Shown here one piece after another: positions 1 to 64,000 of a stretch of DNA of 64,000 nucleotides. Position 1 is the stretch's first letter. Each line of letters begins with the position of its first letter. Source of the stretch: Daedaleopsis sinensis (taxonomy: Eukaryota; Basidiomycota; Agaricomycetes; Polyporales; Polyporaceae); contig CM066304.1 of assembly GCA_033807695.1 (NCBI GenBank), positions 3,162,001 to 3,226,000 on the forward strand, read 5' to 3'. The notes under the pieces were generated by a model that had not been told where the DNA came from, did no database searches, and was given only the letters and a program-made list of their open reading frames with translations. The translations under genes were made by a program, and so were the position numbers.

Positions 1-1
1 A

Positions 2-583
2 CTCTTCAGCAACACTACTGTCTTCCATGGCGTGCAGACACTGGAGATCACAGTCACCGAGACCCAAAACGATTATCCATGGGCATTCCAAGAACTCTTC
101 GCAGCCATGCCGAATATCCATGTCCTGTCACTAGGTGGCGACCAAACCCAGGCGTTGACCAACGCGCTTTCAACTCCTCATCACGATGATCAGGGGAACA
201 TCACGCAAAATCCTCTGCCGCTACCGCAACTAGAAGTACTGAAGCTTCGAGATATCCGTCTGATGTCCGTTAACGCGGATAAGCCACCCGAATTCCTGGA
301 CTTGCTCATCGACTGCCTCATAGCACGATGCCACCACGACGTGTCCGTCGCCGAGCTCCACCTCAAGTACTGTAGAAACACATGGCCTGATCATGTAGAT
401 CGATTGAAGGAGGTCGTGGCTGACGTACAGTGGGATGGTATCGAGGAAATGGAGGAGGAAGAAGAGGAAGAAGAGGAAGAAGAGGAGGAGACAGACTTCG
501 ACGAGTATTACTCTGAGATATCATGGGACGGCGGCGGCCTCGACTCGGATTACAACGATGACGGTTTCGGTTTCTGGCTCTGA
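2..583 (+). CDS. C-terminal part of an F-box/LRR-like protein (5'-truncated by window edge)
   Basis: The frame is open from base 2, so the gene enters from the left and no start is present here. The visible ~193 residues contain leucine-rich stretches such as MPNIHVLSLGG and LPQLEVLKLRDIRL, like the degenerate LRR segments of basidiomycete F-box proteins. An almost pure glutamate run (about 16 E) follows, then an acidic, Tyr/Asp/Gly-rich tail ending GFWL. No F-box is visible because it would lie upstream. The family is inferred from LRR style only; it could be another LRR protein. A role as a substrate adaptor of an SCF ubiquitin ligase would follow only if the missing N-terminus carries an F-box. 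Confidence 0.5.
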   Translation, partial: LFSNTTVFHGVQTLEITVTETQNDYPWAFQELFAAMPNIHVLSLGGDQTQALTNALSTPHHDDQGNITQNPLPLPQLEVLKLRDIRLMSVNADKPPEFLDLLIDCLIARCHHDVSVAELHLKYCRNTWPDHVDRLKEVVADVQWDGIEEMEEEEEEEEEEEEETDFDEYYSEISWDGGGLDSDYNDDGFGFWL

Positions 584-1505
584 TACTTGGACACCGGCTT
601 GTATGTTAGTGCTTCTCTTGCGTACATGCCAACATGACTCGCCCTACCGTATAGTTCTCGCTTGTCTCCCAGGCTAGGCAAGCAATCATTGAACAGCTTG
701 GGGAGGACGGTCCTGCCACTGGTGTTTCTCACTGAAGATTCAAGAAACACGGCAATGAATGTGTAAATTGCCCCTTGGCACTCCTCTACTATGGGGCGGT
801 TTCACTCACTAGCTATTGTGGCAGCCGGCCACTATGCACTGTTGGCAGTGTGCAGCCTCCCACGTGTCTCGGAGTCCCCAGCCAGTTAATGATGTAAGTA
901 GTACTAGCGACGTCCATACTATATATCGCATACCATCTCGGCTTGTTCCCGGCCTTCCGACCCCTCTCGCACTCTCTGCTGTCTGGTCAAAAGCACGCTT
1001 AATGATGCGCGCCGGTGCACTTCACTCGACTTGGTTGGCACTGGACTATTATGATAGTGCACACACTCCGGCTCGACACATCATGCATCAAACCTAAGTA
1101 CCCTCCTCCTCAAACATCATCGATTGCTGTACTAGACTGCCAGTAAGTCTCGGAGTTACTTTCGGCACACGCAGTACCGGTACAACTCTGTAACTCGAAG
1201 CTTCACTTGATCGTGACTTTTCAAGGTGTCCCGTACTCATCGTCTAGGCACACACTGTGATTACCGTTGCTCGACTGTAACAATTTTTGCCAGCCTGAGC
1301 AGCCAGGTGAAAATTGCTGCTCCAAGCTCCAAGACTCCAGTCCCGGTGCGAACTGAAAACAACTTATGCTATGGGCGTCGATCACGGAGACAGACGACCG
1401 TTCCGTAACATCTGGCAATATTGGCAATGTCCATTCTATTCGCGTGGGTGCCGCTGCGTGATCAAATACTCAAGCGGCCATACCGTGGAAGCACCTGGTC
1501 AAAGG
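584..1505. other. intergenic, no gene recognised
   Basis: Only short overlapping open frames with no recognisable motif and no consistent intron structure. It probably holds the terminator of the LRR gene and upstream sequence of the glycosyltransferase gene. Confidence 0.5.
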
Positions 1506-1514
1506 GTATATATG
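1506..1514 (+). promoter_or_regulatory. putative TATA box of the GT8 gene
   Basis: GTATATATG lies about 50 bases upstream of the chosen ATG at 1565, a normal distance for a fungal TATA box with a short leader. Confidence 0.4.
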
Positions 1515-1564
1515 CTCGTGAGAGCGACCTTTGTATTGGCAAACGTCCGACACGACCCTCCAAC

Positions 1565-2840
1565 ATGCCCTCCGATATGTCCTCCTATCGTCGGCTTCAC
1601 AGATCGCCGTTCTCGAGCCATTTCCTCATCGATAAAATCCGACGCCCATGGATCTGGTTCCCACTGCTGCTCGGGATCTCCGTTGTACTCCATCTTCAAA
1701 TCTCGCATTATGCCCACACACACAAGTCTTCGCAGGAGTGCCATCGCGAGCCTATCCGCACACCAATAGACAATTTCCAAAATTTGTGAGCATCTTCGCG
1801 GACAAGCATTCACATTTTGTCACTCATCTATTCTTACCCACAAAACGCCGCCCGTTCTTCTCCTTGGATGCACACTTGTGATCTCATCTCGACGCGCTCT
1901 GTGGCGATGATCATCTGGGGACATAAGGAACCAACAACCCATGGTGGATGAGGAGTTCATTCGGCAGGCACGTTTGGTACGTTCGGAAAATGCCATCGTC
2001 ACGAGCATGTACAACGACGCCTTCGCCGTTCCCATCGTCACCCTCGGTCACTCCCTCAACAGGGTGAACAGTACCGCTCGCCGCATCCTCTTCTACATCC
2101 CCGGGCAGGTCTCTGACCGCGCCCTGTGCGTCGCGTCCGCGTCCGGTTTCGAGCCGTACGCAGTCGAGCGCATCGAGCCCCCCAAAGACGGCGGCGTGCA
2201 CGACCACTTCAAGGACCAGTACACCAAGCTCGCGATCTGGCGCTTCAGCGAGCTGGGCCTCAAGGCCGTCGTCTATCTCGACGCGGACACGGTCGTGCTG
2301 CGCAACTTCGACGAGCTCTTCCTCCTCCCGTTCAACTTCGCCGCCGTCCCGGACGTCTACATCGACGACCCGGGCTTCACCGTCGCCTTCAACGCCGGGG
2401 TGCTCTTCGTGCGCCCGTCCTCCGCCGCGTACAACAACCTCGTGCGCCACATCGAGACCGCGAAGTACCCGCACTTCGAGGCGGAGCAGGCGTACCTGAA
2501 CGTCTTCTACGGGCCCGACGCCGTCCGCCTGCCATACGCGTACAACGGGAACATGGCGATCAAGAAGCGCAACCCGGAGCTCTGGGCGGGGATCAAGCAC
2601 GAGCTGCGCCTGGTCCACTTCACGCTCGTCAAGCCGTTCTGGCGGAACACGTACACGGACATGGGCCTGGACGACATGCACCGGAACGCGCAGATGCGCG
2701 CGGAGGAGTGGGGCGCGCTGTGGAAAGATGAGATCCTGGAGTGGGACCACATGTGGAAGGAGACAGAGGACCTGTACCGGCTCGAGTTCGACCGGTGCGG
2801 GACTAAGCAGAGGGACATCAAGGTGTCTGCGTTCCCTTAA
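1565..2840 (+). CDS. GT8 (glycogenin-like) glycosyltransferase, type II membrane protein
   Basis: Two exons, 1565-1785 and 1928-2840, join in phase (intron 142 nt) to give 377 residues. The N-terminus has a short basic cytosolic segment and then one hydrophobic stretch (WIWFPLLLGISVVLHL, about residues 28-43), typical of a Golgi signal anchor. The catalytic domain follows, starting around VRSENAIVTSMYND. The metal/nucleotide-sugar DxD motif is seen in VYLDADTVVLRNFDELF, followed by FNAGVLFVRPS and the EQAYLN segment typical of family GT8. The expected role is sugar transfer from a UDP-sugar in the secretory pathway; donor and acceptor cannot be read from the sequence. The ATG at 1565 was chosen because it follows a TATA box and precedes the anchor. 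An upstream in-frame ATG at 1421 lies before the TATA box. Confidence 0.85.
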
Positions 2841-3936
2841 ATCGAGCTGCTACTCGGCTTGGACTCGGACTCGGACTCGGAATCAGGTGTTGTTGTTTGG
2901 GTATACTCGTGTGTTCGCTGTACTCCACGGGCTCCTCGTGTTACTAATAGGTGTGCATTTTAAAGTATTGCTCGTATTTGCTTCTCAACCTCCATCGCGG
3001 GATCTACTATCTCCTCAACACAAGGGCTGTCACAGGTACGCCCTCGCCACTGTCCCTCTCATTTCTAGCCGATGCTGCGGTAGGTGTCGCAGTTGCTTGG
3101 AAACAATGTCTGACCCAACGTTCACGGACTCGCCGCCAGCCTAGCTGTGGCAAGATTGCCAACCACAATGGCGCCGAAAGCTCATCCGCTTCAAAGCGCG
3201 TCGACGGACGTATCCCTGCACAAATCTACCTTCGTATGGAGAGTCGTTGACTCGGACTACTTTCGCGTGGCTCGTGACAGCGCATGATTATCATCATGAT
3301 GCTCGAACAAGGCGTACTTGCGACTTCCACAGAAACCCCGGGGCTATCCCTCTTTGCCATCATTTCCTTCCACGCCTCTCGCTCTTGAGCTTGAACTCCG
3401 CCATAAAGACCTCCGTCGGCTCTGGGTCTCGAATGTAAACGTAACGCATGTCCATGGCGGATATCTGCAGTGACCCTATGATGTCCGTGGTTACCCCCGG
3501 CGGCTACTTCGGATCAGGAACCAAAACTTATAATAGCCCGGTGGTTATACAAGTCGATCACGAACGCCATATATGTGACTATCTTTGTCACGGTGTAGTA
3601 CTTGAACTGAGCTTCTATTTGCAGCTTTGAACTAGTACTAGAGCTAGCAGAATGACTCGCAGGCCGATCGCGATATGTTGCTTCGGGGGAGACATCAGTC
3701 CTTGCAACGACGTTGGAGTTCATGATATACATATGGCGACGATAAAACCAAGCCACAAGCGGAAGATTGACATACAGCCCATAAACTAAGTGCTAGTAAT
3801 ACAGTACGAATAAACGGGCCCAAGGACAGTGATTCATCATAATCGTACGAAGTCGCGTGCTAGGGAAAGACATGAGTTAGTCACATAAAGGTTTACGTCC
3901 AGTACTACAGCGACTCACCAAAATGATTTTCGTCTC
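2841..3936. other. intergenic, no gene recognised
   Basis: About 1.1 kb between convergent genes. Short open frames on both strands show no domain, signal peptide or consistent splicing. It probably contains the two 3' ends. Confidence 0.5.
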
Positions 3937-4266
3937 CTAAGAAGATTCATTCGGGGACGGTTCCGAATGTGGAGGAACAACATCTCCATTGAAGAAGATG
4001 TTGCGGAGGTTTATCGAGCTCTTCTTGCGGCGCACCCTACGCTGCGCAGAAGTAGGACCCCGCTGGCTCGGATCGACGAAGATGTCGTGAAGACTCTCGC
4101 GGGATGAGCTCTGGCGGGGGAATGGCGTATCGCTGCGCTCGCTGATGTGGTTCGAGTGGAACTGTCCACGTCGCCTGGAGAGGACAGGTGTAGTCGAGGC
4201 AGAGCGAGAGAGGGGCAACGCAGGGTAGGCTGGGACATCCCAAGTGCGCGGTGTTATGGTGGCCAT
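3937..4266 (-). CDS. small hypothetical protein, basic and Ser/Arg/Pro-rich
   Basis: A single exon of 109 residues. It starts MATITPRTWDVPAYPALPL, is rich in Ser, Arg and Pro, and carries a basic patch (QRRVRRKKSS) followed by INLRNIFFNG near the C-terminus. The stop lies at 3937. A minus-strand TATA box at 4378-4385 sits about 115 bases upstream of the ATG, which supports it as a real transcription unit. No known family is recognised. Serine-rich low-complexity sequence suggests a disordered, possibly phosphorylated protein; this is inference. Confidence 0.55.
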   Translation of the reverse strand: MATITPRTWDVPAYPALPLSRSASTTPVLSRRRGQFHSNHISERSDTPFPRQSSSRESLHDIFVDPSQRGPTSAQRRVRRKKSSINLRNIFFNGDVVPPHSEPSPNESS

Positions 4267-4377
4267 GTCGTGTGTGGTGGTGCGATAGATAGGGAGTAGA
4301 AGTATGCCAGATCCCTAGAAGGGGTTCGGACAACGCAAAGGTGAGCAAATGGTCGAGTGCAAGTGGGAGGAAATGGG

Positions 4378-4385
4378 TTTATATA
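4378..4385 (-). promoter_or_regulatory. TATA box for the 109-residue protein
   Basis: TATATAAA on the minus strand, about 115 bases upstream of the ATG at 4266. Confidence 0.45.
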
Positions 4386-5099
4386 CCGCAAAACCGGGGG
4401 ATTCGGAGCGTTCGCAGGGTGATAGGAGGTGCCGTAAGGCTAGCCCGCTGCGTTAATGGGCGGTGGCCGACTGGAAGGCTGGAGCGCGAGGTCGACGTCA
4501 CCGAGAATAGTCCCCGATGTCCAAGCGGATCGAGAACGATAGCCAGGCTCCAGCTAGTCCAGACTCCAGACCAACAAAACCTTCTCCTCACATACCGACG
4601 CCCTTCCTTGCGCGCAACACATATATGGAGCTTCGCACGCATACCCTTGCAGTGGGCAAACGGTCTGCCAGGATCATGATTTGAACACCATCATTCTCCA
4701 TTCTACAGCGACGCGTGGTCCGCCGAGTCTGTAGCAGCAAGTTGATCTGTTTGTGAGCAATCAGCGGATGATACGATGAGAAGGTTCGAGGTAATATTGA
4801 TGTTGGCATAGTCTGGGATTTGCTCCAAAACGAGCTCGGGAATCGCTGGAGCCTGGAGCAAGTTCTCCACAGCGTGACTCTGCTGACACCGTTAGGTACG
4901 CGCAAGTCACATCGTGACCTAACGCGTCCGGGTCACGCTCCGAAGGGATTCGCTGAGTTCAGGTATTCCATTGATACAACCAAACCTGTCGATGATGAGC
5001 AAGTACACCCCAGGCCATGTATTCGTGACACGATTGAGTGTGAACGTATTGAACATCTTGATCAAACACAGACCTGCAGCGAGAATGATCAGCCTCAGT

Positions 5100-5625
5100 C
5101 GTCGACGGTAATGTAAGCACTCAGTCGGATGGCAGGAAACACTCTGGCGTGCAGCTCACTGGCCGACGCCTTCTGGAGACTGGAATGGGCCTCAGCGAGA
5201 CACTGACCTCTCCAGGAACTGCGTCTTCGGAGGCGGGGCGGACTCTGGGGACATGAACTGCGTCGTCGTGGCCGGTGACTCATGCTGTCACTTCTCCGGG
5301 AACTGCGTAGTCGGAGGCGGGACGGACTCGAGTAACACGCGTCGTGTTACGACCAGCGAAGGAGACATCTCCGAGGACCGCGTAGTTGGAGAGACTCCGA
5401 GGGAGGACGGATTCTGAGAACTTGTACTGCGGAGACGGAGACAGAGACAGAGCCGAGGGTCGCATGGTCGGAGGCGGGACGGACAGGCGCAGCTGCGCCT
5501 GTAACTGTAGCGAGTCGCGGGATCAGGAGAGGACAGCGAGGGTATTGGGTCGAATTGTGCGCACCCTGGCCGACGAGCAAGGCAGACAAAACGAACACGA
5601 GCATGGACTTTATCTCGAATAACAT
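5100..5625 (-). repeat. degenerate minisatellite, units of ~70-85 bp, overlapping a signal-peptide-like ORF
   Basis: Four imperfect units, read on the minus strand, each begin with GTCCG(T/C)CC(C/T)(G/C)CCTC. Translated pieces resemble VRPASDYAVPGEV, VRPASDHATLGSV and VRPASEDAVPGEV. The repeat length is not a multiple of three, so the similar peptides fall in different frames. The frame that starts at 5625 begins MLFEIKSMLVFVLSALLVGQGA, which looks like a signal peptide, then enters the repeats. This may be a small secreted repeat protein with undetected introns, a decayed gene, or noncoding repeats. Confidence 0.4.
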
Positions 5626-5945
5626 TGGTTAATCGGCTTGATCAACAAGAGTCAGATTGTTATGGTTGATGCCGATGTGAACGGGGGGAGAACATGACGT
5701 TCGACTCGGTGCTTTTGTCCTTATGTCGATTTCCGGAAGCAACTTGTAATCTGTAACGCAGGTGGATCGTGGTGGAACGTGCGATAGATCATTACGACCT
5801 TAGATAAATGCGTCAAACACTGCCTGTAACGCGACGAAGTTCTACAATTTCACGGAACACAATACCTCTCGTTATACGCTGTCAGGCGCCTATAACATCG
5901 ACATCGACAAGGACAAACCCCATCATTGTGGCCGCATGCCTCGGA
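5626..5945. other. intergenic, nothing recognised
   Basis: No coding potential or clear repeat was seen. It contains the region downstream of the minus-strand P450 gene. Confidence 0.5.
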
Positions 5946-7980
5946 CTACGAATGCGCTAATATAAGTGCTTGTGCTTGTGCAGAACGGGGCTTGATGGTG
6001 CACCGAGCGTCCTCGGGATATCTGTGGAAGGCACAGATGTGAGAGACACAGATATGCGAAAGAGTCATGCGCATGCGTACGTCAACAACCCGTCCGACAT
6101 TTCAGGGACAATCTTGACCGGATGACCATACTCATCCTGTGGAGGGAGAATGTCGAAGACGTGCAGCACGCTCGCGATAGTGATGAACAGCGAAGCCTCT
6201 GCGAAGTACCTGCCAGGACAAATTCTGGACATGGAAAGAGCATCAGCTGCACGGCACACCCCACACGGAGTGCCAGGCGCGTAACGACCCACCTTCTTCC
6301 GAACCCAAATACGAACTGGAGAGGGTCGCGCACGCCCGGATCGATCGCCCCATCCTTGATGAAGCGGTCTGGATAGAACTCATCCGGGTTCGCATAAACG
6401 CGAGGGTCGTGCATACAAGCCCTATACCGCATGCGTCGCTGAGATCGATACTCATCTACAGAGGACCAGTGGCATGGCAGCTTACCATATGTTTGGAAGG
6501 AGCAAGGTACCCTGAGGCATGAAGTAGCCGCCAAACACGTCGTCTGTAGTCAGACGGTGTGGGACTCCCAGCGGAATGACGTTCTGCCATCGCAGAGTCT
6601 CCTTGATGATCGCATTGACGTAGGTGAGCGACGGCTTGTCAGAGAAGTCCGGGAGACGATGTGGACCGACGACGGCGTCGAGCTCCGCTTGGGCTTTCCT
6701 CGCGACGTCGGGATGAAGGGATATCGCTAAAAAGAAGGATTGAACCGTGGAGAACGTCTGCGAGATATCATTACGACTGTGACTTGCGGGAGGATAGAAG
6801 CTGAGGGTCTACTGACTGTATCAGACCCGCCTTCAATTGCGACGGCCCCCACATTCTTGAGCACATCTTCTCTTTGTTCTAGTGCTAGCCTGTCGAGTCC
6901 CAGTCCATCGAGTGACATCAAAGCTTTCCCGACGACACAATCCGTATGTTTCCCTTTGATCTGTCGTAAAGGGAGCGGATTGGGACGAGGCTATTCCCAA
7001 AGACAACGACGCGACCTACAATATTCTCCTTGACATACGCGAAGGGGACGTTCTTCAGCTCTTCTCCGGAAGCTCTCCATTGCGCGAACTTCTTCTGGAA
7101 TCCAGCACCAGGGAACCATGCAGGCAGGTTCTTGAGGAAAGGGAAGAAGTCGATCACGATGTACTTCCCCGTCGCGAGCGCTTGAGCTGCACCTTCGAGT
7201 GCCGCGTGTATGAGCGTGATATAATGGTCGTCCTCGTCTGCGGGTGTGATGTCATACAAGAGCTTCAGCGCTGTGGCAGCGAATGTGCTGTGAACGGAGC
7301 TTCAGCGATTCGTATACATAGAGTGACCTAAATGTACGAACAAACGAATGTGATCCTTCAAACGTGACGGATCGTTCAGAAGCCGGACGAGGAATGTACG
7401 GGAAGTCGACAGTTGTATGGAGCGATAGTTTTGAACGGCACTCGAGGAGAAGTACTGCCAAAATGCTCGTCTATGCTGCCTCCACCGCTCGCCGTAGGGA
7501 TAGAAGCCGAAATTGAGATCTTGGCCCACGCTGTGAACACGTTATAAACGAGAGTGTACACACTGATGGCCGGGGTGGATTGCATACAGCTCTACTAGGG
7601 GAGATTGCAATTTGTCTGCAGTGATAGCCGATTTCTTTGAAAGATATTCGATAGCGAGTTCGGCATTTCCGAGTACGACCAAACGTCGGCCTAAAACATT
7701 GAGCTGAAATATGTCACCTTCGAACGCATGTCAGACCGGGTAGTACAAACAGGGGAGCTCGCTCACCATATCGCATGCACAAGTCCCGGAACCCTATCCA
7801 CGACTTGTATCGCGGTATGTCTAACACGTTGCCGAGGACAGGTAGCGGTCTGGGGCCCGGAGGTAACGGACGGCCGCAAGTGCGCGCATTCCAGTTTGTG
7901 ATTGAGCGCAAATAGCCATAGATCGCGGCCGCTACCGATAGTACGAGGACGGCAGGGATGAAGCGAGTGAGGTCCTCCAT
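5946..7980 (-). CDS. cytochrome P450 monooxygenase
   Basis: Multi-exon gene on the minus strand with introns of 50-70 nt. It starts MEDLTRFIPAVLVLSVAAAIYG, a membrane anchor, followed by the proline-rich hinge PLPPGPRPLPVLGN. Helix C shows WRQHRR. Helix I shows EGGSDT. The ExxR motif is KETLRW. PDEFYPDRF follows, and the heme loop FGFGRRICPGRYF forms when the intron between FGFGRR and ICPG is removed, giving the Cys ligand. The last short exon restores the usual ending DGLLTYPEDARCTIKPRS; without that splice the frame stops early at 6065. It should be an ER-bound, NADPH-P450-reductase-dependent hydroxylase of fungal secondary or xenobiotic metabolism. Subfamily and substrate cannot be assigned. 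Open frame continues upstream of 7980, but the anchor fixes this ATG. Confidence 0.9.
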
Positions 7981-9738
7981 GGTCGTTCGCGCGTGGACGA
8001 GCGATTGCGGGCCGTTCTTAAGTAGCATGGACCAGCCGTGGACCGATTCGAAAACGAAGGTGCCGATCATGCGCAACGTGGGGGCACAGCGTGGCTGCGG
8101 CAAGACGGGCGTGCAGGTGGTCCGAAAGCAAGAGGCCGCTGCGTGCTGTAAACTGGGGGTGAGCACCTGCGCCGCGGACGTTCGGTTTCCGAGATGCGTC
8201 CAGTGACGATATCGCACTAATTGTGGATGTCAACCGTGTGCGTTCTGCATGAGAATCGCGGTCTGGCCCCGGCAGGACGGCTAAGCGTCCCATAATGGTG
8301 GTAATGCCGTTCGCCGAATGGAAGCCTGCAGCGCAACCGTGTATGAGAAACGAAGGAGAAGCCATGCTCGTTTAAGGGCCAGACTAAGGGAATCGATGTT
8401 CTACAGGCGTTCGCCACGATGGACTGGGCAGGGGAGATTAGGTACATATCGCGAGCAGCAGTGACGCTTGTCCGCAGTACGCCAGTCATGCCAGTACTGA
8501 AGCGTTTACGCGGTCATGCGTTTTCGGAACTTGGTAAAGTAGGCATGCTACAGAACGAAGCTTGGGCCGGAAGAGTCAAGACTTGCACTATACATGTGGT
8601 AGAGTCGTCTCTGCACATGACCATCATGATCAGCGACGATGCCACGTCCATGATGTATGGAAGCCATACCTTCTGAGTCTGGGTTTTCAGAACTTCGGGG
8701 TTCTCTAAGCTCTGGAATGAGCACGTGTCAACGCACTGTGCACTAGAAAGAAAGAGAGAAGTAACGAATAGCGGAAGTGGGAGTAACGAATGGCAGAAGT
8801 GGGCGCGACGAGCGGTTAGGGCGCCGTCCGTGCGATGACGTGCATCGTTTATACTCGCAGCTCTTGCACTACATGCTTTGTAGGCCGTGCCCTTCTTCGT
8901 GGTATAGGTCCGGCAACACCGGGTTAATAGCTGGCTGCTTGCAATAAGGGGATGCGCGTGATGTCCCATGATGATCGAGCTGTCTCACAAAATTGAACAT
9001 TGTCGGCGCGGCGAAGAATCGAGGAAGCTCATACCTGGCTGTCGCGATCAAGATATAACATATATAGAGTTGTGCGTGGGAGCGATTATTGAATCCGAAC
9101 GGGCTTCCGAGGTGACTTCAGCAAGTAGATGCTAGGAGATAAATCGTTGAACTTGCGTACGTACCACTGCACCCACCAGCCTAGAAGCACGGTTGTCAGA
9201 ACGCACAGTATGACTCGAAAGTGACGGCGCGAGCGGTCTGCAGGTGCGTGGTCTTCCATAGTTCGTCAAACCGCGTTTGAATGGACCGTGGAAGCATGCA
9301 CACAGTACTTGCCCTTGGTACCGACTGCGGCGACATCTCACTGCCAACATACCATATCTTCAACGCTGACGGTAAGATGTGCAAGTTAATCTTCGGTAGC
9401 ACAAGACTATCCATCGTTTGGGAGTTGCACGATACAACATACCTGTGTAGCACCTGAGTATTTCCGTGAGGTGCAAGCCTTGCATCATAGGTCTGCAGAG
9501 GACGCAGTGCCGGGCCTACTGGTACGTTCCGATCCTGCCCGCCGGGACTCAGTCCTCTCTAGTCGGAGTTATCGATCTTTGGAACCATCAAATAAGGCTA
9601 GTTGCGCCCTAAGACTTTGCTGGACGTTGCTGGGACATAGCATGAGCGGTGGAACCACGGAGTCAAGCGATAGTATCAGTTTCATTCGGGGAGGAGACAA
9701 GCTGCAAATACTGGCGTGACTGTCCAAGTCAGTGACGA
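7981..9738. other. intergenic, no gene recognised
   Basis: About 1.75 kb. A 22-bp direct repeat occurs twice in tandem around 8761-8806 (GTAACGAAT(A/G)GC(G/A)GAAGTGGG). Open frames here show no domain or splice pattern I trust. Confidence 0.45.
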
Positions 9739-9768
9739 ACGCGTGAGTAACGCTGTGACCTGACGCGT
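9739..9768 (+). promoter_or_regulatory. pair of ACGCGT (MCB-like) boxes
   Basis: ACGCGT occurs at 9739-9744 and 9763-9768, about 150-175 bases upstream of the start at 9916. ACGCGT is the MluI cell-cycle box bound by MBF in yeasts. Function here is inferred. Confidence 0.3.
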
Positions 9769-9915
9769 CCGGGAAAAGTCACGCTAACGAGTCTCCTTTC
9801 TCTCCCCATTCCCGTCGCGCTCAGAGCCTCTGTAGCCTTCGCTCTCACCCTCTCTACAAACAGTTGCACGTTCCTTGTTCTATACCGCCCAATTCAAGTC
9901 TGTCCGAATTCCATC

Positions 9916-10602
9916 ATGGCCAGCGTCCACGGCACCCACGCCCGCGTCCACGCCCACACGCCCCTCGTTCCGAGACCACTCCCAAACGGGCTACAGCTGA
10001 AGTCTCGCGCTCCGACCGCTGCCCCGGCCACAGTCCCGATAGCCAAGACGTCGACAGTCGAGCTCCAGTCGTGCACGCAGTGCCGCCGGCCGTTCGTGGC
10101 GCGCCTGTTCAAGACGTGCGACGGTTGCCGCCGGAAGAGCCGCGACAAGAGGCAGATCAAGAAGCAGCGCGAGCAAGCGCAGCGGAAAGTGCTGCTCGCG
10201 CAGGCCCGCGCCCGAATCGCCGGCGCTAGCACGCGCAGGACCGAGGACGACTTCTGGTCGGAGGCGGTAGGGGATTCGGACATGGACGTCGAGATGGAGG
10301 AGCCCCAGCTGCAGCACGCCGCTGCGACGTCTAAGAAGAGGAAGGCGCCGTCGAACGGCCGCCCGGAGCGGGAGTACCAGACGGAGCAGGCTCTCCTGGA
10401 CGCGCTCCGCAGCGAGATGCGGGGGGCCAAACCGCCGTCGTGCGCCAACTTCGCGGGGTCGTTCACCGTCATCATGGACCCGGACGTCCCTGCGTACGAA
10501 CGCGCGAAGAAGGTCGTCGCCGCGCTCAAAGCGATACCGCAGGCTAAGCTCGGGTGTGTGCTCTCTATACGTGCGGATGTGCGCGAAGTTCTTCGCCACT
10601 GA
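9916..10602 (+). CDS. hypothetical protein with CxxC pairs; may continue to 10995
   Basis: The open frame of 228 residues starts MASVHGTHARVHAHTPL. It has a short zinc-ribbon-like stretch (CTQCRRPF...KTCDGCRRKSRDKRQ, about residues 52-76) and then a basic helix rich in Lys, Gln and Arg. A nuclear-signal-like KKRKAP, an acidic linker and a conserved-looking C-terminal segment (FTVIMDPDVPAYERAKKVVAALKAIP) follow. The frame stops with TGA at 10600. A second open stretch in the same frame continues to 10995 (ending VEHPGRDVSRDFQW), so an intron spanning the stop is possible, but I could not fix its ends. It is probably nuclear. No family is recognised, though the paired CxxC suggests zinc binding. 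Confidence 0.55.
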   Translation: MASVHGTHARVHAHTPLVPRPLPNGLQLKSRAPTAAPATVPIAKTSTVELQSCTQCRRPFVARLFKTCDGCRRKSRDKRQIKKQREQAQRKVLLAQARARIAGASTRRTEDDFWSEAVGDSDMDVEMEEPQLQHAAATSKKRKAPSNGRPEREYQTEQALLDALRSEMRGAKPPSCANFAGSFTVIMDPDVPAYERAKKVVAALKAIPQAKLGCVLSIRADVREVLRH

Positions 10603-11193
10603 CTGTCAATGCCATCCGCATATAGTGTACGAATCCTGCAGGAGAACAAGCCTTCGTGCGGAGGACATGCACGGATATACCGTTGCTGCTGCAGTCCGCC
10701 CCCACCGACGCCTGCAGTTGTGGCCGGAGCAGCAACTTCCCAGTCGCCGTCTTCCCAAGCTCAGGTATCGTCCTCTGGTGCCACACTCAAGCGCACACAG
10801 AGTGGCACGCTTCAGCCGTTCTTGAAGCCAAAGCCGAGACCTGTGGCGAAGAATTCGGGATGTGGCGGGACGATTACCATCTATGCGGTGGATGACTTTT
10901 CGCACCCGCTGGCTAGGATGGGAATGAAGGGCCAGAGGGTCATCGTCCAGGTGGAACACCCGGGAAGGGATGTCAGCCGTGATTTTCAGTGGTAACCATA
11001 GACGGGGTCGACACAATTAGATGCTTGATAATTGCTAACTTCTTGCTAGTGCCCAGCGTAGTTCCCGTATAATCGTATCCTACCTTGTCCCAACACAATT
11101 ATGTCGTCTCCTTTGTATGCTGCGAATATAGGAGGAACAGGATGTAAAATGCAGACGGCATCAAAAGGGTCGTAAATTACACGCATCCAGAAT

Positions 11194-12547
11194 TCAGGCC
11201 GAGGCGACTACAAGCGGAGGGACAGTGAACTTAGCAGCGAGTTCATCGAACAGCTCTGTCTTTTGCTGGCAGCTGGTCACCAAAGGGTGGGTTGGGAACT
11301 CGGTAGACAGCCGACTGGTACAGAGACAAGATCAGCGACAATCGTGCGTTCCAGACAAACAGTAACCTACCTGTATAGCACGTCCGCATCCGCAGACTTC
11401 GCCCCCAAGCCCGCCGCAACCGTTTGCGCAGCGAGGGTCTCCGCGTCCGGTTTCCCGCCCCACTGCGACTCAGCCTCTTCGAGGTCGCTTTTCGCGGCAC
11501 TGACCTCGCCTCTTAGAAGTCGTACAACACCGCGCGCAGTGAGAAGGTGAGGGGAGGTTAGAGAAGGGTTCCCGAGCTGCTCGGTGTAGAAGGATTGCGG
11601 GTCCGAGTACCCGTCTTTACCAGTCGCGAGCCCGATGGAGGCCTCGATGAGTTGCAAGAGCAAGTCGTCCTCGGCCCAGCGCTTTGCACGTTCTAGCTCT
11701 TTGCGGGCGAGGTCGGGGCGGTTGATGGATAGGTATACTTGGACAGTATATGCGACACTGCGGGAAGATAGTCAGCCTTTGGATGAGTTGGGAAGTGCAG
11801 AGGAGAGAGGTGGGACCCGTGTGCCACGAAACATGTCATCGATATGAGCGTACATCAGAAGAAGCATAGCAATGAGCTCGGCAGCGCTGTGATGTATGCA
11901 GGCTGCGCGGGTACGATGAGCAAGCTCGAAGTGACACCTGTACAATGTTGGCGGGTAGCTGGTATGCTCATTCGCGACGAATCAGGGAGTGCAGTACAAA
12001 TCGGAGCGCGGCGACGCCAGAAGTGTCCGACCGACTGAGGGGATGAATGCAACACTCACGCTTCAAGGTTCTGCGTATCATTCCCGGCACCGAGGGTCTC
12101 CAGAGCCTCCTCGATCTCACCAGCCCTCGCGAACGCCGTACCCGCCAGAACCCTCACGATGCCCTTTTCCCAGCTGCTCGCCTCCGCATCGTCACCCTCG
12201 ATCTCTACGCTCAAGTCGCGTAGCTCCTCGAGGGCAGCGTCCCGTGCATCTTCCGCGTCGGATGCGACGAAACGTGCGAGCGTCGCGACGCTCTTCAGGG
12301 CGAGATTGTCGGTCTCGGCGGGGATGAGGGCTTCTACTGCTGACGACTGCCCGAGAGCGATGTGTGCGCGGGCTTGGTAGACGAGCGTGGGGGTGTACTC
12401 GGGGGAGGAGGGGTCCGGGACGGTGAGATCGACAAGAGACTTGTAGGCGCCTGGTACACGTCAGTGTGAGTGTTGCGAATAGGAGGATGGGTTAGGTGTA
12501 CCGAGGGTGAACTGCTGTTTAATGTGGTAAAGCTCTGAGGAGTCCAT
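11194..12547 (-). CDS. coatomer subunit epsilon (COPI)
   Basis: Four exons on the minus strand, starting MDSSELYHIKQQFTLG and ending KFTVPPLVVASA. The product is about 295 residues, the usual size of epsilon-COP. The alpha-helical TPR-like body is visible: TLVYQARAHIALGQ, GTAFARAGEIEEALETL, AYTVQVYLSINRPDLARKEL, LLLQLIEASIGLATG, and HLLTARGVVRLLRGEVSAAK. The C-terminal exon begins near FPTHPLVTSCQQK. Epsilon-COP (Sec28 in yeast, COPE in animals) stabilises alpha-COP in the COPI coat for Golgi-to-ER transport. Introns at about 12450-12500, 11760-12057 and 11290-11370 have GT...AG ends and restore frame. The middle one is longer than its neighbours. Confidence 0.9.
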
Positions 12548-14054
12548 TCTGCCAGACAAGGGTGCGATTCACGAGAGTGGAGCCTGGAGGAGGTGGATGC
12601 AGATGGTCAAGAGGAGAGATGATGTTAGGCGCCCACACTCGTTTCTCTTCCCGACGAACCTCAAGCGTTCAATGAATTCAGACCTTTCCACTGCCAGCCT
12701 CTCACTCAGACTGTCAATGTCATCCAGGGAGCTGGATACGGACTCCAGTGTCTACGCTCGACTGCTTGCCCACAGAACATAATCTGCTTATCTTGTGCGT
12801 GCCTTCTCGACAGGCGGTCTTGCTTGCAACATAAACTGGAACACCAAGTCTCATCTGTGTCCACTGTCGTGAACATTCCCGGTGTCGCTGACACAAGTGT
12901 CAGCAAGCGAGCGTATATCCAGGCGAGTCGCATTCCAGCATGGTATGATAGCTCCGGTGTGCGATGCAGGCGGAAGTGCCGGCGTGTTGGATGCCCTATT
13001 AGCATTCAAACTGGCAGCGATGATCGTCGCATACCTCAAGGCCTCATCGGTCTTTATATGTCTAATAGGGGAGACTAGGCGGTATCCGTCGCACGGTGGA
13101 CCCTACGCGGCGAATCTGAGCGCGATCTCCTGCCCCTTGTCATCGACAAAGTACGGAATCCGCAGCAGAAGTCATTCTTGCAAGCTTCGTAGGTACCGAA
13201 CGCTGCCGTGTCTGGCCACTAACGCACGCGGCCTCGGACCCGAGCATACTCAGTACACCGGGGAGGCGATAGGAGGATATCCCCGATGGATAGGGTGAAG
13301 GCACGTCTGGCTCATTCACGAGGACAAATGCTGAGTTTCAGGATGGGCCGTAACATTTATTGGCAGTTACTTACCGGATCACGTAGTCTCGCGCGCGCGA
13401 ATGTCGAAGAGCGAAGGTCGTCATCATGTGCATTCACTACTTGCCCGAGGTCTGCGGCTAGTGTGGCACAAGCGGAACCATCCTATGAATGGACGTCCCT
13501 CAGCTAGTAGTAGCCGTTCTTCTGAGGTGAGTTGCAACCAGACACTTTCTACTAAGTACTATGTTAACCTGTCCAACTGCTAGTTCTAGGGAGATATAAA
13601 AGTGTAATGAAGCTTGGCGCGGCCTCGGCCCGCAAGCGTTAGTAGATAGGAATGCATATGGACGTGCAAAGTACTAGTGCGGATATCCGCGGATAAGTAG
13701 GTGCGTTTGCTCAATCTGCATGCTCAACGTTGCAACGCTCAGCGCTCAGCGCTCAGGCCTCTGGGTTCGAAAAGTGCAGGAAAGTACCCAGATTCTCAGC
13801 TCTGATTCATTAATCTTGCCTGTGGCAAAGCATCCGTGGAGTTCGTCGTCAGCAGACCAAGCCGTGCGCACGCGATTGTGACGAACTATCTCACTCGAAA
13901 CTCAGCGCTCAGCGCTTAGCCGTCACGGCCGCACTTTCTGGTTTGGCGATATTCCTCAACGGCAGTAAACCAAGCATCGTACTTCCATGCACCTGTCAAT
14001 CCAGAATGAATCCTGGATTGCATATTCGCAAAATCCACTCCGACTCCTGATACT
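12548..14054. other. intergenic, upstream region of the Ppo oxygenase gene
   Basis: About 1.5 kb between divergent genes. No gene is recognised. It contains two clusters of TCAGCGC repeats, listed separately. Confidence 0.5.
13737..13920. repeat. two clusters of TCAGCGC repeats
   Basis: GCTCAGCGCTCAGCGCTCAG occupies about 13737-13756, and CTCAGCGCTCAGCGCTTAGC occupies 13901-13920. The palindromic core AGCGCT appears twice in each. They sit roughly 210-390 bases upstream of the Ppo start and may be regulator-binding sites. Confidence 0.3.
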
Positions 14055-14060
14055 TTATAA
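14055..14060 (+). promoter_or_regulatory. TATA-like element of the Ppo gene
   Basis: TTATAA lies 69 bases upstream of the ATG at 14129. It lies just before an earlier in-frame ATG at 14075, which makes that earlier ATG an unlikely start. Confidence 0.35.
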
Positions 14061-14128
14061 GCTATAGTCAAGAGATGGTTGACCTCGCCGCGCTCCTCCT
14101 CCTCTTCTCACCCCATCTCCTCACATCG

Positions 14129-17100
14129 ATGTCCACGTTCCTGCCCAAGCTGTCTCGGTCTTATTCCGAGGTGTCCCATTCCAATGCCGAAGATCCGTTG
14201 ATACAGCATCCAACTCATGGCTTGAAGGGCTTCGATGAGTTACGTACCAAGGTACCTCGAGCTCGTTCCTTTGTTTGTCGTCTGAAGCTCACCTGTTCAA
14301 TAGATCCGCAAGCATCTCCCCTTCCCTGTGGACCTTCCGAACATGGCGAGTATTGAATGCTAATGAATGATTGCATATACCACTCCTCTTACCCGCCGTC
14401 ATCTAGGAAAGTCTCATAGATGCCGTCGTCCATCTGAACTCGCTGGATGACCGTAAGATGCTGGTCAGTTGAGTGAGGATGCGTGGTGTTTATCCCCGAG
14501 TTGATTTCCCCTAATCAACAGTTGGAACAAACGCTCGTCTGCCTATCGCACAATGGGGACGACCCTCGTGCCAAGAAACTGGAGAATTTCTTGATCAAAC
14601 TATGTACGTGTACTCTCCTTGTGATAAGAGTCTCATCAATGACAGGGCTGGTCTCGTAGTGTATGAGGATCTACCCCACCCCGTTGACACCTGCCTCGGG
14701 AAGAAGTATTCATACCGGACAACCGATGGCTCTTTCAACAACCCGTGTATCCCTGACTTGGGCAAAGCTGGGATGCCATATGCCCGTAGCGTCTCGCAAA
14801 CGCACCCGCTCCCTCTCAACGAGCTTCCTGATGCTGGGCTTGTATTCGACACTCTGCTCAGACGCGAGAAGGTCTCTTTTTAATCTCCAGCACCCGCGTC
14901 GAACGCTCACTGACGTCGGACGTGATATAGTTCGTGCCGCACCCTGCGGGGCTGTCGAGCATGATGTTCTCATTCGCGGCATTGGTCATCCACACGTGAG
15001 TTGAATTCCATCATCTCTACGTCACCTAAACTCAGTCCTCTTGGCTAGGTGCTTCCGTACTTCGCATGCAGATGTCAACATCAACGAGACGTCTTCCTAC
15101 ATCGACCTAGCGCCGCTGTATGGCAGCAGTGACCAGCAGCTCAACAAGGTGCGCCGCCGGGACGGCTTTGGAATGCTCCTGCCGGACACTTTCGCCGAAG
15201 ACCGCCTTCTACTCCTTCCACCCGCGGTATGCGTGCTTCTCGTCCTGTTCAACCGCAACCACAATGTGAGTTCTGCATTACTTTTCAACCGTAGGATTGG
15301 TTGTGATTCCTCCTTGACACAGTACATCGCGAAAAAGCTATTTGAGCTGAATGAACGCCGAACTTACGTCGCGCCTGACTCTATCCGCGACGACGATCAT
15401 GAGCGCACCAAGAAGATTGCTGAGCAAGACGAGGACATCTTCCAGACCGCCCGCCTGATCAATTGCGCGTGGTTCGCCTCTGCGGTGTTTGCGGACTACG
15501 TTGCGGCCATCCTAGGCCTAGTCCGGCAGGGGAGCAGCTGGAGCTTAAACCCGTTCGAAGAGGTCCGGAACTCTGACCACTCGTTCTTTGAGCGCGGGAA
15601 GGGCAATTGCTGCAGTGTCGAGGTGAGCACCGACGGAGTTTGATGTCTGCGCATTCGGTTGACGCTGAGATGCTTGCAGTTCAATTGCTTGTACCGGTGG
15701 CACGCGACGACGTCCGAACACGATGCGAAGTGGGTGGAGGACCTTTCTGCGAAGCTCTTCGATAACAAGCCCGCTGACACGGTGGGTACGGCGTGTATCT
15801 GTCACGTCAATATACTGACGCGGAGCGCCGTCGGTAGCTCTCTATCTCGGACTTCAAAGAGATGGCGAAGCAAATGCAGTCCAAGGATCCTGACGTTTCT
15901 CACTGGACGTTCGGCGGGTACGTGCGCCAGCGTCGGAGTTTGTCAGTATATCTTAGGAGATGTCACAGATTACAGCGCGATCCCAAGACGAAGATGTTCG
16001 ACGACGCCCAGCTGGCAAACATTCTCAAGAATGCGTAAGTGAAGTGGCGTGCCTCCTTCGACGCCACCTGACTTCATCTGGTCCCGATAGTACTGAAAGC
16101 CCCGCCGGTGCGTTCAAAGCCCGCGGGACACCGGGTGTAATGCGGTTGCACGAGATCATGGGGATCGAGCAGAACCGGCAATGGGGTGTTTGTTCGCTGA
16201 ACGACTTCCGCAAGGTATGCTGCTTCAAATTAATTTCAGAATTTGTCGAGAGACTCATATGGACTTGATAGTTCCTTGGGCTGAAGAGTGAGAGTTTGGC
16301 TTTCAAGGTCTCGGCGTGATCAATCTTCGTGTTTACTAACGGACTTCTAGCATACACAAGCTTCTTGGAGTGGAATCCCGATCCTGAGATCGCGAACGCC
16401 GCAGAAAAGTTGTATGGTGACATCGACCGCCTCGAGCTCTATGTCGGCCTCCAGGCCGAAGAGGCGAAACCAGTCATCCCTGGTGCTGGTCTCTGCCCTT
16501 GTGAGTGTCGTCTGCGGGGATGTTGTACGATTGCATCTGACAAAAGCCCAAAGCGTACACCATCAGCCGCGCCATCCTCAGTGACGCCATCGCACTGACA
16601 CGAGGCGACCGCTTCTTCACCACCGACTACACTCCGTTCAACCTCACGAGCTGGGGCTTCGCTGACGCTCAGCGCGACCCCGAAGGCCCGGGCAACGGCA
16701 GCATGCTCGGCAGACTGCTCATCCGGACACTCCCGCACGAATACACGAGCAACAGCACGTACACGTGGTTCCCGCTCATGACCCCGGTGGCAATGAAGAA
16801 GATCCTGACGAACCTCGAGTGGACACACCTCTACGACCTCCAGCGGCCCACGACGGCCCCAGAGCTGAAGGTGCTGACGTCCTACGATGATGTCAAGGCT
16901 GTGATGAAGGAAAACATGACATTCGGAATCGGCTTCATGGACCGTGTCAAGCGAATCGTGGATGGGCCCGGGTGAGTTCCCGTCTGTTGCTTGCTGTAAG
17001 TTGACGTCTGCTTACTTAGACATGGGCTGCAGCTTCTATATCGCTTCGGCTGATCCTGCGAGAGCCGCGCGCGAAGAGCGAATGATGCTTGACGCTCTCG

Positions 17101-18827
17101 TGGGCGAGAACGGATCGGAGGAGAAGATCAAGCAGTTCTTTTTCGACAAGACCCGGGAGCTCATGGAGCGCGAATCTTGCAAGACTGTTGCCAAGGGCAT
17201 CCACACGGTCGACCTCGTCAGAAGTGTGCTCAGAGTCGTCCCCATATACTGGGCCTGTGACATGGTGCGTAGATCGTCCAATAGGTATCAGTCGGTGCAT
17301 GCGTTGAAAGTTGTTTCCGAAGGCCGGTATTCAGTTGAAGACCAGTGTGGACGGCGATGGGGATTACACGCCTCAGGAGCTGTTCAGCATCCTGGCGGAG
17401 ATTTATACGTAAGTCTGAGTCGTCCAATTACGATCCCATCGCACTTACATGTACATCAACGACACATACTAGATATCTCTTCCTCGACGTAAGCCCGGAG
17501 CTCCTACACAAGATGCAAAGGCATGTCATCGAGAACGTCGAGAAGCTGTCCAATCTCATCCGCAAGCAATTTGGTGGCTCTCGTGTAAGGATTCCGACCA
17601 TAAGACTGCTGTCCCGCTAACTCTTCGCTCTACGAACAGCTCTCTGTCGCTGGGCTCTTCGAGTCTGTCTCTCAGTTCTTCTACAAGCCAGCTCAGAGTG
17701 GCAAACACGACTTCTTGGCACGCCTTCGTACCCTCGGCGTGGACGGGGAGACGCAGTGCAACATGGTCCTCGCCTTGTTGGTCGGCTCCACGGTCGAGTT
17801 GACCCAGGGTTAGTGGCTCAACTGTCGTATAAGATTCATTTTGCCGACTGACGCGATATTGGATAGCCATGGTGAACGTCGTCGACTTCTACCTCGATCC
17901 GGAGAAGCCCTCGGGTGTCCAGGACCTCGCTGCTAAAACGATGGGGAACGGGGCCATCTCTCCTAAGGACGAAGCTACTCTGCAAGGCTTCGCGCTGGAG
18001 GCTCTTCGTGAGTAGATCTACCGGTCGGGGGGTAACTACGTGCTAACACATGAGTAGGTCTCCACCCGACATTCCGGGGTGTCTATCGTATGTTTTCGCA
18101 GAAACTCTGGAAGTGACAATCGTCGAGCCTTACCCCCCTGACCGTCTGCTACAGGCGAGGTGCTGAAGGATATCAACATGAGTCAAGGGATGCTGAAGGC
18201 TAAGGAGCGCGTCTTCGTGAATCTGTCGAAGGCCAACACCAGTGTCAGTCTTCAGCAGGATCGGCATGAGATCTCCGAGCTAACACCGCTCTACAGAGCC
18301 GAGGCTTCGCTAACCCGGAGGAAGTGAACCCGAGCCGCAGTTTCGACAAGTACTTGGTGGTGGATGGGGCTGGAAAGTGAGTTCTTCCCGTATCTCCCGC
18401 CGCGATATCCTCGACCTAATTCGGGCGATTGCGCGCAGATGTTTGGGGCTGGATCTGTCGTCGAAGGTGATTGAACGCGCGTTCTCCGGAGAAAGCGGTG
18501 TTGCTGAGAAGGTTGCTGTTATGTAGATCGTCGCCCACGCCCTGCGCGCCGTGTACAGCTTCAAGGGTATTGCCCGCGCTCCTGGCTTCTCCGGCCAACT
18601 CAAGAGGTACATAATCATGATCAATGCACTCGTCTTGTGAAATATCTGACATTGAGTGACTGCACGCAGATACCAGGTCTCGGACTCGAGGACGAGCTTG
18701 TGGGTGTACCTCGGCCAGGACCAGCACCTCTGTCCTTGGGCAACGTCTATGCACGTTCAGGTGAGCTCATGTCTTCGATAAATTGATTTTCTAGTCGCTG
18801 ACAGGTTCGTCTATGTAGTACCCGTGA
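14129..18827 (+). CDS. Ppo-type fatty-acid dioxygenase / diol synthase (heme peroxidase + P450 fusion)
   Basis: A large gene of more than 15 exons, starting MSTFLPKLSRSYSEV. The N-terminal half is a heme-peroxidase (cyclooxygenase-like) domain. The distal His lies in FAALVIHT, then NINETSSYIDLAPLYG, and the catalytic Tyr and proximal His lie in LYRWHATTSEHD. The C-terminal half is a P450-like domain with EALRLHP (ExxR) and the thiolate loop VDGAGKCLGLDLSSK, so the heme Cys is kept. After the Cys, an in-frame TAG is removed by a 60-base intron (18467-18526), giving DLSSKIVAHALRAVYSF. The last exon adds only YP. Such proteins (PpoA, linoleate diol synthases) first make an 8- or 10-hydroperoxide from linoleic or oleic acid and then isomerise it, yielding oxylipin signals. 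Which product is made here cannot be read. Confidence 0.9.
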
Positions 18828-19385
18828 GAGGTTTCTATTTCCGAGTCATCCACGTCTGCCACCGGAGCGACTCTCCCATCTGTTAATCGAAACTTCTTTG
18901 TTCACATCGCCATGTGCCCTACCATACGTCTATGAATCAGATATGATGTGTCCAGTCCATCGAGCATGGGCTGCTTGGCTAGCAACGCTTCACCTTGTCT
19001 CCGACTCCGTGTCCCGATACAAAAATATGTTCACCAGCGCCCATTTACAGTCACGCAGGACGCGACCGCTTCCAGGGGATCCTGTCGGTACATAAGGATT
19101 ACCTACAAGTATTTCAGTCTGCTACCAAGTACAGTGGGGGCCCAGGCCGGCTGCGGCCGCCGCAGTACTGCCCAGCCTGCCAGGCCGCTGTGTCTCGGAG
19201 GAGGTGTGGCAGGCGTCTGTCAATATTTAATATTCAATATTTGCCACTAGTGCCGCCCGCCGGAAGGACGCGTCACACAGATTTGTTGCCGCAAGCTCGC
19301 AGCCTCCGCTCTCACCGTGCATATAGATATGTCTCCACATCCGAACTCCTACTTTCCTCTACCAACCGATCCCCCCTAGTTCTCC

Positions 19386-21484
19386 ATGTCTGACTCTCCT
19401 AGAACCGCGCACCTGCTTGTTCTCATCCACGGCATGTGGGGCAACCCCGGCCATCTGGCCGAGCTGGACAGGATAATGACCGAGAAGCGTTGCAAGGCCG
19501 ACTCCGACAAGGGCCCCGCGGGCGAAAGCTTGCATATCCTACTCGCGAAAACCAACAGGGACGACGGGACGTACGACGGCATTGACTGGGGAGGAGAGCG
19601 GGTGGCTGAGGAGGTCAGTCAATGTGATTAGCCGGTCAATCTCGTTCATCCTCATCCCTCGCGTACCGGCAGATATTTGAGGAAATCAAGGTGTTGGAGA
19701 AGGAGGGGAGGAAGGTTACACGGTTCTCCGTGACTGGATACAGTCTCGGAGGCCTCATTGCGCGATACGTCGTTGGGTGAGTGGGCTTGTCCTAGCTCGC
19801 ACCGGGGGCACCATGATATGTAACACCGTGTTGCATTCTATTCGCATTCGGTTCATTGCCCAAATCTTTTTTGCGTGGCACTTAACGATACGCTTTAGCC
19901 CCATGCTGGTTACATGCCGCCTTTGAAATGTAACCAGCATGGGACAGGCCTATTGCGATATAATTCAAGTGTCTTTGTGATGGCACTGGGGGCATTGAGA
20001 CAACGAGCAGCTACATTGTGAACACATCGCGAGCAAAATCCAAATGTCTTCGCTTTGTCAAGGCGTCACCTTTTGGATACACGCTGTTTACACGCATCAT
20101 TCAGAAGGTATCCAGGATGTGACGCAGAAACGTGCGGCATTTTGAATGTTTCCAGCATATTCAGTTCGTTACATGGGGCATTGTCCCCCGGTGTCGACGT
20201 ATCTTCCTTCCTGACCCAGTCGTGTTACGTGTAGCATTCTTCACCAGCGAGGATTTTTCGAAGATGTTACCCCGGTCAACTTCAACACCATCGCTACGCC
20301 CCATATTGGCCTGCCTAGATACCCCACCGTGATCTCGTCAATATTTGCCTACTTGGGGCCCAAGCTATTGTCACGGACAGGAGAGCAGTTTTACGTGGTA
20401 TGTAGGCCTGCGAACTCCATAGTCTCTCACTGAGCATTCGTGCCATAGGTCGATAAATGGTCACAAAACGGACGGCCTCTACTAGAAGTTATGGCAGATC
20501 CGAGTACGTGTACTGCCCTTCGACCTACACGCGACCACTGACATGGCTGCAGATCGCATATTCTATCAAGCTCTCACATTATTCAACCAAGTCCGCATAT
20601 ACGCGAACGCGATCAACGATGTTACTGTACCCTACGTCACGGCAGCTATAGAAGAAGAAGACATTTTTGCAGAATACCCCCACAACATACAAGTGTATGT
20701 ATATGGTATTATCTGCCAGACGACGAACTGACAGTTGTCGTGCTGTAGAGAGCTAGACGAACAATACTCGCCCATAATCAAGACGTACACTAGATCAGAA
20801 AATGCGACCGTACCTGCGAAACCGAGGCCGCTGACGCTCACGTGGTTTAAGAGTCTCAAAAGCGATCGCCGACCTTTCTTCCCCCCAGCCCTGCAGTTCC
20901 GGTTCCCATTCAACGTGGTATGCAGACCCATTTCTTCAGTTTGCCGCCCCGTGTTGACAAGTACGGCGCAGTTACTCCTTCTCATAACACCTGTCCTCCT
21001 CCCCCTCGTGCTCTCCCTCGTCGTCGGTCGTCTCGCGTTAGCTTCGCACGCCTCGCGATCGCGCATCAAGCTGCTCGAGAAGGATCAGTCCAACACAGAA
21101 CGCCTCGTTCATATCCTCGGCAGGCTGGAACGGGAGATGGAGGGCGTCGTCGTCGACATGTTCGACAGTCCCGGCGTGTCGGACACGGAGTCTGCCGAGC
21201 CATCGTTCTACCCTCCCGCAAGTGTCCAGTCCCAGTCCCAGGCCGGCTCCGGCTTGAAGTTGAGCCCCGCGGACCAAGCACCGAAGGCTGTTACATTGTC
21301 CGACGCGCAACGCAGGATCGTAACGTGGCTGAACACGCTTCCCGGACTCAAGAAGGAGCTTGCTTTCATCCACCCTGTGCGCAACTCGCATGCGGTGATC
21401 ATATCGAGGGATGTCAAACGGTTCCCGGGGCATAAGCAGGGCGAAGGGGTCATTCGGCACTGGGTAGATCACTTCATCGTATAG
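19386..21484 (+). CDS. DUF676 alpha/beta-hydrolase lipase (yeast Lpl1-like)
   Basis: About seven exons. The protein starts MSDSPRTAHLLVLIHGMWGN, the usual oxyanion-hole start of the DUF676 serine-lipase family. The nucleophile elbow is GYSLGGLIARYVVG, with Ser in GxSxG. NTIATPHIGLPRY and the segment NDVTVPYVTAAI, which probably holds the Asp, follow. A hydrophobic stretch (LLLITPVLLPLVLSLVVG) lies in the C-terminal third, and the protein ends HWVDHFIV. Related yeast and fungal proteins are phospholipases of lipid droplets or membranes; substrate here is unknown. The intron after YVVG (19777-20234) is 458 bases long because a MITE sits in it. Removing the element leaves 61 bases. Confidence 0.85.
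19800..20193. mobile_element. 394-bp MITE with CAC... termini and 3-bp TSD, inside a lipase intron
   Basis: The terminal inverted repeats begin CACCGGGGGCACCATG on the left and, read inward from the right, CACCGGGGGACAATG. Both are followed by ATGTAAC within the first 26 bases. The element is flanked by TCG on both sides. Internally there is a perfect 15-bp inverted repeat (CCATGCTGGTTACAT and its complement near 19901-19942), and GTTACAT/ATGTAAC recurs four times. No coding capacity. CAC termini plus a 3-bp duplication suggest a non-autonomous CACTA-superfamily element. Confidence 0.75.
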
Positions 21485-21811
21485 GTAATGGTTTGTTATG
21501 CACGCAATATCCCGACAAAGACTATATATTGACCCGCACCATAGTGTATGTTAGGTCTACTCGCAATACTTATCATTCTTTATGATGAGGTATAGCGCGT
21601 TTGCCACCGCGTTTCCGATATTTGACATACGACAAAGAGAGTCAAAGCCCGCCATGGCGACACTTCGGGTGCAGAAAACGTCTTTGTTTACCTTGAGGTA
21701 ACGACCACGCGGGTCACCACAATTTAAGGCCGCACACGGAGGTGCAATCGCACTCAACTCCTCAACAGTACTAACCCCTCCAACCTTTTGCTCTTATCGC
21801 CGCTCTTAACC

Positions 21812-23548
21812 ATGCCCCCGCCGAGCTGTACGCACAGTACGTGTATTACTACTTCATCGAGTCCGCCCACTCAAGAGTTGTATTCGCAGGAGTGTATGCT
21901 GTCCTTCGCCGCCACCCCAGTGGCTCATTTGACGAAGCAGACTTGATTGGGAATGGTGCGCATTCATGATTTATCGCCACGCACGCTCATCGACAACTTC
22001 ATAATCGCTGCAGTGAGACAAGGCTACTATGCGAGTGGCGCCTCTCCTACGAACCGCACTCGGAGTTCGGTCCAGGCTGTCATAAGTAACCTCGTGAGTA
22101 CGCTCATGTCATGGCCTTGTGTCAATACTAATTAGTTGTAACAGCAAGAAGCGGGCTTGTTGGTGAGGCGGTCCGGTACGGACAGATACATCCCGACACC
22201 ACGTCTTGCCGAAGTGTGGGTTAGCATTCTACTCTTTATAAAACGTATGCTGATTAATGAGAGGCAGTTCTAGGCAGGCGCAGCGCGATTGTGCGGACAA
22301 CGCACCTATTCGACAAGTGGGCGCGTACTTCACTTCGCGTTTGGGTCGCGTCGAAGCGCAGACCAGGAAGATGGTAGGGATTGTGACTGTTTTTCTATTG
22401 TATGCGTCCACCTCACCACTGCTCATCAGTTGCGGGACAAACTCGATGTCACGCGGGATGAGGCAACGTATTGGCAAGGTCGATGCGAGTCTGGCGCCCA
22501 GCAAGCCGGTATGAACGATGACTCTCCGGACACGACCCTTGTCGACCACGGCCTCGACGACATCCCCGAAGAGCCCCACGAGCAGGCTGGGCCTTCTACT
22601 CAAGCGGATCGCGGGTGCGCAGGCGTCCCCATCAGCCGCATGCCGACGTGCGTGAGACAGTTATTTCATACATGCTCCTTAATCTCACACGTCCACAGCG
22701 TACGGGCGATGTCGCCCGCCACGCCGGTGCGCCACAACGGGAGCCAGTTTTTCCCAACGCCGCCGGACACGGATGGCCCCCGACGGCTTCTCTCACGAGG
22801 GCCATCTTTTGCCCAACACGACCTGGAGTCCGATCCTCGCGAAGGTCCGGGCGCCGGGGCCTCTGAGGACGAGAACCCGTTCTCTATGCCCGGACGTGAC
22901 GGTATCTCGGAGGCGAGCGCAAGGCTGGATGAGCAGGTACAGCAGCAGCAGCCGGATGAGGACGCTACACATTTCGCGGAACTGTGTCAGGAGTACAACC
23001 AGGTGGTGGACGAGGAGAACGAGGTCAGTCGTCATATATTCATATCCTGTCTCCGTTGACGACCGACCGGCTCGCGTTCGCACCTTAGACCGATCGGGAG
23101 TGCGAGGAATACAAGAAGCAGCTCGAGGAACTCAAGACGCAGCGTCTCCAACACACTCGTAAGTATCAGGCCCTGCAGGAGCAGTACCAGGAGACGCAGC
23201 AGCGCGAGGCCGCTATGAGCGCCCGTGCCGATGAGCTGGAAGCCAGGATAGCGCAACTGGTCGAGGATGACGCGGAGATCCTGACGCTCGCGAACAGGCG
23301 CATCGCGGAGCAGGCGGAGGACTGGGTGGAGGAGCGCGAGACGAACCAGACGCTGCTGGACACGCTCGGCGCACTGCCGAAGATGATGCAGGCGTTCACC
23401 GCGAACGCTCTGCAGAAGGTGAGTGAGAGCTCGTGTCTGGTAGGTGGTGAATGGGTTTGTGCTCATATGGCCTTGCGTGCTGCGACAGATTCCTGCTCTT
23501 GGTTCGATGTGGGCCGCATCGTCCACGGACAATGGTCGAGGCCAATAA
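21812..23548 (+). CDS. hypothetical protein: possible winged-helix start, long coiled coil
   Basis: A multi-exon gene assembled from in-phase splices: the first exon MPPPSCTH, a 53-base intron with GTACGTG donor, then VYAVLRRHPSGSFDEADLIGN. The part up to QAVISNLQEAGLLVRRSGTDRYIPTP resembles a small helix-turn-helix or winged helix. A first coiled-coil stretch (RLGRVEAQTRKM, LRDKLDVTRDEATYWQGR) follows, then a long acidic/Ser-Pro linker, then a strong coiled coil of about 110 residues (ECEEYKKQLEELKTQRL to DTLGALPKMMQAF). The proposed stop is at 23546-23548 after IPALGSMW. The C-terminus is uncertain because another coding-like exon (MERVSSHLGPHGHSE...) lies just downstream. No family is recognised. 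Confidence 0.5.
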
Positions 23549-24280
23549 GAGGATGCTGAGAGTCTATGGTCTTCCGTCTGTGGGTGTCGGGCAGGACCCG
23601 TCATCAATGTGTTAGGACGTTCGGGTCGGTCATATGTGATACATACTCGCAGGTTATGGAACGGGTTTCCAGCCATCTCGGGCCTCATGGTCATTCGGAG
23701 CGCCTCGTGTCGAGTGACAGGACAACTACCAACATTACCCCTACCCGGATCCGTGCTCCTCTGCCACCGTCGACATCAGAGCTCATGCGCTCACTATTAA
23801 ACCGAATGGCGACGCGGAGGATCTCAGCTAGTGATCATGTTCCGGTATGTCTATTGCATCTGTCTATGAAGTTAAGGCAATCTCCTGGGTCGGGGCCGTA
23901 TAGATCCAAGTTCTTGTTCCCGGTGATTCTTTAGCAGGTCGTTTTCACGCAATTGCCAGAACTTTGAGTGGAAGAATGAGGAGACCATCGATACATTAAG
24001 CGTAAGAGAAGCCACGACAATGTCTCTAATGAGTAGATACTAATACTACAGCTCGATGGCCGACAAGACAGGATGATGGAGCAACGCTACATGAGATATC
24101 AGCTGAGTGCGCTGTAGTACTACTATATGAATGTTCGGGGTTGATTAGAGTGAGCTGAATATCGTATGAGAAAAGTCCATGCCCATCATGTGGAGTTGCG
24201 ACGTGAGATCATAGAAGGCCGTGGGGTGCATGAGGGAAGAGTCCATATGGTGCTCGCAAGGTGCTCGAACGGAAGGTCAT
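23549..24280. other. possible extra 3' exons, otherwise intergenic
   Basis: An open stretch from about 23657 (MERVSSHLGPHGHSERLVSS...SASDHVP) ends at a plausible GTATGT donor near 23847. It could be the true last part of the upstream coiled-coil gene or a separate small gene. The rest shows nothing. Confidence 0.3.
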
Positions 24281-24552
24281 TCAGTAAGCGTGCAGCGCAT
24301 ACTGACTGCGGCGACGCGAGGTGAGGAGGACGAAGTCGTCTGGGAGGATGGAGGCGCGAAGACGCCTGCGGCTCCTCTGGCTGACGGCCTTCCAGGCGCA
24401 GACGATGCGGCGCTCGAGGTACTTGGTGCAAGACATGCTAGATGGACGAATTCGAAGTTTGTCAGCAAAGTACACTCGACGCATCGCGTAGATGTAGCTT
24501 ACCGGGACTGCTCTTGGGACACGAAGGAGACAGCGGCAACGCGAGAGGCCAT
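24281..24552 (-). CDS. small basic protein, 68 residues, two exons
   Basis: Exon 1 (24503-24552) and exon 2 (24281-24437) join in phase across a 65-base intron with GTAAGC...TAG ends. The product starts MASRVAAVSFVSQEQS and continues MSCTKYLERRIVCAWKAV, then an Arg-rich stretch (SQRSRRRLRASILP), and ends RRSQYALHAY. A minus-strand TATAAA lies about 240 bases upstream, near 24792. No family is recognised. Size, basic charge and position suggest a small nuclear, ribosomal or mitochondrial protein, but none is identified. Confidence 0.4.
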
Positions 24553-24980
24553 GGGTGGTGATGGGGCGCGAGTGATAGAGGAGGTTTTGGTGGATGGTAG
24601 GCGGTGTCGTGGGGCAACGGATATGGTCGTTGAAGCTAAGGAGTGGCAGCACTAGTGACAAGTGTATGGGTGGCAGTAGCGGAGGATCGTCGCAGACGAT
24701 ATGTTACAAGACGAGCAGGTGCTCTGGAGATTAAGGGAAGAGGGATTGGGCAAAGCGCAAATTTCCCGACTGCCCTGAGAGCCTCCCTTTATAGACGGGA
24801 CTGTGACTGTCTCATGATCAGTGTTTATGGGGTTTCGGAATGGCTGCTTAGTAGGCTGCAAGGCGGATGAATCGTGAGGCGGGGATGGCATGGTAACCCA
24901 CACATAGCCATACAAATGCTGCATGTTTACCTTGCGTAGAGACTAAACATAAATCCAAGAGAGAACAAAGACGAAGCGTT

Positions 24981-25060
24981 GCCCGAAGGCGAACACGACC
25001 AACGAGGACAAAAACAATGACAGGCGCTTATTGTCCTCATTGTTCGTGGGCGCTTCGGGC
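24981..25060. repeat. imperfect 30-bp inverted repeat (hairpin)
   Basis: Arms GCCCGAAGGCGAACACGACC... (24981-25011) and its near complement ending ...GTGGGCGCTTCGGGC (25031-25060) pair at about 26 of 30 positions around a 19-base loop. This may be a solo hairpin or an end of a mobile element. Confidence 0.45.
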
Positions 25061-25529
25061 GAGAGCCGTCGATTTCCCATCGCCCATGGTGCGCATCTAT
25101 TTACCCTCCTCCTCCTCCTCCTCTATTCTATACTACATACTATCTTCCGGGTACTAGAGGCCGCTTATTTAAGGGCTTACGCCCATACATGCGTTATTAC
25201 ACTTGAGCTTGAACGTTAAACCGTAACTCACTGGCAGAGTCTTCAAACAGACCGTAGTGTAGCCTGAGAATATCTGGTGCGTCACCGTCTGTTCTACTTG
25301 TAGTACTTGCAGTCAGTCCTGAGGCCTGAGGCCTGATGTCGGACCTCCAGCTCAGAGTAGGCTACTACTCAGGTGTAGTAGCCCCATGGAACAACCGCAA
25401 GGGTGCGGCAAAAGTTTTTCCCGATATCTTACGTGTCCGAGATGCGCAACTCGCGGTCCTGCGATGATGGTGCAGCAAGGCAGAGACCACTAACGTTCAG
25501 AACCTCATGAGTAGATAAATCCTTCTGTG

Positions 25530-26400
25530 AGTCCTTCTTTTCACACTAGCCACCAGCGTGGAGCTAGTATTGTGATCTTTTTCCACAGTCGGCGGTCAAC
25601 GGCTTACACGCTCCGCCGTATTTCATCTACGCGTGACAGCGCGCGCGAACCCCGCGAACGCGGCCGAGACGTACGAGACGCGTCGCGGGCAGCGCGCTCG
25701 CGGTCGTGCACAAGGGCACGGACCCCGCGTGTACTCCGAGATCTGCTCGCCGCCAGCGCGAGTGATTGAAGCAGGCGGGCGGGACAGAGGCGAGTGGCGC
25801 GAGTATACCCCCCTCGCATCTGTCTCGGCCGCTGCCGAGGGAACGCTGAGCGCCGACGGCGAGCGAGCTGGCATCAGGCTGAGCACAGAGGCGAGTGGCG
25901 GGCTGGCTGAGTAGAGCAAGCGGCGGGCGGGCAGGACAGAGACAAGCAGCGGTCGGGACAGAGGCGGGCGGCGGGCGGGCTGAGCCTGAGACCCAGTGAG
26001 AAATCCGCCCGCCAATACCTGCCAAAATAACGCCAATCCCAGCGGTGGCATGTGGTGGTTCGGATTGGCTGTAGGAATGACAAAATTGACAGATGCGCTA
26101 CCGCCAGGATCTGGCGCCGTCAGGCAACGTAGACATCTCCCATTGCCATAGTCCGCCAATATAAGCCACTTGCTGGACCATTGGTATCGGTCGCGTGTCA
26201 CTCCAGGCTGGGTGAGATTGGCGTATGGATGCTGATATTGGCATATCAATACACGTGCTAGTTGATACAAAACCGCGCCCGCCGCGACGCACACCGCCTG
26301 CCCACGCTGCCCGCCCACGCCGCCCGCCCACGCCGCCCGCCCACGTCGCCCGATTGCCCGCCCGTCGTTGTCCGCCCCTGCCCATCCTCGCCGCCCTCGT
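25530..26400. repeat. GC-rich degenerate tandem repeats
   Basis: Between about 25790 and 25990, variants of GGGACAGAGGCGAGTGGCG recur about four times. Between 26286 and 26350, a 13-bp unit (CGCCCGCCCACGC) is repeated three to four times. Long open frames across this block follow from GC bias and show no domain, so I read it as noncoding. Confidence 0.45.
26011..26242. repeat. cluster of GCCAAT/ATTGGC motifs in alternating orientation
   Basis: GCCAAT or ATTGGC occurs at about 26011, 26032, 26064, 26155, 26217 and 26237, with a variant at 26179, all within 230 bp. This resembles subterminal transposase-binding arrays of CACTA elements or a cluster of CCAAT boxes. It lies just beyond the 3' end of the minus-strand gene at 26462. 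Confidence 0.4.
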
Positions 26401-26461
26401 ACTCCAGTCTTCGAGTCGCAGATCCATGCCACTGGCACGTCCATAGGATGTCGAATAAAGC

Positions 26462-29178
26462 CTACTTAGCCTTCAGTTTTCTTTTCGTCTTGCCCTGTAG
26501 TTTGCCCTTCGCAGTGTCTGTGATCATGTACACCTGGGGCAATAGAGTGTTAGTTTCAAAGATGTGGTGTTCAACATGACGCTATGAATACCTTCTTGTC
26601 AACCTCGTTCATTTCATTAAATGTGTGCACGACAATGCTGAGAGCATCATTGACGTCGCAAGTGGATGCGAACTTTGCCCTGCACGCACGTTAGCAGTCG
26701 GCGTGTGCAGATATACCATAGATAGTACGTACATGGCATGGTAATGCTAGGCAGCGTTGTGAGCTTGTGTCACTGAGTCGCGAATGAATTGATGCAGTAC
26801 GCACCTGTACCTCTTCCGGTGCCAGGGCTTCGAAGACTTGTTTGAACTCGCTACGCAGAGGGTTGTTCTTCTGGAGATTGATGTAGACATACGCGAATAG
26901 ATTCCTGAGACACCGATGAGCAAATAGCTCACAGGTGATGTTGGGCACAAAAACTTACCGTGCTGTGCGGGAGGATGCCACGCGCTGCTTGCCATCCTTC
27001 TTGTCACTGGCGATGTCTCCTTCATCAGCAGTGTGAGTCGTCTTGGTGATCCCCATGGTCATCTTGATTTTTGCGAGCCTGTCTGGAAGGGGCGGAGCGT
27101 TCTTGTCCTTCCAAGCGGTCCTGTGCATTATTCGTAAGAAAGTTACTATGGCCGTCCTGCTACAATGATACTAGCTCACAGAGGGTTTGCGACCTGCCAT
27201 GGATCGGGCATGGTCAGCAGGGTGCAAGGGTCGGGGTAGATAACGCACTCACAGAATATAGCGACTTCGTTCCTGAACCTGAGGCGCCCAGTGCGCTAGT
27301 TGCATCGGTCAGCGTCGCAAGGGGAGGTACTTCCACCAATTGCCGAGCATGGGAAGGGGTAGTGGGCCTGTTCAGGTACACTGCGACACTCGTGCATGAG
27401 ATATACATGGGCACTGGGAGTGTGTTACAGCTTACGGCGGGTTGGGTTCAAGACACTCTCAACGGTCAAAATGTTTGAGTGAGAGACAGCGGGGGCGGTA
27501 GTAACTGTGGGGCATGCTGTACCCAGAGTGGTCGGGAGGCTATCAGCTGGGGTGGAAGTGTTCTCAACGGTCGCAGGGTTTGAGCGGGAGACGCCGGTTG
27601 CAGCAGTCGCAGAAAGAGCAGTGTTCGTGCTGCTGTCCATGGGCTCGACTTCAACAGACCTCTCATTGGGATAGGTAGAGCTATGCTGAGGTAGATGGTT
27701 AGCGACAACGGCTGTGGATGTTGGCACCCCGACGGTGAGCGAGACAATCGGGATAGTTGTCGACTCTGGCGCCCCACCATAATGCAGAGGTACGTTGGTA
27801 CAGGGAAGGTCGGGGCCCGTTCCGGAGGGACCAGCGATCGTAAGATACATGTCGTCGTCATCGTCGTCGGCGACAGCGATGAATGGCATGGGGGTAGGAG
27901 AGCGAGTATCGGGGGCTTGAGTCATACGAAGGAGGTGGCTTCCTGAGAGTGTGTCCTCGTCGTTATCGGAGTCATTGTCCTTTTCACGTTGTTGGGGCCC
28001 TATGAGGACTAAGTAGTGATTAATTAGTCATATACCCGGCATTGAACGCACCTTCGTCAGTACGATGCTTCTTGGTGGGATTGTTGCGTGTGGCAGAGGC
28101 ATCGCGCGCACGCTTCTTGCCCTTGGTCTTCGTGGATGCATGTACCTTCCCAGTGCGATTGCGTGATATATCAGGGTATACTGTCGTGCAGAAATGACGG
28201 AACTTCCACGAGTTCAGCCCGTCAACAAAGCCAGGAAACCTCTCATACAGAACGCCGTTAAGATAGTCACGTGCTTCCTTCGAGAGCTGTGAATGGCTGC
28301 TCGCGGCCATTCCATGCTCCAGAAGGGTATTGTATCCTTGTTTGAGCTGCCCACGGAGCTCACGGTACTCGTCGCGCGAGATTGTGCAGCCATTGCGGTG
28401 CTCAAGGTAGGCGAATTTGACGTTGGAGTCATCGTCGTCATCTTCATGGTCTGCGAGGTAGTCCCGGAACTGCTCCCGGGTCCAAAAATTGAGCTGGGAA
28501 TGTATGTTAGGGTCATGTTCCTGGTATATGGGAGGGGGAGTACGACACAGCGCGGCGATGCCATGTCTCGCATTGGCACTCTTTGACATCTCCGGGTGAG
28601 CATTAGCTAGCATGGCATATGCCTCGCTGTTTGTAAGGCACGGGGTTATCAGGGAGGGCATAATCGGGTGCATATATACACAGTGTAGACTTACCGGAGA
28701 GTGCGCACGGTAGCATTTAAGTCGGCCACGTTAAGCTTGAGCTCGATGATTTGTTCTTTCATAACCTCATTTTCCTGAAGAGCGTGGATCATTCGTGTTG
28801 AGTCAAGGGCGGATGGTGCAAATCTCGCATGCTGGCCACTCTGGATACAATCCGGGATATTACTGGTGTTAGACACGCTATTAGCAGATGACTCACCGTG
28901 AACATTCCTTCCATGAGCAGCCCATTCCCGTATCCTCCAATGCCACAGTGAGATATTGATCTGATTGAAGGTGTTGTAGGGGAGAGAGGACTCTCGGGGG
29001 CACTCGACATGTCGTCCAGCCTCGCTATGTTCACGGCGGTGTTGAATGGAGTCGGGAGGCCAGAAAGAGTGAGAGAAGTGGGGGTAGTCATGTTGCTGTG
29101 TTGCTCGGGCAGAAAGGATGCAGTATTAGAGAATTGATGATGTCTCCCATGGTCCAGAGACTCGGAGACAGAGGCCAT
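26462..29178 (-). CDS. multi-exon protein of unknown function, probably transposon-associated
   Basis: At least eight exons can be chained with phase-matched GT...AG introns. It starts MASVSESLDHGRHHQFSN and continues through a Ser/Pro-rich leader and a short coiled coil (ALQENEVMKEQIIELKLNVADLNATVRTL). Next is a globular segment (LNFWTREQFRDYLADHED...LNSWKFRHFCTTVYPDIS), a basic patch (TKGKKRARDASATRNNPTKKHR) and a long Ser/Thr/Pro-rich region. The last exons hold YVYINLQKNNPLRSEFKQVFEAL and end KGKLQGKTKRKLKAK. The family is not recognised. The WKxRHF-type segment resembles hypothetical proteins I associate with mobile-element-rich regions of agaricomycetes; this is recollection, not a search. 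It could be an accessory gene of the neighbouring Plavaka-like element or a host gene. Confidence 0.45.
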
Positions 29179-29376
29179 GGTGGTAGTCGAAGGAGAATGG
29201 ATGAGGAAGGTGATGCAGGCGCCGTTGCGAGTATCTGCATATGGTCATACAGGCGCCCTCAGCCAAATGACCTGCCTTCCGAGTTTGCACTTTCATCCTT
29301 TCGTCCATCGTCTAGTGATTAGCAAGATGTCCTTCAGGTACAAGCTCTCAACTGATGAGTTAGATACATGCTCTAA

Positions 29377-30465
29377 ATGCTATCCCACAGCTCAAAAAAT
29401 AGCAGCACACATATCGCAGTCGAGACCGGATATGAAGGGTCCATCGATTCGGAGTCAGATGTTGCTAGTTCATCATCATCCCTGGGCATTCCGGAATGCC
29501 TGAAGAACTGGAAGATGTCTCCACCTATTCCATGGGACTCACGAACACCTAGGTAGATAGACACACAGGTGTTATAACAGGCTAGTGCTGACAAACATTA
29601 TAAGCCTTGCACGCAGCGGTCCTAAAACGGATTCCGACAATGTCCTTCATGTCCACCGTCGCTACTCGCTGCCGATTCCACCTGGAGTCACCCGCAACAC
29701 TTGGCCCGAGGAGATTCTAGATGACGGTGATGCTCACACTGTCTATGAGGCCTTTCGCAAGCTGGTCAAAACCACCTCGCGCAGCTGTGTACTTCTGAGC
29801 AGCCGAGCGACAACATTTGAGGATGTACAGCAAAGCTACCTCGCAATCTTAGAGGGGCTCGAGGGCTTACGTGAGATTCTTCTCGAGGTTCCGTTTGAGA
29901 ACAAGGACTTTCTCGAAACCCCGTAAGCATGTGGCTATATGCATTCACTCCGCAATTGCTAACTGTGGGACATCCTAGTCTCTCTCCTGGGCGCATTCCT
30001 TCCCTCATTCAGGATGGAGACGCAGTAACGTTCTCTCTGACAGTCAAATGCGAGGACCCTGGTGACTTCGACATGTACATGCAAGGGGCAGAAGTGCCTA
30101 GCGAGGACGACTTCATTCTGCCTAATGAGACGACCCTTGTTGGGTCTCCTCATGGCGCCGTTCACCTCACTGACCTGACAACGAGCTGTGAATCCCCGGT
30201 GGCGACTCTCGTGGAGCTCACTGCCTACGACTCATCTCTTGAGAGTTTGACACCTCTATCCTCCCCACACCCTGCACGCTGGGCCCATTCCTCAACTCCT
30301 CCAGGGTACCGTAGAGTGCCATCAGTGGAGACTCGACTTCTCGGGCATCCTCCGCCTTTGTTTCCTCTCGAAGTGCTCAAAATGGATTCTGATGCCGATT
30401 TTACGATAGTTCCAACGTCCTGTCCCCACGAGCTGGCGCTACCATACGAGTTTGTTCCCATATGA
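29377..30465 (+). CDS. hypothetical protein, three exons, tail-to-tail with the transposase
   Basis: Exon 1 starts MLSHSSKNSSTHIAVETGYE. Introns at about 29543-29617 and 29924-29979 have GT...AG ends and keep phase, giving roughly 300 residues. Recognisable pieces are RRYSLPIPPGVTRNTWPEE, a helical stretch (DAHTVYEAFRKLVKTTSR), YLAILEGLEGLREILLEVPFEN, and a Ser/Pro-rich C-terminus ending ALPYEFVPI. No family is recognised. It ends 19 bases before the convergent transposase stop, so the two may share a terminator region. It may be a second gene of the same transposon. Confidence 0.45.
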
Positions 30466-30484
30466 GTCGAGATTGCACCATTAT

Positions 30485-33400
30485 CTACTCGTCTACATAC
30501 ATCTCGGGATCTCGGGATCCCAGCTCAACGTCGTACCCCATTTTCTCCGCTACGACATACTTTCGGCCCACATGGAAGTGGATGTGGTCATTCTCCCACT
30601 CATCGTCACTCGCCACCCCATCCGATATCATACCTATGACTGACACAATTGATTTCGCATCAATTACGCGAAGTCCTGCCTCCCCGACGTACTTCATCAT
30701 CTCGATTGTTTTGAAAGATTCGTCGTAAAGCTCTTCATCGCGCAATCCGAAAACTGATACCATGGCTACCGCGCTTCTAGTTTTGATCCAGTGATTTCGC
30801 CGTGTGTAATCGAAATAGCGGACCTCTCCGACCTGTATTGCACCGTCTACGGTCCGGAACTGTGTTTGTAATAGTTAGAATGATATCAAAAGTATTGAAA
30901 TATTCGGCCTACCTTTACGCATCGTGCAATACGCATGGATTTCAATGGTTTGTTTCTTTCTTTCCATGCGGCACGGGCAATCTGGTAATTTGGGAGACGC
31001 AGGCGAGCCCAGCGTCGTAGCACATAGCTGAAAGTGTCCCGTGCCTGCCCGTGAACATACCGGACATCGATGTTTGAAAAGTAGTCATAGAAGGCGCGAG
31101 CTTCAGCGGGTGTACATAATGTTGCTTTCTGTTCGAGGGCGCGCAGCAACAGGAACTTGTTGCCTAGACATCGAGACCCGCGAGGTGCATAGTCCGGAGA
31201 GCGAGTGCGGTCAAACTCGGGCATGAGCGCCTTGATAGCATTCTCCTGCCATCGACGCGCCGCTATCTGTGATAGATTGGCGTAGGGGTTAGAAGGCTGT
31301 TTGATGCGTCCACCGAGGTCGCCAATAGAACGTTCCATGGTATACTGAGAGCGACATTTGAGAGAGCCATGATAATGAACCTGGTCTGGAGTGTGCCACA
31401 AGAGGTGGACGACCGGCCGGACAAGGTGCATGAAATCAGGGTCCCGCCCCACAAAGAGATCTTCATACTCCACAGTAGACGAGTTAAGCAGTTCACGAGC
31501 ATATATCAGAGCGTCGACAGGGATCACATAGCATCCGACAATACGCCCAGCTTTCACAGTCTTGCACAGGTGTCGCCAGTGGTCGCGCAAGAGATGTTTT
31601 CGCATCATATGAGGAGTGTAGACAAAGATATAGGTATGCTGCTCGTTCGAGCGGTAGCCACTGTTCATCTTGGCCTTGAGGTGGCGAGGTTCGTGACCGA
31701 AGAAACCAGGAATATATGCCTTCGCGCGCTCAACTTCCACGCTATGCTCCTCAAACACGTCGTCATCGGAAAGGACAGCAAAAGGTCGGTCTTTGAGATC
31801 AGCCTGGCTACCCTTCAGTGAGCCTCGCCAGAGACCGAGGAGGAGTTCGAACAGATTAGGGCCGCTTAGATGCATCCAGTCGAGAGGAAAGCCGAGGGGG
31901 ATAGGAATAATGCGCGAAAGGCCTGAGAACAGGCTCGGTTTAACGATGCCGGTCGCACAACGAAGCAGCTCGTATTGGTGATCATTTTCTGCTGAAAGCA
32001 ATAGACTGAGGAGCTCCTCATACCGCTCGGCAGATGGGTCAGGGATCGAGCTCAGAGATATGTCGCCAAAGTCACACCCAGCGACCTGGTAGTTCAGAGG
32101 GAGCTGAAGCGCTGGATAGTAGTGCCCAGAGCGCTCTTTATGTCGCCCAGGCAAGCCACAGAATATACGACAGCCTAGGGCTCCATGGTGAGGTACTGTC
32201 CCAGAACAGAGAGCCATAGCCGGGCCGTCGGCCTGGGCGCCAGGGACGAACGGACGTGAGATCTCAATCTTTCGAGTTTTCGCATGCCAGACCGGGAGAC
32301 CGTGGTTCATGAGCGCTGCAACGTGATAGAGACCGGTAAAGAAGAATGAGTCAAGGTTGCGTGGGTGGTTCGGCCCAGGAATGATACCGCCGGGAAGCAT
32401 AGCAAGCGACTTGAAGCGTTTGTCGGGCGGCAAGTTGTCGACTGTCCACTGATAAAACCACGCATCGGAATTCTTGTTGCGAAAGAGCTGCGCGCCATCA
32501 GTCGAGAAGGATATCACAGCGTCATACATGCCAATCTTCTGAGACTGATACGCTTTGAGGAGATGCGCGCCACAAGCGATGTCGACGTACTCGGGTGGAG
32601 GGCAGCCGTTCTTTGTCTTCTCAAGAACACCTTGCACAGCGTTGTACAAGTAGAGCATGTCCTCGCAGGATGTTTGACCTCGGAATAGATTTTGAATTTG
32701 AGGACCAGGGAGGAGGGAGGAGAATTGTTGTCGGCCGATTTTGACGTCAGAACCTTCTTCGACCGGACGATATCGAGGCTCCTCACAGTACAGGCACAGC
32801 TCGAAATCCGCAAACGGACCCGTGTATGCCATGCAGCTGTTTATACACATGTCGTTGACCACAGCGAGCATGCCAGTGGATGCTCGCAGCACCTTCTTGA
32901 CCTGTGCAGTGCAATGACGCATAAGTTACCAGCTACGACGTCTCCAGTATGTCAGTACGACTTACTTTGAAAAGAGTGAGCACTTTGATATCTGCCGAGA
33001 AACGCAAGATCGCATCGCGGACCGTGTTGTATGTCTCGAGGGAACAGTTTGAGAGCGCAAGATATAACTCGATAGACAGGCGGATAAGAGGATCCGTGAT
33101 ATCAAAATCCTCTTGTGTCGGATTCAACAGTTGATCGACGTCATCTTCACTCAGTCCGCTGTACTCCGAGTCAAGAGTGGCCGTCTTGAGGAGCTCGATA
33201 AATTCGAGGGCAATCTTTAAATCCCTGAGAGTCACCTTGATCGGCGGCTCAGACGCAGGTTCCTCTACGGCATAACTCATGTTAGCCATAGTATAGCACA
33301 AATATATTTCTATCAAGTGACATACCGTCTGCAGCAGGAGCTTGCGGTGCCGGCCCAGCAGGGGGAGCAGGGGGAGCAGGCCCGGGGGGAGCAGCTGGTT

Positions 33401-33949
33401 CCTCCGGCTGACTGCCGTCAGCATCATCGCCGCCTGGATCATTGCCTGCCATGGAGAAATTGTTCGCAAATTCCCTCTGTTCAACCAGTCAATATGATTA
33501 CTTGATTGCTAATAGTACAACTGTAGTACATCTGGACTTACCTCGACATGACGCGGAGATGTACGTCCTCCCCTTCGAATTTCTTCGTCCTCCTCCTTCT
33601 CTTCCCCTCCTGAGTCATCCTCTAATCTTCGCCGCTTCCGCGTACACTTCGCACGCATATAACCGCCATGCACAGTAGACACTGCCCCTTGTGGCCGTGT
33701 GCGAGCTCGGTGTGAACCTGTGGTGGTCTGACCCGAGCGTGGGTTTGTCGAACCAGATGCGCCCAGTAGGGAAGGAGACTGCACTGGTCTTTCTCTGAAA
33801 CTGCCATCTTCGATGCGGAATTGTCGGTGGCGTTCCCACTTGCGTTTGTCGACTTCTTTCCTGCCGTCACATTTGTGGTGACAAGTACAGATGACTGTCC
33901 CTAGTGTGGCTCCCGGTTCCGGCAGGGCCTCCTGGGATTCTGCAGGCAT
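30485..33949 (-). CDS. Plavaka/CACTA-like transposase
   Basis: Starts MPAESQEALPEPGATLG. An N-terminal Cys/His motif typical of basidiomycete Plavaka transposases follows (ICTCHHKCDGRKEVDKRKWERHRQF), then a Pro/Ala linker and helical exons. A 678-codon open frame holds the core: a second Cys pair (FELCLYCEEPRYR), the nuclease-type strands VISFSTDGAQLFRNK and IPLGFPLDWMHLSGPNLFELLLGLW, and further conserved helices. The last exon (from FRTVDGAIQVGEVRYF, with VVAEKMGYDVELGSRDPEMYVDE at the end) matches the family's C-terminal part. It should catalyse cut-and-paste transposition with a DDE-type RNase-H fold. No frameshift was seen, so it may be functional. The element's terminal repeats were not found. 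Confidence 0.8.
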
Positions 33950-34706
33950 GGGTCACAAAACACAAATGATGCGGAGGCGGTGAAGATGTGTATGGGCAGT
34001 GTCTAGTACAGCAGCAGTGAGAGGAAGTCTACGGGCAGCTATGCAACTTGAATTCAAAACACGACGCCAGTGGACAAGCGCGCATATCCCGAAAAGGGAT
34101 TGACACAACTGTGTCAATCCCTTTTCGGAGTGCTCCAGCTGTCCTCAAGCGCCCATGCATTGGCCAGCACACAACACGGTGAATCTAAGGCCGACTACTA
34201 GAGGAGTGAGTGCGAGTGTAATATGTTGTGAAATAAGAACTCACGCGGCTATCTAGTTCCCCGTAGACCACTGGACCAAGTGGTAGATGATCGCGACCGA
34301 GGTGGTGCTGCATGCATGCGTGGTAGTCAAAGGCAAAGGATTTAAGCGCGCGCTTGTCGCTCAACTCGACAATAGGCAGGCACGGCAGGGCTCGGCAGAC
34401 ACCTCACAAACACGGATAACACGCGACGCGACATGCTTCATTGTGTCAGGAGACAAGGTCAGACAATGTACGTAGCATGGTGGCTGAGTGTGGCAGAGAT
34501 ATCTGCCCGTTGGCTGATAGTGGCCTATCGTGGCAGATATAGGCTTCATGATTTTTCACTGGGCCTGAGAGGAGGCGCGTGTGTAGAGAGAACTGAGACT
34601 TACTGAGACAGGCGCGAGACTGCGCGAGAGCGGGTTCTAGCTAGGCTCGTGAACCACTGTGAACCAGCCTCTATAGTTCCGGGGGCCGGAAGACAGTCGT
34701 TCCTAG
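33950..34706. other. noncoding region upstream of the transposase
   Basis: Contains the 40-bp palindrome at 34089 and short repeated motifs around 34490-34540 (GTGGCAGAGATATCTGCC, CGTGGCAGATATAGG, TGATAGTGGCC) that look like a subterminal transposon region. No gene was seen. Confidence 0.4.
34089..34128. repeat. perfect 19-bp-arm palindrome
   Basis: CCGAAAAGGGATTGACACA is followed, after a 2-base spacer, by its exact complement. It lies 140 bases upstream of the transposase ATG. It could be a cruciform or operator-like transposase-binding site, or the remains of back-to-back element ends. Confidence 0.6.
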
Positions 34707-34720
34707 TCGTTCCTAGTTCT
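34707..34720. repeat. left target-site duplication of the LINE
   Basis: TCGTTCCTAGTTCT directly precedes the poly-T run and is repeated exactly at 56251-56264. Confidence 0.8.
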
Positions 34721-34945
34721 TTTTTTTTTTTTTTTTTGGCGGGGCGCGTGTGCCATCTGCTGCAGTCGTCCCGAAGGCTCATCATGCACACAGTATGGCG
34801 CGCTGTGGGCAGCCCAGCTTTACAGCCGAGTTGTCCAAGGAAATCTGGATCCAAGCGATATACCGATAGCCGGGGGGAAATGCTTTTACGCACGAAGTGT
34901 GGGACTCAAGGAGAGGTGCGCGTCATTTGAGGTCCCGGTCCGAGG

Positions 34946-37900
34946 TCACCCGGGATCCCATCGACGTACTCTCCTAATACCCACTAAAACCCCCTCATTC
35001 TCCGCACTAGTGCGATGTCTGTCTAGATCTCCTGGCTCCTCCAGTATCATCTCCCAGGTACCTTCTACCTGCTGCCTCTTCTGCGCCTGTTTCTTCTGCG
35101 CCATGGCTGCTACTCGTCTGTCAAGATCTAACCTTTGGTCCATTGTCGAGTACCAACGATTCTCGACTGCCCGGATTGACGTCTCCTCACCATCATTCTG
35201 GATGACGCGCTCGCACCGCAATTTCCATATAAGGTATAGTGACTCAGAGGCCAGCGTTGCCCACAGCGCCTCCGTCGCGGAGTCTCTCTTCCCCTTGTTC
35301 GTGAGGAACATCGCGCAGCCCGCGCCGAGGATGTTCCCCCAGCATGGGTCATTCCACTTTTTCTTCGTGAGGGCCCATGTCTCCTCAAGCATCTCCCACA
35401 CAGTGCCACGGCCGACTGCCACGCAGTCAAAAAGTATGTGTTCCATCGTTTCGATCTCATCACACCGCTTGCACATCGCGCGTTGCTGCAGTTCGTCTGA
35501 CATGCCATCACGCAACCATCTATTCCCTACCATATATCCGTCGTGTATCACCATCCAGATGAACTGACGGCACTCCTTAGACAGCTCCGGACGTTTACGA
35601 ATCGACCTCCAAAGCTGGGGCTCGCTCAGCTCAACTCCAAAGCACACTCGGACACCGTCGAGTATCTTCAGGACATTCGCTGCGGTACTCCTACGTGGCT
35701 GGATCCGACGCTCGCGCGTCTCCCGGATGACCCGGTATGCGAGTTTTTGTGTCATGTTACGGAGGGAGCAGCCACTGACCCTCAGAATGGCCGGCACTTC
35801 ACAGTCTACCGCGTCTGCTGCTTCCTTTCTTGCGCCTTCCCCCGCTAGGCGGTCCGCACCCTCATTCCTGGGGTGCCCGCTGTGGCCCTTCACCCATCTG
35901 AAGTACGTGTCCGTCCTCCGCTGCCTCAAAGCCGCCACTGATGCTTTCAGCAGCCCTACATTCGCTTGTTGTGCATATCCACTGTCTTCGTGTTCGCTCC
36001 TCCACTTTGTTAGTGAGTCCATGGTCGTCTCTGAGTCCGTCTCACTGATAATAATGACATTTTGTGGGGCTGATTGCACCGCTAGCAGTGTCGCTACAAT
36101 CTCCCCTGTCTGGTTCGACTGCTGCATATTCCCTGGGAGCTTGAACGCCTGATTCATTGTATGTTCTTCATCAACATACACGCCCGCACCCGCACGAGCC
36201 GTCGTCTGACCGTTGTTTAGGCATGATCCATCTGTTGCCACTGTGAGGTATGTACTGCGTCCGATCTGCAGCTTCGTGTCTGGGACTAAGTTCAACACCT
36301 CTCCGCTGGTGAATATTCTAAATACCGCACCTACTGTTCCTTTCACAGTTATTCTCCGATCGAAGGGTACGAGCTTTTCTCCTATGGCCGCGCCCCCGTC
36401 TAACGTCCTCCGATAGTCGGCTTCCTCCCAGTCTTCCGGCTGTTCCACTCGTGGATCCCATTTTGGGGGCAGAGTATCGAGGAACATCTGCGCACGTTCG
36501 AAGCATGCATTTGGGTGTTCGCATGCGAACATACGTCTCGCGGCGCCGCATCCGTCGCACTCGCACGACGGACGTGCCACATGTTCCGGCCTCTCGCCCA
36601 GCGCCACGGTCTCTATGAACTCTCCCACTGTATTAACTCTGTGTCGTGATCGCAGACACGTGGATGCTCGTGAGGATGCTGCGAGCCGTCGCACTTTCTT
36701 TTTGTCTGCATATATATGGTACCACATAGGCATCTCCTGTAGTATCTCACGCGTGAATGCTAGCCCTTCTACACGTAGACCGTGCTTCTGTGCAGTCTTG
36801 ACCAGAGAGCGGAGATCTGCACACAGGCCTGACAGTTTGGGCCGCCAGTGTTGGAGGAAAGTATTGTGCCTCAGTTCTTTATGCTGGGCCGCGCAGTCCT
36901 TCGTGACTGTCCTTGCAAGGATGTCGTCCGCCACCAGGGCCCACAGCGGCCGCTTTGGGCCGAAATCGAGGTATGATTTCAGCCACATTATATCTATGGC
37001 TTCGTTCCGAGCATCCAGGTCCAGGATATTTAGTCCGCCCAACTCCGTCCGAGCGTATGCGTGCTCTTTGCTCACCGGGGGAATGATTCTATCATTCCAG
37101 AGATACGCACGTAGTATTTTGTCTAGTCTTTTGCATACATTTACTGGCATCCTCTGCACATCTGTCAAGAACTGAGACATGCCTCCCAGCATCATTTGTA
37201 TAACGTGCCTGCGGCCTTCAACTGTGGCGTTACCTTTCTGCCACTGCTCGATCGACGTGGTGATCTTCGCGATTGTTGGGCTCCAGATCTCGCACTGGTC
37301 AATGTCATTCCCAAGGAACGCTCCTAATATGCGGACCGGTTCGCCATCTGCTGCCATTCGGACATCACTCGGATATCTGCCCCACTGACCGGTTGCCTTA
37401 TAGGTGTCCACGACTCTCTGCCTATACTCCGGGGCTCCAATAGGAAGCAGCTCTGTCTTCTTGACATTGAAGCGTGCTCCCGCTGCAAGGCACCATTTAT
37501 CTAGGATTGTGTTCAGCTCCTCAAAGTCATCTTCCTCGTGTAGATATACGGTCGTGTCGTCAGCGAACAGCGTTGCTTTCAACGCTTCTACCGCGCCTGG
37601 GATGGTGAGCCCCCGGATTCCGGACACTCTGATCATGGCGGACAATGGCTCGATTGCCAGATCGAAAAGGAGACAGGAGATGGGATCTCCCTGTCTGACA
37701 CCTCTTGTGACGCTGTATGGTTTGCTCAGTACACCATTGATCATTACTGACGTCTGTGCTCCATCATACAGTGACCTTACCGTTCGAATGAATGATTCTG
37801 GCATTCCGAATGCTTCGAGAACTGCCCATAGGTAATCGTGGCAGATCTTGTCATATGCCTTCTCTTGATCTAACGCGACAATCATGCCATTCGTTTCGGT

Positions 37901-38346
37901 GGTTTCCGCCCATGTCATCATGAGCTTCGCTAGTTGAGTCTGGTCATGAAGCCGACGTCCTGGCACAAACCCGGCTTGCGACTGGTGGACAATATCATCC
38001 GACACGCTCGCCAGCCTAATCGCGAGAGCTTTCGTCATCAACTTATAATCTGTATTTAACAGGGTGATCGGGCGGTAGCTGGAGATACCTGACCTCTCTC
38101 CCTTGCCCTTGTACAGCGGGCACATCCAGCCCTCGTTGAAGGCTGCTCCTTCCACTACTCCGAAATGCTGCACGTCCAGGAACGCGGCATGCAGCACTAG
38201 GATGACATTGAATGCGTCCCGCTCCTCATGTCTGGAGTCTTCCACGAACCTCGCATGCATGGTCTTCCATACTTCGTACGGTATGCCGTCTATGCCCGGG
38301 GCTGAGTCATTCTTGGAGAACTTTAGTGCCCGCTCACACTCCCCGT
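34946..38346 (-). CDS. LINE ORF2, 3' part: reverse transcriptase, RNase H, zinc knuckle
   Basis: This is the downstream part of ORF2, cut by the gypsy insertion at 38346. The RT domain shows NDSAPGIDGIPYEVW, YRPITLLNTDYKLMTKAL, AGFVPGRRLHDQ, ALDQEKAYDKI, GVRQGDPISCLLF and the catalytic FADD in ATLFADDTTVYL. RNase H follows with DGSCLNNG, TGEIVAT, SETDSE and KGHSGHPRNEGADRLA. The C-terminus has CKRCDEIETMEHILFDC (C-x2-C-x7-H-x4-C), the zinc motif usual after LINE RTs. This half primes and copies the element's RNA at the nicked target and degrades the template. The 5' half is at 50952-53457. Confidence 0.9.
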
Positions 38347-39232
38347 TGATGAGCCTCAGGACCAGCTAGGCCCCGGAAACACCACGCAGCCCATCACTAT
38401 TCGCGCCCGTCAGTCAATTCACGCAGTATGAAGGCGAGCGACTACCGAAGGAGCGAGTACGGAGACATGCCATTCCAAGGGTCGAAGGAGCCGATGCCGA
38501 GCTGCCGGCGGCTGACCGAGGTCGCCAGAGCTCTAGCCAGGACAGAGGAGGCGATCGATCGAGGGTCTGGTCTAGGCGACCGCCACGGAGTCCAGCAATT
38601 GGTACGAAGGTCGTCGGAAGAGGCCCGGAAGACAAGGGAGTGAGGGGGACGGCCTTCCGAGGCCTATGAAGACGAGCGGATGGACTTCAGACGCGATCAC
38701 GTGGTGACGCGCCACAAGACTAAGCGCTCTCGTGACCGCGGATGCAAGTCGAGCGGCGACGTGATAGGCTCGGTGCAAACACCTACCTAACCACCGGAGT
38801 GCGCCGTAGGGGTTCAGGAGAGGAGGATCGCGACGTGAGCGTGGGAGGAGCAGGGTTTCCTATGATTGGACGATTGGTAGGATAGTTGTAGTTTATTTGG
38901 TGACGATTTGTACAGTATATAAGTCAGCGGGATTGCGGCCCAGCAAAGCAGCGCAGTAGCTCCAGAGATCGAGTCCGAGTCCAAGAATCATCTAGTCGAC
39001 ACTCAATTGAAGACCGTCCATCTTCAAACCTCCTCTTGCAGACTAGCCTCACCCACGGAAGTTGCTTGACTTCCATCTGAAGTTGCTCAACTTCCTTGTC
39101 TATCGTCGACGGGCTACGTGAAGAAGAGCGACTACACCGGGAACCTGTCCTCCACCTCGCACCCTACTAGGTAGCTGATCTCGTGCTCGTTTGGGTGTGT
39201 GTTTCGCCCAGCGACCCAGAGTTACCCCATCA
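38347..39232 (+). repeat. 5' LTR
   Basis: 886 bp, TGATG...CATCA. A TATA box (TATATAA) lies at 38916-38922, so R should start near 38945. Two adjacent hairpin-forming stretches lie at about 39058-39105 (GGAAGT...ACTTCC and GAAGTTGCTCAACTTC), inside the predicted R/U5. Confidence 0.95.
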
Positions 39233-39235
39233 TTC

Positions 39236-39257
39236 TGGAGCCCACCGCGAGGGGTTC
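39236..39257 (+). promoter_or_regulatory. primer-binding site
   Basis: TGGAGCCCACCGCGAGGGG starts three bases after the LTR. It has the TGG (CCA complement) start and the stem/loop layout of a tRNA 3' end. The tRNA identity was not determined. Confidence 0.6.
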
Positions 39258-39666
39258 AAGAACAGTCTCCACCGGTTCCGGCTCAAGAATCCCACGTTTG
39301 CGGCCGACGCGGAGCGAACGTATCCGTCGCCTCCATCGACAAACCGAACAGGCTTTAGAGGAAATCGAAGCAGAAGACCCCGAGAGAGCAGAGCAGCTCA
39401 CTACCGTTATCGAGAACAACTTCGCAGTTTTCGCAGACTCTCCGCTTACCGAACTAGAGGACGCTTCCGAAGACGAGCAGGAGGATATTGAAGTTCCGGA
39501 CCATCCGTTCCTGACTTCAGAATCAATTAGTAACCCAAGACCTACGCTATCACATACCGCAGGGGCCTTCAACCTACCTAGGAACCCCCTTCCTTCCCTG
39601 CTAGCCTACGCCGCTCAAATATTACCTACGGCTCTACCACCCGTAGTACCACCCACAATCCATTCA

Positions 39667-42081
39667 ATGGCTAGCGCAGATCTATCGAAACTACCGTTGC
39701 GTACGGAAAGGAGTGCGCCCCAATTCGATGAGGAATCTAAGGACACCGTCGAGCGGTACTTTGACGACCTTGCCCGACTTCTGAAGAAGCATAGCATCAC
39801 TGATGAACAAGCTTGCAAGGCGGCGGCGGTTGACTACATACCAGCGGGAGTCGCCAAGCGATGGAAGTCCCTGCCGACGTTCTCGGACACCCAGAAGACG
39901 TATGAAGAATTCAAGACGGAGGTTCTATCCTTCTACCTCGGGACGGATGCCCAGTACACCTGGACACTGCGAGAATACAATGAAGTCATCGGGGAAGCCG
40001 TACGTACGGGGATATCCAGCCTCGAAACCTACATGAAGTTCTACGGCAAATTCTATCCCATCTACCGGTACTTGCATGCGAAGACCGAGCCAGAGCTAAC
40101 GGAGCGCGACGCGTCGACAGCCTTGCTACGACTAGTTCCTATGCAGTACACAATGGCGGTATCCGCGCGGTTAGCACACCAGGTGCCTGCAAAACACAAA
40201 GAAGAAGCTTACACGGTCGCGCAAGTGCATGAAGCAATTTCCTATTGTCTGGCGGACGGAGGCCCGTTCGGCGGGATCGGAAGTTGGTCAACTGCGACGT
40301 CCGGTAACCTCGCTCGAGTCAATCCTCCGGCTCCAGCCATGGCCTCCACGGTTACGGTGAAAACCGAGCCGGATCTATCGGCCTTCAAGCGGGAGATGAT
40401 CTCCATGATGAGTTCGACCATGCGCGACTTCGTGAGCCAGCAGAGGATGCAAGCCACGCAACCGCCGCAACAAGGGGAACAATACCCTCCACCACCACAA
40501 CCTCCCCAGGGAAGGTACCAGCAGCAGCAGGGGGGCCTATACGGACGTAATCCACCCGCTAACGACGAATGCATCTACTGTGGCCTACCGGGATGTCGGT
40601 TGAAGACGTGCCCGAAAGTCGCAGAGGACATGACGGCGGGACTCATCCGGAAGGACGTATACGACAAAATCATCCTACCAGGAGGCGGTGTGATCCCTCG
40701 TAGTCTGCCAGGGAACTGTATGCGCGATAGAGTCAATGCTTGGCACGAAAAGAACCCAAACCAACGAGCGCGAGGAACCATGAGCAACATCTATCAGTTC
40801 GAGATGCAGGAAGACGAGCGTACCTTGGAAGAGGAGTTAGAAGTCCTCATGCACAAGGCAAACATGGTTAAAGAGCGCATGAACACTCGCTCGGGACGGC
40901 AGGTTTTTGATGGAGTCGAGCTAGAGACGCGGCCTCGACGTATTACGCGCAACTCGGAGAAAGGGAGGGACGACACGCGGGCAGGGACGCCCGAGCGTGA
41001 TCAGCCGCCTCACCAGCCGACGAGAGAGAAGGGAAAGGAGAAGGAGAAGCACGTTACCTGGGACACGAGGGCAAAAGAGCCTGAAGAGACCTTCCATCCC
41101 TATGCGCCGACTGTGGTACCCAGAGGCCAGGAACTGCCGAAGAAGGACGAACCACCGGTCAGAAGGACCGCAGCGATCATCGACCCGACCGCGGAAGAAA
41201 GAGTCTTCAACCGAAGCTTCGGAGACAGCCAGAGTATCACAGTGTCACCAGCCGAGCTACTCAGTATTTCTCCAGGACTCAGGAAGCGAGTGCATGAGGC
41301 CACAGCTCTCAGGCGAACGCAAGTCAGAGACGAGCAACTGCAGGAAGTGACCAACCGGGAAGGCGAGCGGCCTCGGAACAAGGTACTAGTGACCGAAGTC
41401 GCTGAAGACGAAGACTTCCTGGAAGACAACCTCCAGACAGCAGGAAGTTCATCCTCCGGGACTGGAAGGCCGACGCTTGGATCCTTTGCATTCGTAGACC
41501 TGGACTATGAAGGCAGCGAGGACGAGGACGAGGAGCCAAAGTCGCACAATGCACCGTATGTAGCTCCGGGACAAGGCTATCCTGCGAGCAGTCGGCGGAA
41601 GTCAACCATCGTAGCCTCGGAATCGGAGAAGCTGAGGTCGCTGTTCACCTGGGTAGCTCGAACGGACACGCCGACAGAGTGTACACTCGACGATGGGTCC
41701 CAGATCGTCGGTATAAACGACCAAATCGCTTATGCGTTGAAGATCCCCTACGATCCTACCAAGCGAAGGAGGATGATCAGCGCAAATGGGACGGTCGACA
41801 TGACACTCGGTCTAGCAAAGAACGTGCCTGTAGAATTAGGTGGCGGGATCGTGGTCTACCTCCAGATGCATGTTGTGAAGGCAGCGCCTTACCAGATCCT
41901 CCTAGGAAGGCCGTTCATGACGGTGATGCGTGCGAGGTCGAGCAACTCTATGGATGGCCAATTGTCAATTACCGTCACTTGCCCTAACTCGAACCGCGAA
42001 TTGACGCTACCGACCTACGCGCATGGAGACTCTCCGAGTTATGGACTCAGAGTCGAGGGTTTTCGGGCTTCGAGGATCTGA
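39667..42081 (+). CDS. gypsy Gag-protease polyprotein
   Basis: 804 residues from the first ATG (MASADLSKLPLRTERSAPQFDEE). The same frame is open 156 codons further upstream, into the LTR, but has no ATG there. The capsid-like helical region runs through RYFDDLARLLKKHSITDEQ and FKTEVLSFYLG. A zinc knuckle of unusual C4 form (CIYCGLPGCRLKTC) follows, then a charged linker. The C-terminal aspartic protease has ECTLDDGSQIVGIND (DDG in place of the usual DSG/DTG) and YQILLGRPFM. It forms the particle shell and processes the polyprotein. Its stop overlaps the pol start as TGATG. Confidence 0.9.
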   Translation: MASADLSKLPLRTERSAPQFDEESKDTVERYFDDLARLLKKHSITDEQACKAAAVDYIPAGVAKRWKSLPTFSDTQKTYEEFKTEVLSFYLGTDAQYTWTLREYNEVIGEAVRTGISSLETYMKFYGKFYPIYRYLHAKTEPELTERDASTALLRLVPMQYTMAVSARLAHQVPAKHKEEAYTVAQVHEAISYCLADGGPFGGIGSWSTATSGNLARVNPPAPAMASTVTVKTEPDLSAFKREMISMMSSTMRDFVSQQRMQATQPPQQGEQYPPPPQPPQGRYQQQQGGLYGRNPPANDECIYCGLPGCRLKTCPKVAEDMTAGLIRKDVYDKIILPGGGVIPRSLPGNCMRDRVNAWHEKNPNQRARGTMSNIYQFEMQEDERTLEEELEVLMHKANMVKERMNTRSGRQVFDGVELETRPRRITRNSEKGRDDTRAGTPERDQPPHQPTREKGKEKEKHVTWDTRAKEPEETFHPYAPTVVPRGQELPKKDEPPVRRTAAIIDPTAEERVFNRSFGDSQSITVSPAELLSISPGLRKRVHEATALRRTQVRDEQLQEVTNREGERPRNKVLVTEVAEDEDFLEDNLQTAGSSSSGTGRPTLGSFAFVDLDYEGSEDEDEEPKSHNAPYVAPGQGYPASSRRKSTIVASESEKLRSLFTWVARTDTPTECTLDDGSQIVGINDQIAYALKIPYDPTKRRRMISANGTVDMTLGLAKNVPVELGGGIVVYLQMHVVKAAPYQILLGRPFMTVMRARSSNSMDGQLSITVTCPNSNRELTLPTYAHGDSPSYGLRVEGFRASRI

Positions 42082-45000
42082 TGAACAGTCAGGGAGAGGT
42101 CGCTCTCGTCCTCGACTATGACGCAAGAACGGGTCAAGTTTTCACGACGGCGTACAAGGACTTAGAAAACCTAGAAAATTCCACAATTCAGTCAGCATAT
42201 CTATCGGCCTGTGACGACTCCGAGACAAAGCAGAAAATCAAAACCATGTTCTCGAAAGTACCGATCCAGGAATCGGAAGGGGATAGAATGCGGAGCCGAC
42301 AACCACATCGCGAAGTCGACCGAGCCCTCTTCCGAGGACGAGCACTCCCAGTATACGCTACGAAAACCAGAGGCAGAAGAGCAGTCAGAACCCGGTCTAG
42401 GTCCAGCGAAGCAGCAAGAGCGAGCGAGAAATCTGAGCCGAGCGAGCAAGAACAAGAGGCGGAAGGCGAGCAACTTCCAGAAGACGACGAGCGGCAAGCA
42501 GCCACCGAGGACCCCGAGAGCGTACGCAGCTACGTGAAATCGAAGAAGAAGTACAAGCCAGTGGATAAGAAAGTACGACCAGTGATTGGGGAGCTTCCAA
42601 AGCAATACAGAATTGTACGGGAGATAATCGGCGACCCTCTCGAAGGGATGAAGCCGCTTGACCTCAATCCAAAGCCTTTTGAACCAACTGGGCGGTACAC
42701 AGCTGAACGACGCGAGAAGCTCCACAAAGTCAATGCTCACCTATCGGAAGAAGAGCTAGCTTTGCTAGACGACATGATGTGCAAACAGGAGCAGGGATTC
42801 GCTTGGGAAGACAGCGAGCGTGGCCACTTCAGGACGGACATGTTCCCACCAGTGAAGTTTGCGGTTGTGCCTCACACTCCGTGGATTGAAACGAATTTCC
42901 CCATTCCACCCGGAACCTACCGACAAATCTGTGAGATCATGAAGAAGAAAATAGAATCAGGCGTATACGAACCCTCAAATGCGTCTTACCGATCCAGGTG
43001 GTTCTGTGTGCTGAAGAAGGACGGGAGTCTGAGGATCGTCCATAGTCTGGAGCCGCTCAACAGAGTCTCTATTCAACACAGCGGTGTACCACCGATACCC
43101 GACCACATGGCAGAACGCTTTGCAGGGCGTGCGTGCGGGACGACCTTGGATCTATACGTTGGATACGACGAGAGGATCCTGGACGAAGAGTCGCGCGACC
43201 TCACGACCTTCCAAACGCCTTTCGGAGCCATGCGACTGACGACGCTACCAATGGGATGGACAAATTCAGTACCCATCTTCCACGACGACGTGACCTACAT
43301 ATTGCAGCCTGAAATTCCGGATACGACGATTCCCTACATCGACGACGTACCTGTCATTGGACCGGAGTCTTCCTACGAACGGGAAGATGGTTCTTTCGAG
43401 TGTATGAAGGGGAATCCAGGCATCAGGAGGTACATCTGGGAGCACATGCAAGACGTCAACAGGATTGTACAGCGGATGAAACATGCGGGAGGTACCTTCT
43501 CGGGCAAGAAGTTCGTCTGCGCGGCGCGCGACTTCGTAGCGGTGGGACATCGATGCACACCGGAAGGCCGTCTTCCAGAGAGAGGTTGCGTGGATGCGGT
43601 ACTCAAATGGGGACCGTGTAAAAATGTTTCCGAAGTACGGTCGTTCCTGGGAACGGTAGGCGTTGGGAGGATCTTCATCAAGAACTTCGGGAAGAAGGCC
43701 GCGCCATTAGTCAAGCTCACGCGGAAGGACGTACCGTTCGAATGGGGAGAGGAACAGGACAAGGCCATGGAGGATCTAAAGACAGCATTAGTGGAATCCC
43801 CGGCCTTGAAGTCGATCAACTACGAGTCGAAGGCCCCGGTAATTCTAGCAGTGGACACCTCTTATATCGCGGTCGGCTACCTGCTGTGTCAAGAGGATCC
43901 GGAAGACCCGCGGAAACGATACTACAACCGCTTTGGATCCATTACCTTGAACGAAAGGGAAGCCAGATTCTCGCAACCGAAGCTCGAGCTATATGGTCTG
44001 TACCGAGCATTGAAGGCGCTCCGCTTCTGGCTGGTCGGGGTACGAAACCTAATAGTAGAAATGGATGCGACATCTACGAAAGCCATGATCCAGAATCCGG
44101 ATGTCGCGCCGAATGCAGTCATGAATAGGTGGATCATTAGCATCAATATGTTCCACTTCGAAATGCGGCACGTACCTGGAATCTCCCATGGACCGGACGG
44201 TCTCAGCCGACGACCTGCGCAGCCTGAAGACGAACCAGAAGAAGCAGACAACGGAGAATTCGATGACTGGGTGGACAACATGTACGGCTTTACACACCTC
44301 ATAAATCCACCTCCACACTTGGGAGACGCTCCTCTACAACACGAGGTTAAGCGGAAAACGAGCAACTTCAAGACGGAAGCGATGGGCTTCAGTGCGCTCA
44401 TGCAGCAGACAAGCGGGACGGCGGGCAAGCTACCGGACATTCCAGAAATTGACTACGCAATCGTACCGCGCACGGAGGTTGCCCAGAAGTTTGACCACAG
44501 AATAGCGAACGTCTACGAATTTCTGTGCACCAAGAGAAGACCGAAGCTGGTTCAGAAGGAGCTCGATGCGTTCGTCAAATACGCAGGACAATTCTTCGTG
44601 AAGGATGGCCGACTATGGAAGATAGCGAAGAATGGGAACCACAGGAGAGTACTACCCCCAGAACTACGGGCGAAAGCGTTCGTGAGCATGCACGACTTCA
44701 TAGGACACAGAGGCGTACAGGCGACAATCTCCTTCGTGGCCGAACGGTTCTGGTGGCCAGAAATGAAGGCGGATGTGGCCTGGTATGTGAGAAGCTGCCA
44801 CCAATGTCAAATTCGACAAACTACGCGGATCTACATACCACCTTCAGTTTCCTATCCTGCGGCGCCGTTCGTACGAGTTCACGTCGACTCTATGGACATG
44901 CCTGGCTCGTACAAGCACTTCTTCCATGCGAGGTGTGCAACCACAAGTTATGCTGAAGGGCGGGCAAGTACAGTCCAAACAGCGAAGGCGGTCGGCGACT

Positions 45001-45851
45001 GGATCTATCAAGACCTGCTGTGCAGATGGGGAGCGCTGTCCGAGATCGTGTCAGACAACGGAAGTCCATGGGTTGCAGCGTTGGAGTACCTGGCAAAGCA
45101 ATACCACGTCAAGCACATACGGATCTCAGGATACAACTCACGAGCGAACGGAATCGTCGAGCGGCCTCATTTCCACGTCCGGGACGCGCTCTTCAAAGCA
45201 TGCGAAGGTGATACGACGCAATGGGTGGCGCGGGTATATTCAGTACTCTGGGCGGACCGAATCACAGTACGCAGGAGACTAGGGTGCTCACCCTACTACG
45301 CGGTAACTGGGACGGATCCAATCCTGCCCATGGACATCACAGAAGCCACGTACCTGCTGCCTATACCGACGAAGCTCGTGTCCACAACGGAGTTGATCAC
45401 CAACAGGGCGATGGCATTGCAGAAAAGACCGGAGGACATAGCGCGGTTGCGGTCAACCGTCTACCGAACACGCGTCCAAGCTGCGGAGCTATTCGAGAAA
45501 GAACACAGCGCAACCATCCGAGACTTCAACTTCCAGCGAGGGAGGCTGGTTCTGATGCGGAACACGGCAATTGAGAAGTCGCTCAACAGGAAGATGAGAC
45601 CACGGTACCTAGGCCCTCTAGTAGTGATATCGCGCAACAGAGGCGGCGCGTACATCATTGCAGAACTCGATGGGACCGTCTTCGATCGACCCATAGCGGC
45701 CTTCAGAATCATCCCCTACCTAGCGCGTGAGGACCCAATCAACTTCAATATTGAGGAACTGGACGCACCACAGAGCCGACTGCAAGAATTAGAAAACACA
45801 ACAGAAAACTACGAAGAGGAAGGATTAGCAGACGACGACGAACACGGCTGA
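42081..45851 (+). CDS. gypsy Pol: reverse transcriptase, RNase H, integrase
   Basis: 1256 residues from an ATG that shares its A with the gag TGA. Domains in order: a charged N-terminal region, then RT from about residue 270 (KFAVVPHTPWIETNFP, RSRWFCVLKKDGSLRIVHSLEPLN, TPFGAMRLTTLPMGWTNS). The catalytic YIDDV lies in TIPYIDDVPVIG. RNase H is around VILAVDTSYIAVGYLL and QPKLELYGLYRALKALRF. Integrase shows an HHCC-type zinc region (HDFIGHRG... SCHQCQ) and the DDE triad (HVDSMDMPG, VSDNGSPW, GIVERPHFH). A C-terminal chromatin/DNA-binding part ends at DDDEHG. All catalytic residues appear present. Confidence 0.95.
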   Translation: MNSQGEVALVLDYDARTGQVFTTAYKDLENLENSTIQSAYLSACDDSETKQKIKTMFSKVPIQESEGDRMRSRQPHREVDRALFRGRALPVYATKTRGRRAVRTRSRSSEAARASEKSEPSEQEQEAEGEQLPEDDERQAATEDPESVRSYVKSKKKYKPVDKKVRPVIGELPKQYRIVREIIGDPLEGMKPLDLNPKPFEPTGRYTAERREKLHKVNAHLSEEELALLDDMMCKQEQGFAWEDSERGHFRTDMFPPVKFAVVPHTPWIETNFPIPPGTYRQICEIMKKKIESGVYEPSNASYRSRWFCVLKKDGSLRIVHSLEPLNRVSIQHSGVPPIPDHMAERFAGRACGTTLDLYVGYDERILDEESRDLTTFQTPFGAMRLTTLPMGWTNSVPIFHDDVTYILQPEIPDTTIPYIDDVPVIGPESSYEREDGSFECMKGNPGIRRYIWEHMQDVNRIVQRMKHAGGTFSGKKFVCAARDFVAVGHRCTPEGRLPERGCVDAVLKWGPCKNVSEVRSFLGTVGVGRIFIKNFGKKAAPLVKLTRKDVPFEWGEEQDKAMEDLKTALVESPALKSINYESKAPVILAVDTSYIAVGYLLCQEDPEDPRKRYYNRFGSITLNEREARFSQPKLELYGLYRALKALRFWLVGVRNLIVEMDATSTKAMIQNPDVAPNAVMNRWIISINMFHFEMRHVPGISHGPDGLSRRPAQPEDEPEEADNGEFDDWVDNMYGFTHLINPPPHLGDAPLQHEVKRKTSNFKTEAMGFSALMQQTSGTAGKLPDIPEIDYAIVPRTEVAQKFDHRIANVYEFLCTKRRPKLVQKELDAFVKYAGQFFVKDGRLWKIAKNGNHRRVLPPELRAKAFVSMHDFIGHRGVQATISFVAERFWWPEMKADVAWYVRSCHQCQIRQTTRIYIPPSVSYPAAPFVRVHVDSMDMPGSYKHFFHARCATTSYAEGRASTVQTAKAVGDWIYQDLLCRWGALSEIVSDNGSPWVAALEYLAKQYHVKHIRISGYNSRANGIVERPHFHVRDALFKACEGDTTQWVARVYSVLWADRITVRRRLGCSPYYAVTGTDPILPMDITEATYLLPIPTKLVSTTELITNRAMALQKRPEDIARLRSTVYRTRVQAAELFEKEHSATIRDFNFQRGRLVLMRNTAIEKSLNRKMRPRYLGPLVVISRNRGGAYIIAELDGTVFDRPIAAFRIIPYLAREDPINFNIEELDAPQSRLQELENTTENYEEEGLADDDEHG

Positions 45852-45882
45852 CACTCACGTTGACGAGGACGTCAAATGGAAA

Positions 45883-45896
45883 AAGTGGGGGGGAGG
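45883..45896 (+). promoter_or_regulatory. internal polypurine tract
   Basis: AAGTGGGGGGGAGG lies 32 bases after the pol stop and is identical to the tract that abuts the 3' LTR. It may be an ancestral 3' end or a central PPT. Confidence 0.6.
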
Positions 45897-46301
45897 AAGT
45901 CGCTTGACTACGGAAGTCAATTCCTCTACAGGCCGAAGAGCGCTTCAAGAGGCGCTTCGCGCGTCGGTCATCTCGGAGATCACACAAGAAGAAGAGCAGA
46001 AGGCGATGCGATACATTCGGGATACTAGATACAGTACAGATTAAGACGGACAACAGAAGCTGAGCGCGACGGGATACGGGAAAGAAAACCAGAAGGAGAC
46101 ATTACAAAGCCCAGAGCGACAGGAGGGAGACGGAGAGACTAGTCCGCGGGAGACAGAGACGAGCAGAGGAGATATATGCGAAAAACAGAAAACAAGACAG
46201 CGCGAGCCGCGCGACGACAGGACGAGACGACGACCAAGCAGGAGATGACAAGAAAAGCTAATAACAAGAAGTCCGTGGACGCGCGCGCGTCGAAGAAGTC
46301 C

Positions 46302-48566
46302 CTACTCGGCATTGCGAAGAAGCTCGAGGAGATCCTCACGATAGCCATTGGACGCCACCAAGTCCTTGAAGGACCGCACGTCGTCGCACCCTTCGATCTT
46401 CACGCCAAAATCGAGCTGGGTCTGTCGAGTCTCGCGGCGGGAAAGCTGCCGAATGGACACCAAGTCCTCGACGATGCGCGCGCGTGCGAGGCTGACCTGC
46501 GAGCGAAGATGGTTGACCTTCGCGACGACCTCCGGCGAGAAGCTGACCGGCTCCGGCGATCTGCGCTTGGAAGATGAGGACTTGATCGAGATCTTGAGGG
46601 GCGTCGCCGGTTGGGAAGTCGACTTGGAGGGGCTCGGCTTCTCCTTCTTGACGCTGCCAGAAGCGCGAGACGAACGAGGAGGCGGCGTAGAGTCGTCGGG
46701 TTCGGCCTTGCTGTTGCCATAGTCCTCGAGCAGGCGGCCCTTCTCGTCGAGCGAAGGATAACGCGTAGGACCCTCCGGGTACGGGTAGACGGGGGTGTCC
46801 TTCCGGATGGTCTTCGGACGAAGACGCTCCTGGAGCGCGGCCTTGTCGACGGAGAGGAATTTGTGCGAGTTCCTCTCGAACTGGCGGACGAAGTCGACGG
46901 CGAGAAGACGGTCGGCGGGCGGCAGCTGCGAAGGTTCCCGGAAGGAAAACCCAACGCCGTTGTACATCGCGCCGATGCGGGCATGCACTAGAAAGAATAC
47001 AAGAAGTCAGCAAGAAGACCAAGAGAAGAAGGGGGAAGGTACTGACCTTTGACCGTCCCCTGGACACTCAGGTGGTCGTACGCGCAAGAGAAGCTTTTCC
47101 CCTTCTTCTTGCAGAAGTTGCAGCGGAACGCGGAAGGGTCCGGACGTCTGCAGGTGACCCCGGCGCGACGGCACTCGTCGCAGTCGCCCTCGATCTGCAC
47201 GGCGCTGGACAACTCCACGGAACCTTGGCGAGTGGAAGGAGGCTTCTTGTCGCGCTTCTTGACCCTAGGCGACAACTCGACGACGGGAGGCGGACGTTTG
47301 CGGGGCGAGGTGCGGGACTTCTTCTTAGGAGGCTCCTCCTCCTCGAGTTGGTCGACTTCTTCTTCGCCTTCATCGTCGACCTCGCCCTCAGCATCGCGGT
47401 CGGAATCGTCCGCGGGAGGAGAAACCGCCTTACGCTTTCCCTTGTCGACGGGCTTCTTGGGCGGCTCGCTCTCATCGGTGCTGAAGAAGAGGGGCGTCTT
47501 CTTCCTCTTCAGCGGCAGCTGAGACAGCGGAGGAGGAGGAGGTTGGTCAGGCGAGAGGGGGGAGCGTGTGCGGAAACGACGAGGAGAGTCGCGCTGGGCA
47601 GCGTCGGCCAGAGGCTCGTCGTCAGAAGCTTCCTCTTCGGGAACGTACTCGACACCAGTGACCATCGCAGCCAGGAAGGCGTCGCCAGGAAGGGCATCGG
47701 GGTCAGACGAAGGCGCGGTTGACGAGGAAGTGGGGCGTGTGACGAGAATCCTCGTGAGACGCTTCTTGTCGAGGACCGGGACGTAACGCATGCCGGACAG
47801 CAAAGGCAAGAACTGGTCGACGCGAGTGTCGATGGTTTCACGAGAGGCGCGCATGTCGGGCGGGTAATCGGCGACCTCCATCCAGCGCGGCTGGATGATC
47901 TCGTGGTACCAATTCACTGCAAGGAAGAAGCGGTCTTAGTCAAGCAAGAGTGAGGGCGAAGAACGTGAGTACTTACGCTCGAAGAAGCCCAGCCGAAGGC
48001 GGTGAGCCTGGAAGGCGATGTCGATCTCCAGCGGGGACTCCGTGACGGTGCTCGAAACCGCGAACAACCGCAACCGGCGAGAAGCCAGCGCGTACGAGCG
48101 AAAGAACTCCGAGACCAGGGAGGGCGGCGCGTAAAACTCGAACGTCGGGAGCGCGGCGAGGAGCAGGGGATCCAGGTACCAATTCCACTCCGGGACGAGA
48201 CGGTGCTGCGAAAAAGGAATGTGTCAGCGAGACAAGACTTGGAAGGCCGGGACGGCGTACCAGAGCCATGACGATACGATCAAACATGGCCTTGAACGTG
48301 CCATATGAGAACGTAGCGAGCTGGTCGTCGGTGTACTCTTCCAAGATCGCCCGGAAGTCGCTGATCGTCAGCGGAGCGGCGTCCTGATCGCGAAGCTCGT
48401 CAGGCATAGTAGGAACGGGCTCCTCACAGCCAAGTCGATCGGATTCACGCGTGAATTGCAACGGGAGCCACTTGAACAGCTCCTTGGGGATCGGTCGCCG
48501 AGGAGCATCGGAAGACGAGCGAGTGGCGGCGACGTTGGAAGACGAGCGACGGTTGGAAGCGGACAT
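46302..48566 (-). CDS. antisense spliced gene in the retrotransposon: 696-residue protein with Zn2Cys6-type motif
   Basis: Four exons (48566-48261, 48205-47977, 47916-47047, 46987-46302) with introns of 55, 60 and 59 nt, all GT...AG and phase-consistent. Together they give 696 residues with no stop. The start is ccaccATGt in MSASNRRSSSNVAATRS. The N-terminal half is helical and folded-looking (PKELFKWLPLQF, ISDFRAILEEYTDDQLATF, VPEWNWYLDPLLLAALPTF). An acidic/Pro/Lys-rich linker with nuclear-signal-like runs follows. At about residues 424-456 lies C-x2-C-x6-C-x9-C-x2-C-x8-C (CDECRRAGVTC...CNFCKKKGKSFSC), the spacing of a fungal Zn2Cys6 cluster. The C-terminus contains a helical segment (VVAKVNHLRSQVSLARARIVEDL). 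It could be a DNA-binding regulator; that is inference. No family is recognised otherwise. Confidence 0.75.
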
Positions 48567-48739
48567 GGTGGGCGATGGATGAGAAGACGAGAGGAGAATG
48601 CACGAAGGCGGACAACCAGAAGGCCAAAACGTTTATTAAGGGCGACAGTCAGAAGAACGTGAAGGGAACCGTGAAGTACAACGTCCAAATGCGGTAATCT
48701 AAGCGCTCTCCGCGCGACGGCGATCGAGGGCGGCCCCAA

Positions 48740-49348
48740 TCAGTCGCACATCAAAGGAATAGAACCGAAGACTTCATCCTCGTCTGACAGAGAGGACGGC
48801 GACCTTTCCAGCTTCTTGATGGCCGCGTGGAGGGCGGACTGCTCAATACGCACCCCGCGCAGTTCAGCGGCGACCAATTCCAGACGCGCGAGTACTTCCG
48901 AAAAATGAACGCGGTACCGGTCGTCGCGCGCCAGGTCGCGCATGACCTCCAAGAGTTGAAGTTCGTGTTGCAGAGTGGCATGCACTGAGTCCAGGGGAAC
49001 GCCTCAAGGCCGTTGGAGTAGAAACACTGGTCGATGGCGATGGACACGCGGGCAAGTAGGTCGGAAACGCCGACGAGAAGGCCGTCATGAAGCATGCTCC
49101 AACCATACTGGGAAGGTGTCAATCAAGCGCGAGAAGCATCAGGCCGAGAAGCTCACCAAAAGTTGTCCTAAACGGGAAAGCGCGTGTTCATACACAACGC
49201 GGGGACAGCCGTGGTCGACGGATACCGTCTCGAAGAACTCGATTTGCTCAACAATGTGCGCACGAAGCGGGGAGAGGAGTTCAAGGGCCAACTCGCGGTG
49301 CGAGCTGACTTGGAGGGCGAGCGTACGCGGGAGGACGGTCGACGACAT
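48740..49348 (-). CDS. second antisense ORF of the retrotransposon block; exon structure incomplete
   Basis: Exon 1 (49348-49157, starting MSSTVLPRTLALQVSSHREL) joins in phase to an exon beginning YGWSMLHDGLLVGVSDLL at 49107 across a 50-base GTGAGC...CAG intron. The final coding-like part (HATLQHELQLLEVMRDLARDDRYRVHF...VFGSIPLMCD, stop at 48740) is in another frame. I could not find a phase-correct intron linking them, so there is either an unseen splice or a frameshift. The C-terminal part looks like a coiled coil. Function unknown. Confidence 0.45.
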
Positions 49349-49410
49349 GAAAAATGGAAGTTGATGAACTTCGAAGGCAGTTACAGCGGCTTTATACGAC
49401 ACGCGGCTAC

Positions 49411-49981
49411 TCAAAAGTGGATGTCCTCTCGGAGGCTGGCAAACTCCTGATCTATCTCCTCCATTTCCTTTTCGACCTTCCGGATCCGGGCATCAACCAG
49501 AATAGACTCCGTGATCAAGGATCCTCCGGCGCGATTGAGGACGCGGCGCGCGCAGAGTTGCTTCCGGAGCCGCTGCTGACAGGCAATGCGACGAGCATCG
49601 AGGTCGGCCCGACGAGCGCACCGACGGGACCGGGCGACAAGCTCTTGGAAAAGGAAGAGCTGACGGTCAGCCAAGGCAGGCCAGCCCTCGGTGATCGTAT
49701 TCTCGGTCCGTTTCACGAAGTCCGCGGCAACCTCGCCATCGTCCCCCAAGGTGATCAAAGTGTCCTGCCATGAAGACAGTCAGCCACGAAGACGAGGGCC
49801 TACACGCGGAAGGAGGACGACGTACCACCAGTTCAGCGATATGGTCGTAAGAATCGTAGATGATTCCAACGTCCTCTTCAGTACGAGCGGCAGCAAGAGC
49901 CTCGAACTCAGAGATCGCGACTTCAAGCTGACGGACAGTCTCCGTGAGGATGGGGACGTTGAGGAAGATGAAGGCAGACAT
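49411..49981 (-). CDS. antisense spliced gene of the retrotransposon block: 169-residue coiled-coil protein
   Basis: Exon 1 (49981-49826) and exon 2 (49764-49411) join in phase 0 across a 61-base GTACGT...CAG intron. It starts MSAFIFLNVPILTETVRQLE. The body is helical and charged (RQLEVAISEFEALAAARTEED, RIRKVEKEMEEIDQEFASLRED), which suggests a coiled-coil dimer. A minus-strand TATA box lies 36-43 bases upstream of the ATG, just inside the 3' LTR boundary. So this antisense gene has its own promoter rather than depending on the LTR. No family is recognised. Confidence 0.6.
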
Positions 49982-50016
49982 TGCGAAGGATGAAAACCGA
50001 GGATGGAACGAGGGAG

Positions 50017-50024
50017 TTTATATA
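50017..50024 (-). promoter_or_regulatory. TATA box of the antisense block
   Basis: TATATAAA on the minus strand, 36 bases upstream of the ATG at 49981 and about 40 bp inside the 3' LTR. Confidence 0.5.
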
Positions 50025-50051
50025 CGCGCAAACCGAGGACGGTTCGAATGC

Positions 50052-50065
50052 AAGTGGGGGGGAGG
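50052..50065 (+). promoter_or_regulatory. terminal polypurine tract
   Basis: AAGTGGGGGGGAGG ends exactly where the 3' LTR begins (TGATG at 50066), the expected plus-strand primer site. Confidence 0.85.
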
Positions 50066-50951
50066 TGATGAGCCTCAGGACCAGCTAGGCCCCGGAAACA
50101 CCACGCAGCCCATCACTATTCGCGCCCGTCAGTCAATTCACGCAGTATGAAGGCGAGCGACTACCGAAGGAGCGAGTACGGAGACATGCCATTCCAAGGG
50201 TCGAAGGAGCCGATGCCGAGCTGCCGGCGGCTGACCGAGGTCGCCAGAGCTCTAGCCAGGACAGAGGAGGCGATCGATCGAGGGTCTGGTCTAGGCGACC
50301 GCCACGGAGTCCAGCAATTGGTACGAAGGTCGTCGGAAGAGGCCCGGAAGACAAGGGAGTGAGGGGGACGGCCTTCCGAGGCCTATGAAGACGAGCGGAT
50401 GGACTTCAGACGCGATCACGTGGTGACGCGCCACAAGACTAAGCGCTCTCGTGACCGCGGATGCAAGTCGAGCGGCGACGTGATAGGCTCGGTGCAAACA
50501 CCTACCTAACCACCGGAGTGCGCCGTAGGGGTTCAGGAGAGGAGGATCGCGACGTGAGCGTGGGAGGAGCAGGGTTTCCTATGATTGGACGATTGGTAGG
50601 ATAGTTGTAGTTTATTTGGTGACGATTTGTACAGTATATAAGTCAGCGGGATTGCGGCCCAGCAAAGCAGCGCAGTAGCTCCAGAGATCGAGTCCGAGTC
50701 CAAGAATCATCTAGTCGACACTCAATTGAAGACCGTCCATCTTCAAACCTCCTCTTGCAGACTAGCCTCACCCACGGAAGTTGCTTGACTTCCATCTGAA
50801 GTTGCTCAACTTCCTTGTCTATCGTCGACGGGCTACGTGAAGAAGAGCGACTACACCGGGAACCTGTCCTCCACCTCGCACCCTACTAGGTAGCTGATCT
50901 CGTGCTCGTTTGGGTGTGTGTTTCGCCCAGCGACCCAGAGTTACCCCATCA
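50066..50951 (+). repeat. 3' LTR
   Basis: 886 bp, at a constant offset of 11,719 from the 5' LTR with no differences seen by eye. It is followed by CCGT, matching the CCGT before the 5' LTR. Confidence 0.95.
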
Positions 50952-53457
50952 CCGTATGACAGGTCCTGGCCCATGTCTTCTGCTTGCTGCTCGCTCAATG
51001 TTCTCTCGATGGATGCGATGACCTCCGCTGCCGCTCCTTCTCGCTGTGCAGAGGCAAAGCTTTCCGCTCCCTCATCCTGGAGACTCATGTGGTGTGTTCT
51101 TGCTATCTCACACATTGCCCGTGTCTTATACTCATACACAGGTCCTCCATCCGGTCTTCGTTCAGATCCGCGCTCCAGACACCTGAGAGTATCTCTGGGC
51201 CGAACATCCTTGTTCACGCGCACCCAATACTTTGTGGGCCGGTCGCCCTCCAGCTTGTGTTTTGCTCGAGCTCGCTGTTTCTGTATGCGAATTCGCACCC
51301 TACGCCTCTCCCTGATCTGCTCAGTGAGTGCTGCTGATTCAGACTGCCGAACCTCGTCAGACACATGTGTGTTGCGGCGCAGCCGCTCCAGCGCCGCTTC
51401 CCTCGCGCGGATTTCCGCTAGCAGCCTCGGGACAGTCTCCCTTTCACGTTCTCGCGCCATTGCCATCCAGTCCCGCTTCAATGAAGCCAAGACAAGCTGG
51501 GCGTTTCTTTGCTCCGTCCGCGCATCCTCACTTGCGATCGCGACAATCTCCGCAGCTGCACTGACACCACGGGCATGCATTCTTTTTCTCAGCTTCCGGT
51601 CTTTTATCAGCCCTGCTGGGAACACCGGTCTGCCCTTCCCGATGTCCGGAGCGTGACGGTGCGTGATTTCCACAGACACCATACTGTGATCGGTCTTAAC
51701 CCCACACTCATGAATCTTCCACTCCCTGCAGTCCTGGAAGATGTTCCTTGCGACATACATGCGGTCGAGCCTCGACATCTGGGCGTCCCTTCCTGCCCCG
51801 CGGAGGAACGTATACGCTCTTTCGTTCGGGAATGTTTCACGCCAGCCGTCCACCAGCATCAAACCTAGTGCACGTTTCAGAGCATCCAGGGTGCCGATGG
51901 ATGAGTCGTCGGTCCCTCCGATCGGGAGCCTGTCTGCAGTGTCCTCGACATTGTTGAAATCACCTGCCATGACACTTGGTTTGTGTATCTGCGGGTGCGA
52001 GTTGTAGTATTCTTCGAGCTGCTCGAAGAAATGTCGTCTTGCTGTCTCGCCGTCCGATGTTGGGGCGTACACACCCAACATGTGTAACTGTTCTCCCCCG
52101 ACCCATGGCACGGACACTTGGATCGCCCTTCCTGGGACGATCTCCGTCATTGTGACGCCAGTGGCATTTACAAGCCTCCTGTTGATGACCACAGCGACAC
52201 CCTCCTTCTGCGTAGGGCGTTCAGGGTGGGCCGAGTACAGTATCTTGATCTTCCCCTTATACATCTTCTCAATGTACTCGACCCGTTCTCCTGTCAGGTG
52301 CGTCTCTTGAAGGAGTAGCACACCAATCCGGAGATCTAACATAGCTCTGTAGAGCTGCCCCCACTTGTTATCTGAATGGTCGCGTACCGTGCAACCAAAC
52401 CCATTCATGTTTAGGGATGCTACCCTGACACCCGACTTCCTCGCCCGCGTCTCCTCGCGCCGTCGCGATCTTCTGTTCTGTGGCCTGCCGCCTTCAGACT
52501 CGGCATTCTGGTGCCCTTCGTCACCGTCCACCGCCTGCTGCGACGGACCGGGGCCGCTGTCACCTCCTTGTGAGTGCAGGTCATCCTCCTGGTCTTGGCT
52601 TTCCAATAACCCATCGCGCGCTGGCTGCTGCTGCGGTGTGAGTCTCTCGTCGTCTGCCTGCTGTCGCCCCCGGCCTTCACCGGGAGTCATCGGTGTCTGT
52701 CCGTCATTCGTCGGGTGTGGTGCCCGCTCACTGTCGGCATTGCCGCCAGTGCTCTGTGCCTCGCGGTGTTCACCGTGGCTGTCTCGGACTTCATCAACAG
52801 CATTTCCATCATCATGATGGCGCTCGCTCACCCATGGTAGCAGTTCTGCTGGCTCAGCTGAGCCGCCTTCGTGCTGCACTTCCGTGCGAGCTTGCTGCTC
52901 CCCCTCAGGGTCGCTTTGTGGGACTTCCATCCCACGCCCGGGCACTCTGCTGTTCCCGTCTGGGTGCAGAGTGACATCCGGTTGAGATAGAGAAGGGGAA
53001 TCCCCTGCTCTCTGCTGCTCCCGCCCGTCCGACGTCTGTCTCCGAGTCTCATTTGAGGACTGTTGGAGGTCTCGCTGTCGCGAGACATCAGTCTCAGCAT
53101 TGCAGAACCCCTGCCGGGGTCTAGCAGCAACGATCCCTTCCGGGCATGCATCATGGTTAGTGTACAGTTGAGCAAGGAAAGAAGACGTACCTTGGACCGG
53201 GTATATTCCGCTGTTCGAAACGATACGGCTGTCCTCAGAGCAGTTCGCCGCAGGATCGCGCACTTCTCCTCGAGCTCGTGCCGCCGCTATTGACCTGTTC
53301 CGTTCGTTGCCGTCGTGATGCTGCTGTAGCTGCCTAGATATAGTATTCGTGTTAGTTGTGGCAATGAGAGACTCCCTTACAGATTTGCTAGACCTATAAG
53401 TTCAATGTCAGTGTGAACCAAACCGGCGCGAGCATGGCAGTCATGCTCCGGACGCAT
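50952..53457 (-). CDS. LINE ORF2, 5' part: AP-type endonuclease and linker to RT
   Basis: Likely start MRPEHDCHARAGLVHTDIEL at 53457, a 47-base intron (53334-53380), then an open frame down to the gypsy insertion. A Gln/Arg-rich region comes first. The endonuclease follows: VRVASLNMNGFG, VLLLQETHL, GDFNNVEDTADR, SRLDRMYVA and TDHSMVS, the conserved residues of APE-type LINE nucleases that nick the target. An Arg-rich helical linker leads to the RT. Without the gypsy element and one CCGT copy, the frame runs on into 38346-34946 for a total of 1951 codons. If the intron is not used, a non-ATG start would be needed. Confidence 0.85.
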
Positions 53458-53732
53458 GACTCCCACACTCGCTGTCCAAGCAGCAGGCTTTCCTCCCAGC
53501 AAGCTGAGAGTATATTTGGGCCTGCTACTTATATATAGTTGCAGAACGCGCTCGCGCTCTGACTGTCCGGATCAGTCATAGAATTTCAACACACAGCCTG
53601 TGTGCTCGGTCGAGTGAGTGCGAGATGCAGGAGGATCTATTCACGACATTCTACAGCTATGCGGATTAGCAGCGTATCGGCGGGACAACAGGCTACTCGT
53701 CGACCAGCACACGTGCCTTCAGCAACCGTACT

Positions 53733-55416
53733 CTACATCCATACACCTCCACGGCCGCCCCGGCCGCCGCGACCGCCGCGGTTCCCGCGTCCTCCTCGTC
53801 CACCACGGCCACCGTTGCGGGCCATGGAGCTTCCAGCCTTCCCCGGGCCACCGGCCCTTTTGTTGAGCGAGCGGAACATCTCCCTCATCGCCAGATCGAA
53901 CGCCGCATCGTCGCGCTCACCATTCCCATGCCCGGTTCCAGTCTGGGGGGCTTCGGGGAGAGCCAAGGCTTCCGGGGTGACGCCAGGCCAACCGTCCATA
54001 GTCGCGATTGGACACTCGCCCGTCCGGTGAATGTCGGACTTGCACAGTTTGCAGTCCACCCGGGCGGCGTTGACGTCGAAGCGATCCATGCCGATCCAGA
54101 AGGCCTTGCGGCTAGCTACGATCGCCTTCCAAGCCTCCAGCTCGGACTGATCGTACGCCGGGGGCTTGGCCAGGAGGATGTACGCGGGGCGGACCACACC
54201 GCTCGGGTCTTCCGCTGACGACAGTTCGAGGGAGAACGTGTCTAAGGCCGCATCGACGATGGCCCTGCGGGTACCCGTCAGGCCCCAGTTGGCACGGACA
54301 AGTTGTGTCGTGAGGTTCTCGAAGGCTGCCGCCACTTCCCGTCCTTCCAGTGCGTGCTTGATCTCCACAAGAAGCGCCTGCTTCTGCTCGACCATATAAC
54401 GATGGGTGGCGCCCGCAACGATAGCGTCGCTCGTGAGGGTGAGGAGCTTCCATGACGCTTGGGGATTGTCGAGAGGGAGAGCCGTGAACGAGAGCGCTGG
54501 GCTCACTGCGAACACCTCCTGCTGCAGGAGGAACGTCCGGAGGACATCGGCGCCCTGGGGGATTTTCGCGAGCATCGCGAAGGGTGGGGCAAAGGGCTTG
54601 CTGTTTTCTTCCTTGTTTGGGATTGGGGTGTAGACCTTGACGTCGAAACCCTCGCCGTTGTTCGACTGGAACGCGAAGCCCCTTAAGTAGCTTTGAACGG
54701 CCGTCGCCACCTCAGGCGCTTTTTTGTACATCAGCTGCCCGCCGCCGTGCGTGACGATGGCGATGACTCGTGTTCCCTCTGCTCTGGCTGCTGCTGCCTG
54801 CGCCGCGAGCATGTTCGCGAGTAGGCGGTGTGTAGCGATGTGGGTGTGTATGAAGTCGGTGTCCGGGTACGGAGGGTGAGGAGGGAGAGGGAGCTCAATG
54901 GCTCCTCCACTGCGCGTGCTCAGAAGATGTGGATTCTCGCCCCGTGCTGCGACAGCCAGTGTGGCGTCGTCGAAGCGGTCAACGTACGGCATGGTGTTGG
55001 CGTTGAAGACGTGTCGAGTGAGGGGAGTCGGCAGGTCTTCTGTGGGCATCAACCGGACAGGCAGCGCTGTAATCGAGCGTGCCATCAGCAACGTACATGT
55101 TGGACGACATGGGCCACTCACCAGCTCCCGGTTGAGGAATGGGTGCGGCATTCGCCCCAGCAGGCGGTGCTGCCTGCTGCTGCTGCTGCTGCTGCTGTGG
55201 CTGCTGCTGCTGCTGCGGTGGCTGCACCGGCTCCTCCTCTCCCATCCGATGATCTTCCCCATCGCTTCCGCTCTCCTCCGCGTCGAGCCTCGGCTTCTTG
55301 AGTGCGCGACCTGCGTTCATCAGCGGTGGGGAGTGTGCGGTGTCACCCCCTTCGCGGTTGTGCGCTGGGCTGGCGCCCAAGGGAATCTGCGGGGAGAGGG
55401 GTGTCGACGTGGACAT
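53733..55416 (-). CDS. LINE ORF1: gag-like RNA-binding protein with CCHC knuckle and RGG box
   Basis: Read as two exons (55416-55122 and 55039-53733) with an 82-base GTGAGT...CAG intron in phase, giving 533 residues. Starts MSTSTPLSPQIPLGASP, then an acidic patch and a Gln run (PQQQQQPQQQQQQQQ). The body is helical. A zinc knuckle CKLCKSDIHRTGEC (C-x2-C-x4-H-x4-C) and a C-terminal RGG-rich tail (RGGRGGRGN...GGVWM) follow. These are nucleic-acid-binding features expected of an ORF1 protein that coats the LINE RNA. A shorter form starting at a later Met in the main frame would need no intron. It lies directly upstream of ORF2 on the same strand. Confidence 0.75.
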
Positions 55417-55804
55417 GGTTTGCAGAGGGCTCGCAGTGAGAGGGTCTCGCAGGCCGCTCGGGAGGTGAGTTTGATGACTCTTCGCACCTTTCTATGCTCT
55501 TATGTGTCCCTTTCCTTCTCAGGCTGTCCCCCGAGCCTCAAGCCTCGAGGCTTCACCGAACCCGTGTCTCGCGTTCATTCCGACGTCCAGCCCGTACATG
55601 ATTCAGCGCTGCGGTGTGCGCATTGATTCACAGCAATATACACAGGTTTCCGACATTTTTATGTTCGATCGTACCCGCAGGCATCGTGGAGGGCGGGATG
55701 GGCGGGGGGCTGGATGATGGTGGGTCGGGCCAAGCTCCGAATGAGCCCACACCGAGCTCGCTCGGTGCAGGCTCTTTCGGAATTGATCGGATGTTTGGCA
55801 ATGT
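55417..55804. other. LINE spacer between the short 5' ORF and ORF1
   Basis: No convincing coding sequence. It includes Pro/Arg-rich antisense frames that I regard as chance. Confidence 0.4.
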
Positions 55805-56149
55805 TTAGTTGTATTCACACGGGCTCTCGCCCGCGGTGACGCGGCCTCTCTGTCCGGCCGGCGCGTAAATTTTTGGCCTCCGGCGCTTCCGCCGACTGTC
55901 CTCGTCGCCGTCGGGGGCAGCATGCACGCCGCGACGACCTCTGTGCACCCTGCGTAACATGTCGTTCTGAGTGCTCGTGTTGGGGGCGGCATTGTCATGG
56001 GCGCATGCACCCAACTGTAGGGCCGTCGGGTTCTCGACCCAGGCCATCGTTATTAGAGGTAGACTCTGTACCTCCACTCTCTCCCCTCGGACGGTGCCCT
56101 CCAGCTCCGTACGCAGGGTAGAGGTTCCGCAGTATCCTCGCGACGACAT
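55805..56149 (-). CDS. short 5' ORF of the LINE
   Basis: 114 codons starting MSSRGYCGTSTLRTELEGTV about 100 bases from the inferred 5' end of the element. It is basic in the C-terminal half (RRVHRGRRG, SRRKRRRPK). No domain is recognised. It may be a real small protein, an upstream ORF controlling ORF1, or an N-terminal exon. Confidence 0.35.
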   Translation of the reverse strand: MSSRGYCGTSTLRTELEGTVRGERVEVQSLPLITMAWVENPTALQLGACAHDNAAPNTSTQNDMLRRVHRGRRGVHAAPDGDEDSRRKRRRPKIYAPAGQRGRVTAGESPCEYN

Positions 56150-56250
56150 CTTATGGCTTTATTCGCCATGCCTTGGACCCCCGATGTGGGGGTGTGCCGT
56201 GCAACTTAGCCGCCCATGCTCGCATGGTGGTGGTTGTGGTCCAAGGTCTC

Positions 56251-56264
56251 TCGTTCCTAGTTCT
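56251..56264. repeat. right target-site duplication of the LINE
   Basis: TCGTTCCTAGTTCT, an exact copy of 34707-34720. Confidence 0.8.
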
Positions 56265-56574
56265 AGCCGGTTGCAAATGGGCGGTGATGGGAAGGGGGGG
56301 ATCTTCCCTGACCAGCCCTGACCCTCCCCTCCGTTTTAAAACCGGGCGAGCTCCGACAGGACAACTTGTAGTAGTCCAGTCACCACCTGGCGCAAAAGAT
56401 TCCTGGTGATAAGCTTCGTCGCCTTCAAGATTCTTGAACATTCGCAGTCAGAAGACCCTGCTGTGACGCCTCCGAGTCGCTGAGGTTGGCTTTATTCTCG
56501 CATGCGCATGCATGAGTTGCTCAAGCTAATAACAGAATTCGCAGGAGAAGTCTCAAGTCCCGATCTCACGAGAG

Positions 56575-58972
56575 ATGGCTGCAACGGCTACTCAGTGTAC
56601 CCTCGTCGCTATTGTGACCTTTGTCTTGTGGAAGGCATACCGTCGCCTGTACAGAGTTTCGCCTCTAGACAACATACCCGGCCCCCCTCCTTCTGGTTCC
56701 TGGCTGACTGGTACGTTCGCTAGAGCATTCCCACAGTTATAGATTGTCCTATGACCATTTCAGGGCATGTTAAGAAGCTTTTCCACCGTGAGGGCTGGAA
56801 ATTCCACTTCGAAGTGTATGACTATGGCCATGTAGTCAGGCTTGACGGCATATTCGGAGTGCGTACAAATCGATTGTTCAGCCCTCCATCCGAGACTAAC
56901 AACTGGTACACCAGAAACCGTGGATCTTCGTATACGACCCGGTTGCGCTACATAACATTGTAGTGAAAGACCAGCAGATTTTCGAGGAGACCTCTGCTTT
57001 TCTAGCGTATGTCTGCATATTGCTCTACGCTCCCGCAAGACTGACGAATATGCGCGGTTCAGAATGAACGAGCTCATATTTGGAAAAGGTTTGCTGGGAA
57101 TACAGGGTATGGATGTGTTGGTTCAAATGATCGCTGCTTCGCTCACATTTCCAGTTTCCTCTAGGCGATCACCACAGGAAACAGCGCAAAATACTGAACC
57201 CGGTTTTCTCGATCAACCATATGCGGCACATGCTACCAATTTTCTACAGGGTGACCGACCGTGTACGTCCCCTCAATACTAGTACTCTTATGCATTACTA
57301 GTGGGATCTCTGATGCATGATGTTTCCCAGCTTCGTGATGCTATTGCATCTCAGGTCACTAGCTCTCCCCGCACAATCGACATGGCTCATTGGATGGTAC
57401 GCGTCGCACTAGAGCTCGTGGGGCAAGGTGGGCTCGGCTACTCGTTTGACGCTCTCACCGACGACACTCCGAATGCGTTTGGGGAGGCCATAAAGCAGTT
57501 GGGGTATGTTCTGCGACCCACTCTCACATTTCCATTCGCTGACCGTCTGGCACGTTCGACAGCCCGGTCATCTTCCCGGTGCGCTACCTCCTCCCGCTCA
57601 TCCGGAAGATTGGCACCCCGGGCTTCCGCCGCTGGGTCGGCGAGCGCATCCCGCACTGGCGTGCGCGAAAGGCGCGAGAACTTATCGACACGCTACACGC
57701 GGTGTCGTGCGAGATCGTTGATTCGAAGAAGACCGCGCTCGCGCAGGGGGACCAGGCAATGATACACCAGGTCGGAGAAGGAAAGGACATCATCAGCAAA
57801 CTCCGTACGTCGTGTTTGCCTTTTCTGTTATCCAAACCGGGACGCTTACCTGCACTAAGTACAAGCCAACATGTCTGCATCCCAAGGAAACCGGCTTCCC
57901 GATGATGAGGTAGTCGCACAAGTATCGTGCGTGTTCATCTGTAGATATGCTTCACAAATACTCACATGCTGATGGTCGGCAGGACCCTCGTGTCTGCGGC
58001 CATGGATACAACCTCTGGCGCGCTATCTCATATCATGCATCTTCTTGCAGAACACCCGGACGTTCAAGAGCGCCTCCGAAAAGAAGTGCTCGAGGCTCGA
58101 CAGGAAGCCGATGGCGGTCATATCTCGTATGATCGCCTTATAGAGCTCCCATATCTAGATGCCGTCTGTCGTGAGACTCTGAGACTGTAGGCTTTGTCCG
58201 CCTCTCTGCTCTACAAGCCTTACTAACGAGCATACAGGCATCCGCCGCTACCCGTTATAGGAAAGACGTACGTTGAGGTCGTGGCACTCTTACACTAGTC
58301 AACGGCTAACCCGGCCGATCCGACCGTTGTGTGTATAGCGCTCGGAAGGACGTAGTACTTCCTCTCGGGAAGCCACTCCGCGGTCGTGACGGCACCCTGA
58401 TGCACGAGCTACTCATCCCTAACGGCACGATGATCATGGTTGGCATCCTCGCGTCGAACCGCAATCCCGAGCTGTGGGGACCAGACGCAGACGAGTGGAA
58501 GCCGGAGCGCTGGCTAAGTCCCCTCCCAGATGCGCTCATCAAGGCGCACATCCCCGGCGTATACTCCAACCTGTGAGCAAATACGCACGATCGGCAAAGG
58601 GCCATGATGATGCTGACGGAGATCTAGCATGACTTTCCTCGGCGGTGGCAGATCGTGCATGTTCGTCATCTGCCTCCTCGTTCGTCTGGCTGATCACTGA
58701 TTGACTCGCACCAGCGGCTTCAAGTTCTCGCAGATGGAGATGAGTTCGTGCTGTGCTCTGCTACGCTTTCGCTCTTTTGCTGACATGCGTCTTTTCTGGT
58801 AGAGGTGGTGCTCGCGACGTTGCTCGAGAGCTTCGCGTTCTCGATACCACCCGAGCTCGAGGAGCCTATCTACTGGAACTTAGCCGGCCTTCAGTATCCG
58901 ACAGTCGGAAAGACCAGCACTAAGCCCGAGATGCCGTTGCGAGTAGAGTTGCTCCGAGAGCGCAGGGAGTAG
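56575..58972 (+). CDS. cytochrome P450 monooxygenase (possibly CYP5150-like)
   Basis: About a dozen short exons. Starts MAATATQCTLVAIVTFVLW (membrane anchor), then a proline-rich hinge NIPGPPSSGSWLTG. Later exons give KPWIFVYDPVALHNIVVKDQ, the segment HHRKQRKILNPVFS, AAMDTTSGALSHIMHLLAEHP (helix I), ETLRL (ExxR) and ADEWKPERW. The heme loop FLGGGRSCIGFKFSQME contains the Cys ligand and forms across a GTTCGT...CAG intron. It ends MPLRVELLRERRE. It is an ER monooxygenase; the substrate is unknown. The heme-loop style recalls CYP5150 of agaricomycetes (from memory). The LINE's 5' end lies only about 310 bp upstream and is transcribed away from it, so its promoter may be affected. Confidence 0.9.
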
Positions 58973-59245
58973 TGGGGGTCCCCAAGATCAATTCAAGGCA
59001 ACTGTATTGAAGTAGTCCTCGGAGCATGACTTCACAATCTTAATATTGATTGGCCACTCTCGAATTGAGCCAAGCGCCTTTGCACAAACCCTTCTACTGG
59101 GTGAATCAGCCGATAAACCATCTTCTGAAGATAACAGGCCCCGAGTGACTGCGAATTTCACTGAGAGATTGGTGAGTTTCGACGACTCCAAGGCGTAGCG
59201 CACTCAACCTTTCTATTCAGGCGCAGTGGCACACATACAGTAGTG

Positions 59246-59475
59246 TCATTGATCGGTCTTATCCACGTCGTCGGACCACGATGCGTACTTCTCCGCCGCC
59301 TCGAGGAGCTGCGTCCTCTTCGCCTTGAAAGCGTGCTGCTTCCTAGACCGTAACATTTGTCATATAATACCCGGTTAGTCGGCCAATGCTGCTGATCATC
59401 CGACTCATGACGCGAATGACGGTGTTCCTCTTGCCATTGGGCCTCTGGCAGTCGTTCTCGCTTTGTCCGAGTCAA
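59246..59475 (-). CDS. possible small gene, structure unresolved
   Basis: Two coding-like pieces on the minus strand: MTRTKRERLPEAQWQEEHRH (from 59475) and, in another frame, KQHAFKAKRTQLLEAAEKYA followed by SWSDDVDKTDQ and a stop at 59246. No phase-correct intron joining them was found. It may be a small charged protein with an unseen exon, or a broken gene. Confidence 0.25.
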
Positions 59476-60913
59476 AGTGCGCCACTACTAGGTGTGGATG
59501 TGGAATACACTAAACATGTCAACCGTCCGTGGGCATTCCGCTGAGGGTTAATCCCGATGTGTCCCGGCATATGTGTCCGATGTGTGCTGGAACGGGCCGT
59601 TCCATCGAGCGCGGTCACAATTCCTTTAAACTTTCAATCATACAGGGGCTCCAGTTCAGTGCTCGCATTGTGGGCGTGAGCAAGCTAAGACTCACGTTGT
59701 CTTTCAAATAAGAGGAAGTGAAGACTTACCATAGAATGTAAGTAGTACATTACAGCCTGTGCAACTTGAAGAAGGCGAGCATCCTATCTGCTGTCCGCTA
59801 TTTCCGAGTTGGCGGCGAGTCGGAAGCTTGGTCAGGCCTCAAGGTGTCAAGGCATTCTCTCTTCTTCCGGAAGTGATTGTGACCGTCAACATTGCAACCG
59901 TCAATATTGCGACGGCGCAGAGCGGGCGCAGGTTGAGTAGTGCTCGTGGTACCGCCGATAGCGATTCGAGGACTGAATTGCACCAGTGACTGATCCTTGA
60001 GTTCTCATACTACTAGTCATTGCCATACAGAGCGCGCGCGACTCCAGAGGTGATAGCGAGGTGATATGACAAGTAATGGCAAGATCTGAGCGTTGTCAAG
60101 GAACGTTGTAGTGCGGTAGGCACTCGAAGCGCTGGTGAGCGATGTATGGCACAGGTTTCCACGAGAAGCACGGATGCTATCACGCCTCACTCAGCCATTG
60201 GTAAGCGTAAAGCTGTGCATATCATTTTGGTGCCAGCGTACCTGCCTCACGGTACTACTCACCGACACCGATCACTCACCGTTCTGAAATACCACTCTTT
60301 CAATGTCAAGGCGGCTATGACAGACATGGGTCACGAAGGAGGTTTCATCCACCCCCCGACGCCTTACTGACACGGGTGAGGTACGGTCTTTCCTCATCTC
60401 AGCATAAGTTCTAACTTCGTCGCTGATCTGCTCCTACTTCACGTCGTCTTCATCAACGCTTCGACCTGACATGTGACAGCCGGCGCTGGTAAGTATTACA
60501 CATACATGTGCGGATAGCTTGTGTAACGTATTCACTCACTAATCTGATCCAGGTCCATCAGCTGTCGCCAGACACACCGCTCGTACCGGGCTCCCATATG
60601 TATGGGTGCTGTTGCGCTGCACTTGCGCATTGAATATTGAGATCGCCGCTCAACTGATCTTGCGACCGGCATCGTAGCCGAATCTGCTTCCTTGGTCAGT
60701 AAGTAGCTGCAGGTTGCAAGATACATCCAGTCTACACCCCTCCCCGGTAATTTGAACGACAAACTGGGTCAATAGAGTCCGAGTCTCACGATAGCATTAT
60801 GATCTTCTCGACCGCCGGCCGGAAAGCTGTTCACCGTCCGAGACCGCAAGCAATACACCACACAAGCTATACGCTGATGCAAGTGCGCGCCGGAATCTTT
60901 TGCAACGTGCAGC
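59476..60913. other. intergenic, no gene recognised
   Basis: About 1.4 kb of short frames without motifs, upstream of the secreted propeller gene. Confidence 0.45.
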
Positions 60914-60921
60914 CTATATAA
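60914..60921 (+). promoter_or_regulatory. TATA box of the carboxymuconate-cyclase-like gene
   Basis: CTATATAA, about 170 bases upstream of the ATG, followed by a pyrimidine-rich leader. Confidence 0.5.
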
Positions 60922-61087
60922 GCCCATCGGTAATGACCCAACAACTCGCTTCCCTCCTTCCCTTCGTTCCTCCTTGTTGACCTTGTTCTTTCCAGTGAGC
61001 TGTGCTCACCTCAGTGTTACTATCTTAATACTCCGGTTACTCTTTATTACCTTCTCTTTTCACGACTATCGTCAACATATAATCAAC

Positions 61088-62739
61088 ATGTTCTTCTCTG
61101 CCACTATACTGACGTCTGTTCTCGCGGCCTCGACAATGGTTTCAGCCGCACCGATGAATCGTCGCGGGACGAAGATGATGACGTCAAGTACCCGCTTGGA
61201 CGCCGCCGGGGCCGTTTACTGTGAGTATCCATCGACTTTACCGTGCACGCATGCCATCCTGATTGTCGTCCGAATAGTCATCACAAACGAGGGTGACCAG
61301 AACATGGTCATTGCCGCTAGCATCAACGCTGATGGCACTCTTGTACGTCACTATCGACTCATACAATGTTGATAACATATTGGACCGTTGAATGTTCGCT
61401 AGAACCTCGATAGAGCAGTGTCCACAGGAGGAAGTGGTGCTCATGGCCTTACAGACCCCAACGGTCCCGATGCGCTCTTCTCGCAGGCTTCTATCAAAGC
61501 ATCCGCGAAGGGTCAAGTACTTGCGACCGTCAACGTGAGCAACTCTAAGATTTCTACAGGCACGCAAAGTAACTGATACACTTTAGGCCGGCTCTGGCAC
61601 CATCTCCCTGTTTTCTATCGACCCGACCACACCAACGATCATTCAACGGAGAGGCAACCCCATTTCTTCCGGAGGAGATTTCCCTATGTCGCTCGCTTTC
61701 AATGCCGAGGGCAGCCGTCTGTGTGTGCTCAACGGCGGCACCGTCAACGGTGTTCAGTGCGTACAGAACGTCTGCCTTTACTTGATTTTGTCTGACGCTG
61801 ACAACTAATTAGCTGCTACACCGTCGACAAATCGTCCGGGCTCAAGCCGATCGCGAACAGTCTTCGCTCGCTTAGCTTGAACCAAACGAACCCGGCTACT
61901 GGACCCGCCGGCTCCGCCAGCCAAGTCCTCTTCACCGAGGATGGCAAACAGTTGCTTGCATCCGTCAAGGGTGTTCCACCCACGCCCGGATTCATCGCAG
62001 TCTGGGACGTCCAGGACGACGGCTCGCTCTCTTCTGACTTCAAGAAGGTCGAGCCCCCGTCTGGCGGCGCCCTGCCCTTCTCGATGACGCTCATTCCCGG
62101 CAAGAACGCGGTGCTCGCCACGGACCCTGCGCTCGGGTTTGACATCATCGACCTCGCAGGCAACTCGTCGTCCGCTGTCAAGATCGACGGACAGAGCGCG
62201 ACCTGCTGGTCGAGCTTGAGCACGAAGACGGGCAACTTCTACCTCACCGACATCGGAACGTCGATCGTCACGGAGGTCTCCATCGACGACAACCTCAAGG
62301 CGACCATCGTGAAGGTAAGCACTCTGTGGACGTGAGACGTCCGAGGCACGGGGTGTTCTAAACGAATTTGATCGCGCGCGGCAGCAATACAAGCAGACCG
62401 CAGGATCTGCGACGATCGACAACGACATCGCTACTATTGGTGATAACGAGTGAGTGCTGTGCTGATTATCCGTCTCATCCGGGAACGGTTCAGCTCACCA
62501 GGGCTGTGGCAGCTTCCTGTACGTCCTCTCGCCCAACGCGACCTCGGTCGACGTCCTCTCTCTCGAGTCCGCGGGCAACGCAAAGAACATCGAGAAGGTG
62601 GATCTCGCAGGCCCCACCAAGGCTGCTGGCGTGACCATCAGTAAGCGTGCCTTCAGTGCATTCGTTGAGCCGCGAGTTCGCTAACTCTGCCCTAGATGCC
62701 CTCAACCTCCAGGGAATGACGCACTTCGTGTCACAGTGA
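61088..62739 (+). CDS. secreted 3-carboxymuconate cyclase-like beta-propeller
   Basis: About nine exons. The start MFFSATILTSVLAASTMVSA is a clear signal peptide with likely cleavage after SAAP, and a dibasic RR follows in APMNRRGTK. The mature part holds repeated propeller strands: AVYFITNEGDQNMVIAASINADGTL, AVSTGGSGAHGLTDPNG, AGSGTISLFSIDP, GGDFPMSLAFNAEGSRLCVLNGG, and FLYVLSPNATSVDVLSLE. This is the pattern of the fungal lactonase / 3-carboxy-cis,cis-muconate cyclase family, often found among secreted basidiomycete proteins. Some relatives act on aromatic-breakdown intermediates, but many secreted members have no proven activity. It ends LQGMTHFVSQ. Confidence 0.85.
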
Positions 62740-62857
62740 GGGCTTTTTTCTTGCTGTTCGCTCCATCGCCCCTTGGGTTCCGCGCTTGCGTGCACTCAAG
62801 TATGTTGTGTCAATACATAGTCTGTGTTATTTATTTAGAGCAGGGTAGTCGGATGTA

Positions 62858-63551
62858 TCAGTAGTTACCCTTCAGATCTAGGTCTGGGAAAGCCGTTAGT
62901 AGTGAGATAGACACACCGGCTCGTGGGTGCAGCAGCATGCAGGTATTGTCTGACAAATCCCACTGTTTGATATGTCCGGCCTGGTCACAACTGATAGCTC
63001 GCCCTGGTTGGGATGAATCACTACGTCGTTCACTAAATGCCAGTGTGTTAGTGGTACAGCGGCCGCGCCAATGAATCGTCTCATACCGGGAACCTCGTTA
63101 TCATAGTTTGGGTGCCAGAGGTGGTTGCCCCTTCATAGTCCGAAGCACCCTTAGAACCTACTCCGAGTCGGCGAGATCGGGAAATGGGAGTCGAAGGGTG
63201 CACCGAAGGTCCCAAGTTCTGATAGTCCCGTCCTCACTCCCGGTCACTGTGGCCAACCAACTGCAGTAACTTGAATGTTCCCGCTGTGATCATCAAAAAT
63301 CGCAATCTGCGAAGGTGGGGTACTCCATGCCGGTAGGCGCATGACGTGCACATATATCGAGCAGGAGGACATAACAGTCCCGCAGCTGGAGCCGCGGCCG
63401 CGATACTTATGATATATGTATGCTTTCTTGTGGATGGCAGCAGCCAGGAGCCGTTTGCTGGAGGGAGCTGGGTTAAGCAGCGAGCAACGGTCAATTAGAA
63501 GAACCAAGGGACTGACTCCGGCGATATAGCTAAACGATTTACTTGCTGCCA
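62858..63551 (-). pseudogene. broken, 5'-truncated LST8-like WD40 gene
   Basis: On the minus strand, recognisable LST8 (TOR-complex subunit) pieces occur in order: QQVNRLAISP, KRLLAAAIHKKAYIY, IAIFDDHSGNIQVTAVGW, TVTGSEDGTIRTWDL, VNDVVIHPNQGEL, then SCDQAGHIKQWDLS. Introns account for some gaps. However, the frame breaks between VTAVGW and TVTGSEDG, where about seven residues are also missing, and again between GEL and SCDQAG. The first WD repeat was not found upstream. LST8 binds the TOR kinase domain, and an intact gene is essential in yeast, so another copy is expected elsewhere. Sequencing errors are the alternative explanation. Confidence 0.6.
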
Positions 63552-64000
63552 GTGAGGAGGTCACAAAGGGGAGGAGGAGGAGGGTAAATTCGGGGTGTAG
63601 CCCACTGACATCATCACTCATGCACTAGCGCTGGTAGCACCGTAGTGCAGCACGCGGCGGCAAATTTCATATCCTCTGATCCTTCCTTAGTTCCTGCCAC
63701 GCACCTCGAGTGGTCTCAGCAGCAGATCCGACATCGCCAGACATAAATGCTCCTTCTCCTATCTCTTGGGTGATCTCCTCCGATTCCTCAGGTTTTATTC
63801 ACGCACGACCTACGAAACGTGCAATCCTGACTGTCAGGCAGTGTCGACAAGTTGATCATAGGAGGAGGCACACACACGAAACCAAGTGCTATCTCAGTAC
63901 CTACGATTGCTGTTCGTATGCGGTATGTTGAGGCTCCGCGGTGTCGAAGAATTCTCACATGCCGGTGTGACGGGTATGACGCACTTCCAGCCTGATAACC
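63552..64000. other. right edge, no gene recognised
   Basis: Short frames only. The N-terminal WD repeat expected for the LST8-like sequence was not found here. Confidence 0.4.

Follow-up and report, generated by a model that had tools for sequence, protein, structure and literature searches.

We consider it probable that the block between pol and the 3' LTR of a Daedaleopsis sinensis retrotransposon is a conserved accessory module of antisense genes, spliced and likely self-regulating, that belongs to a Ty3/gypsy lineage of this fungus and its relatives. The window analysed is a stretch of 64,000 nt (assembly GCA_033807695.1, contig CM066304.1, positions 3,162,001-3,226,000, forward strand). 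The original prediction was of a single gypsy element with an extra block; the block is there, but the element is no isolated oddity, as the module and its antisense strand are common to five families in the genome. These are the family of the window (family 1) and families 2a (loci L046 and L047), 2b (L050), 3a (L072 and L049) and 3b (L073 and L071). All share the same layout, which in the families other than that of the window was read without LTRs seen as pairs.

The window element is a Ty3/gypsy LTR retrotransposon according to its LTRs, polypurine tract, target-site duplication and domain order (protease, reverse transcriptase [RT], RNase H, integrase) (Table 1). Its two LTRs are 100% identical, so this copy is recent, as had been proposed. 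A 4-bp duplication (CCGT) lies outside the LTRs, and all 10 further family-1 elements that were selected have target-site duplications of 4 bp. The protease domain of the gag-protease ORF (PF13975; E-value: 9.7e-6) scores 26.5 bits, slightly under the cut-off of 28.2, and the pol start codon overlaps the gag-protease stop codon by one base. The integrase zinc domain is matched in pol; Pfam searches of pol at an E-value of 0.1 returned neither an integrase core nor a chromodomain, the chromovirus hallmark.

Table 1. Features of the window element (positions are those of the window)
Feature	Position	Strand	Description
5' LTR	38347..39232	+	886 bp, TGATG...CATCA; identical to 50066-50951
gag-protease frame	39199..42081	+	960-aa ORF as listed; true start may differ
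pol	42081..45851	+	RT, RNase H, integrase zinc domain (PF00078, PF17919, PF17917, PF17921)
First polypurine tract	45883..45896	+	AAGTGGGGGGGAGG; directly after pol
Gene A	46302..48566	-	696 aa; exons 48566-48261, 48205-47977, 47916-47047, 46987-46302; introns 48260-48206, 47976-47917, 47046-46988
Gene B	48740..49348	-	exon 49348-49157, intron 49156-49108, exon from 49107
Gene C	49411..49981	-	169 aa; exons 49981-49826, 49764-49411; intron 49825-49765
TATA-like box	50017..50024	-	41-43 nt upstream of gene C start; motif match only
Second polypurine tract	50052..50065	+	AAGTGGGGGGGAGG; adjoins 3' LTR
3' LTR	50066..50951	+	886 bp

Two of the antisense genes had been predicted with their exons. 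Splicing of gene A reproduces the proposed four-exon, 696-codon structure junction by junction (spliced length 2091 nt, that is, 696 aa and a stop codon). The two-exon, 169-codon frame is confirmed as gene C; alternative joins of its intron give a similar length, and the predicted one, with a GTACGT donor, was chosen. The suspected third gene is gene B, which is intact in most other copies and broken in the window, where a 46-bp deletion after 48995 shifts the frame. This deletion is absent from all 31 other fetched loci holding the site, and a 201-aa frame is found in 29 of the 31 loci read (L010-L040; the other two were unreadable by the search pattern). The end of gene B, at approximately 48740, is the stop of the frame in intact copies, read by eye. 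Because gene B is broken in a recent copy, it would be dispensable in cis. No relative of gene B was detectable in the loci tested. A TATA-like box similar to that of gene C lies 48 nt upstream of gene B (motif match only); in family 3a the 150 nt next to gene A contain none, and the boxes of other A genes are weak or distant.

The genome contains many further copies of the block, a search that the original prediction had proposed. Of the family-1 pol matches, 34 extend to the end of pol, and gene A follows in all 34. The A and C proteins of the other families are approximately 22-35% identical to those of the window. Window A matches A of family 3a (34% identity over 145 aa, E-value: 1.5e-19) and of family 2a (32% over 103 aa, E-value: 5e-9), and window C matches C of family 3a (29% over 157 aa, E-value: 3.6e-15). 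BLASTP finds no match between the C proteins of family 2a and the window (22% identity in an exon-2 alignment); a tie between the two is suggested by place, strand and a nearby phase-0 intron. At a further locus, L048, pol is approximately 70% alike and no module protein was recognised. Distant A-like pieces occur at L043, L044 and L045.

The product of gene A would most likely be a nuclear Zn2Cys6-like DNA-binding regulator. It carries a six-cysteine Zn2Cys6-like motif (C-x2-C-x6-C-x9-C-x2-C-x8-C) and an acidic and Lys/Arg-rich segment, and the six cysteines are invariant across the A sequences of families 2a, 2b and 3a (n = 3). Against PF00172 (cut-off 21 bits) the isolated motif is sub-threshold, both in the window (15.5 bits, E-value: 0.019) and in family 3a (10.6 bits). 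Pfam scans of the whole antisense proteins gave no family match at all, the predicted structure of the cysteine region is too poor to be used (pLDDT 36.5), and PDB sequence searches with this region returned nothing convincing. Gene C exon 2 gives a confident predicted model of long helices (85.5), for which Foldseek retrieved nothing from the PDB at an E-value of 0.001 or better. These helices, together with a position between pol and the 3' LTR that is the env site in retroviruses, would also suit proteins with a structural or envelope-like part in the life cycle (such as a particle or integration factor) instead of regulation. This is unlikely given that A has its sub-threshold nuclear-type zinc cluster and basic stretches, and that no membrane family was matched.

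Within family 1, purifying selection acts on the spliced antisense frames. Variants shared by two or more of 31 aligned copies were classified as nonsynonymous (N) or synonymous (S) and compared with a neutral expectation (binomial, kappa 4). Genes A (20 N / 72 S, p approximately 4e-22) and C (1 N / 17 S, p approximately 9e-9) fall far below it, so that the coding constraint by which the prediction was to be judged is present. Purifying selection on the antisense frames is about equal to that on the pol end (3 N / 12 S). By codon position (1/2/3), shared variants number 11/8/72 in gene A and 1/0/17 in gene C. The periodicity tracks the spliced frame in each of the four A exons (contiguous-frame offsets 0, 1, 2, 1) and is blurred when the gene A introns are left in (54/14/42). 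Compared with the window copy, 30 copies together show 0 indels in the 2091 nt of gene A exons and 18 in the 174 nt of its introns, and no stops occur among the classified variants in genes A and C. Each of the 31 aligned copies has all five introns. As anticipated, these introns are phase-consistent and keep their GT...AG sites in nearly every intron-copy (GT in 154 of 155, AG in 155 of 155). Conserved splice sites on their own test the prediction only weakly, as the sites are few, and the argument for coding rests on codon periodicity and indels. The LTRs were left out of the comparison: in one copy, L016, nothing matches past 50049, and unrelated flanking sequence raises the number of private variants.

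Transcripts antisense to LTR elements are able to function as RNA, as described in PMC7264820, and the antisense RNA of the block could itself be the functional product (for example in dsRNA control of the element), with the open frames incidental. The constraint by codon position, the lack of stops and the lack of exon indels in gene A make this quite improbable, as does the finding that the A proteins of families 2a and 3a match (35% over 83 aa) where DNA comparison finds nothing. The RNA may have a role beside protein coding.

Two identical 14-nt polypurine tracts bound the block. As this amounts to a flanking direct repeat, the block might be a separate mobile element (such as a DNA transposon) that landed between polypurine tract and LTR and was then fixed. 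This is about as improbable as an RNA function, although an ancient event of this kind may have taken place: the direct repeat is none other than the polypurine tract, a tract is also present at both block ends in families 2a, 2b, 3a and 3b, and its sequence varies between family groups, with the pair matching within each element save for one base in 2b. Furthermore, there are no inverted repeats of at least 40 bp in 36000-56000 and no match to a transposase family. Least probable of all is a single capture of host DNA, by transduction or chance insertion, with the block then carried as a functionless passenger, since despite its host-like intron-bearing genes and the broken gene B of the window copy, gene A follows every family-1 pol match that is complete to its end, related A genes occur in five families, purifying selection is strong, and the matches listed for the A-type proteins of families 1, 2a and 3a against the genome include no single-copy host-like gene, only multi-copy sets or pieces (the adjacent pol was inspected for part of them).

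An accessory antisense module bears on the fate of introns: passage through RNA should strip them from retroelements. The gene C intron and intron 1 of gene A lie at the same alignment column and in phase 0 in the window and in family 3a, which supports two intron positions common to both, given the donors chosen. The family-3a donors were picked among frame-keeping options (five for A intron 1, two for the C intron), and four joins are possible for the family-2a C intron; those chosen have the form GTACGY or GTGCGT, and the shared positions lean on this choice. Exon boundaries found by tblastn in family 3b agree with the chosen joins. The A introns of family 2 were not placed, as the N-terminal alignment fails and the second and third introns fit several splice choices. 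The idea that antisense orientation lets introns travel fits the five introns in all 31 copies and the two that can be placed in the diverged family 3a.

The model that we propose for the module is the following. The block would hold two or three protein-coding genes in antisense, each probably with its own transcript that is spliced by the host. The genomic RNA would carry the complement of these genes, in which the introns show no GT...AG; by known splicing rules, the antisense introns would be copied intact because the RNA that is reverse transcribed shows their complement. Gene C (with B) would most likely encode a small helical partner of A, and together these proteins probably regulate the expression or fate of the element itself, a role like that of Grande GENE23 or HTLV HBZ. 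A bolder form of the model, to which we give little better than an even chance, is that an old basidiomycete gypsy lineage keeps a multi-gene spliced regulatory unit in antisense, with orientation as the device by which introns survive unlimited reverse transcription, the same introns being kept at approximately 30% protein identity; such a unit may also allow the element to sense a splicing-active nucleus ahead of the production of its regulators.

Plant elements described with antisense ORFs downstream of pol and ahead of the 3' LTR are the Retand lineage, Grande (gene23), RIRE2 and PvRetro13 (PMC7264820, PMC11963269). Most copies have such an ORF, related ORFs are found in different families, and Grande GENE23 is a nuclear protein whose gene has a promoter of its own (PMC7264820, PMC11963269); the function of these ORFs is given as still unknown in PMC7264820. 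Most Retand ORFs have the TRP28 domain (PF04195), which was not matched by Pfam scans of the D. sinensis proteins. The plant ORFs have the same place and strand as the D. sinensis module, whereas the latter differs in its two or three genes, its introns and its fungal host. The word "intron" is absent from the main text of both sources. Boty of Botrytis cinerea, too, is described as having an antisense gene that lies between pol and its 3' LTR (PMC7264820). It is likewise fungal; its host is an ascomycete, and it is likened here by description. Boty-like elements of B. cinerea with the antisense gene brtn were reportedly the subject of a study by Zhao et al. in Virology in 2011 (cited in PMC8365987). 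HBZ of HTLV-1 resembles the D. sinensis module in being a protein gene antisense to a retroelement. It is spliced and encodes a bZIP protein. By contrast, the D. sinensis proteins have no Pfam bZIP match, and the TATA-like boxes lie inside the block. The HTLV antisense promoter is placed in the 3' LTR (PMC7264820), and HBZ is described as nuclear and as having an important role in the life cycle of the virus (PMC11963269).

The original prediction held that no basidiomycete gypsy family with such a module had been described. Gypsy elements with extra antisense ORFs are already known (PMC7264820, PMC11963269), and what appears new is the introns, the several genes and the basidiomycete host: neither a spliced, multi-gene antisense module nor a basidiomycete case was found in the open-access literature searched. 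Intron-bearing antisense genes in every aligned copy, two of their introns apparently homologous across diverged families, offer a natural test of an exception to intron loss, and a conserved accessory gene set is now open to study in fungal elements.

Relatives were also found outside the genome. A protein search with gene A returned a sole relative (P0001, 73% identity), and one with the family-2a A exon returned none; both searches scored only candidates sharing most words. For the C proteins, P0004 is 83% identical to window C, P0005 82% to family-3a C and P0003, a Daedaleopsis nitida protein with a hypothetical annotation, 77% to family-2a C. Hypothetical proteins in polypore genomes, such as C8Q80DRAFT_1118515 of D. 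nitida, may therefore be retrotransposon-borne. One relative sequence supporting a wider spread comes from Polyporales.

The window element has the domain order of a Ty3/gypsy retrotransposon (protease, RT, RNase H, integrase zinc domain), and its gag-protease and pol frames overlap at stop and start. Genes A, B and C all lie between its two polypurine tracts. The original prediction placed at least two intron-bearing genes antisense to gag-pol between pol and the 3' LTR; these are genes A and C, and the third gene thought probable is gene B. The LTRs, which had looked identical, match at every base.

Features of the window element (window coordinates)
Feature	Position	Strand	Details
Target duplication	38343-38346		CCGT, at ends of element
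5' LTR	38347-39232		886/886 bases identical to 3' LTR
gag-protease	39199-42081		Open frame; protease match just under cut-off
pol	42081-45851		Matches to RT, RNase H, integrase zinc domain
First polypurine tract	45883-45896		AAGTGGGGGGGAGG; directly 3' of pol
Gene A	48566-46302	antisense	4 exons, 696 aa
Gene B	49348-48740	antisense	2 exons
Gene C	49981-49411	antisense	2 exons, 169 aa
Second polypurine tract	50052-50065		Same 14 bases as first; adjoins 3' LTR
3' LTR	50066-50951		886/886 bases identical to 5' LTR

The antisense block is present in many copies in this genome. Among the matches listed in a DNA search of the 51.6-Mb assembly with gene A were 37 loci, 32 of which (window included) span all 2265 bases at 94-100%; the others are two long partial and three short distant matches. 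The matches listed for the end of pol numbered 40: 37 belong to family 1 (the window element and its close copies) and three are about 70% alike. Three of the 37 stop short of the pol end, and gene A lies within 700 bp in all 34 of the listed family 1 matches that reach it. The three distant loci (L043, L044 and L045) hold pieces 43-65% similar to the C-terminal half of A, and the L043 piece coincides in part with sequence that is 86% alike to the end of the LTR, a hint that there are more relatives, damaged or non-autonomous.

Of the 37 loci fetched, 30 from L010-L040 were combined with the window in a variant test of 31 rows. Left out of it were L009, which is the window itself, L034, where the match stops at 48634, two partial loci (L041 and L042) and the distant L043-L045. 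Variants present in at least two copies were taken to trace lineages that went on jumping. The antisense frames proposed to travel with the element are conserved under coding constraint in the other copies: in A, 20 shared variants are nonsynonymous and 72 synonymous, compared with 1 and 17 in C and 3 and 12 in the final 549 bases of pol; under neutrality the nonsynonymous fraction would be approximately 0.70-0.71. The result barely shifts when L040, the copy that diverges most, is omitted (A 17/61, C 1/15). Private variants, found in a single copy (A 84/98, C 6/12, pol 22/22), have a higher nonsynonymous share than shared ones, yet one under neutral; the increase is expected if many arose after insertion. 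No stops in A or C occur among the classified variants of the 31 rows.

Codon positions 1, 2 and 3 hold 11, 8 and 72 shared variants in A and 1, 0 and 17 in C. The periodicity follows the spliced frame in each A exon (contiguous-frame offsets 0, 1, 2 and 1), and A read without splicing gives 54/14/42. Summed over 30 copies, indels relative to the window number 0 in the A exons and 18 in the A introns. Variable sites make up 52 of the 284 intron positions, a share close to that of A third positions (158 of 697), and four non-coding stretches of the block vary at 12 to 24%. The donor GT is present in 154 of 155 intron-copies and the acceptor AG in all 155, and none of the five introns is missing from any of the 31 copies. 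The variant pattern shows selection acting on the predicted spliced antisense proteins, expression being a separate matter.

Gene B gives a weaker signal (upstream of the deletion, shared 3 nonsynonymous and 7 synonymous, private 14 and 8). It is frameshifted in the window by a 46-bp deletion at 48995/48996 that is absent from the 31 other loci holding the site. Because this copy is broken despite identical LTRs, either gene B is not required in cis or its loss followed the insertion.

Related modules occur in further families (the labels are our own). Loci with pol about 70% alike gave family 2a (L046 and L047, which agree at about 99% over 4981 bases), and protein searches with 2a and the window gave L050 (2b), L049 and L072 (3a) and L071 and L073 (3b). 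No module protein was recognised at a further locus, L048. All four families share the window layout of pol match, polypurine tract, antisense A and antisense C, followed by a second tract and then TG at the expected LTR start. The tract is AAGTGGGGGGGAGG in the window, CGGTGGGGAGGAGG in 2a and AGTTGGGGGGAGA in 3a and 3b. Within one element the two tracts are the same (apart from one base in 2b), and between groups they differ, a pattern suggesting that each has a function or that they are held in step. In B's place, 3a and 3b have an antisense frame that is alike between them by eye and has no detectable similarity to family 1 B. Over the parts compared, pol is 69% (3a) and 67% (3b) identical to the window's pol, whereas the best stretches of 3a A and C reach 34% and 29%, indicating that the predicted antisense proteins change faster than pol. 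BLASTP gives no match between the C proteins of 2a and the window, which are 22% identical in an exon 2 alignment. Compared in stretches of 200 bases, L046 and L050 are 47-84% identical across the pol end and gene A, and the value rises to 89-98% from about 3401 (oriented), through C and past the second tract; from this jump, 2a and 2b look to have recombined inside the module.

The C intron occupies the same alignment column, in phase 0, in the window and 3a, and lies three columns off, also in phase 0, in 2a. The first A intron of the window agrees with that of 3a in both column and phase, and 3b exon boundaries are consistent with these positions. The 2a C donor and both 3a donors were picked among alternatives. 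The remaining A introns vary from family to family, suggesting that gain or loss of introns has taken place as well.

Outside this genome, A has a 394-aa relative (P0001, 73% identical over 52% of A). C is related to P0004 (83% to window C), P0005 (82% to 3a C) and P0003, a protein of Daedaleopsis nitida (Polyporaceae) annotated as hypothetical (77% to 2a C). The P0003 model has 16 extra residues at the family 2 intron place, probably an intron kept in annotation. Other hypothetical polypore proteins may be retrotransposon accessory genes.

Passages of two papers (PMC7264820, PMC11963269) describe antisense ORFs between pol and the 3' LTR in Grande, RIRE2, Retand, PvRetro13 and Boty of Botrytis, a likeness to the window element; they also describe GENE23 as nuclear with its own promoter and TRP28 as present in 97% of Retand clusters. 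The word "intron" does not occur in either main text, nor in the passages on extra ORFs of rotifer elements (PMC5408684). According to the original prediction, no described basidiomycete gypsy family was known to carry such a module. The antisense-ORF kind is already known, and the spliced, multi-gene, basidiomycete form was not found in the open-access literature searched.

The predicted protein A contains six cysteines (C-x2-C-x6-C-x9-C-x2-C-x8-C), surrounded by long acidic and Lys/Arg-rich stretches; in families 2a, 2b and 3a, six cysteines are invariant. The isolated region matches PF00172 (fungal Zn2Cys6) under the curated cut-off (E-value: 0.019; 3a, 0.63). C exon 2 is predicted to form long helices (pLDDT 85.5), and the model has no significant match in the PDB. 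The starts of B (window) and C (window, 2a and 3a) have TATA-like boxes 41-50 nt upstream; for A, such boxes are weak, distant or lacking. From these features, the genes would probably encode regulators acting in the nucleus and have promoters of their own.

Ten further elements (L051-L070), chosen and checked at both ends, all have a 4-bp target duplication. With the window element, 11/11 duplications have CG in the middle (ACGT, CCGT, ACGC, GCGA, CCGG and GCGC were seen); the CpG-centred insertion preference is strong. Near 50148, the window LTR lacks about 21 bp present in nearly all other fetched copies holding a 3' LTR, a change that probably predates the window insertion because both window LTRs are identical. 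An 814-aa open frame on the minus strand (50819-53263) begins in the flank and extends into the 3' LTR. Its sequence looks like a non-LTR (LINE) endonuclease region, and so the window element may sit inside a second retroelement.
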